Shown here: positions 1 to 64,000 of the stretch, piece by piece
Layout of the letters: every line of letters begins with the position of its first letter
How positions within the stretch are numbered: the stretch's first letter is position 1
NCBI RefSeq assembly: GCF_000801105.2
Contig: NC_079516.1
Location: forward strand, 31,640,790-31,704,789
Direction: 5' to 3'
DNA: 64,000 nt
Source of the DNA: Raphanus sativus
Lineage: Eukaryota; Streptophyta; Magnoliopsida; Brassicales; Brassicaceae
The notes under the pieces: model-generated
The model's input: only the letters and a program-made list of their open reading frames with translations
What the model was told of the DNA's origin: nothing
Databases searched by the model: none
Translations under genes and position numbers: made by a program

Positions 1-1004
1 TAGATCTCCGGCCTCAACTGTCGTAATGTTGGCGCGGAAAAAGAGTCGGCCGATATCCTTTTGAGATATCGAGCGATACACCTTTCGCAGCGCCGATCGA
101 TTCACCTGTAGGGATATCGATTGATGGCTTCTAGATCTGCCTAGGCGCGAGCCGAATATGAACACAAGGTCTCAAGGAGGAGCTGTCGCTCTTCTCAACG
201 GGAGACAAGCAAGCTCAAATGGATAATTCAAGATAATCAAAGATCCTAGTGATCTATGTTCTAGTTAGCTAATTTAAAACAAGCATAGGGTGCAATCCAT
301 TTGATGAGTACCACAACTTAGCAATTATAGTTTGGGGCTAATCCCACAAACCTATTTGAACCCTAGATCTAACAAGTAGACTACTCAGACATAGCTAAAC
401 AATTAATAACAATAGATAGATGAAAGAATTGCATAGATAGAATAAAGTAGAAATACAAAAGGAGATGATAAATCTCTCCAATCTCTCAAAACAAATAAAA
501 CTCTAGTCTCTCTCTCACACTCTCTGCTTTTCTCTTGAGGGTTGTCAAAAGCTTGCTTCTTTCGAAGGTTGCCGTCAAAAAACACTTAGCAGGAATATTT
601 AAGTATTTCCATTAGGTTAAAAACTCGTCAGGGGCAATCTCGTAGTTTGGTGAAGTCTTGGTGAAGTAGTCGGCTAAACCATTTCGTCATCGATATCTAT
701 CGACAACAATGGATGTGTTTCGATCGATTATAATCTTCTAGTACGCGGATCTTCTCAGCTATATCGATCGACAACTCATGATTAGTATCGATCGATTATA
801 ATCGCAATGTTGACTTCCGACTTAGTCTTGAATGGTCAACTCGGGTGTATCATCCCTTGCACTCCAAAATGCTCCAAAAACATCACTTTCTCACATAATG
901 CTCCTGAACCTGAAAACATACCTAATAGGCTAGAAAACAGATTAAATATATAATAAAATACTAGTATACTATGGTTAAAAACGGGTAAAATCCATGGTAT
1001 ATCA
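1..1004 (-). repeat. Inverted copy of the element A LTR, cut by the window edge
   Basis: Read on the minus strand from 1004, this starts TGATATACCATGG and follows the LTRs at 4769 and 58672 nearly base for base, including the TCGATCGA-rich stretch and the region of the CTCGCGCC block. About 1 kb of the roughly 1,347-bp LTR is inside the window. Positions 1005-1009 (agttc) would be the target duplication on this side. It could be a solo LTR or the end of a whole element lying to the left. Confidence 0.9.
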
Positions 1005-1297
1005 AGTTCCCAACGAGCTTGCTCACGGGCCCGCTGCACGGTCAAAGCTTGATGAGTTATCACTCTCGAAGCTGGTTACGAAGGAAGAGGATCTCCTCGT
1101 GCGGAGAAACACGTCGGCGTGGACCAAACAATCTGTTATTTCCTGCATTCCTTAGGGACGAGGAAGTCGCAATTGAGGAGACAAAAGAAGGCGATGTGTA
1201 AGATCTTCTCCTCTGAGGATTGGCCGTACAATATTCATTGTACACCGATGATATCGAAGCTCTAGGAATCCCACCTAAAGGTCAGCAGAGCAAAGGG

Positions 1298-2259
1298 TCA
1301 GAACTGCTTTCGTGACTGTTTAAGAGAAAGGAAAGCTGCCTTACCCCAGGTGCGACTGTGGCGCAAAGACATCCGGCTCATCAAAAATAGAATCCAACGG
1401 TATCGCCTGGGAATGCCCCTTGCCAGCTTCACCATAACCTCGTCAGCAGGGAATACCGGCCGAAAGATCTCTACAAAAACATTACGTAAGGTGGGATAGC
1501 AACGCAAAGGTTATCTGAAAAATAAAAAAAAAAAGAGAAGAGGGGAATACCGACGGATCGCCAAAAGAGACGGTATCGCGTAGCACCATTAACCTTCATG
1601 AACACATATCTCCTGTTCCAGAAATCGTTTGAAGGAAAACTCCCCCGGACTCCCCTAGGAGGTTCGTCTACCAAAGGCTCACCATCACGAGACCAGATCT
1701 GATAAAAATCTTTCTTGTTCGATAAGGGAAGGAAGGAGTAGAAATACAAAATTTCAGGTAGTCCGAAGAGAATACTGTGAAATTCACCCAACACTTGAAT
1801 CGCCATCAGGGTACGCCACGTTGCTGGCGTGAACTGCGAAGGAGAGACCCCAAAGTAAGACGCTACTTCCGCGACCAGGGAAGGAATGTCCCCCCTGAAG
1901 CCTGCTTCTAAGTACGCCTCGAAGATGGCTATCTCGTCGGTACCTCCATCACGAGCACGTTCAAATTCACCCGCACATCGTAGTTCCACCGAGTCGGGAG
2001 GAGAATACTTCCTGCGGATACCTATCAGATCTTCCTGCCTGATGTCCGATATCGGACCATCCTCGCCCTCATCACCAAATGAACAAAAGCGACACTGCCG
2101 CAAGGGAACCATGGGAGCGTCTTCAGTATCCACTCTTGAAGTCGCTCCTGGAGTCAGAATAGGCGAGGCGAAGGGATCACCGAACAGGTATCGAGGCCTA
2201 GCGTGACCACCGACATGGGAAGCTGGAATCGCTCCGAAGTGGGTCTGGTCGTTCGACAT
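1298..2259 (-). pseudogene. Antisense extra gene of L1, spliced, broken in a late exon
   Basis: This lies on the strand opposite to the retroelement. The start chosen is the ATG at 2259 (MSNDQTHF), about 70 bp downstream of a TATA box. A disordered N-terminus is followed by the shared helical domain (EIAIFEAYLEAGFR, then FGVSPSQ, ending RRYVFMKV). A candidate phase-1 intron (1515-1550, GT..AG, only 36 nt) sits at the site used in the other four copies. A second candidate intron is 1275-1344 (GTAAGG..TTTAG). After the first intron the frame hits a stop at 1471, while coding-like sequence (VMVKLARGIPRRYRW) continues in another frame, so a frameshift or a wrong splice choice is likely. The family resembles Pfam 'putative gypsy type transposon' proteins (PF04195) as I remember them. 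Its function is unknown. Confidence 0.6.
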
Positions 2260-2324
2260 TCTTCTCAAGCAAGGGTGATGGTTCTGACTCGGATCTATGT
2301 CATTGAAAGGTGCCAGAACATTCA

Positions 2325-2332
2325 TATATATA
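2325..2332 (-). promoter_or_regulatory. TATA box of the L1 antisense gene
   Basis: TATATATA on the minus strand, about 66-73 bp upstream of the ATG at 2259. The position matches TATA boxes before the antisense genes of K, E and M. Confidence 0.55.
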
Positions 2333-2732
2333 CCTGGAAGAATTTTCCATTTAACCACCAAAGGGGAAAGGAAAATCGGCAAAAAATGTTCAACAAGAGA
2401 AAAAGGAAGGGAGGGAAAAAATCGGAAAATCTCCTATATTTCTTTTCCGGAAAATTTCCAAAAACCGTGCCAAGGAGATCTCGCCGTCAAAGGCTATCGG
2501 CATAGCGGCTAGGGTTTCTCCTTGTTTCCTTTTTCACGATAGGGCATTCGTTCTACAGCACGGATTGAACTCCACTAAATTATCTCAATCCTCATCAAGG
2601 GTCCCGGCCTGACCCACTACAAGAAGATAAGGTACCCAAGAGATGCTCCATCCAAGGAGAAAACCATCAAGGCTCAAGAAGCACATATTATCCCTTGATT
2701 TCCACGAGAAAATCAAGGAATAAGGGGCAAAC

Positions 2733-3173
2733 TATTGGGGAAAAATATCCAGACATAAGTTTTCTCCAGCTTTCGGATAGGTCCTCGACTTCCGGACCCT
2801 TGCTCAAGGAGAAACCAGGGACCGACCCCTGCCTTAGGTCCGACGCCCTTGATCGGATCGACCCCTTGAAGCAAAATAGAAGTTTTCCGCCTAAGGAGAA
2901 ACTTCCATTTTTCCGATTATGGAAGAGTTCCATTACTTGAAGCTGACATCTACAACTATAAAAGGGGAGCCCAAACCCTAGAAGAAGGGATCGACTATTC
3001 GAGAGTAGAAGATTAGAGTTTAGGCGACAAAGACTTGGGTTTATACACCCAAACATTGTAGTCCCGATTCAAACACTCAATAACATCTTCTAGTTTACGA
3101 TTTCTCTTGCTTTCATACAAATTCTCTAGTGTTCCGTAGTACTTAAAGGATCCTACACAAAAGTACCCTAACA
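2733..3173 (+). repeat. 3' LTR of L1 (441 bp)
   Basis: It follows the purine tract directly and ends ccctaaca. The first two bases are TA, where K and the minus-strand M copy have TG, which is a point change in the terminal dinucleotide. A TATA box (TATAAAAG, 2957-2964) is present. The sequence aligns with the M LTR along its whole length. Confidence 0.85.
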
Positions 3174-3935
3174 ATATTGACTCGTCCTTGAGCTTAGATA
3201 GTGGGGGATGACGTGATCTTATATGGCCCAGATCAAAATTGGACCGGAGGCAGGAATGAACCCTAGATAGGGGTCGGACCCTGGAAGCAGATTCTGGAAC
3301 CGGGAAGCCAGAAGCTGGGGAAATATCCTCCGGGGGCAGGAATGGACCGGTCTAGAGAAGGACCCTCTGTTTGGATAGCAGAGGTTTACCCAGCTGGGAA
3401 TGCTTCTTCGCATGGATTAGCGTCTTCTGCTACATACTAGGACGTGGTTAATCCATTCCTGCTGTTGACCTTCCATACATATTGCTTTGCTCATTTCCTC
3501 CTTTCGTAGATGTCGTTTTGTGACTTTTCCTGGCTGCTCTCTGCTCCCACTTGGATGAGCCACTCTTAGTGTTTTCTGGATGTCACTTAACGACCCAACG
3601 CTTTGTCTTGGATCCTCCTTGTTATGGGCAAGTCAACGTGATTTGTTGATGCCAGTTGCCCCCTTGGTTAACGCTCAGCTCATTTGCCCCTGCTTTCCTC
3701 GTGGTCATGTATTTCTTTAGAGGTTCAAGAAGACATGTGGCCTTTGGAAATCTTTAGAGGCACGTGGCTTTAGCTTCCTTTAGAATCAGAGCCCGTAAGC
3801 TGGGATCCGGAACCTGGAAGTTTGGCTTTCTCTTCTGGTTGAGTAGTAGTGGGAAAGGGAGCTCTCTTGCTTCTCTCATTTGGTTCTGAATGAGTAGAGG
3901 ACGGCCTATAACCATCGTCACGTAGTTTAGGACTC

Positions 3936-3952
3936 CCCCTCCTTCTAGCGCC
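3936..3952 (-). other. Candidate primer-binding site of N
   Basis: On the minus strand it reads GGCGCTAGAAGGAGGGG, nearly the same as the site of E at 44632 (TGGCGCTAGAAGGAGG). The first base of the usual TGGCGC is changed. This suggests that N is a Tat element on the minus strand whose 5' LTR extends from about 3954 to 60659. Confidence 0.4.
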
Positions 3953-4360
3953 GACATATTAGGGTATTTTCTGGTAAGAGGAAGGAGACAAGTAGTCGTA
4001 GTGCTTTCTCCTGTTTCAGTGGTCGATGAACTAAGAGATCCTGCTCTTAAGATACTGCCATAAGGGTATGGGCCAGTATGTATTGTCAATGTCTTCATAT
4101 CAGCAAGGGATATTGGTCGTTAGGCAAGGGCTTCCTGTCTGTGATGAGGCCCGCATGGTCCATAATGAAGGCCGCAAGGTCTTGATGATGTATAGTCGAT
4201 GGTTTCTGGTTCTGAAGGTTTCTTCTAGGTTCTAAGTCATGGAACCGTGGAAGGTGTTAGGGATTTATAGCTGCATCCTACAATGGGGATTGCCTATGTT
4301 CCCCTCGGAAGGGGATCAAGCCATTCGTAGTTCATATATTGGAGGCGTGTAGCCTAGATG

Positions 4361-4530
4361 GGCACGTGGCCTGGAAGGCGCGGGGCCTTGTGGAGACACG
4401 AGGCCTGATAGGCACGTGGCCTTGCGGAGGCGCGGAGCCAGATGGAGGCACGTGGCCTAGAAGGCGCGGGGCCTTGTGGAGACACGGGGCCTGATAGGCA
4501 CGTGGCCTTGTGGAGGATTGGACCCCGATG
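4361..4530. repeat. 86-bp tandem duplication inside the N LTR
   Basis: The block beginning ggcacgtggcct at 4361 returns at 4447 with few changes. Each copy contains shorter repeats of the form (g)gcacgtggcct and gcggggcctt. An ORF across it on the minus strand (4332-4661) is an artefact of the repeat. Confidence 0.7.
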
Positions 4531-4768
4531 GAGGCATGTGGCCTGGTGAGAACGTGGCTCTGTAGTTGGTAGGAGTCATCTATTGTAGAGGACGCATGGT
4601 CGGAATAGATGACATGATCGTCGGTATGCTGCAATGAGCATGGAGCTTCGATATACTTCATGGAGCATGGAGTGTCCCTGCCGATGAGCTGGAGATTATA
4701 ACCTAAACCAATATATAGAGTTACAGACGTGCTGCCATGAACAAGGACGTCTTCTTGTTGGTGATGAT

Positions 4769-5688
4769 TGATATACCATGGATTTCACCCGTTTTCTACC
4801 ATGGTATACTAGTATTTTATTCTATAACTAATGTGTTTTCTAGCCTGTTAGGTATGTTTTCAGGTTCAGGAGCGTTTCGTGATAAAGTGATGTTTTTGGA
4901 GCATTTTGGAGTACAAGAGATAATACACCCGAGTTGACCATTCAAGACCAAGTCGGAAGTCAACATTGTGATAAGAATCGATCGATACTCATCCAGAGTT
5001 GTTGATCGATGTAGCAGAGAAAATCCGTGTACTAGAAGATTATAATCGATCGATACACATCTAGTGTTGTCGATCGATATCAAGGACGAAATGGTTTAGC
5101 TGACTACTTCACCAAGACTTCACCAAATTACGAGATTGCCCCTGAAGAATTTTAACCTAATGGAAATGCTTAAATATTCCTGCTAAGTGTTTTTGACGGC
5201 AAGCTTTGAAGAGTCTAAGAAACACAAGTCTTGAGAGGCAAAGCAGAGAGTGTGAGAGAGAGACTAGAGTTTTATATGTTTTGAGAGATTTGAGAGATTT
5301 GTGAACTCCATTTGTTATTCTACTCCTTATCTATGCAATTCATTTATCCATCTATTATTATGAATTGCTTAGCTATGTCTAAGTAGTCTACTTGTTAGGT
5401 CTAGGGTTTAAATATGTTTGTGGGATTAGCCCCAAACTATAATTGCTAAGTTGTGATATTCATCAAATAGATTTCACCTTAAGCTTGTTCTAGAGTAGCT
5501 AACTAGAGCATAAATCACTAGGATCTTTGATATCTTGAATTATCTGTTTGAACACTAGTATCTCCTTGGAGAAGAGCTAACCGCCCTCCTTGAGATCTAG
5601 TGTTCATTATCGGCTCGCGCCTAGGCATATCTAGAAGCCGTCGATCGATATCCCGACAGGTGAATCGATCGCCGAGCGAAATGTGTAT
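4769..5688 (+). repeat. 5' LTR of A, part 1
   Basis: It matches 58672-59590 closely. It is interrupted after 5688 by element B, and the LTR resumes at 13270. It carries several TCGATCGA palindromes. The short ORF at 4737-4937 comes from this LTR and recurs in the other copies, with no sign of being a gene. Confidence 0.95.
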
Positions 5689-7110
5689 TGATATCTTGCA
5701 TATTTACATGTTTTTAGTCTTCATATCTTGTGCATTTTGATCATATAGCTTAGAACTTAGTGTCTTTAGGATCCATATTGCATATATATGTCCCTATCAG
5801 GTGTTGGAGTATACTATGAGGTGATATGAAGTGTTTGAGAGTTTAAAAATCCAAAGAAGATGAAGAATGATGTTCAGCCAAGCAAATACTCACTTTGGAC
5901 ACGACTGGACCGGAATGGTCGAGACCGGAGTGATGAACTCGGGCATGGAAGAAGATGTGGGCGAAGACCGGGAAGGACTGGACCGGGAAGAGTAACCCGG
6001 GCGTGCAGGCCTGGACCGGAATGCCTGGACCGGGGAGAGTAGCCCGGGCGTGCAGGCCTGGACCGGAATGCATGGACCGGGGAGAGTAACCCGGGCGTGC
6101 AGGCCTGGACCGGAATGCCTGGACCGGGGAGAGTAACCCGGGCGACTGCTGGATCGGTCTGCTCAGACCGGGCCGGTTCGACCCAATTCGACCTTGGGTC
6201 ATTTAAAACATTATTTTGAAGTTCTAATTAGCCTTATCCAAGGGGCACTCTAGTCTTTTATCCTATGTATCTCTCTTTACCCTAAACCTAAAGTATAAAT
6301 ACTTTGTAATCTCTTAAGAATCACAAAACCTCTTTTGGGTGAAAGTTCTTCCCTTTTGTTCTTGTGTTCTTAAGTGTTTATAATTTCGTTTCTTGCTTTC
6401 TTAAACATGATTAAGCTTGGAAACCTCATGGGTTCAAGAGTAATCATGGTGATTAGTGAGTAATCCACTTTTGGATTCATGGGTTAGGGAGATTAAGGGT
6501 GATTAGGCTTGATCTAGGGTGTTTAGGTGTAGATCCTTCTTAATCCTTGCTAGTAGAGTGTTTTTAATGCTTCTTTAGAGCTGGCCTCTCTAAAGTTGAG
6601 TTCTAGACATTTCCCACCCACAAGGTGTTCGATGAAATGTCTGAACCAACTCTCCTAAGCTTTTAACATACTCTACCAAAGAGATTTGTTGTTAAAGGTG
6701 TTAAGATGGCTATTAGACTTGTCATTAATGATTGCTTCCTAAACATTCAACCAAAGAGATTTGATGCTTGAGTTTTGGAAGCGAATGAGCATTCATCTAG
6801 AGATAGAGTTTGTTTACTCTTGTGTCTAGGTCTATGGTAGATAGATTGATTGAAAGCTGACACCTTTAGATTAAGTTTGATCACCCAAGGTCTAAATCCC
6901 TTATCCCATGAGTTCTTCTTCTCATAATCAAAGAAAGTTTCTATCTTTATTGCTTTTTAGTATTGTTCTTAGCATAAAACCATTCACTCATTAGACTTAG
7001 ATTAAGTATAGGCTTGTATTCTCTTTGCTTTAAAATGAACTAGGAATGGATTGACATCTGAAGTACTACTTTGATTTGCATAATTGGACCCTTGAAAAGT
7101 CCTCTTATCA
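5689..7110 (+). repeat. 5' LTR of B (1,422 bp)
   Basis: It ends cctcttatca, directly before the primer site. A TATA box (TATAAATA) is at 6294-6301, so transcription probably starts about 30 bp further on. It contains a GC-rich tandem array (5969-6145). It lacks a block of about 27 bp, after the TATA box, that is present in the 3' LTR. Confidence 0.93.
5969..6145. repeat. 47-bp GC-rich tandem array in the B LTR
   Basis: Units beginning gcgtgcaggcctgg start at 6001, 6048 and 6095, with a shorter degenerate copy before them. The 3' LTR (12090-12262) also has an array of this unit. It lies upstream of the TATA box, where enhancer-like repeats of LTRs commonly occur. Confidence 0.85.
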
Positions 7111-7113
7111 AAT

Positions 7114-7126
7114 TGGCGCCGTTGCC
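7114..7126 (+). other. Primer-binding site of B (tRNA-Asp)
   Basis: TGGCGCCGTTGCC, three bases after the 5' LTR. It is complementary to the 3' end of plant tRNA-Asp(GUC), which is the known primer of Athila elements. Confidence 0.85.
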
Positions 7127-7243
7127 AATCCTAGTTTGATTTTGACATTGAGATTTGGTCACTTGCTTGAGACTAAGTCATTTTTATTATTGCTGTTTGT
7201 GATATTGATTCTCTCGCTGCAAAGCTTGGTGCATTTCAGGTGT

Positions 7244-8794
7244 ATGAACTTGAGGAGCAGAGGTTCATCAAGCCTTGTTCCAAGAGTTGAAGACATAGCT
7301 GCACTTGAGAGAGAGTTAGTACGAAAGAGAAGAGAAGAAGAGCAACAGGTTCACTTGCAGAGATTGGGGTTTGATATGGAGAACCTAACTCAACAAGAAG
7401 CTGCTCAAGCTGGTATTGGTCAAGGAGGTGCCAACCTTAGACCTCAGCGCCAGCCACAACACCCTCCACGCCAAGCTAGAGCCATCGGGGCCTACGATCA
7501 ACCTCACATCAATGGTCATAGGTTGGGAATCAGAGCACCTGCTGTGGAGAACAACAACTTTGAGATCAAGTCAGGACTGCTCAACACCATTGAGAACAAC
7601 AAGTATCCTGGTCTTGCTACTGAAGATCCTTTTGACCACTTGGACAAGTTTGATAGCTACTGTGGTTTGTCCAAGACCAATGGAGTGTCAGAAGATGCTT
7701 TGAAGCTCAGGCTCTTCCCTTTCTCTCTGGGAGACAAGGCAAGACAGTGGGAGAAGTCTCTCCCAAGCGACTCTATCACTACTTGGGATGAGTGCAAGGA
7801 AGCCTTTCTAGACAAGTTCTTCTCCATCTCCAGGACAGCTAAGATCAGGAATGAGATCTATGGGTTTCAGCAGAGGAACTTAGAAAGTTTCAGTGAAGCA
7901 TGGGAGATGTTCAAAGGCTACCAAGCTCATTGCCCACACCATGGCTTCTCCAAAGAGAGCTTGTTGAGTACCTTCTACAGGGGAGCTATACCACAGTGCA
8001 GAAACAGGCTTGATACTGCTAGCAATGGTTTCTTCTTGGGCAGGACTGAGGAGGAAGCAGAAGAGCTGGTGGAGAACATGGCTAAGAGTGACTCAGTTTA
8101 TAGTGAGGGGCATGATAGAGCCAACAGAGGTGATGATCACCAGACTAAGAGAGAGCTCAAGTCTTTGCAAGACAAGTTGGACTTTATTCTCTCCACCCAA
8201 GCTAAGCAAGAGCAAATGAACTTTGTGGGTGGTCCTAGTCAAGAAGCACCTCCTAAGGTGAATGAAGTAGATGGTTTGGAAGGGCAAGAGGAGTTGTGCT
8301 TCATCAATAGCAATAGTACTTGGTACAAAAAGGAACCTAACTTTCAGTACAACAAATACCAGCCTAGGCAAAACACACCTCCTAGTTTTGGGAACAACAA
8401 CAATCAGTCCACTCAAGCTCAAGGAAACTCTTCTCAAGCTACAGCTACTGATTCAAGTATGGAGTCAATGTTCAAGCAGATAATGGATGCTCAGTCTAGA
8501 TTAGCAAAGGACATTGGTCATGAGTTCCAAACCGTGCACTCCAAGATTGATACTAGCTATACCGAGCTGAACAACAAGTTCTTACTACTTGCCTCTCGCT
8601 TCAACGCTTTGGAGAGTCAGGTCGCCTCTATGCCATCATCTTCCAAGAGCCCAATGGGATCACTACTAGGGAAACCAGATAAGAATCCCAAGGAGTCTTG
8701 CAATGTTGTCATCTCTACTACTTCTTCAAAGATTGAGCTGAGTGATCATGAGAAAGAGGTGGATGAGATTGAAAGACTTTTGCATGGAACATAG
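7244..8794 (+). CDS. gag: Gag of element B
   Basis: Structural capsid protein that packages element RNA into virus-like particles in the cytoplasm. I chose the ATG at 7244 (MNLRSRGS) rather than the in-frame ATG at 7076, which lies inside the LTR before the primer site. The retrotransposon gag domain runs over roughly residues 120-280, with FDHLDKFDSYC, ARQWEKSLPS and CPHHGF. A Gln/Asn-rich tail follows. I see no zinc knuckle. The ORF ends at a TAG (8792-8794), but the same frame continues into the protease region, so this stop is probably a nonsense change in a gag-protease polyprotein. Its context (UAG-AUU-GUA) is not a known leaky one. Confidence 0.85.
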   Translation: MNLRSRGSSSLVPRVEDIAALERELVRKRREEEQQVHLQRLGFDMENLTQQEAAQAGIGQGGANLRPQRQPQHPPRQARAIGAYDQPHINGHRLGIRAPAVENNNFEIKSGLLNTIENNKYPGLATEDPFDHLDKFDSYCGLSKTNGVSEDALKLRLFPFSLGDKARQWEKSLPSDSITTWDECKEAFLDKFFSISRTAKIRNEIYGFQQRNLESFSEAWEMFKGYQAHCPHHGFSKESLLSTFYRGAIPQCRNRLDTASNGFFLGRTEEEAEELVENMAKSDSVYSEGHDRANRGDDHQTKRELKSLQDKLDFILSTQAKQEQMNFVGGPSQEAPPKVNEVDGLEGQEELCFINSNSTWYKKEPNFQYNKYQPRQNTPPSFGNNNNQSTQAQGNSSQATATDSSMESMFKQIMDAQSRLAKDIGHEFQTVHSKIDTSYTELNNKFLLLASRFNALESQVASMPSSSKSPMGSLLGKPDKNPKESCNVVISTTSSKIELSDHEKEVDEIERLLHGT

Positions 8795-8818
8795 ATTGTA
8801 GCAACAGCTGAAGCTCAT

Positions 8819-10066
8819 ATGGTGGATAAGGTTATGGAAAGGGTTCAGGTGCAAGTTGAAAGGAAAGTTGAAGCAACAAATCTGCAGAGAGCTGAGTCTA
8901 GGGCTGAGAAACAAGTTGAGAGGAGAGCTGACAACAAGCTGAAAGAGGTTAAGCTAGAAGAAGCCACTGAGGTTGAGCTGTCACCATATGAGGTCCCACT
9001 CCCATTTCCACAAAGGGTCCTCACCAAAGCTCAGAAGAAGGTTATCTCCAAGTTCAGGAAGGACCTAAGTGATGTTGGCGTCAACCTTCCAGAGATCTCG
9101 GGTATGCGTGAGGCTCATGTCCAAATGCTGCTCATCCAGGACATTCTCACTCACAGAGAAGAAGTATCAGAGCTCCTGAACATCTCTACACTACAGCTTG
9201 ACCCACCAGTCCCTCCAAAGTCTCTTCCTAAGCTTGGACACCAAGGGATGTTCACATTACCTTGCTCCCTTGGTCAGCTCACTCTTAAAGATGCTCTTGT
9301 TGATTCTGGTGCCAGTGTGAATGTGATCTCAATGGAGATGGTGAAGAGTATAGGGATTGCGAGTATGGAACCAGACAAGTCTTCACTACAGTTTGGGGAT
9401 TCATCTTCTACAACCCCACTTGGTATCATTAAAGACTTCCCTTTGAAGATTGGAGCATGCACCATTCCCATTGACCTCACTGTCCTTAACATGGCGACTG
9501 GGAAGAGAGTTCCTTTGGTCTTGGGTACACCTTTCCTCACAACAGTTGGAGCTTGCATTGACTTTCCCAACAAGAAGGTCACTCTTATGAATGTGAACAA
9601 AGCTGTCTCCTACCCATTACAACCTCCATTGGATGCTGGCTATTGTGGGACAATCACTTTTGGACAAGAAGCTGATAAGAAGCCCCAAGATGAAGTTTTT
9701 GTTTGTGAGACAAAAGGTCTCAATGGAGAGACTTCTAAAGAGTTGTGTGTTGAGCACTTGGAAAGTGCTAAAAAAGAGGGGATGAGTGGAGCCTCAAAGG
9801 CCACTCATGGCAAGAAGAAGATGCTGCAAGAACCTCATCCTCCACCTCTTGATATGCTCCCACACACTCTCACTCTCCATCCAATGAAGCTCAAGGATGG
9901 TGTCATTGAGTACAAGCTCAGGTGTAAGGGCAAGTCAAGGCCATTCTCACATGCAAGAGCCATCCTCAACCCTCAGCTCCAAGATGATCCAGTCAAGCTT
10001 CAAGAACTCCTCTCTCAGGTCCTCACCATCACTCTTGAAGGTGGGAAGGACCCTCCTTCTCACTAA
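8819..10066 (+). CDS. pro: Protease region of element B
   Basis: This is in the same frame as gag, 24 nt after its TAG. The aspartic protease motif LVDSGASVNVIS is near residue 160, with the flap and LVLGTPFL further on, as in retropepsins. The first 70 residues are charged and probably form a coiled coil. The ORF ends at 10066 with no reverse transcriptase after it. The listed ATG at 8819 is simply the first one past the stop; translation more likely came from the upstream gag start before the stop arose. Confidence 0.8.
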   Translation: MVDKVMERVQVQVERKVEATNLQRAESRAEKQVERRADNKLKEVKLEEATEVELSPYEVPLPFPQRVLTKAQKKVISKFRKDLSDVGVNLPEISGMREAHVQMLLIQDILTHREEVSELLNISTLQLDPPVPPKSLPKLGHQGMFTLPCSLGQLTLKDALVDSGASVNVISMEMVKSIGIASMEPDKSSLQFGDSSSTTPLGIIKDFPLKIGACTIPIDLTVLNMATGKRVPLVLGTPFLTTVGACIDFPNKKVTLMNVNKAVSYPLQPPLDAGYCGTITFGQEADKKPQDEVFVCETKGLNGETSKELCVEHLESAKKEGMSGASKATHGKKKMLQEPHPPPLDMLPHTLTLHPMKLKDGVIEYKLRCKGKSRPFSHARAILNPQLQDDPVKLQELLSQVLTITLEGGKDPPSH

Positions 10067-10313
10067 CCAAAAGAAGGAAAGTCAAGCTAGAGACTTAAAA
10101 CAAGCTCACTTGGGAGGAAGTCCCATGACTATCCCTGTACATATGTCTTTTGGATTTTCATTTAAAGACCCATGGAAGAAGGAAGGCGACCAGACTCTAC
10201 TCCTTAGACACCAATACCTCTTCTCACGCTCCATAGAGGTACTCATTCACCTTTCCTTGTATATACCATTTTCATTTGCATTTAGACTTTGTTTTGGTCA
10301 TCTCTCTCCACTT

Positions 10314-10350
10314 TTCACACAGAGACTGTGTGAATTAAGTGTGGGGGAGG
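10314..10350 (+). promoter_or_regulatory. Internal hairpin plus purine tract of B
   Basis: Arms TTCACACAG and CTGTGTGAA pair perfectly (9 bp) around the loop AGA (10323-10325). Three bases later comes agtgtgggggagg (10338-10350), nearly the same as the true polypurine tract at 11826. Element A has the same arrangement with a different but equally perfect stem. Confidence 0.75.
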
Positions 10351-11801
10351 TGCAAGTTGCTGATAATCTTGTGTTTTATGTCATAAGCATCCATTTGTAG
10401 ATAATTATCGCATAGAAAATCCATAAAAACTTAAATTTTTTGAAAAATACAAAAAGAATCATGTAGTTGCATTAGCATTCTTAAGATTGAGTCTAGAAGC
10501 ATGCATATAGGTTGCATTCATGCATAAGGGGATGATTTTACCTTGTAAAGATGCTCATGCTAAGTTCTCATTTTGGCAACCTTTGTAATCATGACAATTA
10601 GATTGAGCATTCTCTTGATAGCTTGTAGACTTTGTGCCTTGAATTCTCTTCTTGAAACTCATTGGATTGTTTGAAACTCTCTCTTTGAAGATTGCTCCTG
10701 TCTTATTTAAACTCAATGTCTCTTGCTTATGGTCCTTTGTGTGCTGAGTCATGGCTTATACACACTTGAATTGTCTCATCCTTTTTGACCGATCTTTTTG
10801 ACAATTTCAAGTGGTACTCCATACCTTGAACCCAAGCTTTCTTTCAAGCCATCATTGATTGTTGAGTGAGGCCTTTTTAGAAAGCTTTGCATGTGCATAA
10901 TGTTGAGAGTATCGGGATCGACAATGCTTAGTCTCCATTCTAGCTAGATTAGACACACCTTTGTCTAGCATTTAGGATTGGGTGGTGAGTGTTGTTAAGT
11001 TTGACTTTGGGAGTATGGTTTGGTCAACAAAGAAAAGTTTAGACTTTTAGAACTCTAGAGTTAAATCTAAGTCTCAAGGCATAGCAAAGTATGATCTTTA
11101 GCTCTTGTATTGAATGTCTTGGCCCTCAAATAAAAAAAAAGCAAATAAAAAAAAGAAATGAAAAAAAAATGAAAAAGGGGGCTAGCAAAGTTTAGAAAAA
11201 GCTAAGAAGTGTTCAAAAGTGTAAAAATCCCTTGATTGACTTCATTAAGAAAGAGTTCTAGTTGAGAAAATGTCTTGAGTTCTTTGGGAAATCTTTGGGT
11301 GAGTGTTGAGAGTTGGGTTTTGGCATTTGATGTTTAAATTTGAGCTTATATATATGTGGGAAAGGGTAGGACAATGGAGATTGAGCATTGTATGCATGAG
11401 TTGATTTCCTTTCTAAGATATATTATGTGCATTACCAAAGCTACTTTGATTTGAGAGTGAACCACCTTTAAAGATTGCTTTGAACTACTTATTTCACCTT
11501 GAACTGAAGCATTTTCTTACCAAACCAAATGACTTGGACCTTTTGACCATATGCAAGATTTTCTATTGAGTTTGCTTAAAGATTGTTAGAGAGTTGTTGG
11601 ATTTGTGGTTTGTGGAATCATGATGATGAGTGTAGAGATCAAAAGAGTTGAATAGGCCTAGAAAAGTTAGAGAAGAATGAAAGTTTTGCCCTAGCTAGTT
11701 GTTATGATTATGCAAGGTTGTTAGGATGGGAGCTAAGAAGAGCATTTTTTTTTGGTTATGAAATCCCTCTTTTCAAACCTCTCCTCCTTAGTTCTTGAAA
11801 G

Positions 11802-11839
11802 TTTACTTGAGGACAAGTAAAGGACTAGTGTGGGGGAGT
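11802..11839 (+). promoter_or_regulatory. 3' hairpin plus polypurine tract of B
   Basis: Arms TTTACTTG and CAAGTAAA (8 bp, perfect) enclose AGGA (11810-11813). The tract agtgtgggggagt (11826-11838) then runs up to the 3' LTR. The purine tract should prime plus-strand DNA synthesis. A role for the hairpin is inferred only from its recurrence. Confidence 0.8.
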
Positions 11840-13264
11840 TGATATCTTGCACATTTACATGTTTTTAGCCTTCATATCTTGTGCATTTTGATCATATAGC
11901 TTAGAACTTAGTGTCTTTAGGATCCATATTGCATACATATGTCCCTATCAGGTGTTGGAGTATACTATGAGGTGATATGAAGTGTTTGAGAGTTTAAAAA
12001 TCCAAAGAAGATGAAGAATTATGTTCAGCCAAGCAAATACTCACTTTGGACACGACTGGACCAGAATGGTCGAGACCGGAGTGATGAACTCGGGCATGGA
12101 AGAATCTGTGGGCGAAGACCGGGCGTGCAGGCCTGGACCGGAATGCCTTGACCGGGGAGAGTAACCCGGCCGTGCAGGCCTGGACCGGAATGCATGGACC
12201 GGGGAGAGTAACCCGGGCGTGCAGGCCTGGACTGGAATGCCTGGACCGGGGAGAGTAACCCGGGCGACTGCTGGACCGGTCTGCTCAGACCGGGCCGGTT
12301 CGACCCAATTCGACCTTGGGTCATTTTAAACACTATTTTGAAGTTCTAATTAGCCTTATCCAAGGGGCCCTATAGTATTTTATTCTATGTATCTCTCTTT
12401 ACCCTAAACCTAAAGTATAAATACTTTGTAATCTCCATTTTGGAGAGATTATCTTATTTTCTCTTAAGAATCACAAAACCTCTTTTGGGTGAAAGTTCTT
12501 CGCTTTTATTCTTGTGTTCTTAAGTGTTTATAATTTCATTTCTTGCTTTCTTAAACATGATTAAGCTTGGAAACCTCATGGGTTCAAGAGTAATCATGGT
12601 GATTAGTGAGTAATCCACTTTTGGATTCATGGGTTAGGGAGATTAAGGGTGATTAGGCTTGATCTAGGGTGTTTAGGTGTAGATCCTTTTTAATCCTTGC
12701 TAGTAGAGTGTTTTTAATGCTTCTTTAGAGCTGGCCTCTCTAAAGTTGAGTTCTAGACATTTCCCACCCACAAGGTGTTCGATGAAATGTCTGAACCAAC
12801 TCTCCTACGCTTTTAACATACTCTACCAAAGAGATTTGTTGTTAAAGGTGTTAAGATGGCTATTAGACTTGTCATTAATGATTGCTTCCTAAACATTCAA
12901 CCAAAGAGATTTGATGCTTGAGTTTTGGAAGCGAATGAGCATTCATCTAGATATAGAGTTTGTTTACTCTTGTGTCTAGGTCTAAGGTTGATAGATTGAT
13001 TGAAAGCTGACACCTTTAAATTAAGTTTGATCACCCAAGGTCTAAATCCCTTATCCCATGAGTTCTTCTTCTCATAATCAAAGAAAGTTTCTATCTTTAT
13101 TGCTGTTTAGTATTGTTCTTAGCATAAAACCATTCACTCAATTATTAGACTTAGATTAAGTATAGGCTTGTATTCTCTTTGCTTTAAAATGAACTAGGAA
13201 TGGATTGACATCTGAAGTACTACTTTGATTTGCATAATTGGACCCTTGAAAAGTCCTCTTATCA
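11840..13264 (+). repeat. 3' LTR of B (1,425 bp)
   Basis: It runs from tgatatcttgcac to cctcttatca and is followed by the second TGTAT duplication. The TATA box is at 12416-12423. It aligns with 5689-7110 apart from about 28 substitutions and a few indels. The ORF at 12025-12333 is an LTR shadow. Confidence 0.93.
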
Positions 13265-13269
13265 TGTAT

Positions 13270-13697
13270 CGCTCGATATCTCTAAAGGATATCGATCGAC
13301 TCCTTTTCTGTGTCAACATACGACAGTTGAGGCCAGAGATCTAGATTATTTAACCAGTGAGACATCACTGAGAGTTAAGCGACTGAGTTCTATAGTATCA
13401 TGCAAGCAACTTGATAGGCATTTATAGATATTATAATCTCCATTCCTGAATAAAAGCCCTAAGTCTAGCACTCTTCATTATCACTTAAACAACCATCATA
13501 TTGTTAGTTAGAGCAACTACCTTGCTCACTTTAGGAATTGCTGTTTACATTTCATCATTAAAACCAACTTCACCTAGGATTGATTAATTAATTAGATTTA
13601 ATTGGTTCCCTAACTCCTCGTGTTTCGATCCCTAAATACTACAGATGTACCTCTTATTTGAGAGAGTAAGCTCTACAGGGTAATTTTAGCACTATCA
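13270..13697 (+). repeat. 5' LTR of A, part 2
   Basis: It resumes the LTR after element B and ends agcactatca. Together with 4769-5688 it gives 1,348 bp, against 1,347 bp for the 3' LTR. Confidence 0.95.
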
Positions 13698-13701
13698 AAT
13701 T

Positions 13702-13718
13702 TGGCGCCATTGTCGGGG
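13702..13718 (+). other. Primer-binding site of A (tRNA-Asp, two mismatches)
   Basis: TGGCGCCATTGTCGGGG differs from the tRNA-Asp complement at two positions, both G/C to A/T, consistent with decay of methylated cytosines. Confidence 0.8.
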
Positions 13719-13809
13719 AGCTTTGATCGCCATTAGATTTAGTTTTATTAATCTTAGGTTTTTCTTTTTACCCCCTTTCTGATTAAATTTTTCTTGTCTT
13801 CTCTGGTAC

Positions 13810-15518
13810 ATGTCCAGCAGTACCAGAAGCAACAGGGGAAATCAACTACTATTCTCAGAAGATCCTGCACACTTGGAACGTTCAATCCGCAAAGACCTAC
13901 GCTCCGCATCGATCGACAGAACCGCAGTACCGTCGATTGATATTCACGTTCAACCGTCGACCGACACTCAGACAGCACCGTCGACTGATACCGTTCGCCG
14001 ATCCACATCGTTTGACACTACTCACCGTACATCGATCGATACTAACCCGCGAGGCATGGTTGCAATTGTTATTCTCACGCAGAGTGAGAATGGAAACATG
14101 TATGACCAAGATGATCATCTGTGTAATGCAACAGGTCGGAAGCTAAATGCACAGGGAAACATAATCCTTGAGCCTAAAGCTGAGGCTACAGGAGAAGCTC
14201 AAACACGATCGTTGGCAGACTACAATCTTCTTGATGAATACTACACCAGCAGATCAGCTATTCGACTTCCAGAGATTCAGAAGCCGAACTTCGAGCTCAA
14301 CCCTCAGTACTACTCTCTCGTGTCTCAGATACCTTACTCTGGGTTATCACACGAGCATCCTATGGACCAGCTGGAGAGGTTCGAGGATCTTATAGCTGCT
14401 ATTCGTATGGATGGAGTCCCTGAGGACTACCTACTCTGTAAGCTCTTAAAATACTCACTGATTGGAGAAGCTTCACACTGGCTCAAGCAGCTACCTACAG
14501 GATCACTGACATCCTGGGCCGACATCAAAAACGCCTTCCTGCGTAATTTCTTTGATGAGGCACGCGCTGAAGACTTAAGGAGCAAAATCGCCACTTTCGC
14601 GCAAAAGCTTGGTGAGACTTTTAAAGACGCGTGGATCAGATTTAAGTTCTTCCAGCGAGACTGTCCACACCATGGATTCAATGAAGTGCAGCTGCTAAGC
14701 ACTTTATACAGAGGTATCGCCTTGAGGTAACTGATGGCTCTTGATACTGATAGCGAGGGAAACTTCAACACCCGGAATCCAATAGAGGCTGTGAGACTTA
14801 TTGCGAACCTAGCCGACAGCAGCAGCACAAAGAACACTGACTCTGACAAGAAGAAATTGGTTGCAGCCATCGGGGAGAACGAGATGAATGAAGTAAGAGC
14901 CAAGATAGATGGTTTACATGCATTTCTGGGGCAACCAGTCTGCTCAGCTGAAGAAGAAGAGGCTAGAGAAGATGATACAGAGGAAGATGTGAACTACATT
15001 GGAAGTACTGGATTTCAGAAGTATGGAAACCAGAGTGGAAACATAAACTTTTTTGGCAGTGGTCAGAAGTGTAACTACAACCAGAGTTCACAGTATCAGA
15101 AACCCTTCACCAAAACCAGGAACAACGGCAACTCAGATAACCAAAACCCACCACCACCCACCCAGGAGAGTAAGTTTGAAGCGATGATTGATAGAGTTCT
15201 TGAAGGACAGCAGCAGTAGATTTCAATGGAAAGATTGACTCTGTCTTCAACAATCTGAACACAAGGATAGACACCATTTGTACTCAAGTTAGGAAGCTTG
15301 AGACACAGATTGTCCAAAGTGAAGACTCTATCAGGAGAATTGGAACTTCTAAGGAAGTAGGAGAAGGAAGCATGAAACACCACGTGAATGCCATATTAGA
15401 TGATGATTTCTGGCAAGTGGTGAAGCATGAGAAGCTACAAGAAGGAGACTTTGAAGTGGAAAGTTCACTAAGTCTCGGAGGATCACAATGGTGTCGATCG
15501 ACAACATCTCTACACCAT
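13810..15518 (+). pseudogene. gag: Gag of element A, first part, interrupted by element C
   Basis: It starts at MSSSTRSN (13810), about 90 bp after the primer site. The N-terminus has repeated Ser-Ile-Asp motifs. The gag domain carries ASHWLKQLP and CPHHGF. A TAA at 14728-14730 breaks the frame, which then continues unchanged to 15219. From 15219 coding continues in a different frame (KIDSVFNNLN, then WQVVKHEKL) up to the insertion of C after 15518, so a frameshift lies near 15219. The same frame resumes at 53534 once C and one target copy are removed. Confidence 0.85.
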
Positions 15519-16187
15519 TGATACACTAAAAATAAATCCTTGCTACTGCCAAGTTAACAGTTGCAATTGTAGTATTTGAGATTCAAATCCAGAGGACCAG
15601 TCTACACTCTAGTTCTATGAGTTCCTAAATCAAGCTAAGAAGAAGATAATAATTTGGTTTAAAAAGTGACGTAGAGAACAAGTAAAAAGCACAAGTGATG
15701 AATTCAAGTTAAAAGGAGTTAATCTAGGATGAATGCGAGTGATCTCAATCACGACCGAGCAGCTATTCAGGTTCGATGCAGTTCTATCTAGAACTCAGAG
15801 GACAGGCTAGAGCAACACACTGTCGTGTAGTTGATCCTTTCACCGATCAGACCCAGCTCCTAAGATGTTGCTTGGTCTGAGATCTGATGGTGAACCTTAA
15901 TGATTGACTCCGATTTGTTCACAATGCACCTTAACATCTACTTTCGTGTGGCTAAGGATGCAGTGCTCATTCAAACAAGATCTAGCAACCTATTACACTT
16001 TTGATGCACAGATTTACTTAGGATCAAACGCTAGATGATCAGTTTAGCGCAGGCATGAAACAATGAATGAATGAAGATTTACTAAATGATAACCTATCTA
16101 TGGTAAGTCGCGAATGCACTCTATCACCCTAGATCAACAGTCGACTACTCAATCATGATGCAGTGAAGAAAAACAGATGAAACTGAA
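15519..16187 (-). repeat. 3' LTR of C, outer part only
   Basis: It aligns with 52378-53046 and stops abruptly at 16187 (aactgaa). The remaining 480 bp or so are missing. The next 28 bases look like filler DNA, then the integrase of K begins. Confidence 0.9.
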
Positions 16188-16215
16188 CTGATAACGGATC
16201 TGAAGAGATAGATGA
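16188..16215. other. Filler DNA at the C/K junction
   Basis: These bases match neither the C LTR nor the integrase reading. Twelve of them (gataacggatct, 16190-16201) are an exact copy of 16250-16261. This is the pattern of templated insertion during end joining. Confidence 0.6.
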
Positions 16216-16985
16216 TCTCTAAATGGGTGGAAGCTGAAGCACTAGCCAAGATAACGGATCTCCAAATCAGGAAATTCCTATGGACTAACGTGATCACACG
16301 CTTTGGAACTCCCCATGGGATCGTCACAGACAACGGACCCCAATTTACAAGCTACAACTTCCGAAAGTTCTGCAAGGACTGGAACATCAAGCTCTCCTAT
16401 TGAGCACCACGATACCCTCAATCTAACGGTCAAGTCGAATCCAATAATAAGACAGTGGTGAACATGCCCAAGAAGCGCCTAGAAGACGGGCACGGGCGAT
16501 GGGCAGAAGAGTTACACGGAGTACTCTGGGCTTATCGGACAACCCCGAAGACGGCTACCCAGGAGACTCCCTTCTCCTTTGTCTATGGTGCTGATGCGGT
16601 GATACCTACAGAGGTGCACGTAAGGACCACGGTTTCTGAATTCCTTTCCCAGGAGGAGAATAACGAGCTAATGTCCCTGAGTCTAAACCTACTCGACGAA
16701 AAGAGGGAGGCGGTCCGCCTTAGAAATGCGTCTTACCAGTTGAAAGTCGCCAAGAGCTACAACAAAAAGGTCAGATCCAGAACCTTCCAGAAAGGGGACT
16801 CGGTCCTAAGGCGAGTCTATGACCACACAAGGGATAAATCAGCCAGAAAACTCGCTCCTGGATGGGAAGGTCCCTATAAGGTAATAGAGGTGCAAGGGGC
16901 AGGAGCCTATAGGCTGGAAGACAGCGACGGCAAGGCCCAACCCAACTGCTGGAATGCCTTGCACCTCACATTCTATCACTTCTAA
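16216..16985 (+). pseudogene. int: Integrase 3' fragment of K
   Basis: It enters inside the catalytic core (SKWVEAEAL), has the second catalytic Asp in VTDNGPQF and the Glu in SNGQVES, then the C-terminal part ending WEGPYKVIEV..FYHF. One TGA (16401-16403) lies between the Asp and Glu motifs in an otherwise open frame. The zinc-binding HHCC domain and everything upstream are missing. Integrase joins element cDNA to host DNA; this copy cannot work. Confidence 0.85.
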
Positions 16986-17545
16986 AGTAAGATCCCCCGA
17001 TCAAGCTTTATATACTACTACTATTATTATTATATATTTAAGTACACTGGTTTCCTACTCCTATGTATGCGATAACGTCTCCGGACTAAACTTATAAAAT
17101 ACATTATTAGTTATGGCTAAAGGGGTTATAGGAACTCCAATGTACTTAAAGGGGCATACTAGTTAGGTCAGGTCTTAAGGGATCTTAGACCTCAGCAAAC
17201 CCTATATACAATAGTGAGATTACTCATATGGGTGTACGACATATAAGGAACGGGTCTGATCAACCCTATTACATTGTCTGCACCTCGGGCCCTGCGTAAA
17301 GACTATTAAGTCCAAAAGTTACGTGGGGACCACCGTACTAGTGCTACCCAAACTCTGTGTTAAAGACACTACGAGCTAAATACACGCAGGGGGCATGAAT
17401 TACACTGCAAAGTACTGTAAGCAGCTGCTGACGGCTGATATGCAGGGAGAAAATTTGCGAAAATACCGGTTAGCACCAAAATTTAATACTTATCCAGACG
17501 TGGAAAGTAGTGCGTCTGGTGTGAAGTCGCTCCGTGGGGAAGGCC
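16986..17545. other. K spacer after integrase, part 1
   Basis: No gene seen. It is the 3' untranslated region of K, interrupted by D after the target copy AGGCC at 17541-17545. Confidence 0.6.
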
Positions 17546-18094
17546 TGTTGGGCCCGAATATGACCCGATAACTGAATAGTGAATAATAAAAGACGATAAC
17601 AGGCCACGACAGGCCCATCACGAATTCAATATGTGAAAGGAGCTAAGCTGGAGCCGGAGGCTGAGAGCGAAGGACTTTTACCAAAGAGGTCACGGTGAAG
17701 AGGAAGCTCACATCGTAACAGAAGGAGCGCAGGACCCGGTCAAAGGGAAGCTGTTGCGGATTCCTCAATAAACGGAGAAGATCTCGGGAACCAGTTGGTG
17801 ACGATCAAGCGGGACCTGAGGCTATTTAAAGAGAAAGCAAATCAAGAAAGAAGATCGATTCAACCCATATTCCACTCGATACTCTGAAAACATTCTTATT
17901 AGTGTAACATTCTTATAATCTTTGTATTCATCAAAGATCATCTCTTGTAAACGTTCTTTTACCAGAAATCATTAATACAAATCATCATTCATTCTACAAG
18001 TTCTTACGGGATTCAACCCACGATTATCTTTCCCTAATCATTTCCTAAACTATAACCTGACCTAAAAATCAGGAGGTGAGTTTAATCCCTCACA
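17546..18094 (+). repeat. 5' LTR of D
   Basis: It runs from tgttgggcccg to aatccctcaca. A TATA-like box TATTTAAA is at 17823-17830. It is related to the H LTR, especially over the last 60 bp. Confidence 0.95.
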
Positions 18095-18096
18095 AT

Positions 18097-18113
18097 TGGC
18101 GCCGTCTGTGGGG
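18097..18113 (+). other. Primer-binding site of D
   Basis: TGGCGCCGTCTGTGGGG, two bases after the LTR. H has the same site. I cannot name the primer tRNA with confidence; it differs from the tRNA-Asp site of A, B and C. Confidence 0.75.
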
Positions 18114-18147
18114 AAGAAACAATCGAATCCCTTACTCTAACTTGAGG

Positions 18148-20793
18148 ATGAATCCTACCGATCAGACAACAAATCCGTCTGACCTTAACCTCCCGATTCA
18201 GAGCGATGGCTCACCGAACGATGGAGGCTCTATTCTCGTAACCGCGGAGCCTCGACGTGGCTACCACCGATCTGGGCAACAGCCTCCGGCTAGCGCTCGA
18301 ACGAGCCAGACTGCAACCGGAGCTAGTAACCCGAGATCATCAAGTGGAACCGCCCCCGGACTTCCAATCACCGAGAATCCTCAGCAGCAAGCCATTCCGA
18401 ATCAAACGGAGGCTCAGCTCTCTGAGATTCGTCAGATGATGATGCAATTAGTAGACAAAGCTCAGGAAAGTGAGCGTACAATGCATCAGCTAGCTGTTCG
18501 TCAGCAACGATTCGAAGAGATAACTAGATCTCTAAACGCAACAACCCAACCACCGCAACGTCAAGCTCCGGGGGTCACTTTCCGAGATCGATTGACCGAT
18601 CCCTCATTCCCCCGAGGACGTTTAGACTTTTCCCCTGACAGCACTGTTCCGGAAGGACGCGGATCTGCTTTCCAGACACCTCATACTGGGATAGCTCCCG
18701 TGTTTAACCCACCTATCACCAGTGCTATGGGAAGTAACATAGCGACAACCAGCTCCACACCCAGTCAGATTGCTGACCGGAGCACTCGCTTACCTCCCCC
18801 GCCGCCTGATTTTAGGTCTGGAGCAGGAGTATCCTTCCCATTCGGGGGCAGAACATCAGCTTCGGTTTATCTAACCAGAAGCTCAACCCCGAGTGCGGAT
18901 GGGTATCAAAGGGTAGATTCCGATAACCCAAGAGCTGATGAGCGAATTAGCCCACCAACTGCATGGGAAGATGAACCAACACGATTCCGTCAGGAACCTG
19001 CCCGTCGGGTACCTAATAGCGACCCAAATGTCCTTCCTTTAGAGGGACCTGAAGCTATCCGCATGTATATGGAACGAACTCACGCAGCTCTCCAAAAATT
19101 GGGAGCTCAAGTCCATAAGGCAACGAGTTCAGCTCCCGAAATCGATAGCTTGATTGAAGAAACCCGAGGGACTCCATTCACTGACAGAATTGCCAGTTCT
19201 TACATAAGGGATACCCGAAAAATCAGAATTCCCGAGTATGATGGGACCTCTGACCCAAAGGCCTATTTGAGAGCCTTCCGATTAGCTATCGTGAAAGCCC
19301 ACTTCACACAGGAAGAATGTGAAGCAGGTTACTGCAGGACATTCACCGAAAACTTGGTCGGAACAGCCCTTGAGTGGTTCTCTGGTCTCGAACCAGCCTC
19401 GATAGATAGTTTCGATCAATTAACTAGTGCCTTCATGAAGCAGTACTCGACCCATATCCTGAAGCAAGCCTCTGAGGCCAACCTTTGGAAGATCAGACAA
19501 GGAATGGGGGACTCACTACGAGTCTACATCGAGAAATTCAGGGCAGTAAGAACTAAGCTCTCGAATCCTAACGACCTAGTCGCCATCGAGACCCTTAGGA
19601 GAGGTCTGTGGTATAAATCGGAGTTCTGGTCGGAGCTAACACTTAATACTCCTCCAACTATCGATGATGCTCTTCATAAAGCAACCAGGTACATTACTCT
19701 GGAGGAGGAGACAGCTGCACTGGATAAACTCCACAAGAAACCTCAGAATCACTCGAAAGGTGAGTCCTCTGAGGCAAAGGGACCTCATAAAAAGGGGAAC
19801 CTCCGAAACAATCAAACTCAGGGAGAACATTCCTATGCAATCGAGGAGGACAAGGAAGAGAAACCTGTCGCCGCAGCAAACAAAACTCCCTGGTCAAAAG
19901 GCTTTGATAAAAACAAACGTTGCTCTTATCATGATCGAGAAGGGCACTCAACTGAGGAATGTTGGGACCTCCAACGACAACTGGCAGCTAAATTCGCAGC
20001 CGAAGAAATAAAGGGCGTGGACCTTAAAAAGCCACCACCTTATCAGAAAAGAGGTCCCAGAGACAACTCTCCAAAGCGCGAGAGGTCACCTGAGAAGGAG
20101 ACCGATTCACCACCTCCAGCTCCCAAGAAAAGAGTCAACATGATTCTTGGAAAACCGTCCCCTCAATCGAGCCCCGACTCGAGGGTGGACTGTATCCTTG
20201 GAGGATCAGATATATGTCAAGATTCCGTCAATTCCATTAAGAATCACGTACGGAAGGCTGCGTCTAACACTGGACCTAAGCCTCCTAACTCCGAGTCCAA
20301 TACTAAGATTTCTTTCTGGGAAAGCGAGACCTCAAACCTTGACAGACCTCACGATGATGCGTTGATTGTCACCCTGAATATCGCAGGATACGAGGTCCCT
20401 AAACTCATGATAGACACAGAAAGCTCTGTTGACCTTATTTTCTACAACACCCTAAAAGGGATGGAAATAGACGACTACGAAATTATTGGCCAAAAAGCTA
20501 ATCTCGTAGGCTTCTCCGGAGAGACAGCTACCTCATTGGGGACTATCAAGCTCCCAATCATAGCTGGCGGAATAATGAAAATGACCAACTTAGTAGTCAT
20601 CGACAGACCTTCCCCGTTCCACGCAATCTTGGGAAGACCCTGGATTCACAAAATGAAGGCAGTAGCCTCGACCTATCATCAATGTGTGAAGTTCCCAACA
20701 CCTGAAGGGATAACTACCGTACACGGTAGCCAGAAGATATCCAGGATCTGCTACTTGGGAGGATTCGAAATCCTCAAAAAGTCCCCCCAATAG
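18148..20793 (+). CDS. gag-pro: Gag-protease of element D
   Basis: Capsid and protease polyprotein. I chose the ATG at 18148 (MNPTDQTT); the in-frame ATG at 18076 is inside the LTR. A long Pro/Ser/Thr-rich N-terminus is followed by the gag domain (KAYLRAFRLA, ALEWFSGLE, LRRGLWYKS), then a knuckle of form CX2HX4HX4C (CSYHDREGHSTEEC) near 19921. The protease region has LMIDTESSVDLIFYN where retropepsins have DTG or DSG; the Gly to Glu change in the catalytic triad probably inactivates it. LGRPWIHKMKA follows as expected. The ORF stops at UAG 20791-20793 in a leaky context, in frame with pol. Confidence 0.9.
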   Translation: MNPTDQTTNPSDLNLPIQSDGSPNDGGSILVTAEPRRGYHRSGQQPPASARTSQTATGASNPRSSSGTAPGLPITENPQQQAIPNQTEAQLSEIRQMMMQLVDKAQESERTMHQLAVRQQRFEEITRSLNATTQPPQRQAPGVTFRDRLTDPSFPRGRLDFSPDSTVPEGRGSAFQTPHTGIAPVFNPPITSAMGSNIATTSSTPSQIADRSTRLPPPPPDFRSGAGVSFPFGGRTSASVYLTRSSTPSADGYQRVDSDNPRADERISPPTAWEDEPTRFRQEPARRVPNSDPNVLPLEGPEAIRMYMERTHAALQKLGAQVHKATSSAPEIDSLIEETRGTPFTDRIASSYIRDTRKIRIPEYDGTSDPKAYLRAFRLAIVKAHFTQEECEAGYCRTFTENLVGTALEWFSGLEPASIDSFDQLTSAFMKQYSTHILKQASEANLWKIRQGMGDSLRVYIEKFRAVRTKLSNPNDLVAIETLRRGLWYKSEFWSELTLNTPPTIDDALHKATRYITLEEETAALDKLHKKPQNHSKGESSEAKGPHKKGNLRNNQTQGEHSYAIEEDKEEKPVAAANKTPWSKGFDKNKRCSYHDREGHSTEECWDLQRQLAAKFAAEEIKGVDLKKPPPYQKRGPRDNSPKRERSPEKETDSPPPAPKKRVNMILGKPSPQSSPDSRVDCILGGSDICQDSVNSIKNHVRKAASNTGPKPPNSESNTKISFWESETSNLDRPHDDALIVTLNIAGYEVPKLMIDTESSVDLIFYNTLKGMEIDDYEIIGQKANLVGFSGETATSLGTIKLPIIAGGIMKMTNLVVIDRPSPFHAILGRPWIHKMKAVASTYHQCVKFPTPEGITTVHGSQKISRICYLGGFEILKKSPQ

Positions 20794-20802
20794 CAATTAC
20801 AG
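20791..20802 (+). promoter_or_regulatory. Candidate stop-codon readthrough signal, D
   Basis: UAG-CAA-UUA-CAG, preceded by CAA. It fits the UAG-CARYYA consensus known from tobamoviruses. The codons on both sides are in the same frame and pol follows in that frame. The same 12 bases occur at this boundary in H and G. Confidence 0.65.
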
Positions 20803-20838
20803 ATCCAGGAGGGTCGCGAAATGCAACAAAATATTTGA

Positions 20839-23800
20839 GGTCCTCCCAAGAACCTCACCAAAAAAGTTTGCATTGACGACTCAAATCCCGAAAGACAGGT
20901 GAGCATCGGATCTGATCTACCTCTTGAGACAAAAAAGGAGCTCATTGACTTCCTGAAAAGCAATGTCAAAACCTTTGCATGGTCCACCAATGACATGAAA
21001 GGCATAGATCCGAACTTCACCACCCATAAACTAAAAGTAGACCCCACTTTCAAACCGATCAAACAAAAGCGTCGCAAGCTAGGCCTCGAAAAGGCTCAAG
21101 CTGTTAACGACGAAGTTGACCGACTTACGAAAGCTGGATCCATTCGAGAGGTACACTACCCTGACTGGTTAGCTAACACGGTAGTTGTAAAGAAGAAAAA
21201 CGGGAAATGGAGAATCTGTGTAGACTTCACCGACCTAAACAAGGCTTGTCCAAAAGACAGCTTCCCGTTACCTCACATCGACCGCCTGGTTGAAGCAACA
21301 GCTGGCCATCGACTCCTATCCTTCATGGATGCCTTCTCAGGATACAACCAAATCATGATGGATCCTGAGGACCAGGAGAAAACTGCATTCATAACCGAAC
21401 GAGGAACCTATTGTTACAAGGTTATGCCATTCGGATTAAAGAACGCAGGAGCTACCTATCATAGGTTAGTAAATAAGATGTTTGCTGGGCAACTTGGAAA
21501 AACCATGGAGGTCTATATTGACGATATACTAGTCAAATCCTCAACTGGAGAAGACCATATCTCCCACTTAAGGGAATGCTTCGATATCCTTAATAAGTAC
21601 GATATGAAGCTCAATCCCACTAAATGTACCTTCGGGGTACCCTCAGGCGAGTTCCTAAGCTACCTCGTAACCGAAAGAGGCATTGAAGCCAACCCGCAGC
21701 AGATAGCAACCTTCCTAGAAATGCCGTCACCTAAGACAACCAGAGAGGTACAGAGATTGACTGGACGAATCGCAGCATTAAATCGATTCATATCCAAGTC
21801 CACCGATAAGTGCCTCCCATTCTACAAGCTTCTAAGAAATAATAAGAAGTTCTTATGGGACGAGAAATGTGAGGAAGCCTTCAAACAATTGAAATCTTAC
21901 CTCTCCAAACCTCCGATCCTATCCAAACCTGTAGTAGGAGAGCCACTGTACATGTACCTCGCCGTATCGACTGCTGCAGTTAGCGGCGTGCTGGTACGAG
22001 AGGAACAAAACGAACAAAGACCTGTCTATTACACCAGCAAGAGTTTGATAGACGCCGAAACAAGGTACCCTGCAATGGAAAAATTAGCGCTGGCAGTCGT
22101 AACAGCTGCCAGAAAATTACGACCTTACTTCCAATCGCACTCAATCGTCGTAATGACCTCACAACCATTACGAATGATATTGCACAGCCCTAGCCAGTCA
22201 GGGCGATTGGCCAAATGGGCCATAGAGCTCAGTGAATACGACATCGAGTATAGACCTCGAGCAGCAGCGAAGGCTCAGGTCCTTGCCGACTTTATCATTG
22301 AGCTAGCATCCGAGCAATTAGACTTCGAAATGGAATCTCCGAAGTGGAGCCTGTATGTCGACGGAGCCTCATCAAAACAGGGCTCCGGTGTCGGTCTAAG
22401 GCTGACTTCTTCAGCAGGGGAAACCATCGAGCAGTCCTATAGGCTCGAATTCAGCGCCTCAAACAACGAAGCTGAATATGAAGCACTAATCGCAGGATTG
22501 AAACTCGCCATAAGCCTCGGAATTCGAGAGCTAAACGCTTATAGTGATTCACAGCTAGTAGCTAGCCAGTTTCACGGAGAATACGAAACGAGGGACGAAA
22601 GAATGGGGGCATATCTCGAAGTCGTCCAGAACCTCACTAGGCAGTTTGAAAAATTCGAGCTAACAAGGATCCCACGAGGAGAGAACTCCTCAGCAGATGC
22701 ATTGGCTGCTTTAGCCTCCACATCAGACCCCCTCGTAAAACGAATCATACCCGTAGAAGGAATCGAAAAACCAAGCATCGACATAGCTACTAAAGCTGAG
22801 ATAGACAGCAAGCTAAAAGAGCAACCCGAAGGTACCTGCCCTGAAACGGTAGCTACCCAAGTTTTCACGACATTCTGGTTCCCAAAAGCCAAAATACGTA
22901 GCTCTAAAAAGCATACCTCCGGGAACACAATCCAAAACACGGAAGGTATTCCCCGAAATTCAGACTCCTTGGAGCCTAATCTCACGAATACCTCTGGGGG
23001 CACCAACTCAGACCCATTCGTCTGCAGAGTTAAAACCAGAAGCCGTTCAGCCCTCAAAAATTCCTCTGGGAGCACCATCCAGACCCCGGAGAGTAATGAA
23101 GAAATTGGAGGTATTCCTCGGAATTTAGACCCCCTGGAGCCCAATCCTACGAATACCTCCGGGGGCACCACGACACCAGGTCCCGAACAGGAACCTCCCT
23201 CGTCTCTTCATAACAAAGTTGTAGGGAGAGAGGATTGGAGAATTCCAATCATGCAATACATCCTGGAAGGAAAGAGTCCACCCAATAAATGGGAGGCTCG
23301 GAAGCTCAAAGCATTAAGCGCGAGATACTGCATAATCGAGTCTGTCCTCCACAAACGAAGCGTTTCCGGACCTTACCTAAAATGTGTCCATGGCCTCGTT
23401 GCTATGAGACTCATGAAGGAAATGCACGACGGCTCCTGCGGGAACCACTCTGGAGGAAGAGCTCTGGCCATCAGAATCAAAAGACAGGGCTATTTCTGGC
23501 CTACCATTATTGCAGACTGCGAGGTCTACTCCTCTTCATGCGACAAGTGCCAGAGGCATGCACCGATTATACACCAACCTGCGGAGAAGCTATCCAACAT
23601 ATCTGCCCCTTACCCATTTATGAGGTGGTCCATAGACATCGTAGGACCACTAGTAGCGTCAGGAAGTGGAAAGAAGAAGCTACGCTTCCTCTTAGTCCTA
23701 ACAGACTACTTCACGAAATGGATAGAGGCTGAAGCTTTCCAACAGGTAACCAGAGTCGAGGTCGAACGATTCGTGTGGAAAGAAATCGTGTGTAGACACG

Positions 23801-24489
23801 GCATCCCATATGAAATCGTAACCGACAATGGAGGACAGTTAATATCCCACGACTTCAAAATATTTTGTGACAAATGGAATATTCGCCTGACTTTCTCAAC
23901 ACCTCGACGACCTCAAGGAAACGGCCAGGCTGAGGCTGCTAATAAATTAGTATTAGCAAACCTCAAGAAACGCCTCGGAACCCAGAAGGAACTCTGGTCA
24001 GAAAAGTTACTTGAAGTACTTTGGGCATGTCGAACCACCCCACGAAAGGCTACAGAAGAAACCCCTTTCTCCTTAGCCTACGGGATGGAAGCTGTCGTCC
24101 CAGCTGAAACCATTGCTGGTAGCCTCCGCCGGGAACTCTGTACATCCGATCCCGCAGCTAATGATCAGCTCCTAACAGACAGCCTCGATCTAATCGAAGA
24201 AAGACGAGACCGAGCTCTGATTCGCATTCAAAACTATCAGCAAGCAATGGTACGACAGTACAACTCCAAAGTCAGGCCCCGACAGTTCGCTGTAGGTGAC
24301 CTAGTACTTAGGAAAGTTTTCGAAGGCACCAATGAACCAGATGCTGGAAAATTAGGAACCAACTGGGAAGGTCCATATCAGATCATCCATGTGGTACGAC
24401 CTGGCGTTTACAAGCTCCGAAAGGTGCGAACCGGGGTACCTGAAATCAGATCGTGGAACGCCACGAATCTTAAGAGATATTATCATTAG
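20839..24489 (+). CDS. pol: Pol of element D (RT, two RNase H domains, integrase)
   Basis: Reverse transcriptase, RNase H and integrase, which copy and insert the element. The frame is open from the codon after a TGA (20836-20838); numbering from the first ATG (20899) gives 1,196 residues. RT has LLSFMDAFSGYNQ and VYIDDILVKS (about 203-212). The first RNase H is degenerate (YLAVSTAAVSGVL lacks the usual Asp). A second, archaeal-type RNase H follows (LYVDGASS near 485, then EAEYEALI, SDSQLV, NSSADALA). After a linker with a 54-residue duplication, integrase has HHCC (about 840-887) and Asp913, Asp976, Glu1012, a DD35E spacing. It ends KRYYH. The catalytic motifs look intact. The TGA is probably a CGA decay, since H has CGA there. 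Confidence 0.93.
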   Translation, partial: GPPKNLTKKVCIDDSNPERQVSIGSDLPLETKKELIDFLKSNVKTFAWSTNDMKGIDPNFTTHKLKVDPTFKPIKQKRRKLGLEKAQAVNDEVDRLTKAGSIREVHYPDWLANTVVVKKKNGKWRICVDFTDLNKACPKDSFPLPHIDRLVEATAGHRLLSFMDAFSGYNQIMMDPEDQEKTAFITERGTYCYKVMPFGLKNAGATYHRLVNKMFAGQLGKTMEVYIDDILVKSSTGEDHISHLRECFDILNKYDMKLNPTKCTFGVPSGEFLSYLVTERGIEANPQQIATFLEMPSPKTTREVQRLTGRIAALNRFISKSTDKCLPFYKLLRNNKKFLWDEKCEEAFKQLKSYLSKPPILSKPVVGEPLYMYLAVSTAAVSGVLVREEQNEQRPVYYTSKSLIDAETRYPAMEKLALAVVTAARKLRPYFQSHSIVVMTSQPLRMILHSPSQSGRLAKWAIELSEYDIEYRPRAAAKAQVLADFIIELASEQLDFEMESPKWSLYVDGASSKQGSGVGLRLTSSAGETIEQSYRLEFSASNNEAEYEALIAGLKLAISLGIRELNAYSDSQLVASQFHGEYETRDERMGAYLEVVQNLTRQFEKFELTRIPRGENSSADALAALASTSDPLVKRIIPVEGIEKPSIDIATKAEIDSKLKEQPEGTCPETVATQVFTTFWFPKAKIRSSKKHTSGNTIQNTEGIPRNSDSLEPNLTNTSGGTNSDPFVCRVKTRSRSALKNSSGSTIQTPESNEEIGGIPRNLDPLEPNPTNTSGGTTTPGPEQEPPSSLHNKVVGREDWRIPIMQYILEGKSPPNKWEARKLKALSARYCIIESVLHKRSVSGPYLKCVHGLVAMRLMKEMHDGSCGNHSGGRALAIRIKRQGYFWPTIIADCEVYSSSCDKCQRHAPIIHQPAEKLSNISAPYPFMRWSIDIVGPLVASGSGKKKLRFLLVLTDYFTKWIEAEAFQQVTRVEVERFVWKEIVCRHGIPYEIVTDNGGQLISHDFKIFCDKWNIRLTFSTPRRPQGNGQAEAANKLVLANLKKRLGTQKELWSEKLLEVLWACRTTPRKATEETPFSLAYGMEAVVPAETIAGSLRRELCTSDPAANDQLLTDSLDLIEERRDRALIRIQNYQQAMVRQYNSKVRPRQFAVGDLVLRKVFEGTNEPDAGKLGTNWEGPYQIIHVVRPGVYKLRKVRTGVPEIRSWNATNLKRYYH
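22900..23170 (+). repeat. 162-bp tandem duplication in the pol linker of D
   Basis: The peptide GIPRN.D.LEPN.TNTSGGT occurs twice, about 162 bp apart (near 22945 and 23107), together with (H/N)(T/S)SG(N/S)TIQ. It lies between the archaeal-type RNase H and integrase, keeps the frame, and H lacks most of it. Confidence 0.75.
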
Positions 24490-25637
24490 GTACCTAAAAT
24501 TCCCGAACTACGTTGGGCTTGATCCCTTGACTGGGTACGTAGGCAACTCCGTCATGAGTGCAGCCCCAACCTCATTTCAACACTTAGTTCACCACAACCA
24601 AAGGGGGAATATGTCTGATTAAAATCACATAGCTCAAGCAGCAAGTGTATAACCATTATAATACAGCAATTGTATGACTATTATGATACCAAGTATCCAA
24701 TTATAAATAAAGCAATTATCCTCGATGTCTCAATTCTTTAACAACACAGGTCCCTACAAACACGGACCTAGGGTCCTAAAACCCTTTGGATCAGCTCAGG
24801 TCTCCATGAACCTGAACCTAAAGGTCTCAAAATCCTTCAAACAAAGTCAAGCTTGATAAGCTTAAACCTAATGTCTTAAAATCCTTAGAAATTACCAAGG
24901 TCTTAAAATCCTTCAAACAAAGTCAGGTCTCCAATGACCTCAACCTAAGGTCTTAAAATCCTTAGAAACCATCAAGGTCTTAAAATCCTTCGAACAAGGT
25001 CAGGTCACCTCGGACCTAAACCTAGAATCTCAAAATCCTCAACAAAATACAAAGGTCTTAAAGCCCTTATCAAATTTTGAAAGGTCTTAAAATCCTAAGC
25101 AAGTTCCAATGGGTCTTGAAATCCCGTAAACAAATTTAGGTTCCCGAGAACCCCCACCTAAGGTACCTGAGTTAAACTCAGGTTCCTAAAAACCTTAAGC
25201 TAATCTCGATACTTCAGGAACCCCTCTTAAGGGGCCAAAAACGATCCAAGTCTCCGAGACTTATTATGAAATCAGAGATCTAATTCGGCGGATTCACTAA
25301 ACCTCTTAATTAGTAACCGAAGCACATTCCCTATCAAAACTCTTGACCAAATTCGAGTTGATCAAAAAACACGATTAAGTCAAATCGAAAAAAGCTTGAC
25401 ACGAAACTGAAAACCAAGTTTTGATAGATAAAAGGTTTAAAGGCCTCCTCAGGCCAACAAAGGTTCAAAAAAACTTAACGTAAACAAAGGTTTAAAAGCC
25501 TCCTCAGGCTATAAGTCTTAGAACTAAAAGAAACAAAAGCCCATTGGGCATCCTAGAAACACATATAAGAGCCTCAGCTCTTAAACCTCCTTGTCATCCG
25601 AGCTCTTCTCAGCTCCCTTGCCAACCGGATCATCCTC
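24490..25637. repeat. Spacer repeat array of D between pol and the antisense gene
   Basis: About ten scattered copies of a core like ggtcttaaaatccttc occur between 24770 and 25150, with related aggtc/cctcaggc motifs after it. No gene. It sits where the pol transcript and the antisense transcript converge. H has the equivalent array on the other strand (31320-31720). Confidence 0.7.
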
Positions 25638-28037
25638 CTAATCAGGAACCTCTTCCTCCATCTCCTTGTCGCCATCTCCCGGGGCGGCTTCGACTGGGGC
25701 TGAGCAAGAACTCATCAATCCCAAATTAGAACTGAACTCTCCAGAAAAGGAGAGATTAAACATATTAACCTCAAAAGTACCTGAGCTCTCAGAGAGTTGA
25801 GGAAGAGGGAGCTTGCTGATCGAAAAGTCCGAGACCTGAGCCTTCTCATACGCAGAAACAGCTTCTGGCATCATAGCCACCAAACGAGCGTACTCATCCT
25901 CAGCACTCTTAATCTCGCCGTCCAGCATGTCTTTCAGGAGCTCAGTGTTGGCTTGAATCTCTTGAGCATGAACCAAGGGATCAACTTCATCTTTCTTCTT
26001 GGAGAACTTCTCCTTGACAGCAACCAGAACTTTGTTATAGGCATCAGCTACCTCCCTCTTTCCTTTCTTGACGGCTAGCTTGACCTCAGCTTCTTTGTTC
26101 TTCTGGATGCTCTGAGATGAAGCAATCAGCTCTTTGACTTGGTACTCGGCTATCTTCCGAGCAGAATCCAACTCCCCAATCTTCATAGTCTTCACCTGGA
26201 TGTCAATCAACTGGCTCTCGATCGTCCCTTGCTGAGCATCAGCCTTGGAGCCAAGTCTCTTGACCTCAGCTTGGAGTTCCGAGATCAGAGCCCGAGTCTG
26301 ATTGAGCTCAGTCTTGGTAGCCTTGACCAGATCTGTGACCTGAGCTAATTCCTCAGCGCTGGGGGCATTGTGCACGGAGTCCTCGAACTTGAACTGAGCC
26401 ATGTTAATAGCGCCAGCCAGCTACAAAAACAAAAACAACGATTTAGTGAACATCTTCCAAAAGGAATTAAGCTAAAAAGTTGAAATAGAATTCATACCTG
26501 ACCCATGTGATGGGCAATATCAACGTACTCATCCTTGTTCGTGAGATTGGAGTTCGAGGGGAGGGAACACCCGGTTCTCTTCATATGCCGCATCAGAGTA
26601 GCCAAACCCCACGAATCATCCAAAACCGATCCGGGCTTCGAATGAGCAAAGTTCCAGCCAACGGTTCCCCCTCTAGAAGAGGAGGAGGAAGACCTCGAAG
26701 GTCTGTCAACTTGGTCAGTTCGGGACCTCTTGCTCCTCGGAGGCTCAAATTCTAGAGGATCCCTCGCCATTTGAGGATTAGCTTCCGTCACCGGAACCTC
26801 GGAGGGGAGACCAACTTCCTGAACTCTGGTCTCCGAAGGACCAACGTCTTTAGCAGGAGCGGAGCCTCCCTCATCGAGGACTTCCTTCACGGAGTCAAGA
26901 AAGGATCCTCCTTGGGTCTTATCGCTTCCTCGAGAGGAGCTGGCAGCCTTGGTCGATCTACCCCTGGAACGGAACGAAGGCTGAATAAGCATCTTCTGTG
27001 ACTGGGTCTTTTCAGAGGTACTGGCTCCAGACGAGACTTCAAGTACCGAATCACCGTCGGAAACTGAATCATGAAAAGAATTCGTTAATCTCACAAGAAA
27101 AGATTCGAATAATGAAAGCTAGAAATCAATAATGGAAGGTTACCTTCTAAACCAGCAACCGTCACTGAATCAGGAAAAGATGAATTGTATCGATCAGGGA
27201 ACCTGGCCGATCCGACTCTCGTGGTGGTGTAAGCTGCCCAGTTATTGGGGCTGTGCTGCAGCTTTCTATGGAGAGCTCTGGTAAGTTTACCGGACAACTT
27301 GATAGGATCCTCAATCTCTGCGAAAGAATCAAAAGCAATTAGCACATCACAATAAGCAAAATAAATATGCAAACGTCCCTAAAATCCTATCCAGAGATGT
27401 CAGACCAAGAGGTCCTGAGGTATCGGCCTACAGGAACCGTCGAAGGGTCAATCTTGACATAAAAGTACTTCTTCCGCCAGTCATCATCACTGGCCGTAAA
27501 CTTGAAGACGCCTAGCCCTGGACGACCGGGGAGGTAGTAGGTACCGCTTCCACAATCCTTGGAAGTACTCTCCTTTATCGAGAAGAGACTCATCAGCTCG
27601 GTCAAACCCACAATAACTCCTTCCTCCTTGGCCCTAGTGATGAATCCGTTTATCACTCGGATAACCGAGGGACAAAGTTGGGGAAGGGCCAGATGATAGT
27701 GATCCAGGAGGTCTAGCAAGAGGGTGGGGAGAGGGAACCTAAGATGGCACTTAGAGATGTACTTCTCATGAACACAGAACCAACCCTCCGGAACGGTTTC
27801 AGGGGTTTCGTCCTCGTTACAAGCCCTAGCTAGGTCACTCTTGCCGTGGGCTGGAACAATAAGATTGGCGACGTCTTGGCTCTTTAAGAGCGACGGAAAG
27901 TGAGGTCCGGAGGAGGCGCTCTTGCCACCTTTCTTCTTCATCCTCTTGACTCTTGCCCCGATCGAGTCTTTGACCTTCATAAGACGAGCACCAGAAGTGG
28001 AGATTTGAATTGCGCCGGAGCTTTCTTTTTTACTCAT
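25638..28037 (-). CDS. Antisense extra gene of D, four exons
   Basis: It is read opposite to the retroelement. My exon model: 28037-27392, 27317-27144, 27063-26498, 26420-25638; introns of 74, 80 and 77 nt. The lengths sum to 2,169 nt, an exact frame of 722 codons plus stop. Introns 2 (GTAACC..TTCAG) and 3 (GTATGA..TTGTAG) are textbook. Intron 1 has a good acceptor (TTTCGCAG) but the donor reads GA, so it may be damaged. The N-terminal domain (FPLPTLLLDLLDHYHLALPQLCP, in pieces; ending KKYFYVKI) is homologous to that in L1, K, E and M. A Ser-rich, basic middle and a coiled-coil C-terminus follow. It resembles PF04195-type plant transposon proteins. Function unknown. Confidence 0.75.
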
Positions 28038-28261
28038 TGTAAGTAAAGGGAAAAGAGAAGAGAGGTGAAAAGGGAAGAATCGGGTTGAGATGAGCAAGAA
28101 TGGATTCTCTAGAGAACTTAGGGATGAAGATCGAATTCGAAACAGAGATATAAAAAAAAAAAGAAAAAACGTGCAGTAAAATAAAGGAAGAGGGAGAAGT
28201 TACCTTGGAAACCGTCGGAGGCGTGGAGGAAGTGGAGAGACATGTAGTTAATACTCGCAGC

Positions 28262-28267
28262 TTTATA
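28262..28267 (-). promoter_or_regulatory. TATA box of the D antisense gene
   Basis: TATAAA on the minus strand, 225 bp upstream of the ATG at 28037. The longer leader may contain an intron beginning AAG/GTAACT near 28203. It lies inside D, just before its 3' LTR, so the antisense gene appears to have its own promoter. Confidence 0.5.
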
Positions 28268-28465
28268 TCCCATCATGTCTCGAAAATCGGAAACTACATT
28301 TCAAACTCCTCTTAATCTAAACCGTCGATTTGATCGAAGGGAATTTACAGCCGTTCGATCAGATAGGAATATACATGGTTGAGATAGCTAGTAATCATGA
28401 TCTGAACAAGAAAATCTAGGTTGGGCGGCTAGGTCTAGCTCCCGCGAATAACGAAACCTAATCTC

Positions 28466-28481
28466 GAGAGCTGGGGACAAC
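28466..28481 (+). other. Polypurine tract of D
   Basis: gagagctggggacaac, directly before the 3' LTR. It is similar in form to the tracts of H and E. Confidence 0.75.
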
Positions 28482-29030
28482 TGTTGGGCCCGAATATGGC
28501 CAGATAGCTGAATAGTGAATAATAAAAGACGATAACAGGCCACGACAGGCCCATTACGAATTCAATATGTGAAAGGAGCTAAGCTGGAGCCGGAGGCTGA
28601 GAGCTAAGGACTTTTACCAAAGAGGTCACAGTGAAGAGGAAGCTCACATCGTAACAGAAGGAGCGCAGGACCCGGTCAAAGGGAAGCTGTTGCGGATTCC
28701 TCAATAAACAGAGAAGATCTCGGGAACCAGTTGGTGACGATCAAGCGGGACCTGAGGCTATTTAAAGAGAAAGCAAATCAAGAAAGAAGATCGATTCAAC
28801 CCATATTCCACTCGATACTCTGAAAACATTCTTATTATTGTAACATTCTTATAATCTTTGTATTCATCAAAGATCATCTCTTGTAAACGTTCTTTTACCA
28901 GAAATCATTAATACAAATCATCATTCATTCTACAAGTTCTTACGGGATTCACCCCACGATTATCTTTCCCTAATCCTTTCCTAAACTATAACATGACCTA
29001 AAAATCAGGAGGTGAGTTTAATCCCTCACA
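28482..29030 (+). repeat. 3' LTR of D
   Basis: 549 bp, 11 substitutions from the 5' LTR. The TATA-like TATTTAAA is at 28759-28766. It is followed by the second AGGCC. Confidence 0.95.
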
Positions 29031-29035
29031 AGGCC

Positions 29036-29890
29036 CACGCCAGACCACAGTAAGTCTGAGCGTGACCTTTTCTGCAGAAAGGTAGAGTGCAGCATTGAGA
29101 TTCACGAGAGTGGCATATACCTCAGGGTGGCAGAGTGCGGTTTCTCAATAACAGATCGGTAGTGGTTCCCCCATGGGGAGCAGAATACGATCACAAAACT
29201 CCCATAACGCATACGGCCTCAGTGTCTATGACGAACCTCAGGGTTCAGTACGGCCTCAGGGTCTATATAGTAACCTCCGGGTTTAGTACGGCCTCCGGGT
29301 CTATAAAAGAACCTCAGGGTTCAATGCAGCCTCCGGGTCTGTAAGGAATCTCCGGATTCTAGATCACCTAAGGGTCGATCAAGGGCCTACGGGTCTAACT
29401 GATCTTCGGATCTAGTAAGAACCTCAGGGTTCAAGGATCTTCGAATCCTAATACCAACATTCGGGTTTGTCAAGAACCTCAAGGTTCAAAAGCATCAACC
29501 TCCGGGTTCGATCCATAGGGTTTAATCACTGTCCCCGGATCTAGAGATTAAACCCCAACGCTCAGAAACCTCAGAGTTCAATGAGCAAACCTTCTGGTTC
29601 AATAAAACGGCCTTCGGGCCTAGGTAAGGGACCTCAGGGTTCAAGACCTTAAGAACTTCCGGGGTCTAGAGCTCAAGAACCTTAGGGTTCAAACCAAGCT
29701 AGAACTCTAGGGTTCCAGGCTAGGATCTTTCATTCCAAATCTAAAACTCAGGTTTTTAATAATGGATTACAAGATCTAACAATTTTCTAATCATTTCAGG
29801 ATCCAGTCCCTAGACATTGATATCCATTCAAGGGGTCAACCCCTACAAGGATCCAAACCTAATAAGGAGTCAGCTCCCACATAGGGTCCA
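29036..29890. repeat. K spacer, part 2: short-motif repeat array
   Basis: No gene. Roughly twenty copies of motifs such as aacctcagggttca and gcctccgggtcta are scattered from 29110 to 29700. It is the counterpart, with unrelated motifs, of the arrays in D and H. It ends with gtcca (29886-29890), the target copy for H. Confidence 0.7.
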
Positions 29891-30457
29891 TGTGAGGGAT
29901 TAAACTCACCTCCTGATTTTAGGTCAGGTTTATAGTTTAGAAAAGGATTAGGAAAAGATAATCGTGGGCTGAATCCCGTAAGAACTTGTAGAATGAATGA
30001 TGATTTTATTAATGATTTTTGGTAAGAAATGTTTACAAGTGATGTTTATAATGTTTACAACGAAAGAATTAAATGATTGAGAGCTTGTATGTAAAAATGG
30101 GTTCCAATCCCTTTTTCTTGATTGATTTTCTCTTTAAATAGCCCCAGGTTCCGTCAGTTGCTACCAACAGGTTCCCGAGATCTCCTCCGTGATTTGAGGG
30201 ATTTGTAACAGCTTCCCTTTGACCGGGTCCTGCGCCTATTTATTTGTCCACGAGCTACCTCTTTGACCGGGTCCTGCGCCTGTTTACTTGTCAACGAGCT
30301 GCCTCTTTTCCTTGACCTCTCTGATGAACATCTCCAGCTCACAGCCTCCGGATCTGACTTAGCTGTTTTGAAGATTGAATTCATGATGGGCTTTTTTCGG
30401 CCCGTTATCATTTCTCATTGTCTATCACTAGCTAGGGGGTCATATTTGGGCCCAACA
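29891..30457 (-). repeat. 3' LTR of H (left copy)
   Basis: 567 bp, tgtgaggg..gggcccaaca on the plus strand. It contains an internal near-duplication of ctctttgaccgggtcctgcg. The purine tract (gaaagctgggggcaac on the minus strand) lies just right of it at 30458-30473. Confidence 0.95.
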
Positions 30458-30571
30458 GTTGCCCCCAGCTTTCGAGATAAGATTCCTTATCTCGGAAGCT
30501 AGACCAAGCCGCCGAGCATCAATCTTTTTGTTGAGATCTCGAGCAACAGTTATCTTTATTGAAGATTTCCT

Positions 30572-30865
30572 TTGCTTAATCTGATGGCTACGATTGCGTA
30601 TGAAAAGGCACAAGTATCCGACTTCTCGGCCAGCAAGCTTCCCATTCCTCAATTCTCAGAGAGTTCAGGTACTTTCGAGATTAACATGTTTAATCTATCC
30701 TTTTCCGGAGAGTATGGTTCTAACTTAGGTTTGGTGGGTTCTTACTCAGCCCCAGTCGAAGCCGCCTCTGGAGGTAGCGACAAGGAGATGGAGGAGGAGG
30801 CTCCTGAGGAGGAAGATCCAGCTGGTAAGGGAGCTGAGAAGAGCTCAGATGACAAGGAAGTTTAG
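30572..30865 (+). pseudogene. Remnant of the antisense gene in H
   Basis: It encodes AYEKAQVSDFS..KLP, NMFNLSFSGE and an acidic tail, matching the C-terminal part of the D antisense protein. The upstream exons and the promoter are absent. The strand is opposite to H, as expected. About 2 kb has been deleted relative to D. Confidence 0.8.
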
Positions 30866-31936
30866 GAGCTGAGGCTCTTTCATGTTTTCTTAGGATTTCC
30901 GCCCAATGGGCTTTGATTTCTTTTGTTTTAAGACTTATAGCCTGAGGAGGCTTTTAAACCTTTGTTTCTGTTAAGGTCTCTTGAACCTTTGTCGGCCTGA
31001 GGAGGCCTTTAAACCTTTTATCTATCAAGACTTGGTTTTCAGTTTTATTTTAAGTTTTTTTCGATTTGACTTAGTCATTTTTGGATGAACTCGAATTTGG
31101 TTTAGAGTTTCGATAGAGACTATGCTTTGGTTACTAATTAAGAGGTTTAGTGAATCCTCCGAATTAGGTCCCTGATTTAGCGGTAAGTCTTGGAGACTTG
31201 GATCGTTTTTGGCCCCTTAAGAGGGGTTCCTGGAGTATCGAGGTTAGCTTAAGGTTTTTAGGAACCTGAGTTCAACTCGGACACCTTAGGTGGGGGTTCT
31301 TGGGAACCTGAATTCGTTTGTGGGATTTTAAGACCCGTTGAGACTTGCTTAGGATTTTAAGACCAATTGAGATTTGATAAGGATTTTAAGACCTTTGAAA
31401 TTTGATGAGGATTTTAAGACCTTGGAGATTTGATAAGGATTTTAAGACCTTGGAGATTTGATAAGGATTTTAAGACCTTGGAGATTTGATAAGGATTTTA
31501 AGACCTTAGGTCCAGGTTCGTTGAGACCTGAGTTTGTTGGAAGGATTTTAAGACCTTCGAGATTACTAAGGATTTTAAGACCTTAGGTTCAGGTTGACGG
31601 AGACCTGAATTTGTTTGAAGGGTTTTAAGACCTTAGGTTCAGGTTCATTGAGACCTGAATTTGTTCGAAGGATTTTAAGACCTTAGGTTCAGGTTCATTG
31701 AGACCTGAATTTGTTAAAAAGTCAAGGTATCGAAGATAATTGTTTTGATGATAATAGGATACATGGTATCACAATAATCTTACAATCGATGTTTGGGCTA
31801 TATGTTCTCAAACATATGCCCCCTTTCGCCATGGTGTAAATAGTGTTAAAATGAGATTGGGGTTGCACTCATAACACAATTGCCTACGTACCCAGTCAAG
31901 GGGTCAAGCCTAACGTAATTCGAGGAATTTAAGTAC
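30866..31936. repeat. Spacer repeat array of H
   Basis: Between 31320 and 31720 there are a dozen or more copies of ggattttaagacctt, several in a clean 28-bp tandem with ggagatttgataa. It is the reverse-strand equivalent of the D array at 24770-25150. No gene. Confidence 0.8.
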
Positions 31937-34900
31937 CTAATGATAGTATTTCTTCTGATTTGTGGCATCGCACGATCTGATTTCGGGTACTCCGGTTCGT
32001 ACCTTCAGGAGCTTATAGACGCCAGGTCGTACCACGTGGATAATCCGGTAAGGACCTTCCCAATTGGTCTCTAGTTTCCCAGCATCTGGTTTCTTGGTTC
32101 CTTCGAAAACCTTCCTAAGTACTAGGTCACCTACAACGAATTGTCGAGACCTGACTTTGGAATTGTAATGTCGGGCCATTGCTTGCTGATAGTTTTAAAT
32201 GCGAAGCAAGACTCGGTCTCATCGTTCCTCGATTAAGTCGAGGCTATCTGATAAGAGCTAGTCATTAGCTTCGGGATCAGACGTACAGAGCTCCCATCAG
32301 AGTCTCCCAGTGGAGGTTTCCGCCGGAACGACAGTTTTCATCTCGTAAGCTAAAGAGAAAGGGGTTTCCTCTGTAGCCTTTCTTGGGGTGGTTCGACATG
32401 CCCAAAGTACTTCATGTATCTTTTCAGACCAGGTTTTCTTGTTGGTTCTGAGGCATTTCTTGAGGTTTGCTAATATTGACTTATTAGCAGCCTTCATCTG
32501 ACCGTTACCTTGAGGTCGTCGAGGTGTTGAGAAGGTAAGGCGGATATTCCAGTTGTCGCAAAATGCTTTGAAGTCGCGAGAAATGAACTGTCCTCCAATG
32601 TCGGTTACGATCTCATACGGGACGTCGTGGCGGCAGACAATGTCTTTCCACACAAATCCTTCGACTTCGAATCTAGTTATCTGTTGGAAAGCTTCAGCCT
32701 CTATCCACTTTGTGAAGTAGTCTGTCAAGACCAAGAGGAAGCGTAGGTTCTGCCTTCCCCTTCCTGACGTATGAGTGGTCCTACAATGTCCATGGACCAC
32801 CTCATGAACGGAGCGGATATTGAGGATAGTTTTTCCGCATGCTGATGTATAATCGGTGCATGCCTTTGGCATTTATCACATGAAGAGGAGTAAACCTCGC
32901 AGTCAGCGATCATGGTGGGCCATAAATAGCCCTGTCTTTTGATTCGGATAGCTAGAGCTCTGCCCCCAGAGTGGTTTCCACAGGAGCCGTCGTGCATTTC
33001 TTTCATAAGATTGATAGCATCGAGGCCATGGACGCATTTTAGGTAAGGTCCGGAAATGCTTCGTTTATGGAGGGCTGACTCGATTATGCAAAATCTTGCG
33101 CTTAATGCTTTGAGTTTTCGGGCCTCCCACTTATTGGGGGGGGGGATCTTACCCTCCAAGATGTACTTCATGATTGGTATTCTCCAATCCTCTCTCCCAA
33201 TGATTTTGTCATGAAGAGATGAGGGCGGTTCTTGTTCAGGTCCCTGAGTGTCGTGACCTGATGTCTTATTGCCCCCGGAGATATTGATCGGATTAGGCTC
33301 AAGGAGTCTGAATTCTGAGGAATATCTCCAGTTCTGGTGTTGTTCTCCGGAGTCTAGGTCATTTCTTCGGATGCGCTTTCAAAAGCAGAACGACTCCTGG
33401 TCCTGGCTGCATAGACAGGTGAATCCGAGGTCTGGATCTTGCCCCCGGAGGTATGCTTTTTAAAGCTACGAATTCTGGTTTTTGGGAACCAGTACGTTGT
33501 AAGAACTAGGGTTGCTACCGTCTGGGGGTAGCTACCTTCCGTTTGCTCTTTCGGCTTGCTATCGATCTCAGCTTTGGTAGCTATGTCGATACTTGGCTTT
33601 TCGATTCCCTCTACGGGAATGATCCGTTTTACGAGGGGATCTGATGTTGACGCTAGAGCAGCCAGCGCGTCTGCTGAGGAGTTCTCTCCTCGTGGGATCC
33701 TCGTTAGTTCAAATCTATTGAACTGCTTAGTGAGGTTCCGGACAACTTCTAGGTATGCCCCCATTCTTTCGTCCCTTGTTTCATACTCGCCGTGGAATTG
33801 GCTAGCTACTAGCTGTGAATCACTATAAGCGTTCAGCTCTCGAATTCCGAGGCTTAGGGCGAGTTTTAATCCTGCAATTAATGCTTCGTATTCAGCCTCG
33901 TTATTAGAAGTGCTGAATCCGAGCCTGTAGGATTGTTGGATGGTTTCTCCAGCTGAGGAGGTCAGCCTTAGACCGACGCCGGAACCTTGTCTTGGCGAGG
34001 CTCGTCAATGTACAGACTCCACTTCGGAGCTTCCGTTTCCAAGTCTAGTTGTTCGGAAGCTAGCTCAATTATGAAATCGGCAAGGACCTGAGCTTTTGCT
34101 GTTGCTCGAGGTCTATTCTCGATATCGTATTCACTGAGCTCTATTGCCCATTTAGCTAATCGTCATGATTGGCTAGGGCTGTGCAAAATTGTTCGCAATG
34201 GTTGTGAAGTCATTACGACGATTGAGTGCGATTGGAAATAAGGTCACAATTTTCTGGCAGCTGTTACGACAGCTAGAGCTAGTTTTTCCATAGTAGGGTA
34301 TCTAGTTTCGGCGTCTATCAGACTCTTGCTGGTATAATAGACAGGTCTTTGTTCGTTTTGCTCTTCTTGTACCAGCACACCACTAACTGCAGCGGTTGAT
34401 ACGGCGAGGTAAAGATATAGCGGTTTTCCCATACTGGTTTAACCAGGATCGGAGGTTCGGAGAAGTAAGCTTTCAATTGTTTGAAGGTTTCCTCGCACTT
34501 TTCGTCCCATAAGAACTTCTTATTATTTTTTAGAAGTTTATAGAATGGGAGGCACTTATCGGTGGACCTGGATATGAATCGATTTAATGCTGCGATTCGT
34601 CCAGTCAATCTCTGTACCTCTCTGGTTGTCTTAGGTGACGGCATTTACAGAAAGGTAGCTATCTGTTTCGGGTTGGCTTCCATGCCTCTTTCGGTTACGA
34701 GGTAGCCCAGAAACTCGCTTGAAGGTACCCCGAAGGTGCGCTTAGCAGGGTTGAGCTTCATATCGTATTTGTTGAGGATATCGAAGCATTCCTTAGGTGA
34801 GAAATGTGGTTTTCTCCAATTGAGGATTTGACTAGCATATCATCAATATAGACCTCCATGGTTTTCCCGAGCTGGCCAGCGAACATTTTATTCACTAGCC

Positions 34901-35465
34901 TTTGATAGGTAGCTGCTGCATTTTTTAAATCGAATGGCATGACCTTATAGCAATAGGTCCCTCATTCAGTTATGAATGCGGTTTTCTCTTGATCGTCGAG
35001 ATCCATCATGATTTGATTGTACCCTGAAAAGGCATCCATGAAGGACAGGAGCTGGTGGCCAGCAGTGGCCTCGACCAAACGATCGATGTGAGGTAACGGG
35101 AAGCTGTCTTTGGGACAAGCTTTATTTAGGTCGGTGAAATCTACGCAGATTCTCCATTTCCCGTTCTTCTTTTTTACAACTACTGGATTAGCTAGCCAGT
35201 CTGGGTAATGGACCTCACGAATGGACCAAGCTTTCGTAAGTCGGTCAACCTCGTCGTTAACAGCTTGAGCCTTTTCTAGGCCTAGCTTGCGACGCTTTTG
35301 TTTGATCGGTTTGAAAGTGGGGTCTACATTAAGCTTGTGAGTAGTAACGTCGGCGTTTATACCCTTCATGTCACTGGTGGTCCATGCAAAGGTTCCGACG
35401 TTGCTTTTTAGAAAGTCGATGAGCTCCTTCTTAGTCTCGAGAGGTAGCTCGAATCCGATACTCAC
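31937..35465 (-). pseudogene. pol: Pol of H, heavily broken
   Basis: From right to left it shows RT (35465-34962, then 34940-34758 with VYIDDMLVKS), degenerate RNase H (34644-34244), archaeal-type RNase H (around 33354-34030), integrase HHCC (33171-32725), core (32872-32297) and C-terminus (32179-31937). At least six frame breaks or stops separate these blocks. In the core the expected catalytic Glu is Lys ([10 protein letters not shown], against GNGQAEAANK in D), and TDNGGQ has become TDIGGQ. This copy cannot make an active polymerase or integrase, although its LTRs say it moved recently. Confidence 0.9.
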
Positions 35466-35560
35466 TTGCTTTTAGGATTTGAGTCGTCGATACTAACTTG
35501 CTCGGTGAGGTTCTTAGGGGGACCTCGAATATTCTGTTGTATCTCACGACCCTCCTGGAT

Positions 35561-35572
35561 CTGTAATTGCTA
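35561..35572 (-). promoter_or_regulatory. Candidate stop-codon readthrough signal, H
   Basis: On the minus strand UAG-CAA-UUA-CAG (UAG at 35572-35570), preceded by CAA, in the same place as in D. Downstream, H has CGA where D has the extra TGA. Confidence 0.65.
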
Positions 35573-37993
35573 TTGGGGTGATTCTTTGAGAATTTCGAAT
35601 CCTCCCTGGTAACAGATCCTGGAGATCTTTTGGTTACCATGCACGGTAGATCTCCCTTCAGGTGTCGGGAATTTCACACATTGGTGATAAGTTGAAGCTA
35701 CTGTTTCATCTTATGGATCCAAGGTCTTCCTAGGATCGCGTGAAACGGGGAAGGTCTGTCGATGACTACGAAATTCATCATTTTCATGATTCCGCCAGCT
35801 ATAGTTAGGAGCTTAATAGTTCCCAATGAGGTAGCTGTTTCTTCGGAAAAGCCTATGAGGCTAGCTTTCTGGTCGACGATTTCGTACCCATCTATTTCAG
35901 GAGACCTTTCTCGTTTCAGGAGACCTTTCTCGTTTCGGTGAGGTATCTCTGGGACCTCTTTTCGGGTAGGGCTGTGGTTTCTTGAGGTCCAAGCCCTTTA
36001 TTTCTCTGGCAGCAAATTTAACTGCCAGTTGTCGTTGGAGGTCCCAACATTTCTCGGTTGCGTGCCCTTTCCGATCATGGTAAGAGCAATGTTTGTTCTC
36101 ATCATGTCCTTTTTACCAAGGGGTTTTATTTGCTGCGGCGACAGGTTTTCCTTCCTTATCTTCCTAGATTGCATAGGAGTGTTCCCCCTGGGTCTGATTA
36201 TTTCGAGAGTTCCTCTTTTTATGAGGTCCTCTTGCTTCCGAGGTTTCGTTTTTCGAATGACTGGGATTTTTTGTGGAGTTTATCCAGTGCAGCTGTTTCC
36301 TCTTCCAGGTTAACATATTTGGAGGCTCTATGAAGAGCATCGTCGATAGTTGGGGGATGATTGAGCGTTAGCTCCGACCAAAGTTCTGATTTATACCAGA
36401 GACCTCTCCTGAGAGCCTCGATGGCAACTAGATCATTGGGGTTCGAGAGCTTAGTTCTTACTTCTCTGAATTTTTTGATGTAGGCTCGTAGCGAGTCTCT
36501 CACTCTTTGTTTAATTTTCCAGAGGTCAGCCTCGGATGCTTGCTTTTAGGATGTGAGTCGAGTATTGCTTCATGAAGGCATTACTTAACTGGTCGAAACT
36601 GTCTATCGAATTTGGTTCAAGACCAGAGAACCATTTGAGGGCTGTTCCGACCAGGTTTTCGGCGAATGTCCTGCAATAACCTGCATCACATTCTTCTTTC
36701 GTGAAGTGAGCCTTCACGATAGCTAGCCGGAAGGCTCTTAGGTAGGCCTTCGGGTCCAAGGTCCCGTTGTATTCGGGGATCTTAATTTTTCGGGTATCTC
36801 TTACGTAAGAGCTGGCAATTCTGTCAGTGAAAGGACTTCCACAGGTATCCTCAATCAAGCTCTCGATTTCGGGAGCTGAGCTCGTTGCCTTGTGGACTTG
36901 AGCTCCCAATTTTTGGAGAGCTGCGTGAGTTCGCTCCATATATCTGCGAACAGCCTCAGGTCCCTCTAAAGGAAGGACAGTCGGGTCATCATTAGGTACC
37001 TGACGGACAGGTCCCTGATGAAATCGTGTTCGATCATTCTCCCAGTCGCTTGGTGGGCTGTCTTACCCACCAGCCCTTGGGTTATTTTGACGAGTCGGGT
37101 TTGTGTGGCGAGCTGAAGGATCAGCATCCGTCCTTTCATCCGGGTTCGTGTTTAGGTTTCTGGCCTGAAACGCCGGAGCTAATGTTCTGCCCCCGGACGG
37201 ATTGGATACTCCTTCTCCCAACCTAATGCTAGGTGGTGGAGGAGGTAAGCGAGCACTTCGACCAGTAACCTGATCGGATAAAGAGCTAGTTGATGCTAGG
37301 TTGCTTCCCATAGCGCTGGTGAGGGGTGGACTAAACACAGGCGATGTCCTATCACGAGGCGTTTGGAAAGCAGGTCCCTGTTCTCCTGAACCGGTGTTAT
37401 CAAGAGAAAAGTCTAGATGTCCTCGAGGGAACGAGGGGTCAGTTATTCGATCCCGGAAGGTAACTCCCGAGCCCTGACGTTGCGGTGGTTGGGTTGTTGC
37501 GGTTAGAGATCTAGTGACCTCTTCGAATCGTTGCTGCCGAGCGGCTAGCTGTTGCATTGTACGCTCACCTTCTTGAGCTTTTTCTACCAGCTGCATCATC
37601 ATGCGACAGATCTCAGAGAGCTAAGCCTTCGTCTGGTTCGGAGCAGGTTGGTGCTGAGGGGTAACGAGGGCTGGGAGCCCTGGATCGATCCCACTGGAGG
37701 TTCTCGTGTTGGCTGCTCCAGCACTGTTCATCGAGATACTGTTCATCGAGATACTGTTCATCGAGATACTGTTCATCCGAGTACTGTTCATCCGAGTACT
37801 GTTCATCCGAGTACTGTTCACCCGAGTACTGTTCATCCGAGTACTGTTCATCGAGATACTGTTCATCGAGATACTGTTCATCGAGATACTGTTCATCGAG
37901 ATACTGTTCTTCCAGTACTGTTCATCCGAGTACTGTTCATCGGGATACTGTTCATCGGTTAGATGAATTTGTTGTCTGATCGACTGGATTCAT
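35573..37993 (-). pseudogene. gag-pro: Gag-protease of H, heavily broken
   Basis: The start at 37993 (MNPVDQTTNSS) matches D, but a TGA appears after 13 codons at the edge of the 15-bp repeat array. Recognisable blocks follow: 37602-37063 (VTFRDRITDPSFPRG), 36939-36526 (KAYLRAFRLA, GTALKWFSGLE), 36503-36219 (LRRGLWYKSELW), and a decayed knuckle and protease region at about 36100-35640. Confidence 0.88.
37731..37965. repeat. 15-bp minisatellite in the gag leader of H
   Basis: About 15-16 units of ctgttcatcNgagNa. Two unit types occur in blocks: cgagata (3), ccgagta (5, one variant), cgagata (4), then mixed units including one of 14 bp. On the minus strand most units read Met-Asn-Ser-(Ile/Thr)-(Ser/Arg). 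D has no such array at the same place. Confidence 0.92.
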
Positions 37994-38029
37994 CCTTAAG
38001 TTGGAGTAAGGGATTCCATTGTTTCTTCT

Positions 38030-38044
38030 CCACAGACGGCGCCA
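38030..38044 (-). other. Primer-binding site of H
   Basis: TGGCGCCGTCTGTGG on the minus strand, two bases inside the 5' LTR. It is identical to that of D. Confidence 0.75.
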
Positions 38045-38046
38045 AT

Positions 38047-38613
38047 TGTGAGGGATTAAACTCACCTCCTGATTTTAGGTCAGGTTTATAGTTTAGAAAA
38101 GGATTAGGAAAAGATAATCGTGGGCTGAATCCCGTAAGAACTTGTAGAATGAATGATGATTTTATTAATGATTTTTGGTAAGAAATGTTTACAAGTGATG
38201 TTTATAATGTTTACAACGAAAGAATTAAATGATTGAGAGCTTGTATGTAAAAATGGGTTCCAATCCCTTTTTCTTGATTGATTTTCTCTTTAAATAGCCC
38301 CAGGTTCCGTCAGTTGCTACCAACAGGTTCCCGAGATCCCCTCCGTGATTTGAGGGATTTGTAACAGCTTCCCTTTGACCGGGTCCTGCGCCTATTTATT
38401 TGTCCACGAGCTACCTCTTTGACCGGGTCCTGCGCCTGTTTACTTGTCAACGAGCTGCCTCTTTTCCTTGACCTCTCTGATGAACATCTCCAGCTCACAG
38501 CCTCCGGATCTGACTTAGCTGTTTTGAAGATTGAATTCATGATGGGCCTTTTTCGGCCCGTTATCATTTCTCATTGTCTATCACTAGCTAGGGGGTCATA
38601 TTTGGGCCCAACA
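38047..38613 (-). repeat. 5' LTR of H (right copy)
   Basis: 567 bp. It differs from the left copy by one T/C at the gagatc(t/c)cctcc site and one at gggc(t/c)ttttt. Confidence 0.95.
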
Positions 38614-38618
38614 GTCCA

Positions 38619-38970
38619 TCCCTCTCGTATTATTAGCCCTTTCAAGGATCCACCCCTTACAACACGTCTACAAGCCTATCTAGACGGCCCCCGTATTCTA
38701 AATATACGAAATGTGTTCAGCAAGGGCTGTACCCCCGAGGTATTGATCCCACAAGAGGATCCCGATCCTAGACCCTAAAACTCCGCCCAGGAGATCGTGC
38801 TCAAAGGTCTTACGAACCATTCCGAACGAAAGACGAACAAAGTGAAAGGCAACAAAAGCAAAGGATATTATTCAACAATAAAATTCAAGGGACAAGAAAA
38901 GCATATCAAAAACATTTTCTTAGCAAGGACGGACCGCCCAAGGCCGTTATTACAAAAGTTCGGATATCTT
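38619..38970. other. K spacer, part 3
   Basis: No gene. It continues the K 3' untranslated region up to the end of its antisense gene. Confidence 0.5.
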
Positions 38971-40802
38971 CTAAGACCTGCCGCGCCTAGATGAAGGAAT
39001 AGCTGGTTCATCTTCAAAGGAGGGAGGTTCAGTACCCTCGAGTTCCGCTTCAGCCAAAACCACCGTCTTGTACTGAGAGAAATCCTTGTGCAAGTTCCAT
39101 TTCTGGGCCTGCCCTTTGAGCCACTCTCTCATTACTTCCCAACGGGCGATGATCCTTGCACCGTTCACAGCCATGGTCATCATATTTTTTGAAGTCTCCG
39201 CCTCCGTTCAAAGTTTAACGATAGTCTCCTCCAGCTCCTGCTTCTCTCGGCTCAATTGAAGCGATTCAGCTGAAGCAATTTCTACTGAACCCTCGATGGG
39301 CCGAACCTTTGCTTGAAGATCCCTCAGCTCCAGTTCCTTCGCAACACGCCTACTCTTCTCCTTAGACAATTGATGGTATAATTCTGAAACCTCATCTCGA
39401 TTCATTGATGAACCCTCCTCCAATATTCGGTCCTTCAGATGATGCAAATCAGAACGGACCTGCGTAGGAAAACAAGTCTCATAAACTGCGGACTCATAAT
39501 ACAAGGTCCTATCCATATCTCACCTGAAGGAGTTTGCCCTGAACCTGCTGAATAATCCCAGAGGAGTCCTTGTCCGAGGGAAGAGCCTGCATCCTCGCGA
39601 ATACGTTGGCATTCAAATCAGCCAGCACGTCAGACAACCCTCCGGATGAGTATCCAGTCAGCGACGGTCGCTGTGAACGCGTGCTTACACCTTCCCTAGG
39701 CCTGCCGCCTCGTGATGGAGAGGAATCGCCATCCCTCATTATCATCCTACGCTTGTTACCAACAGTCGCGGCTCCATCATCCAAAGCATTCCTGCTGGAT
39801 GAGTCCCTTCTTGCCGATATGGCATCCGTGGCCTTCTTAAAAGCCACCATCGGATCTTCAGGATCTCCTTCCCTTTTTTCTTCTGAAAATAGATATTCCG
39901 CGAGTTATTATGTGAGAGAGGGATACCTGTAGGTCACAAAGAAATAACTTACCCCATAGCTTGCTACGGCGCAGGACCTCCAGACTGAGAAGATGGGTCA
40001 CGCGGCGTTGCTCAAGGGGAAGCTTCCGTACCTGAAGAACATTGCGTTCGCCCTCGACGGGAGCTGAGTTAGTTCCCTCTAAAAAAAAGAGGGGGAATGC
40101 AAATAATATAGATTCCATCATCGAAACCCGTGAGAAAGAGCGTCTACTAAAACCACTTACCTACGAAGTTCCACCGATAATGGGATCCTGGGAGAGTCAT
40201 AAAAACATATCTCTCTGGCCATTTCTTCACAAAAGCCAATCCATTTCGATCAGTCTTGGGAAGCTCCTCGACTATGGGAAGCCCCGATCTCGGACGGAGA
40301 TGAAAACGCCCATCGTGCCCATTGATCGGAGCCAGATGATAAGCAAAAAGTACTTCATTAACTCCGAAAGCCAGATCTTCTTCATCTCCAAGGTTTTGGA
40401 TAGCTATGAGGATGCGCCAAGCTCGAGGATTAAGCTGAGATGGAGAAATATGGAAGTAGCTGCAGAGACTCGATATCAACGATGGTATGTCACCTCTGAA
40501 GCCCGATTCAAAGAAAGCCTCATAGATAGCAATCTCCTCGAGCATACCACCGGAAGCCCGCTCTGACAGTCTGGGAACGCAAAGAACGACAGAAGAAGAA
40601 GCGAATACCTTTTTCACCAATCGCATAACTCGTCCTCCCTAACCGTTGATGCGGGACTCACTTGCGGAGATCCTGAAGAAACAAACGACATGGGAGCTGG
40701 GCTCAAAGGATTTCCCACGTCTGTGTCATGGCGTGACGGTGGGCTGCTGGATCCGGATGACAAGGAGTTCGCTCTCTTCTCCAATTCGTTCATTTCTGCC
40801 AT
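38971..40802 (-). CDS. Antisense extra gene of K, spliced
   Basis: Start MAEMNELE at 40802, 73 bp after a TATA box. The core domain is in 40626-40147 (EEIAIYEAFFESGFRGDIPSL, in pieces; YFHISPSQLNP; ending ERYVFMTL). A phase-1 intron (40079-40160, GTAAGT..TTTTTAG) joins it to EGTNSAPVEGE. Later blocks are 39850-39509 (basic, Ser-rich) and 39516-38971 (Glu/Lys/Arg-rich coiled coil). The N-terminal segment and the core are in different frames, as also in M, so either a small frame break is shared or my first exon is incomplete. It is the closest relative of the M gene. Confidence 0.7.
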
Positions 40803-40874
40803 TAAAAAGCTTCGGGAGTTGGCACGAGAAATGGCAAGATTCGGGATTAAGGAGACGTTACACGAAGATGAGAG

Positions 40875-40884
40875 TATATATATA
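40875..40884 (-). promoter_or_regulatory. TATA box of the K antisense gene
   Basis: TATATATATA, 73-82 bp upstream of the ATG at 40802. M has the same box, spacing and flanking ACTCTC/GTCTTCG sequence. Confidence 0.6.
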
Positions 40885-41246
40885 CAAAAAGATAGAGAGC
40901 CGTTGGGAGTTCTTCTCGGAAAATCCGCCGATCCGGAATCTCGGAGTTCCCAAGACTGGGCTCGGGAAATTCAAATTCAAACGAACCCCGCTACCCAGAT
41001 CTCTTGGAGTAAAGACGCGATCCTCGAAAGGAAAGTGAGATCCAAGAATGAAGATTATAGTAGTTATGGACGATCCGAAGGATCTTTTAGCAATTGGGTC
41101 GAGAAAATTAAAAGCCGTCTTGAATCATAGTTTCCAGTTAAGGTCCCGGACTGACCCACTGCGAGAAGAAAAGATACCCAAGAGAAAACTACTAAGGCTC
41201 TGGAAATACATGTTATCCCTTGTTTTCCACGAGCAAATCAATGAAT

Positions 41247-41318
41247 AAGGGGCAAACTGTTGGGGAAAAAATATCCAGATATAAGTTTTCTCCAGCTTCC
41301 GGATAGGTCCTCGACTTC
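41247..41318 (+). repeat. Purine tract and 61-bp stub of the K 3' LTR
   Basis: aaggggcaaac (41247-41257) then tgttggggaaaaaatatcc, as in L1 and M. The match to those LTRs ends at 41318, where C reverse transcriptase begins in the opposite direction. Confidence 0.8.
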
Positions 41319-43363
41319 TAGAAGTTTCATTATCTCTTTCTTTACAACATCTTTCAGATTTGGGTTTAACCTCCTCTGATGTTCTACAGAAGTCATCGAT
41401 TCATCTTCCAGGTGTATTCTATGCATGCACAGATCAGGTTAAATGCCAGGTATGTCAGCTAGAGAATAACATAATGCCTTACGATATTTTCTCAGTTCAC
41501 ACAAAAGCAGAGTAGTCTCGGCATTGTTCAGGTCAGCATTCACAATGACAGGGTATGTAGAATTGGGTCCAAGAAATGCATACCTGAGTCCCTTAGGAAG
41601 GGATTTGAGCTCTACCTTTGGAGCTTTCAGCTCGCTCCATGAGTCATCGGTCTGAGCTGCCGGAACAGACGGGTTCTGAGGCGCGGTTGTTCCAGCCGAT
41701 TTGATGGACTCGCTGTTCTCCCCCATACTTAGATTTGCCACCATCCTTTCAATACTCCTGGCTGAATCCAGGAACTTGGCATAGGCATCAGCATCAACAC
41801 TCTCTAAGCTCTGCTCGGCTTCAGCTCTGACTAAGGCGAGTTGAAGAGGATCATCGGTGAGAATCTCCTCAATCATTCCCTCATGCGGCTCTAGCGGATC
41901 ACCATCTTCTTGGACAGTGAAGGTTTGTCCATCCAACATCGGCTTCTTGAGCATCTGGTTCATCTCAAACTTCATCACAATATCTCCAAGATGGAGATCA
42001 ATCTTTCCTTGTCGGACATCAATGATAGCTCCAACAGTGCATAGGAATGGTCTGCCCAGGATCAGGGGATCCTTTGACTCCTCCTCGAGTTCCAGAACAA
42101 CAAAATCGGCAGGGACCAGTGTGTTCCCAACCAAAACTTGAAGATCTTCAAGGATCCCAACTGGAGACTTCACAGATCGATCAGCAAACACTAGGGACAT
42201 CCTGGTAGGCTTGAAGTCCGTGTATCCAAGGCGCTTAGCCACATAATAGGGCAGGAGGTTTATGCTTGACCCTAGATCGACCAGTGAGCATGAGAAAACC
42301 GTTCTCCCAATCTGAACCGAGAGGACAAATTTTCCCGGATCACCCAGTTTCTTGATCCTTTTGTTCTGGAGCACTGCACTGCACTCCTTAGAGACAATCA
42401 TGAACTCGCTGTCATCAGATATCTTCCCAGAGATAAGTCCCTTCACAAAGCTACGCATGGATGGTATCATCTGGATCGCACTCATCAGAGGAAGCTTGAC
42501 AGTTAGGTCTTCCAGCATCTTCCTGCACTTCATCTCCTCCTTATCCTTCCGTGTAACCTTAGCCGAAACAGGGTAGGGTACTTTTGGTACATACTGACGA
42601 GCAGGGGAAGGTGCTGCAGTCGGTGGAACAACCCCAGCGGGTCGCTCTGCATCAGTCGGAACAGTCTCAGTAGGTTGTTCTGCCTCTTCCTCATCTGTGG
42701 GTACAGCTTCAGGCGGTTGATCCGACTCCTTCTGCTTCCCTTTCTCGGCCGATGTGAATCTTCTGGGGTCCAGATCAGGCAGTTGCTTTCCACTCCTTAG
42801 ACCCACTGCATTGCACTCCTTAGGGTTCTTATCTGTTTTTCCAGGGAGAGTTCCTTGCTGTCTCTTCACACTCTCAGCAGTCTGAGCAATCTGAATATCC
42901 ATCTGTCTCATATGGCTTAAGACATTGTCATACTTGGCACTCAGGTCATTGAACATATGATTCATCCTGGTATTGATGTCGTTGGTGACCTGGTTAAGTC
43001 TTTTCCCTGGATCTGCTGACCTTGGAGCAGTTGGCTCATCATATTTGTGAGGCTCTTCATATCATCATGCGGAGCAGTCTGAGCCGGTTGTGCAGCCTGC
43101 TGATTAACCGGCTGTTTCTGGCTGTGGAACTGGGCATTCTGAGATGGGCTGAGGACAAAGGTTCTTCCCTGATAGCCATAAGGCCTTTGGTATCCACTGT
43201 TCTGACCCTGATTGCCTTGAGCATTATCGTCTGGTTTAGGGTTGTTGAACAGGTGGGGATTGTTCCTCACGTAAGGGTTTGGGGGATAGTTCTTGAACTG
43301 CCATCCTTGCCCATTCACATAGCTCACTTCATGCTGATCCTCAGCCGACTGATCTGCCTCTGA
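41319..43363 (-). pseudogene. gag-pro-pol: Gag C-terminus, protease and start of RT of element C
   Basis: On the minus strand: gag tail (43363-42962, Gln/Asn/Pro-rich), a frame break, then 42965-41439 with the protease motif SLVDLGSSINLLP (DLG in place of DTG, usual in Athila as I recall) and LILGRPFL. It ends at LRKYRKALCYSLADIPGI followed by a stop. The RT N-terminus continues in 41426-41319 (HRIHLED, RRLNPNLKDVVKKE) and is cut off at the K junction. The remaining pol is absent. Confidence 0.88.
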
Positions 43364-43368
43364 TGTAC

Positions 43369-44629
43369 TGTTGGGGTCAAAATCGGTCAAGACGAAATCG
43401 ATGTCCGAAAGTCTCGGAAAAACATGAAAAATGTTAGAGCAACCTCGAGAGACTAATTGTTAATCGAGAAACCTTAGAAAAATATTAAGTTCGAGATTCA
43501 TCGTCTCGAAATCAACTGCTAGAAACATTTTCTACACAAGGAAAAACCTATGGAAAACTAAAAACGCAAAAACAAGCACACGCCGAAGGAACCGAGCAGC
43601 CAAATCCGGACGTGGCCGTGGCCGCCGGGCGGCTAGCCCCGTTCTGGCCGTGGCTGCCGGCGGCTAGCGCCCGTGCTGGCCGTGGTCGCCGGGCGGCTAG
43701 CCCCGTGCCGGCTCGGATCGTCGGACGGCTAGTCTTCGTGCGTAAGTTCTAGACCTCCGGGTCGCCAGAAATCCGTGTTTTGCGACTTTCCGAGATCCCG
43801 CAAACAAAACTCCTTTTCCTGCTCCAAGATTTCCAAGAACCCATAAGACGTCAACGGACAGGAAGACTTCGTATAAAACGGTGATGGTTATCTTAAAACA
43901 CCATTCGCCTCAGCGATGGATCGAAGATCTTCCGAAAGACTCGACATCCAAGTAGGAGCATTCTTTCAAAGAAATCATAGAAAACAGCGGAAGTCCGGAA
44001 GACGGCCCGAAAGGGACCAAACCCGATCGGACGACCCGTTTACGATTTTAGTAGATAGATGCGACGGTTTGCAATTATCTTCACATAACAAGATAAATGT
44101 TAAAACTTCCGAAAAGATAAATGTCAACTTTCCCGAAAAGATAAATGTCAACTTTCCCGATAAACACGAAAGCCGACGAAAATGGAAAAAGTCCAGCTCG
44201 CGGCAGACTCAGCCCATCAAGAATAGACCGTCATATGGGAGTATATAAGCAAGGCTAGGAGCAGAGGAAGGGGGATCCGAAATCAGAAGAAAGAAACCAC
44301 TCCAGAGCAATTTAGAACTTAGGCGTTTATTTCCTTTATTAGCGAGCTGCGACTCAACTAGGTTAGATCTAGGTTTTGAGACTAGCGACGATCGACAGCT
44401 CTTGCGGCCGAGATCTCACCTGTTGTCCAAACGCTCTCCGCAGATTCGGAAATAAGATTCTTTCTTTTTGCTCTCTTTATTTTACGCATTTATTCCCAAA
44501 CTAGACTCGTATTAACTTTGTCGTGCGTGGCCCAACAGATAGCCGGGATCCTCGGGGAAAACTAGGTCAACTTAGTTTTCCTATGTTTAAACTTAACTAA
44601 AATCGACAGTGCGAATTTCGGTTCCCACA
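43369..44629 (+). repeat. 5' LTR of E
   Basis: It ends ggttcccaca before the primer site. TATA box TATATAAG at 44242-44249. The ORF at 43916-44248 lies within the LTR and is not a gene. Confidence 0.93.
43610..43742. repeat. GC-rich tandem repeat in the E LTR
   Basis: Four units of about 32-34 bp, each of the form ggccgtgg.cgccgggcggctag, the last diverged (ggctcggatcg..). It is present also in the 3' LTR (about 50204-50330). Confidence 0.8.
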
Positions 44630-44631
44630 GT

Positions 44632-44647
44632 TTGGCGCTAGAAGGAG
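44632..44647 (+). other. Primer-binding site of E
   Basis: TGGCGCTAGAAGGAGG, two bases after the LTR. It is a third primer type in this window. I cannot name the tRNA with confidence. Confidence 0.7.
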
Positions 44648-44696
44648 GTTGATACACGGATTTATCTTTCTCGCAACTACGCACGCCCAGTTAAGC

Positions 44697-46604
44697 ATGT
44701 CTGCTAACGTGGAAAAAGACAAGCAAACGCACGACGGACAAGCCGTCGATGCCAACGCTGAGAAGACTCCTGCCGGAAACGTATCGACGGTCACTGCCGA
44801 GGCAAACACCGCGATGCTGGACCAGATGAAGGAACTGTTCGCCACCGCCCAGAAACGGTCGGAAGAACAAGAGAAAGTAATGGCTTCACTCGCTAAACAG
44901 GTCGATACCTTAACAGCGAAAAGCAAACTCCCGCGCGGATCCACCAAGGTGAGGCGTGTCAGGAGGCTTGACTTCGGAACTTCCGGAGACCAAGAAAAAG
45001 ATGCTACTAGAAAATCCCCGGAACTCATCCCTGATGATACCACTCCGACGGGGCAGAAGAAAACGACGGATAACCTCCCACCTCCCGTAAGGGACAACGA
45101 AGGAGACGACGTCGAAAGAATCAATCTAGATATCAGCGATCAATCGGATCCGTCCGACGAAGACGCCGACATCCACCACAGAAGGACCCGTAGTCAGTCA
45201 GCTCGACTGGCGGCAGCCTTCGAAAAACCCATGACAGAAGAGGAAGAAGACCTCTACTGGTCAGAGCAAGAAAGGTTGGCTGAAGACCAGACTCGGGCCT
45301 ATCGCAGCCAACGTAGAAAAAGGAGCGCGAACGGCGCCAATGAGATCCATGATTTGCGCGAGTACATCGCAAAAACTGCAGCCGAGGTTAAAGCGGTAAA
45401 ATCGCAGATTCACCACGCAACCAGCACTGCCCCCGAGATCGACCTGCTCCTCGAGGAATAGAGAAAGACTCCCTTCACCTCTCGAATCACGGATGCACGA
45501 GTCTCAGATCCCGGAAAAATAAAGCTTCCCACCTACGACGGAACCACAGATCCGAAGGCACATCTGCAGTCCTTCCAGATTGCGATGGCGAGGTCTAAAC
45601 TTCCGGAGCGGGAAAAGGACGTCGGCTGCTGTCTCCTATTCGCCGAGAACCTCAGAGGTGCTGTGCTCGAGTGGTTCTCGCACTTGAAAAGAAATTCCAT
45701 CGGAAGTTTCCACCAGCTTGCTTCAGCTTTTCTGAAGCAATTCTCCATGTTCATGGACAGGGAAACTTCCGACGTAGACCTTTGGAGTCTGATTCAAAAG
45801 GAAGACGAACCACTCCGCGACTACATAAGAAGGTTCAAACTCATGATGTCCAGGGTAACAGGCCTCAGCGACAGAGTCGCCATCGACGCTCTGAGAAAAA
45901 ACCTCTGGTACAAATCGAAATTCCGAAAGTGGATTTCTCTGGAAAGGCCACGCACCATCCAGGACACTCTCCACAAGGCGACGGATTTCATCATCATGGA
46001 AGAAGATATGAAAGTCCTAGCGCAAAAGCATGGACCGCCGAAAGCGTCCGGCAAGAAGAAAACCTCTCGTAACGACAAGTACGTCCATCACAAAGGGGAA
46101 GACGTCCAAGGCGAACATAACTACGCCGTTAATTCCGAACAAGGAAGGACCGCCGGAAACACTTGGACGCGGAACTCGTACAAGGACAATTCCAGCTGCG
46201 AGTTCCATCAGACGAGAGGTCACTCCACCGCCAACTGCAAAGTCCTCGGCGCTAGACTCATTACGAAGCTGCTTGACGGCAAACTAGCAACGGTCAAGAG
46301 CGTGAAAGACCTGCTCCTAGATTCTGACCGTTCGCCGAAGACCGACGGAGCCAATCCCGAGAATAACGCTCCTGGAACTCAATCGGGCGAAAAACGCGAA
46401 CGGAGACAAGACGGCGAAGGAAACAACAACAACCGCCAAAGGGTCAACATGATCATCGGAGGATCGCATTTTTTACCAGGACTCCGTTTCGTCGATCAAA
46501 GCCTATGGACGGAGGGCCGAAACAAGCCCCGGATGGTGTCCAGAGGACGACGCTCCCAAACACGCAATCATCTTCGAGGAACAGGATACGGCCGGACTCG
46601 ATAA
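44697..46604 (+). pseudogene. gag: Gag of element E
   Basis: Start MSANVEKDK (44697), just after the primer site. Charged N-terminus, gag domain ([33 protein letters not shown]) and knuckle [14 protein letters not shown]. One in-frame TAG (45459-45461) interrupts it, and an extra T in the run cattttttacc (about 46469-46474) shifts the frame before the protease. Apart from these two lesions it reads through. Confidence 0.85.
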
Positions 46605-47253
46605 ACCCCACTACGATCCTCTGGTCATCGACTTGGTGATTCAGGATCTCGAAGTCGGCCGCATCCTCATCGACACAGGAAGCACGGTCAACATCATGTT
46701 CCGCGACACCCTGCAGAGGATGAACATACCCCTCGGAGAAGTCATCCCAGAACCAAGACCATTGACTGCGTTCTCGGGCGTCACGTCCATGACCCTCGAA
46801 AAAATCAGACTCCCGGTCATGGCTAAAGAGGTCACGAAGATCGTCGAATTCGCGGTAGTGGATAACCCGGCTATCTATAACGCCATAATGGGAACTCCTT
46901 GGATAAATGCCATGAAGGCAGTCCCGTCCACTTACCATCTCGGCGTCAAGTTTCCAACACCGACTGGAACGGCGGTAATCTGGGGAAGCCAAAAACAGTC
47001 GCGACTCTGCTTCCTAGCCGAACATAAACTGCGCAGCAATCGGAACGCCCCAGTAGCTAACCCGAAGCGAACTAAGAAGAATCTGAGTATCTCCGAGAAC
47101 TCAGCAAAGGACAACTCGGATTTGTCCGAACAGGCCACAACTCAGGATAGCGGAAAAATCCTCGAGTCCATCGCCGAAAAAATGGATGACCTAACTCCCA
47201 ACGCGACCGCCGACTTAGCTGAAACAGTCAAGGCGCCAGAAATCGTGGAGTAA
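46605..47253 (+). CDS. pro: Protease of element E
   Basis: Aspartic protease motif ILIDTGSTVNIMF near 46665, with PRPLTAFSGV and NAIMGTPWINAMKA as in other Tat proteases. An acidic tail ends at TAA 47251-47253. It would be reached from gag only without the upstream frameshift. Directly after it comes sequence typical of the region behind integrase (gaggtacgtaggcagct), so pol has been removed here. Confidence 0.82.
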
Positions 47254-48261
47254 TAGCAACCGTGATAGAAACAGAACTACGAGATGGCTTGATCCTCGCA
47301 AGAGGTACGTAGGCAGCTCGTCGCAACTGGACGAGTTCAGCTATCCCCCTCACCAAAAAGGGGGGGGGGGGGAAGGTGGGGACAAACATCCTTGTACTCC
47401 CGCAAAAATACTTTTCACATGTACTCTACATTATAAATTATAAATTCTTTTGATTCAAATGTTTACTCAACGCATAAACATTACGGAAAACGAAAATCAT
47501 ATCTTTGAGGAACGTGAGACGTCGTTAGTACTCGAAAAGTCTTGATTCTCCATTCTCCTCCAAACAGTCCATCCGCGACTCTAAAAAACTCTACCAAACA
47601 GTCCATCCGTGACTCTATAATTCATTTCCGTCGATTGGCCCCGACGGAAAAACATAGAAACGTTTCACTCAATCAAATTCGTAGTCTGGCTTCTAACGGA
47701 GTCCTCTTGCATCCGACAAGGATATCATAGCGCGCTATACAAAAAAATCCAAATTTTGGTTAGCTCTTCGTAAAGGAAGTAGCTCGACTCATACCCAAAC
47801 GAATCATATAAGCCGATAAGCACTTCGCATATTCTAAACGGTACGAGTCAGGTCGAAATCGCAAACAGGCAAAACGAAAGCCGATTTGTCATCGCACAGC
47901 TTCAGTCCGAAAGTAGACCTAGGTCTTGCCCTAAACCGGCCTTGCCGGTATCTAAGACATCTCATAGGCATAAGTATCCAGAATACGAGATTCCAAAATT
48001 TGCCTCTTATCGCTTACAAACCTAACGTTCGCTACAAAGTAACCTACGAATCTAGCGACAAAAAAAAGAGATTGAATACGAAGTGACTACACGTATTCAA
48101 ACCCTCTACACTTGACGAAAGTATAAATTAAAACGTAGAATTCATAAAAAGCATTCATAACAGGGATTCAAAAGCCACCAACGGCCGATCCCGAGAAACA
48201 CAAAGTTACGCGACCTCCTAAGGGTCGCAACACATACATACAAACGGCCACACTTGGCCTA
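47254..48261. other. Spacer of E between protease and the antisense gene
   Basis: No supported gene. It includes a G-run (about 47359-47371) and two nearly identical copies of aaacagtccatccg.gactcta (47563 and 47597). Confidence 0.6.
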
Positions 48262-49747
48262 TCACAAATTATAATCGAATGCATAACAATCGGTTAGAGA
48301 TATTCCGAACGAGGAGTCGGGCTGGTCGACCTCTTCACCCCCGTCGCCTGCATTCGAACCTGCGCCTGCGTCCGCCGTATCTTCCGAAACTTGGATAGGA
48401 TTCCACAACTCTCGAATTCTCCCTTCGATCGGAGGAACAAAGGATTCGGCGTTACGGAAACTCCCATCGATCGATGCATTCCACACTCTCACGGCCTGCA
48501 AAGAAGCCAAGGTCAAATAAAAAGAAAAGGGGATTTACTCAAGTTTCAAAAACAAACCTCGTTGACAAAGCGAGCACCCTCCGCAGTCACCTTGTTCCTC
48601 TCCTCGTTGTCCAAAGACTCGTCACGGGAAAACGCCGGAGGGAGTTCATCAAAGAAGTCACCCGGGAGGAACATCCTGATTCTCTGTAGCGAAGCCAGGA
48701 TCGTATCTCGCAGCTCGCCATCCCCCGACGAGGTCTCGAAAGCGATTCCTTTATCCTTCCGAGGTCTCCGCCTCTGCCTTGAAGGGGCAAAAACGTAGGA
48801 TCTATCATTGACACAGGGCCGCGTACCGCCTCGCGATCGGTGAAGCGCGACCGCCCCTCGAATCCGGTCAAGAGTAAAGGAGTTCCAGGAACAAGGCCTT
48901 GTCCTAAAAATGTCTCTCTTGGTCGAAAGATCGGAAGGAACATGCGCAAGACACCTGTTCTCTGAACCAAAAAAAAAAAAAAAAACACACGCGTTCAGTA
49001 CTCGCCTTTCGGATTCTAGGAAAAGGGATGCGACAATCTTACCTCGTTGATACAACCAGTCCGTCGGGAATAGGTGGAGAAAGCCTTCCTCGACAGACTC
49101 TCCATTTATCCTCACGAAAAAGAAACGATCAACGTGATCCTTGGCGTGCGAGGTGACTCCATGGATTACCGAAAAATTAGTCCTCGCCTTCATGGAGTAT
49201 ACTCCATTGATGCTCGTCGTCTTGGAGTTCCACAACCCTTCAAAGTCAGCAGGGCTAAGGTCCATCCCTAACTCGTAACTCAAAATCACAACGCCAAGCC
49301 AGCTCTCCAAAGCCGGGACGTTCAACTGGCTGATTGAGATTCCAAAACGGTCGAGGGCCTGAACAATGACCCCAGGGATTGGGAACCACAGTCGGCATTG
49401 CGTCAAGAACGCCTCGTAACAAGTAAAGTAACCCTCCGGAGGATGCTCCGAACTCTCATTCCCACGGGGAATGCGAAACATGACTCCCTTCGGAACCTCA
49501 TAAAACTCTGGAAGAATTCCGAGATATTCAGGGGATACTTCGCTCGGCGAGTCGATTTCCTTACGCGTCCTCAGAGGTCGCGGGGAATCGGGATCACGGG
49601 AAGGGGAGCATCAGAACCAAAGACAGCGTCGCAATAAGCGTTCCTGTCAATCTCTGAACCTCGGGTTTCGGAACTTCATCCTCGGCATGAAAAACTATCC
49701 GAAGACGAGTGAGACCGCCTCCTCGAGGATTTTGATCTTGAAGTCAT
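48262..49747 (-). CDS. Antisense extra gene of E, three exons
   Basis: Exon model: up to 49043, 48961-48558, 48495-48262. Intron 1 (48962-49042, GTAAGA..TTCAG) is phase 1 at the family-conserved site, after RFFFVRINGES and DWLYQR. Intron 2 (48496-48557, GTTTGT..TTGCAG) is phase 0. The core domain has YEAFLTQCRLWFPIP and FGISISQLNVPALESWLG. The ATG at 49747 has a TATA box 90 bp upstream but hits a stop after about 23 codons; the long open frame resumes from 49481 or slightly above, so the first exon contains a lesion or an unseen intron. Function unknown. Confidence 0.68.
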
Positions 49748-49836
49748 TCTTTTCTTAAAGGTAGAGAGAGAATTTGCAAGAGAGAGATTAACTTGAGATT
49801 CTTGGGTGAAATAAGAATGGTAAGAATTTACAAGTC

Positions 49837-49842
49837 TTTATA
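49837..49842 (-). promoter_or_regulatory. TATA box of the E antisense gene
   Basis: CCTATAAAG on the minus strand, about 90 bp upstream of the ATG at 49747, inside E and about 120 bp from its 3' LTR. Confidence 0.55.
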
Positions 49843-49944
49843 GGCAAGGATTTGACTATTCACCCCGACCTTCGACACGATTTCGTCTCCATACTTTCCT
49901 CACGAACCATACCGCAAGCTAGGACCTACAAAACTTACGGCTCC

Positions 49945-49964
49945 TAGCTAGCTGGGGGGCTAAC
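49945..49964 (+). other. Polypurine tract of E
   Basis: The core gctggggggc lies directly before the 3' LTR, with the same tagctgggg form as in D and H. Confidence 0.7.
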
Positions 49965-51222
49965 TGTTGGGGTCAAAATCGGTCAAGACGAAATCGATGT
50001 CCGAAAGTCTCGGAAAAACATGAAAAATGTTAGAGCAACCTCGAGAGACTAATTGTTAATCGAGAAACCTTAGAAAAATATAAGTTCGAGATTCATCGTC
50101 TCGAAATCAACAGCTAGAAACATTTCTACACAAGGAAAAACCTACGGAAAACTAAAAACGCAAAAACACGCACACGCCGAAGGAACCGAGCAGCCGACTC
50201 CGGACGTGGCCGTGGCCGCCGGGCGGCTAGCCTCGTGCTGGCCGTGGCCGCGGCGGCTAGCGCACGTGCTGGCCGTGGTCGCCGGGCGGCTAGCCCCGTG
50301 CCGGCTCGGATCGTCGGACGGCTAGTCTTCGTGCGTAAGTTCTAGACCTCCGGGTCGCCAGAAATCCGTGTTTTGCGACTTTCCGAGATCCCGCAAACAA
50401 AACTCCTTTTCCTGCTCCAAGATTTCCAATAACCCATAAGACGTCAACGGACAGGAAGACTTCGTATAAAACGGTGATGGTTATCTTAAAACACCATTCG
50501 CCTCAGCAATGGATCGAAGATCTTCCGAAAGACTCGACATCCAAGTAGGAGCATTCTTTCAAAGAAATTGTAGAAAACAACGGAAGTCCGGAAGACGGCC
50601 CGAAAGGGACCAAACCCGATCGGACGACCCGTTTACGATTTTAGTAGATAGATGCGACGGTTTGCAATTATCTTCACATAACAAGATAAATGTTAAACTT
50701 CTGAAAAGATAAATGTCAACTTTCCCGAAAAGATAAATGTCAACTTTCCCGATAAACACGAAAGCCGACGAAAATGGAAAAAGTCCAGCTCGCGGCAGAC
50801 TCAGCCCATCAAGAATAGCCCGTCATATGGGAGTATATAAGCAAGGCTAGGAGCAGAGGAAGGGGGATCCGAAATCAGAAGAAAGAAACCACTCCAGAGC
50901 AATTTAGAACTTAGGCGTTTATTTCCTTTTTTAGCGAGCTGCGACTCAACTAGGTTAGATCTAGGTTTTGAGACTAGCGACGATCGACAGCTCTTGCGGC
51001 CGAGATCTCGACCTGTTGTCCAAACGCTCTCCGCAGATTCGGAAATAAGATTCTTTCTTTTTGCTCTCTTTATTTTACGCATTTATTCCCAAACTAGACT
51101 CGTATTAACTTTGTCGTGCGTGGCCCAGCAGATAGCCGGGATCCTCGGGGAAAACTAGGTCAACTTAGTTTTCCTACGTTTAAACTTAACTAAAATCGAC
51201 AGTGCGAATTTCGGTTCCCACA
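49965..51222 (+). repeat. 3' LTR of E
   Basis: 1,258 bp, about 1.5-2% different from the 5' copy by eye. TATA box at 50834-50841. It is followed by the second TGTAC. Confidence 0.93.
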
Positions 51223-51227
51223 TGTAC

Positions 51228-52260
51228 CTTCCGCGTTGCTTTATCCTGAGGGGATTCTTCCATGATGAAGACCTGGTTCTGATTGCTCTTAATCAGCTGA
51301 TCAACCTTGGCAGAGTGCTCATTAATCTTGCTGTTATCAACGCTGTTCACCTTCTGAGTGCGATCAGTCTCGCGGTTATTATCAGTTGAGCTTGAAGCCA
51401 TGTTCTCAATCAATGCGAAGGCACCTTGAGTGGACTGGGTCATGAAATCTCCATTACTGGTTGAGTTCAGAGCGTTCCTGTACTCCCATCCTACTCCATC
51501 GTAGAACACTCCCAGAAGGTAGTCTTCCTCAAAACCGTGATGTGGGCACTCTCTGCGGTAGACATTGAATCGCTCCAATGCATCACATAACGGCTCGTTT
51601 ACTAGCTGTTTAAAGGTCGCGATCTTCTGTCTCAGAGCTGCCGTCTTCGATTTCGTGTAGAAGTGACTCAAGAAAGCATATCGGACTTGTTCCCAAGTGG
51701 TGAGTGATCCAGTAGGTAGGGAATCTAGCCAGCGAGAAGCTTTCCCATCAAGAGAGAAAGGGAACATAGTACACTTGATGTAATCGGGTGGTACTCCATT
51801 CGCTTTAGTGAAACCACACATCTTCAAAGTGCTCGATCTGGTCCATCGGTATCTCAGCAGGAAGTCCATTGAAGATCTTCCTTTGCACTAGACTTATCAA
51901 GGATGGCTTGATCTAAAAGTCTTGCCTAGTGTACGGTGGAGGGTTGATGGCAGATCGCGTAGCAGGCAGATTAAGCAGTAAGTTTCTCTGGCCGATCTGA
52001 ACAACCTCCTCTGGTTGGTTCTGCTGATTCGCAGCATTCAGAGCAGCTTGCTCGGCAGCAGCTTGCTGCGCTTGGATCGTTTGCTGCATCTGCTGTTGCA
52101 TGTGTGCAAACGCAGCAGTGAGATCATCCAGGTGATCACCCATATTGGTGTTCGTAGATCTCGGCTGTTGACGGTTCTGTCGTTCCAATCTCGCTAGTTC
52201 TTCGTTGGTAAGCTGATGCAATGGTCCTTGTGCGTTGCTCCGAGTATGTCTACTGGTCAT
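51228..52260 (-). pseudogene. gag: Gag N-terminal part of element C
   Basis: Start MTSRHTRSN at 52260. Gln/Ala-rich stretch (52090-52010), then a frame break near 51900, then the gag domain (KASRWLDSLPTGS, CPHHGF) to 51228, where E interrupts it. It continues at 43363. Confidence 0.87.
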
Positions 52261-52360
52261 GCACCTGGATCATCAGCTGAAACAAAGAAATAAACACGAG
52301 TTAGATATCTTAGACTAGATATGAAACCGAAAATTAGAGTTAAAAAATCTGGTCCCCGTC

Positions 52361-52372
52361 GCAACGGCGCCA
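52361..52372 (-). other. Primer-binding site of C (tRNA-Asp type)
   Basis: TGGCGCCGTTGC on the minus strand, five bases inside the 5' LTR, followed by GA and CGGGG. It matches tRNA-Asp apart from a 2-base insertion. Confidence 0.75.
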
Positions 52373-52377
52373 AAACT

Positions 52378-53528
52378 TGATACACTAAAAATGAATCCTT
52401 GCTACTGCCAAATTAACAGTTGCAATTATAGTATTTGAGATTCAAATCCAGAGGACCAGTCTACACTCTAGTTCTATGAGTTCCTAAATCAAGCTAAGAA
52501 GAAGATAATGATTTGGTTTAGAAAGTGACGTAGAGAACAAGTAAAAAGCATAAGTGATGAATTCAAGTTAAAAGAATTTAATCTAGGATGAATGCGAGTG
52601 ATCTCAATCACGACCGAGCAGCTATCCAGGTTCGATGCAGTTCTATCTAGAACTCGGAGAACAGGCTAGAGCAACAAACTGTCGTGTAGTTGATCCTTTC
52701 ACTGATCAGACCCAGCTCCTAAGATGTCGCTTGGTCTGAGATCTGATGGTGAACCTTAATGATTGACTCTGATTTGTTCACAATGCACCTTAACATCTAC
52801 TTTCGTGTGGCTAAGGATGTAGTGCTCATTCATACAAGATGTAGCAACCTATTACACTTTTGATGCACAGATTTACTTAGGATCAAATGCTAGATGATCA
52901 GTTTAGCGTAGGCATGAAACAATGAATGAATGAAGATTTACTAAATGATAACCTATCTATGCTCAGCCGCGAATGCACTCTATCACCCTAGATCAACAGT
53001 CGACTACTCAATCATGATGCAGTGAAGAACAACAGATAAAACTGAAATACTCATGATCAGATTAAGAAGAATAAAACTAAGGTTCAGGTTGTTCTTCGAA
53101 TGGAAGAGGCGAGCCGTCGCCCTTACAAAAAGCTTGAATACAAAAGTATGAAACTTGTCTTGCAAAAAACTAGCGTAAAAATAATAAAATGACAGATGGC
53201 GTTTTATATGGAGGCGCCAATGAGTAGAAAACAGATTAGGGCAACCTCGCTTTAATTCCCGAAATAGAAGTTTCCATATTCGTCGGGAACAATCTCCGGA
53301 TCACTCCGTCTGCTTGTTCCGCTTGAGATAGAACAGTCTCGGGAGTGTTCTACTTGAGTGTTCTCCGCAGGATTGCTCCAAAAGGACATCTTTTCTTCAT
53401 GCACCTTCTCTTCTCTCTTCTACCAACTTCAGACCTGTAAAAGGTCAAAAAGGACTAGACTGACACGAATTAGTAACTTGAAACAAATGAAAACATATAT
53501 ACAATGATGTGAAAAAAACCGTATATCA
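52378..53528 (-). repeat. 5' LTR of C (1,151 bp)
   Basis: Complete copy of the C LTR. TATA box TATAAAA on the minus strand at 53202-53208. It is followed by the second ACCAT. Confidence 0.93.
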
Positions 53529-53533
53529 ACCAT

Positions 53534-55348
53534 CGATCGACACCAACGATGTCATTTCCAGATACGACTGCAGATTGCAACGCGGTTAGGATCTTGACAC
53601 ATGCTGAATTCACGGCTTTGCATCCTCATCCACCCACCCTCACCTACGAAGATATCGACCGACGAGACGAGCCACTCATCGATCGACACAAAGATGAGAC
53701 ACGCATCGATCGACCCTTTTCTCCACCTATCGATCGACGCGCATCTCTCACTTACCGAGTGCAACTACCATCGATTGACAGCAACCGAATCAATGCACTC
53801 CGACCCACACCGAAACCACAAGCTAGCCCTGCAGAAACTACTAGTAACCCTTCAGACACTACACCAACATCAGAGGGAACTGAAGGAAGAAGGTTAAGGA
53901 GTAGGAATGAGAAAACTCCTAAGAACCTTAAGAGGGAAGTTAATGAGAAGGAGATTGATGGTTTCACTAAGAGAGTTATCAGAATCTCACTAGAGAAGCC
54001 CTTTGAGGAGGTCTACTTCACAAGTAGATTGTGGATGTTCTTCAGAGAAACAAGGGAGACTGAAAATGACATTAGAAGAAGGTTTGACAATGTCAGAGAA
54101 GATATGAGGAAAAGGATTACTTTGAAGAAGAAGAGTGATCCTGAGAAGTTTGCAATACCCTGTGTAGTACAAGGGATTGAGTTTCCTCATGCACTATGTG
54201 ACACTGGTTCATCAGTCAGCATCTTACCAAAGGTCATGGCAGACCATCTAGGTCTGAAAGTAGAGCCTTCACCAGAGATCTTTACATTTGTGGACTACAC
54301 TCAGAAAAACTCTGGAGGCTTGATCAGAGACCTAGAAGTATAGATAGGTAATGCTATTGTCCCTGTGGATTTTCATGTCCTATACATCAAGCTAAATTGG
54401 AACTCTTTCCTCTTACTTGGAAGAGCATTTATGGCTACAGTAGGAGCTATATGTGACATGAACACCAACATGATGTGCTTGACTATGATAGATCCAGATA
54501 TCCACTACGACCCTGTTAAAGTTGGCAAACCACCAACCATAACCGTGGTAAAAGAAGATGATCTTGGTATCATTGCAGTTTGTCATTGTGAAGTCGAGTA
54601 TGAGACAGAGTACTCGGGATCGATCGACAACATCTCTACATCATCGATCGACACCAGCGAGTCAGAAGAGATCGACACCAACCATGGACCATCGATCGAC
54701 AGAAGCTCACCAGATGATGAACTCGATCTACCAGATCATTGCTACCCAAATTTCGCCATTCCACCCAACAGAAAAGAAGATGATTACTCAGTAAGAAGTT
54801 GGGCAGATAGCGGATTTCATGAAAGTTTTGCAGTAGATATAGCCAGATCTTCCCACAGTGGAAACCACATTGAGGAATATGATGAAGACTATCGGGAAGA
54901 AAAAGCTTGGGAAAACTACATGGAGATTGATAGATTTGCAAATCGTTTCCCGAAATCGATCGACATCCACCGTCCATTATCGATCGATTATCTACTTCAT
55001 CCAGCAAAACGACATCGTCCATCGATCGACATCGCCAGCATCACATCGATCAATATTGACCCAGACGACTTAAAGGACAAAATTGGAATTTCACCGATTA
55101 GGGCAACACATGGGTATATAAGGTTGACAACATTAGCCACGACATTTCAAACTTCAACAACTTTTACCCAGCAGCTTCCAGCAACTAGCAACTTAACCAT
55201 GGAAGACTGCAACACCAAGAACAATCGATCCAACCCTGCAGCTAGACGATCACCATCGATCGCCACCATCACTGCACCATCGATTGATGCCCTAACCAGA
55301 GCTCAATCTCGTTTCATTATCCATATGATATCAGGAATGTTTCACTAA
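53534..55348 (+). pseudogene. gag-pro: Gag C-terminus and protease of element A
   Basis: It continues the frame left at 15518. Ser-Ile-Asp repeats are followed by the aspartic protease motif LCDTGSSVSILP near 54190-54225 and, after a TAG at 54341-54343, by LLGRAFMATVGA in the same frame. The stop is therefore a nonsense change inside the protease domain. The tail up to 55348 is again rich in SID motifs. No reverse transcriptase follows. Confidence 0.87.
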
Positions 55349-55398
55349 CACCTAATGAATTTGATATTTTCAAGGACACAGATGGCTTTGCAAGAGCA

Positions 55399-57207
55399 AT
55401 GGATGGAAGAGTTCTGCACATAACCAGAGAAGATATAGCAGACATCCTTCAAGTTGCCAATGGACCAGAGAACCTGTTCACACAGCAACGTGGCCATCTA
55501 GACATCCTAGCTCACGTCGAGGACAACCACCACATCACCATGAGAGAGGATACAGTTCCTCAAAGTTTCGGTCAACCTAGGAGTTCACCATCGATCGATA
55601 TCGATTCACTACCATCGATCGACGGCGAGTTACCCAGATCGATCGACAGAGCAAGAGTCTGATGGCCCGACAGAAGATTAGAGTTTGGGCGACGTGCCTT
55701 TGATTCCAATGGATCTAGAAGATTCAAATGGGAAGCGAATTATGAATTTGGTGTCCACAGAGATGAGTTTCGACATGCTAGAGGAGTTGATGGTGAAATC
55801 ATCCCTGTCACCAAGGAGCACATAAGGAGAATCCTGGAGAGAGCGTCTCTTTTTCACAAAGGTTGCTTACGCCTTCCAGAACACACATGTCCTTACCATG
55901 CATACAGACCACCACCAGTACCCTACAGCAGAGAGGAGATAAATGATATGGTGACTGATGTATGGAGAGCTCAGGCACACCTTGAGGCAGACTTTCGCAC
56001 ATTGGTGGAAGATACTTTCCAGCCTTTGGATAGCAGCTATAAAGCTTTCCAAAGTGACATGGTAGTGATAAGAATGGAGATTGGGAACATTATAACCATG
56101 CTTGAGAGGGAAGCTACGCCACCTGGATCGACCGAATTAGCACCTGCACCATCGATCGACATCGGCAAGACTACATCCAAGGATCGCCCAGAATATTCAT
56201 CACCTAAAAGAGATGAATGGGAAATTGCTTACATCAATACACGGATTGGAGACGTCTACAGCCCTCTCAACAACAATGTTGAATGGTTAAGCAAGAGGAT
56301 TGATCTTCTACAGAAAGAGTTGGCATCCATTCGCAAGAAAGATCAGACTCAGAATGCTACTATTCCGTCGATCGACACAAACTCTTCATCATCGATCGAC
56401 AAAAGGTTCGCAGCAATGGAGGATAGGATGAAATCATACGAGGAAAGGCACGATCACTTCAGTTCACCTATCATGCAATACCTGGATACACTCTCACAAC
56501 AGTTTAACGAGTTGCAACAAGACATTGGCATAGTTCAAGATCATATTGGTCTTCGTGACAGAAACGCGACATCGATCGACAGGCCTAGACCCATATCGAT
56601 CGACATCGAGCCACCACCAGCGAAGAGAGCATGCACAGCAGCAGAAGTTGATCAGATCAAACATGAGCTATACGAAGCTATGAATGCTATGGAGGAGAGA
56701 CTCAACGGGAGAAGTGATGACATTGATGACACTGTCAACGAAAGAGTGACCAACCTTTGCAGAGATACTGGTCTATTGAAGAATGAGATACTCATTATGC
56801 AGAGAACTCTGCAGTACCAAGGACAACGCTCAGAATGGATCGACACAGTTAACACTGGATCGACCGACATAACGCCCAGAGAAACGACCGACACACATGT
56901 TGTAGCATCGATCGACACCGAGTCCTTGGCAGACCGAGATCAGCTGATTCATGAGAAGATCGATGCAATACAGAATGAGCTGAGGGAATTGTCAGAATAC
57001 TCCTACAACACCATCGACAGGAATGTTGGCAACATCAAATCTATTGAAAATACTCTGAGTAAACTCACGGATACAGTCCTCAAGATAGATAAGAAACAGC
57101 TGCAAAGTGATGATGCCACAAGAAGCTTCATTGCCACATGGTTTGATAGGAGGAGACACGAAATTGATGCTTGTTGTCTGATAAGCAGCAGTTTCTGCAC
57201 CATATGA
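55399..57207 (+). pseudogene. Coiled-coil SID-repeat ORF of element A
   Basis: One frame of about 600 codons interrupted by a single TGA (55660-55662, GTC-TGA-TGG, probably from CGA). The N-terminal part has GRVLHITREDIADIL and VTKEHIRRILERAS, a pattern I recall from Athila extra ORFs. The rest is mostly long charged helices (VDQIKHELYEAMNAMEERL) broken by repeated SID peptides. No membrane segment or signal peptide is seen. Coding resembling its start already lies in this frame near 55340, so a frameshift separates it from the protease ORF. Function unknown. Confidence 0.7.
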
Positions 57208-57538
57208 GTCACATACCCACCAAAGTCAAGCTAAATGACTATAACAAACCGCTGAGTGGGAAGCAATCCACTATTAGGTTTTCTTTTATTTTCTTTTTAA
57301 GTTATTTTTACATTTTTACTTTTATTTTTCGCATTAATTTTTGCAGTTTTTAAAGATCCAAGTAGAATGATGATTCCGTCGACCGACACAATCGATTCAC
57401 ATCGCTCGATACCACACGACCATTACTACCGATCGGCGTACATCCCTACGTATCGATCGACACCATGTCGGTCAGGTTTAGTCGTTCTATCTTGTTACAT
57501 TCAGTTTTTATTTATTCATTCACTTCACTCCGGCTGTG

Positions 57539-57574
57539 TTACACTGGGACAGTGTAAGTTAAGCCTGGGGGGAG
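57539..57574 (+). promoter_or_regulatory. Internal hairpin plus purine tract of A
   Basis: Arms TTACACTG and CAGTGTAA (8 bp, perfect) around GGA (57547-57549), then aagcctggggggag at 57561-57574. It is the counterpart of 10314-10350 in B. Confidence 0.75.
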
Positions 57575-57639
57575 TTTACTAATATGTGTTTTTATTTTGG
57601 TTTTTAATAAATGTTTTTCAAAATTATTTTTCACATATG

Positions 57640-57739
57640 NNNNNNNNNNNNNNNNNNNNNNNNNNNNNNNNNNNNNNNNNNNNNNNNNNNNNNNNNNNNN
57701 NNNNNNNNNNNNNNNNNNNNNNNNNNNNNNNNNNNNNNN
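57640..57739. other. Assembly gap (100 N)
   Basis: Exactly 100 N, the usual placeholder for a gap of unknown size. The missing sequence lies in the non-coding 3' part of A, but a further nested element could be hidden here. Confidence 0.95.
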
Positions 57740-58632
57740 TATTAAATAGGGACATTGATATAGGTTTATATTTGATTGTCTAATCACTCTTTAACACCAT
57801 TCTAGATTTACTGATTGCAGATAGTACTAAAGATGCTAAAGTGGATAAACCTATCACCTATATACACTAGCTGAGATTGTTTGAAGGAACCAAAGATGAC
57901 CTCCAACACTAATACTGACTTTATTTGCTTGTCTTGGGGTTTGGAAATCACTGGATCGGAATCCTTTTACAAGTCTGGAAGATAAAAAGTATTTGTGTTT
58001 CTGGTTCCCTTCCTTCTCTCTCTTCGGTATCTCAAAGATCTAAGTTTTATGGTATAACAGATTGAAATGATTTCTTGAGAGGCAGAGGGGTAGGAGTGTC
58101 TCCTGCGACCCCAGTATTCTAAATCTCAGGGATGATCACACATTGTGGAAACGAGGGATAGGCAAATTACCTGCGACCTTAGTATTCGCTACACTTTGTC
58201 AAAATGTATGAGCTACAAATGCAAATGTCAATGAGATAGACTAGATGACCTTTGTGGCATCGAAACCTGTTGAAATTGAAACTAATAGGAGATTCAGAGA
58301 AGAGAGATGAGGGGAGAAAGGGATCAGAGAAGACTACCTGTGTGTTCAGATACTTGTTTGAGTTGAGTCCATGTGTCCTTTGATCGATACTCCCTAGGTA
58401 AAGCCTGCACTTTTATTTTATGTTAAGAAATGAGGTTAGTAGAGGGGAATGTCAGATAAGATTTGCTAAGTTGTTGACTAGATGAATTTGGTTGCTAAGC
58501 TAGGATAAGGCATAATGAACTTCTGTGATTAGGATGTCTAGATATGAATTGCAAACCCATTGAGTGATGACTTCAATATTTTGAATCTTTGAGTTCCTAC
58601 TGTTTTGAAACCTTTTCCAAAGACTACTGGTT

Positions 58633-58671
58633 TTTGCTTGAGGACAAGCAAAGGAGTAAGCCTGGGGGAGT
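58633..58671 (+). promoter_or_regulatory. 3' hairpin plus polypurine tract of A
   Basis: Arms TTTGCTTG and CAAGCAAA (8 bp, perfect) around AGGA (58641-58644), then ggagtaagcctgggggag up to the LTR. Compared with B, one G-C pair replaces A-T on both arms. Confidence 0.8.
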
Positions 58672-60018
58672 TGATATACCATGGATTTCACCCGTTTTCT
58701 ACCATGGTATACTAGTATTTTATTATATAACTAATGTGTTTTCTAGCCTGTTAGGTATGTTTTCAGGTTCAGGAGCGTTTCGTGATAAAGTGATGTTTTT
58801 GGAGCATTTTGGAGTACAAGAGATAATACACCCGAGTTGACCATTCAAGACCAAGTCGGAGGTCAACATTGTGATAAGAATCGATCGATACTCATCCAGA
58901 GTTGTCGATCGATGTAGCTGAGAAGATCCACGTTTTAAAAGATTATAATCGATCGATACACATCTAGTGTTGTCGATCGATATCGAGGACGAAATGGTTT
59001 AGCCGACTACTTCACCAAGATTTCACCAAATTACGAGATTGCCCCTGACGAGTTTTTAACATAATGGAAATGCTTAAATATTCCTGCTAAGTGTTTTTGA
59101 CGGCAAGCTTTGAAGAGTCTAAGAAACACAAGTCTTGAGAGGCAAAACAGAGAGTGTGAGAGAGAGACTAGAGTTTTATATGTTTTGAGAGATTGGAGAG
59201 ATTTGTGAACTCCATTTGTTATTCTACTCCTTATCTATGCAATTCTTTTATCCATCTATTATTATGAATTGCTTAGCTATGTCTGAGTAGTCTACTTGTT
59301 AGATCTAGGGTTTAAATAGGTCTGTGGGATTAGCCCCAAACTATAATTGCTAAGTTGTGATATTCATCAAATATATTACACCCTAAGCTTGTTCTACAGT
59401 AGCTAACTAGAGCATAGATCACTAGGATCTTTGATATCTTGAATTATATGTTTGAACTAGTATCTCCTTGGAGAAGAGCTAACCGCCCTCCTTGAGATCT
59501 AGTGTTCATTATCGGCTCGCGCCTAGGCATATATAGAAGCTGTCGATCGATATTCCTACAGGTGAATCAATCGCCGAGCGAAAGGTGTATCGCTCGATAT
59601 CTCTAAAAGATATCGATCGACTCTTTTTCTGTGTCAACATACGACAGTTGAGGCCAGAGATCTAGATTATTTAACCAGTGAGACATCACTGAGAGTTAAG
59701 CGACTGAGTTTTATAGTATCATGCAAGCAACTTGTTAGGCATTTATAGATATTATAATCTCCATTCCTGAATAAAAACCCTAAGTCTAGCACTCTTCATT
59801 ATCATTTAAACAACCATCATATTGTTAGTTAGAGCAATTACCTTGCTCACTTTAGGAATTGTTGTTTACATTTCATCATTAAAACCAACTTCACCTAGGA
59901 TTGATTAATTAATTACATTTAATTGGTTCCCTAACTCCTCGTGATTCGATCCCTAAATACTACAGCTGTACCTCTTATTTGAGAGAGTAAGCTCTACAGG
60001 GTAATTTGAGCACTATCA
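58672..60018 (+). repeat. 3' LTR of A (1,347 bp)
   Basis: Uninterrupted reference copy of this LTR, TGATATACC..CACTATCA, followed by the duplication ATGAT. The ORF at 58589-58840 is an LTR shadow. Confidence 0.95.
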
Positions 60019-60023
60019 ATGAT

Positions 60024-60659
60024 CGCAGGGATTCGTCCTCCAATAGACATGTCAGTGAAGATAGTCTTTTAAGTGAATTCACTCCTTGGTAGCCGTCGAA
60101 TTGACTATGGGGTTTATGTCTTCTGTAGATGGACGTCTTCCTCTACTGTGGACGTGCAACAATGAGTATAGAGCCCCATCTAGCTGATAGTAATCGTCGG
60201 GATCAACCTATTATAGGCGAATCCAAGTGGAAGGTCTTCTAGGTGTGAGATATTGACTTGGCGGCTGTAGAACTTGGGATCTATGTGCCCCTCCCCTTTA
60301 GGGTTTATTAATCCTTTATTTATATTAGAAGTTGTGCCTCCTCTCTAGTATTTGGAAATATTCACTTTATCCTTAGATAATAGAATATTTTCTTTTTTAT
60401 TAAAGGCGGCTCCATGTATTGGAATACTTCCTCTCTCTTCTCCTTGATTTAAGGAGATTTGACCATATTATGATAAATATGAATGTTTACCTTTATCTTG
60501 AAGTTTTCCTTTTTACTCAGAGGCAGGATTAATTATCTGGCCCGGAACCTTGAAACTGGGGCAGGGGTCAGACCTTGACAGGGGTCGGACCCTGACAGGG
60601 GTCGGACCCTGAAAGCCGGAAGCTGGGGAAATCTCCTCATGGATTATTTTTCCCCAACA
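60024..60659 (-). repeat. Right segment of the N LTR
   Basis: It ends ttccccaaca at 60659, the form of a minus-strand LTR start (TGTTGGGGAA). It contains three near copies of acaggggtcggaccctg (60567-60612). With 3954-4763 it would make an LTR of about 1.4 kb split by A. The Tat gag frame of G begins at once on the other side of 60659. Confidence 0.5.
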
Positions 60660-60660
60660 G

Positions 60661-61847
60661 GGCCTACTCCCGGAGGGAGATCTCTATAAAGAGCTGACTA
60701 AATACAAGTGCAGGACTATGGAAGATGTATTGTCTCGCCCTTGGGCTCAAGTAAGATGGGAAGAAGATGTTGCAAGTAGAGCAAAGGCTTACCCAAAGCA
60801 CGATCAGAAGTCCTCAAAGCCAACTAGGAACGATCGCGATGAGTCCTTCCATCCCAAGTCAGCTAAGGAGACTAGCAATCCAGGCAGGGGCAGATATCAA
60901 AACCGTCCTTTGCCTAGATCCGAAGGAATGATGGTATCCACATGGCCTGATATCTCTCATCTTGCAATAACAAAGCCGGAGCTGATCGGTGTTCTACGAC
61001 ACCCTAAGATGAAGGCCTCTGAGGCTAACCGAAATCCTAAACAGTGGTGTGAATTCCATAGCGATCATGGCCACACTATGGAGGATTGTATAGCCCTGAA
61101 GATAGAAGTCGCCGAGCTTCTCAAGAAAGGCCACCTGAGAGAGTTCCTCTCGGATAAGGCCAAGAACCTTCTGAATAAAGAAGGTCCCGGTCTTCCTACC
61201 GAAGCGGCTCCCGCGTTTCCACCACAACAAGACCGGGTGATCCATGTCATCCCAGGTGGATCGGAAGTAAGTGGAATCAGCAGTGCTGCTGCCAAGAGAA
61301 GTACTCGCAATGGCAGGAACAGCCAAGAGGCCGAGGGTCCTAAGCGCTTACTCCTAGGAACAGATGAGATCAGCTTCACTGCAAGAGAACAGGAGAGGGT
61401 CCTAGCTCCTCACCACGACGCCCTTGTTATTTCACTTACCATAGCGAACTGCTTGGTCAAGCGAATACTGGTGGACAATGGGAGCTCCAGTAACATTATC
61501 TTCCACTCAGCCTACGCCGATCTAGGGCTGGAACCTAAGGCCCTAACGAGAAAGGCGACCCCTCTTGTATGCTTCAGTGGAGAGGTAAAGCAAACCTTAG
61601 AAGAGGTCCTTCTCCCCGTATATGCCGAGGGAATAAATCAGGCCACAAAATTTCTAGTCGTCGACTGTCCTTCGTTGTATAATGTGATACTAGGAAGGCC
61701 TTGGAGCCACGCATGGGAGCCGTGCCTTCGACTCTGCATTAACTGGTTAAGTTTCCAACTCCCTGGGGCATTAAAGAGGTCAAGAGAGATAACGAAAATT
61801 CCAGGTCTTGCTACTAGACTACCCTAAAAGGAAAGACTCAGGTCTTA
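60661..61847 (+). pseudogene. gag-pro: Gag-protease fragment of G
   Basis: The frame is open from the junction (LLPEGDLYKELTKY) through the gag C-terminus and knuckle, then the protease motif ILVDNGSSSNIIF near 61470 and NVILGRPWSHA. Just after that a 1-base loss (gcatggg) shifts the frame, so the listed ORF ends falsely at 61827, while the conserved tail continues in the next frame (PTPWGIKE-like, KGKTQVL) up to the UAG at 61848. Confidence 0.82.
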
Positions 61848-61859
61848 TAGCAATTACAG
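61848..61859 (+). promoter_or_regulatory. Candidate stop-codon readthrough signal, G
   Basis: UAG-CAA-UUA-CAG, preceded by UUA. The codons on both sides (KGKTQVL and QLQKKLPAP) are in one frame. It has the same 12 bases as D and H although the flanking protein sequences are unrelated in detail. Confidence 0.65.
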
Positions 61860-62312
61860 AAGAAGCTTCCGGCCCCGCATACCGAAGAGCCGGAAGTGGA
61901 GGAGATGGATGAGCTTGAAGATAGGCTCCAAGCTCCCAGAAGGGGTAAGAAGGAGATTGGTCGACTTCTTGAGGTCTAACTCCGACTGCTTTGCTTGGTC
62001 CCATGAGGACATGCCTGGACTTGATCCCGACGTTATCATGCATCAACTTCAAGTGGATCCAATGCATCCCCATGTCAGGTAGAAAAGGAGGAAGTTCGCC
62101 CCTGAAAGGGATGAAATTATCAATGAAGAGGTCAAGAATATACTTGATGCCAGATTCATACGGGAAGTACAATACCCGGAATGGCTAGCTAATGTGGTGG
62201 TCGTGAGGAAGAAGAATGGGAAGTGTAGAGTCTGTATCGACTTCACAGACCTTAACAAGTCCTGTCCTAAAGACCCATTCCCTTTGCCTCATATTGACAA
62301 GCTATTCGACGT
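61851..62312 (+). pseudogene. pol: N-terminal pol fragment of G
   Basis: An acidic linker, then CFAWSHEDMPGLDPDV and the start of reverse transcriptase (WLANVVVVRKKNGK, CIDFTDLNKSCPKDPFPLPHID). A frameshift near 61945 and a TAG near 62080 interrupt it. M is inserted at 62312/62313, before the catalytic motifs. Confidence 0.85.
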
Positions 62313-62753
62313 TGTTATGGTATTTTTGTGTAGGGTCGTTTGAGTACTACGAAACACTAGAAGAGATTGTATGAAAGCAAGAGATTTACACTAGAAGAGA
62401 TATTTTTTGAATATGCGTATGGGGACTACAACGATTTGGTGTATAAACCTTTGTTCTAGCCACCTAAACCCTAATCTCTTAGTCTATAAAAGTCGATCAC
62501 TTGTTCTAGGGTTTGGGCTCCCCTTTTAAAGGTGTAGACGTCGGCTTCAAGTAATGGAACTCTTCCATAATCGGAAAAATAGAAGTTTCCCCTTAAGCGG
62601 AAAACTTCTATTTTGCTTCAAGGGTCGATCCAATCAAGGGGGTCGGACCTATGACAGGGGTTGGTCCCTGGTTTCTTCTTGAGCAAGGGTCCGGAAGTCG
62701 AGGACCTATCCAGAAGCTGGAGAAAACTTATGTCTGGATATTTTTCCCCAACA
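62313..62753 (-). repeat. 3' LTR of M (441 bp)
   Basis: On the minus strand TGTTGGGGAAAA..ACCATAACA, with TG and CA ends intact. It aligns along its full length with the L1 LTR (2733-3173). Confidence 0.9.
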
Positions 62754-63133
62754 GTTTGCCTCTTTTGCTTGATTTGCTGGTGGAAATCAAGGGATAATGT
62801 GTATTCTTGGATATTGGTAGTTTTCTCTTAGGACGGAGTCTTCCTTGGGTACCTTGCCTTCTTTCGTTGATTTAGACCGGTACCTTTGCTGGTGACTGAA
62901 GCAATGATTTTATGAGGCCTTTAACTTTTCGGCCCAAATATCAAGAGTTTCTTCGGATTATCCATGGTCGCTCCAATTTTTCTTTCGGATCTACTTTCCT
63001 TTTGGAGATCGCGTCATTACTCCGAGAGATATGGGGAGCGGGCTCTTTGAATTTGAATTTCCCACGCCCAGTCTTGGAAGTTCCGAGATCCTGGATCGGC
63101 GAATTTCCCGAGAAGATGCTCAACGGCTCTTTT

Positions 63134-63146
63134 TATATATATATAC
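63134..63146 (+). promoter_or_regulatory. TATA box of the M antisense gene
   Basis: A run of TA dinucleotides, about 85 bp upstream of the ATG at 63231, in the same context as that of K. Confidence 0.6.
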
Positions 63147-63230
63147 TCTCGTCTTCGTGTTGTCGTAGCATCTTCCTATCCTTATCTTCGGATTTTGCTA
63201 TTTTGCGTGCTAATCCCCCGCAACTCTCTG

Positions 63231-64000
63231 ATGGCAGAAGCAAGCGAATCGGAGAGGAGAGCAGACTCCTCGTCGTCCAGTTCCAGCAGCCCACCGTCAC
63301 GCCATGGTAAAGATGTGCAAGATCCTCTTACCTTAGCTCCCTTATCGTTTGTTTCCTCGGGATCTCCGCAGGTCGGTCCTGCATCAACGGTTAGAGAAGA
63401 CGGCTGCGCGATTGGCGAAAGAAGTATTTGCTCCCTTCTTCTGTTTTTCTTCGCATTCCCAGATCGCCGGAGCATGCTTCCAGTGGTATGCCCGAGGAGA
63501 TCGCTATTTATGAAGCTTTCTTTGAATCTGGCTTCAGAGATGATGTGATGTCGTTGATAGTAAGCCTCTGCGACTATTTCCATATCTATCCATCTCAGCT
63601 TAATCCTCCGGCCTTGCGCATCCTTATAGCCATCCAAAATCTCGGATACGAAGAGGGCCTGGCCTTGAGAGTTAGTGAGGTACTCTTCGCCTATCATTTG
63701 GCTCCGATTAATTGACATGAAGGGCATTTTCATCTTCGTCCAAGATCTGGGCTTCCCATAGTTGAGGAGCTTCCCAAGACCGACCGTAAGGGATTGGCTT
63801 TTGGGAAAAAATGGCCAGAAAGATATGTCTTCATGACTCTCCCGGGATCTCACTACCGATGGAACTTCGTAGGTAGGAGGTTTAGTAGATACTCTTTCTA
63901 CGAGTTCTGATAATAGAGCCTGTTTGACTTACAATCCTTTTCTTTTCCAGAGGGGACTCATTCTGCTCCTATCGAAGGTGAGGACAATGTCCTCCAGGCA
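63231..64000 (+). pseudogene. Antisense extra gene of M, 5' part
   Basis: Start MAEASESERR at 63231. The core domain (EEIAIYEAFFESGFR, FHIYPSQLNPPALR) reads from 63428 in another frame than the N-terminus, as in K. A TGA (63713-63715), where K has Gly, breaks the core; the frame then continues through PERYVFMTLPGSHYRW. A phase-1 intron (63873-63950, GTAGGA..TTTCCAG) matches the K intron exactly in position, and EGTHSAPIEGE follows. It runs off the window. Confidence 0.72.

Follow-up and report, generated by a model that had tools for sequence, protein, structure and literature searches.

Antisense open reading frames (ORFs) for TRP28 are typical of Retand elements, in which they were reported for 97% of the clusters (abstract) or for all but two of 63 (text), and they are near universal in recently active elements (PMC11963269). 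This survey tallied TRP28 and Smc separately, with 57 antisense ORFs for the former and 11 domains for the latter (Vicient, 2025; PMC11963269). The extra ORFs of Tat elements also include, in the same clade, a different domain, namely the plant mobile domain of Ogre, according to passages of Neumann et al. (2019; PMC6317226). In maize, Grande carries the antisense gene23, which, as described in passages of a review (PMC7264820), has its own promoter upstream and encodes a nuclear protein; it resembles the gene analyzed here in its antisense orientation, a likeness by description only. A private promoter, which an earlier reading of the present DNA from the sequence alone (the sequence-only reading) had considered seemingly new, was thus already reported. 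The same review called in 2020, in one of these passages, for the examination of spliced antisense transcripts. The word "intron" is absent from the main text of PMC11963269 and from PMC7264820, and no description of introns in an antisense TRP28 gene was found in the open-licence literature of PubMed Central, outside of which one may exist. The backward TRP28 gene is already known, whereas its conserved introns seem not to have received a previous description.

Here, we analyze such a gene in a stretch of 64,000 nucleotides of Raphanus sativus DNA (the window). The explanation that we favor, with moderate confidence, is that it is a TRP28 antisense accessory gene of a Tat/Retand Ty3/gypsy element that is multi-exon in Brassicaceae and the spliced mRNA of which probably encodes a nuclear regulator.

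Results

A four-exon antisense gene in a Tat-clade retrotransposon

Element D, the host of the gene (Table 1), is bounded by LTRs at about 17546–18095 and 28482–29031, which are 98.0% identical (11 of 551 positions differ), and the five-base duplication AGGCC flanks it on both sides. The 5′ LTR is followed by a PBS-like sequence, TTGGCGCCGTCTGTGG, and the 3′ LTR is preceded by a purine stretch. The plus strand contains a gag ORF of 905 aa and a pol ORF of 1196 aa, both free of stops. In pol, RT is followed by RNase H, by a second RNase H (RVT_3) and by integrase, with RVT_3 at 488–605 between RT_RNaseH (348–447) and the integrase parts (837–1005). Ogre and Retand share this order, with the second, archaeal-type RNase H before the integrase (passages of PMC6317226), and the presence of the second RNase H marks element D as a Tat/Retand member of Ty3/gypsy. 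The long region between pol and the 3′ LTR with an antisense ORF, which is characteristic of Retand, is also present: it extends from 24490 to 28480, with the gene on the minus strand, and its length of about 3,990 bp is inside the published range of 2,933–6,566 (PMC11963269). Like the Retand TRP28 ORFs (PMC11963269), the gene is antisense between pol and the 3′ LTR, contains a TRP28 domain, and is accompanied by tandem repeats after pol (3.1 copies of 77 bp at 24821–25062, before the 3′ LTR). Unlike in that survey, which used ORF Finder and recorded separate ORFs (PMC11963269), TRP28 is exon 1 of four in D. The gene is located just inside the 3′ LTR, opposite uninterrupted gag and pol. A host gene was considered as well and ruled out, because the gene sits within an element bearing LTRs and a target duplication.

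The four exons join to 722 codons and a stop without interruption, so that the frame of 723 codons given in the sequence-only reading is exact. Intron 1 lacks a GT donor in D: it begins with GATAGG and ends with CAG, and an in-frame stop (27387–27389) is located right behind the donor. A candidate alternative donor is a GC 12 codons upstream (GTAG|GC), which would maintain the frame and yield VPV|EIEDP, as in P0029 and P0033. Retention of intron 1 in D would yield a TRP28-only protein; the unspliced readings of seven relatives stop there too. The eight candidate introns of the copies in the window are 62–82 nt long, with 40–51% T and 27–40% GC, versus only 24–31% T in eight measured exons. A segment within exon 4 (25700–25780) is missing from the proteins P0027, P0031, P0032, P0056 and P0057, and such relatives include "isoform X2" names; it is a possible regulated intron, and may be spliced alternatively. 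The basic stretch in exon 3 has what we take to be the character of a nuclear signal.

Table 1. Positions of the retrotransposons, antisense genes and associated features within the window
Feature	Position	Strand	Remarks
Element D	17546..29031	+	Tat-clade (Retand-like) LTR retrotransposon; assigned by LTRs, target duplication and domain order
Exon 1 (D)	27392..28037	-	basic N-terminus, Transposase_28/TRP28 domain, WRKKYFYVKI motif
Intron 1 (D)	27318..27391	-	GA-AG in this copy, phase 1; the corresponding introns of E, K, M and L1 are GT-AG
Exon 2 (D)	27144..27317	-	alignable with matching exon of family E
Intron 2 (D)	27064..27143	-	GT-AG, phase 1
Exon 3 (D)	26498..27063	-	low-complexity linker with basic PPRSKRSRTD stretch
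Intron 3 (D)	26421..26497	-	GT-AG, phase 0
Exon 4 (D)	25638..26420	-	DUF1633 match
Optional segment (D)	25700..25780	-	in-frame GT-AG, 81 nt, within exon 4
TATA-like box (D)	28261..28269	-	GATATAAAG, about 225-230 nt upstream of ATG; sequence match only
Element E2	29891..38615	-	close relative of D; LTRs differ at 2/569 (99.6% identical); duplication TGGAC
Element E	43368..51222	+	LTRs 98.1% identical; duplication TGTAC; gag present
Family E antisense gene	48262..49843	-	N-terminal part broken; TATA-like CTATAAAG near 49840
Exons of E	exon 1 to 49043, exon 2 48961-48558, exon 3 from 48495	-	
Copy K	40079..40884	-	exon 1 runs to 40161, followed by intron 40160-40079; TATA-like box near 40884
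Copy M	63134..64000	+	exon 1 runs to 63872, followed by intron 63873-63950; truncated by the window end
Copy L1	1298..2332	-	open frame of exon 1 extends to 1551; most probable acceptor at 1470, followed by a short open stretch

Domains and predicted structure

The sequence-only reading had named PF04195 and the plant mobile domain families as targets for searches with the N-terminal domain. PF04195 (Transposase_28) matched D exon 1 with an E of 6.9e-5 and 23.4 bits, below the curated cut-off of 26.2, and exceeded this cut-off in the relative P0012 (26.4 bits); L1 (17.8 bits) and K (20.4 bits) remained below it. The ORF of E had no PF04195 match, although E aligns with D by profile. For copy M, the ORF scanned (63182–63853) was on the strand opposite its gene. 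The plant mobile domain PF10536 was found neither in six E-type relatives and one K/L1-type relative (P0070, P0084, P0096, P0078, P0111, P0138 and P0065), which gave 0 families in Pfam at an E of up to 0.01, nor among the matches that Pfam gave for the ORFs of D, E, K and L1. Some source records of E-type proteins carry a plant-mobile-domain name.

At the other end of the protein, PF07794 (DUF1633) matched D exon 4 with an E of 1.5e-7 and 30.4 bits, above the cut-off of 26.4. The region of P0012 matching exon 4 is predicted to form one long helix (503–676, about 170 residues); the full-length P0012 model, with a mean pLDDT of 42 and poor outside the C-terminal helix, was used for this helix only. 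The predicted structure of the TRP28 core has a pLDDT of 90 or more in 119 of 216 residues, and no significant match to it was detected in the PDB, in viral models (Foldseek) or in a VIA second look. Because the structure searches gave no significant match, no function is claimed from the fold; binding of the antisense protein to DNA would follow from a published prediction, without a fold match. Neither D exons 1, 3 and 4 nor P0012 had a bZIP match in Pfam, and no relative was found in the viral contigs scanned with P0001.

Some gene models of Raphanus and Brassica join the exons

Exon 1 as the query retrieved 8 proteins. The spliced D protein retrieved 53, and the names of all 53 point to Raphanus or Brassica. 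Many of the 53 are called "At3g60930, chloroplastic-like" or "meiosis-specific protein ASY2-like" in public databases. These host-protein names look like a misnaming of a transposon gene; a link to ASY2, considered possible because of the names, receives no evidence from passages on ASY2 in two papers.

The junctions in the relatives are those of gene predictions and were judged from the protein sequences, and the counts for D refer to 51 relatives, since two of the 53 were left out, P0060 as a chimera and P0061 as divergent. Junction 1 of D was crossed exactly in 16 of the 51, as checked by eye. These are 14 proteins from Raphanus (the eleven proteins P0011, P0012, P0013, P0015, P0017, P0018, P0019, P0021, P0022, P0046 and P0055, as well as P0036, P0043 and P0045), one from B. 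napus (P0027) and one from B. carinata (P0035). A script had scored 19 of the 51; the difference is due to P0010, P0014 and P0024, which take another path and apparently bypass the stop via another short intron. Altogether, 35 of the 51 are without the exact junction 1 of D, and in many of these exon 1 is missing or differently modelled; P0016, P0025, P0029 and P0033 join from farther upstream, and P0009, P0020 and P0023 from still farther. Such variant paths would be expected if some copies, like D, had lost the usual donor. Junction 2 was continuous in 26 and junction 3 in 41 of the 51 (script counts, partly checked by eye). Close pairs of spliced and unspliced readings exist, for example P0004 (...TNPSG) versus P0027 (...TNPS|EIEDPP) and P0005 (...FDPSG) versus P0035 (...FDPS|DIEDPP). 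Public protein databases already contain models joining the exons.

When E, K and L1 were used for a profile search, 128 proteins were retrieved; the named ones are from Brassica, plus one from Raphanus. Among the best 120 of these 128 matches, junction 1 of E was continuous in 50 according to the script, 40 of which, P0073 among them, were confirmed by eye; this check covered all script positives except P0080, P0102, P0146, P0166 and P0173, and script and eye differed for P0081, P0087, P0090, P0095 and P0118. Junction 2 of E was continuous in 41 of the same 120 (script, partly checked by eye). P0071, P0077, P0087, P0089, P0093 and P0121, mostly contig-derived proteins, run on past junction 1 of E as if the intron was unspliced. 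Retention of E intron 1 would add 27 residues, similar to the insert of 25 residues in P0071; P0078 has 25 extra residues at junction 2, again as a retained intron would give.

Three families with a corresponding intron

The copies K and M are 78% identical at the DNA level, LTR sequence is common to L1, K and M, and L1 is a diverged relative. Therefore, what had been counted as five independent copies of the gene represents three families (D; E; K/M/L1). In addition, K, E and M are decayed, with stops or frameshifts in exon 1: copy M has an in-frame stop within exon 1, and in copy K the frame is broken in exon 1 and the exons past the first junction are degraded. The orientation opposite to gag-pol, postulated for all copies, could be verified in D and E; in K, L1 and M, all that is visible by eye next to the gene is an LTR-like edge.

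A phase-1 G|A junction is also present in E at 49043/48961, in K at 40161/40078, in M at 63872/63951 and in L1 at 1551/1470; for L1 it had not been placed earlier, and the exons past it are short. The donors follow the RY/F.F motif and read GTAAGA (E), GTAAGT (K), GTAGGA (M) and GTATTC (L1), and AG comes after the acceptor. The proposal of a phase-1 intron in all five copies is thus backed by the recurrence of the junction, and weakened by the GA donor of D and by E intron 1 (48962–49042). The latter is 81 nt long, stop-free and in frame, and the ORF at 48546–49481 is open across it, so that E reads on unspliced and splicing is not needed there.

The homology of the N-terminal domain together with the intron applies in full to D and E, which align over both exons flanking the junction (hhalign 97.8%, 176 columns). 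In profile comparisons, K/L1 scored 94.0% with E and 75.5% with D, on the exon-1 side only, and hence the intron correspondence of K, M and L1 rests on exon 1 and on the distance to the motif. In a chance test with 2000 shuffles each, which covered E, K and L1 (D has no GT, and M runs into the window end), a nearby phase-1 GT-AG intron with an equally long open frame arose 6 times for E, 62 times for K and 127 times for L1. The result for E speaks for the downstream frame and not for splicing, since its intron is stop-free, and K and L1 are weak as single copies. The case is therefore carried by the common intron position and by the independent gene models.

The elements around these genes differ in what they retained. 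In element E, a match to the pol of D was sought and none was found, and the antisense gene was kept; apparently, E is a non-autonomous element with gag and the antisense gene. E2 lacks the stretch matching D 25855–28398, that is, nearly the whole antisense gene and the upstream region, and its gag-pol is broken. It is a recent insertion that probably moved in trans. Because E2 moved recently without it, the antisense gene is dispensable in cis, and because E2 lost the gene and E keeps it without a match to the pol of D, the product, if needed at all, can be provided in trans. The N-terminal region of E2 gag contains a 15-bp tandem array at 37723–37957 (15.7 copies, whole codons long). Elsewhere in the window, a fragment at 60655–62316 comprises gag and the beginning of pol, which are 24% and 54% identical to D, respectively, and ends close to the point at which LTR sequence of the family of M starts, and a 419-aa ORF at 55948–57207 matched no Pfam family above the cut-off.

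Purifying selection on the coding frame

The values of dN/dS are pairwise and between old lineages. For exon 1 of K and M (130 codons), dS was 0.82 and dN 0.080, resulting in a dN/dS of 0.097 (bootstrap 0.045–0.175), and third positions hold 47 of the 68 differences. For D and the exon-4 remnant of E2 (74 codons), dN/dS was 0.137 (bootstrap 0.049–0.313). In the K-M controls, the two other frames of the strand of the gene gave 8.0 and 1.1, and two frames of the opposite strand, one of which is stop-free, gave 1.6. The third opposite-strand frame gave 0.124, yet contains nine stop-bearing codon pairs; its low value is due to the coincidence of its third positions with those of the gene. As K and M themselves are now broken, selection acted on their ancestors. 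The sequence-only reading had stated that selection maintained coding, splicing and promoter: both ratios agree with this for coding, splicing is backed by the corresponding intron in three families, and the promoter showed no extra conservation.

Promoter candidates

The TATA-like sequence ATATAAAG of D, near 28265, is inside the internal region and outside the LTR. K and M have a TATA-like TATATATA upstream of the first ATG. The boxes of E, K and M are likewise within the element and outside the LTR, and that of L1 overlaps the ATG. The idea that the gene has its own TATA box is consistent with these sequence matches; in K and M, the identity between TATA and ATG (68 of 88 positions) is not above that of the upstream stretch (323 of 402).

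Discussion

The basis of the favored view is the coding frame, the purifying selection, the corresponding intron position and the domain make-up. According to this view, RNA polymerase II would initiate within the internal region, next to the 3′ LTR, and transcribe antisense to pol. The host spliceosome would then join the TRP28 exon to the exons for a linker that is basic and disordered and for a long coiled coil, and the resulting protein of ~700 aa would enter the nucleus and act on the DNA, chromatin or RNA of the element, regulating its cycle in trans. HTLV-1 HBZ is an antisense, spliced, nuclear accessory protein with a C-terminal helix and a bZIP, the promoter of which is in the 3′ LTR. 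The D product is probably a nuclear coiled-coil accessory protein that acts on DNA or chromatin, in a manner analogous to HBZ. HBZ, which is named in PMC11963269, is unrelated and only works alike: the TATA-like box of D is inside the element, and no bZIP was found. As the introns are opposite the genomic RNA strand and cannot be spliced out during replication, new copies keep the intron-bearing gene. The earlier argument that an antisense intron survives the passage through sense RNA is sound in principle; it is the reverse of the logic of retrotransposition reporters (passages of PMC12786077).

The introns could be real and the main product nevertheless an unspliced, TRP28-only protein of about 232 aa, with the downstream exons confined to rare or other isoforms. 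Seven of the eight exon-1 matches (P0001–P0007) indeed terminate at ...SG, exactly the donor point, D has the same stop, and the published survey finds TRP28 in single ORFs (PMC11963269). However, six of these seven proteins are contig-derived and, without splicing, would have to stop at this point, exon 4 is constrained (dN/dS 0.137), exons 2–4 are retained in the full-length models, and no stop lies immediately at the donor of E, K, M or L1. We therefore consider a TRP28-only main product rather unlikely.

The copies could also be decayed relics of a gene that once worked, none of those present in this genome being expressed, so that the conserved intron reflects ancestry only. The GA donor of D, the broken copies K, E and M and the loss of the gene from E2 would fit. 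Against this stand the 722 open codons of D beside uninterrupted gag and pol, and the 11 of 53 relatives with lengths of 700–762 aa, and this explanation appears distinctly unlikely. That the antisense RNA itself works by pairing with genomic RNA to tune silencing, with coding secondary, has been raised for antisense ORFs (passages of PMC7264820), and antisense RNAs counteract Ty1 (passages of PMC12786077), but the amino-acid conservation and the third-position bias (47/68) call for a protein and make it quite improbable.

Returning to the favored explanation, a spliced gene for a nuclear regulator, its origin may be considered. Only antisense introns persist in an element that replicates via RNA, and thus the introns could be a fossil of capture. 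Tentatively, a complete eukaryotic gene may have been captured backwards as genomic DNA, with introns predating the family split, and may have become a nuclear regulator with a novel fold; we regard this scenario as possible though doubtful. If it is true, the origin would be traceable via a host gene whose introns are at identical positions, and the intron positions are a marker for the origin of the gene.

In D, the TRP28 and coiled-coil parts are exons of one gene, and therefore the antisense TRP28 and Smc ORFs that were published separately may be exons of one gene as well. The intron structure fits a genome annotation that counts these genes as host genes under misleading names. Its conservation suggests that ORF-based surveys see exons only, and it points to where the transcript should be sought.
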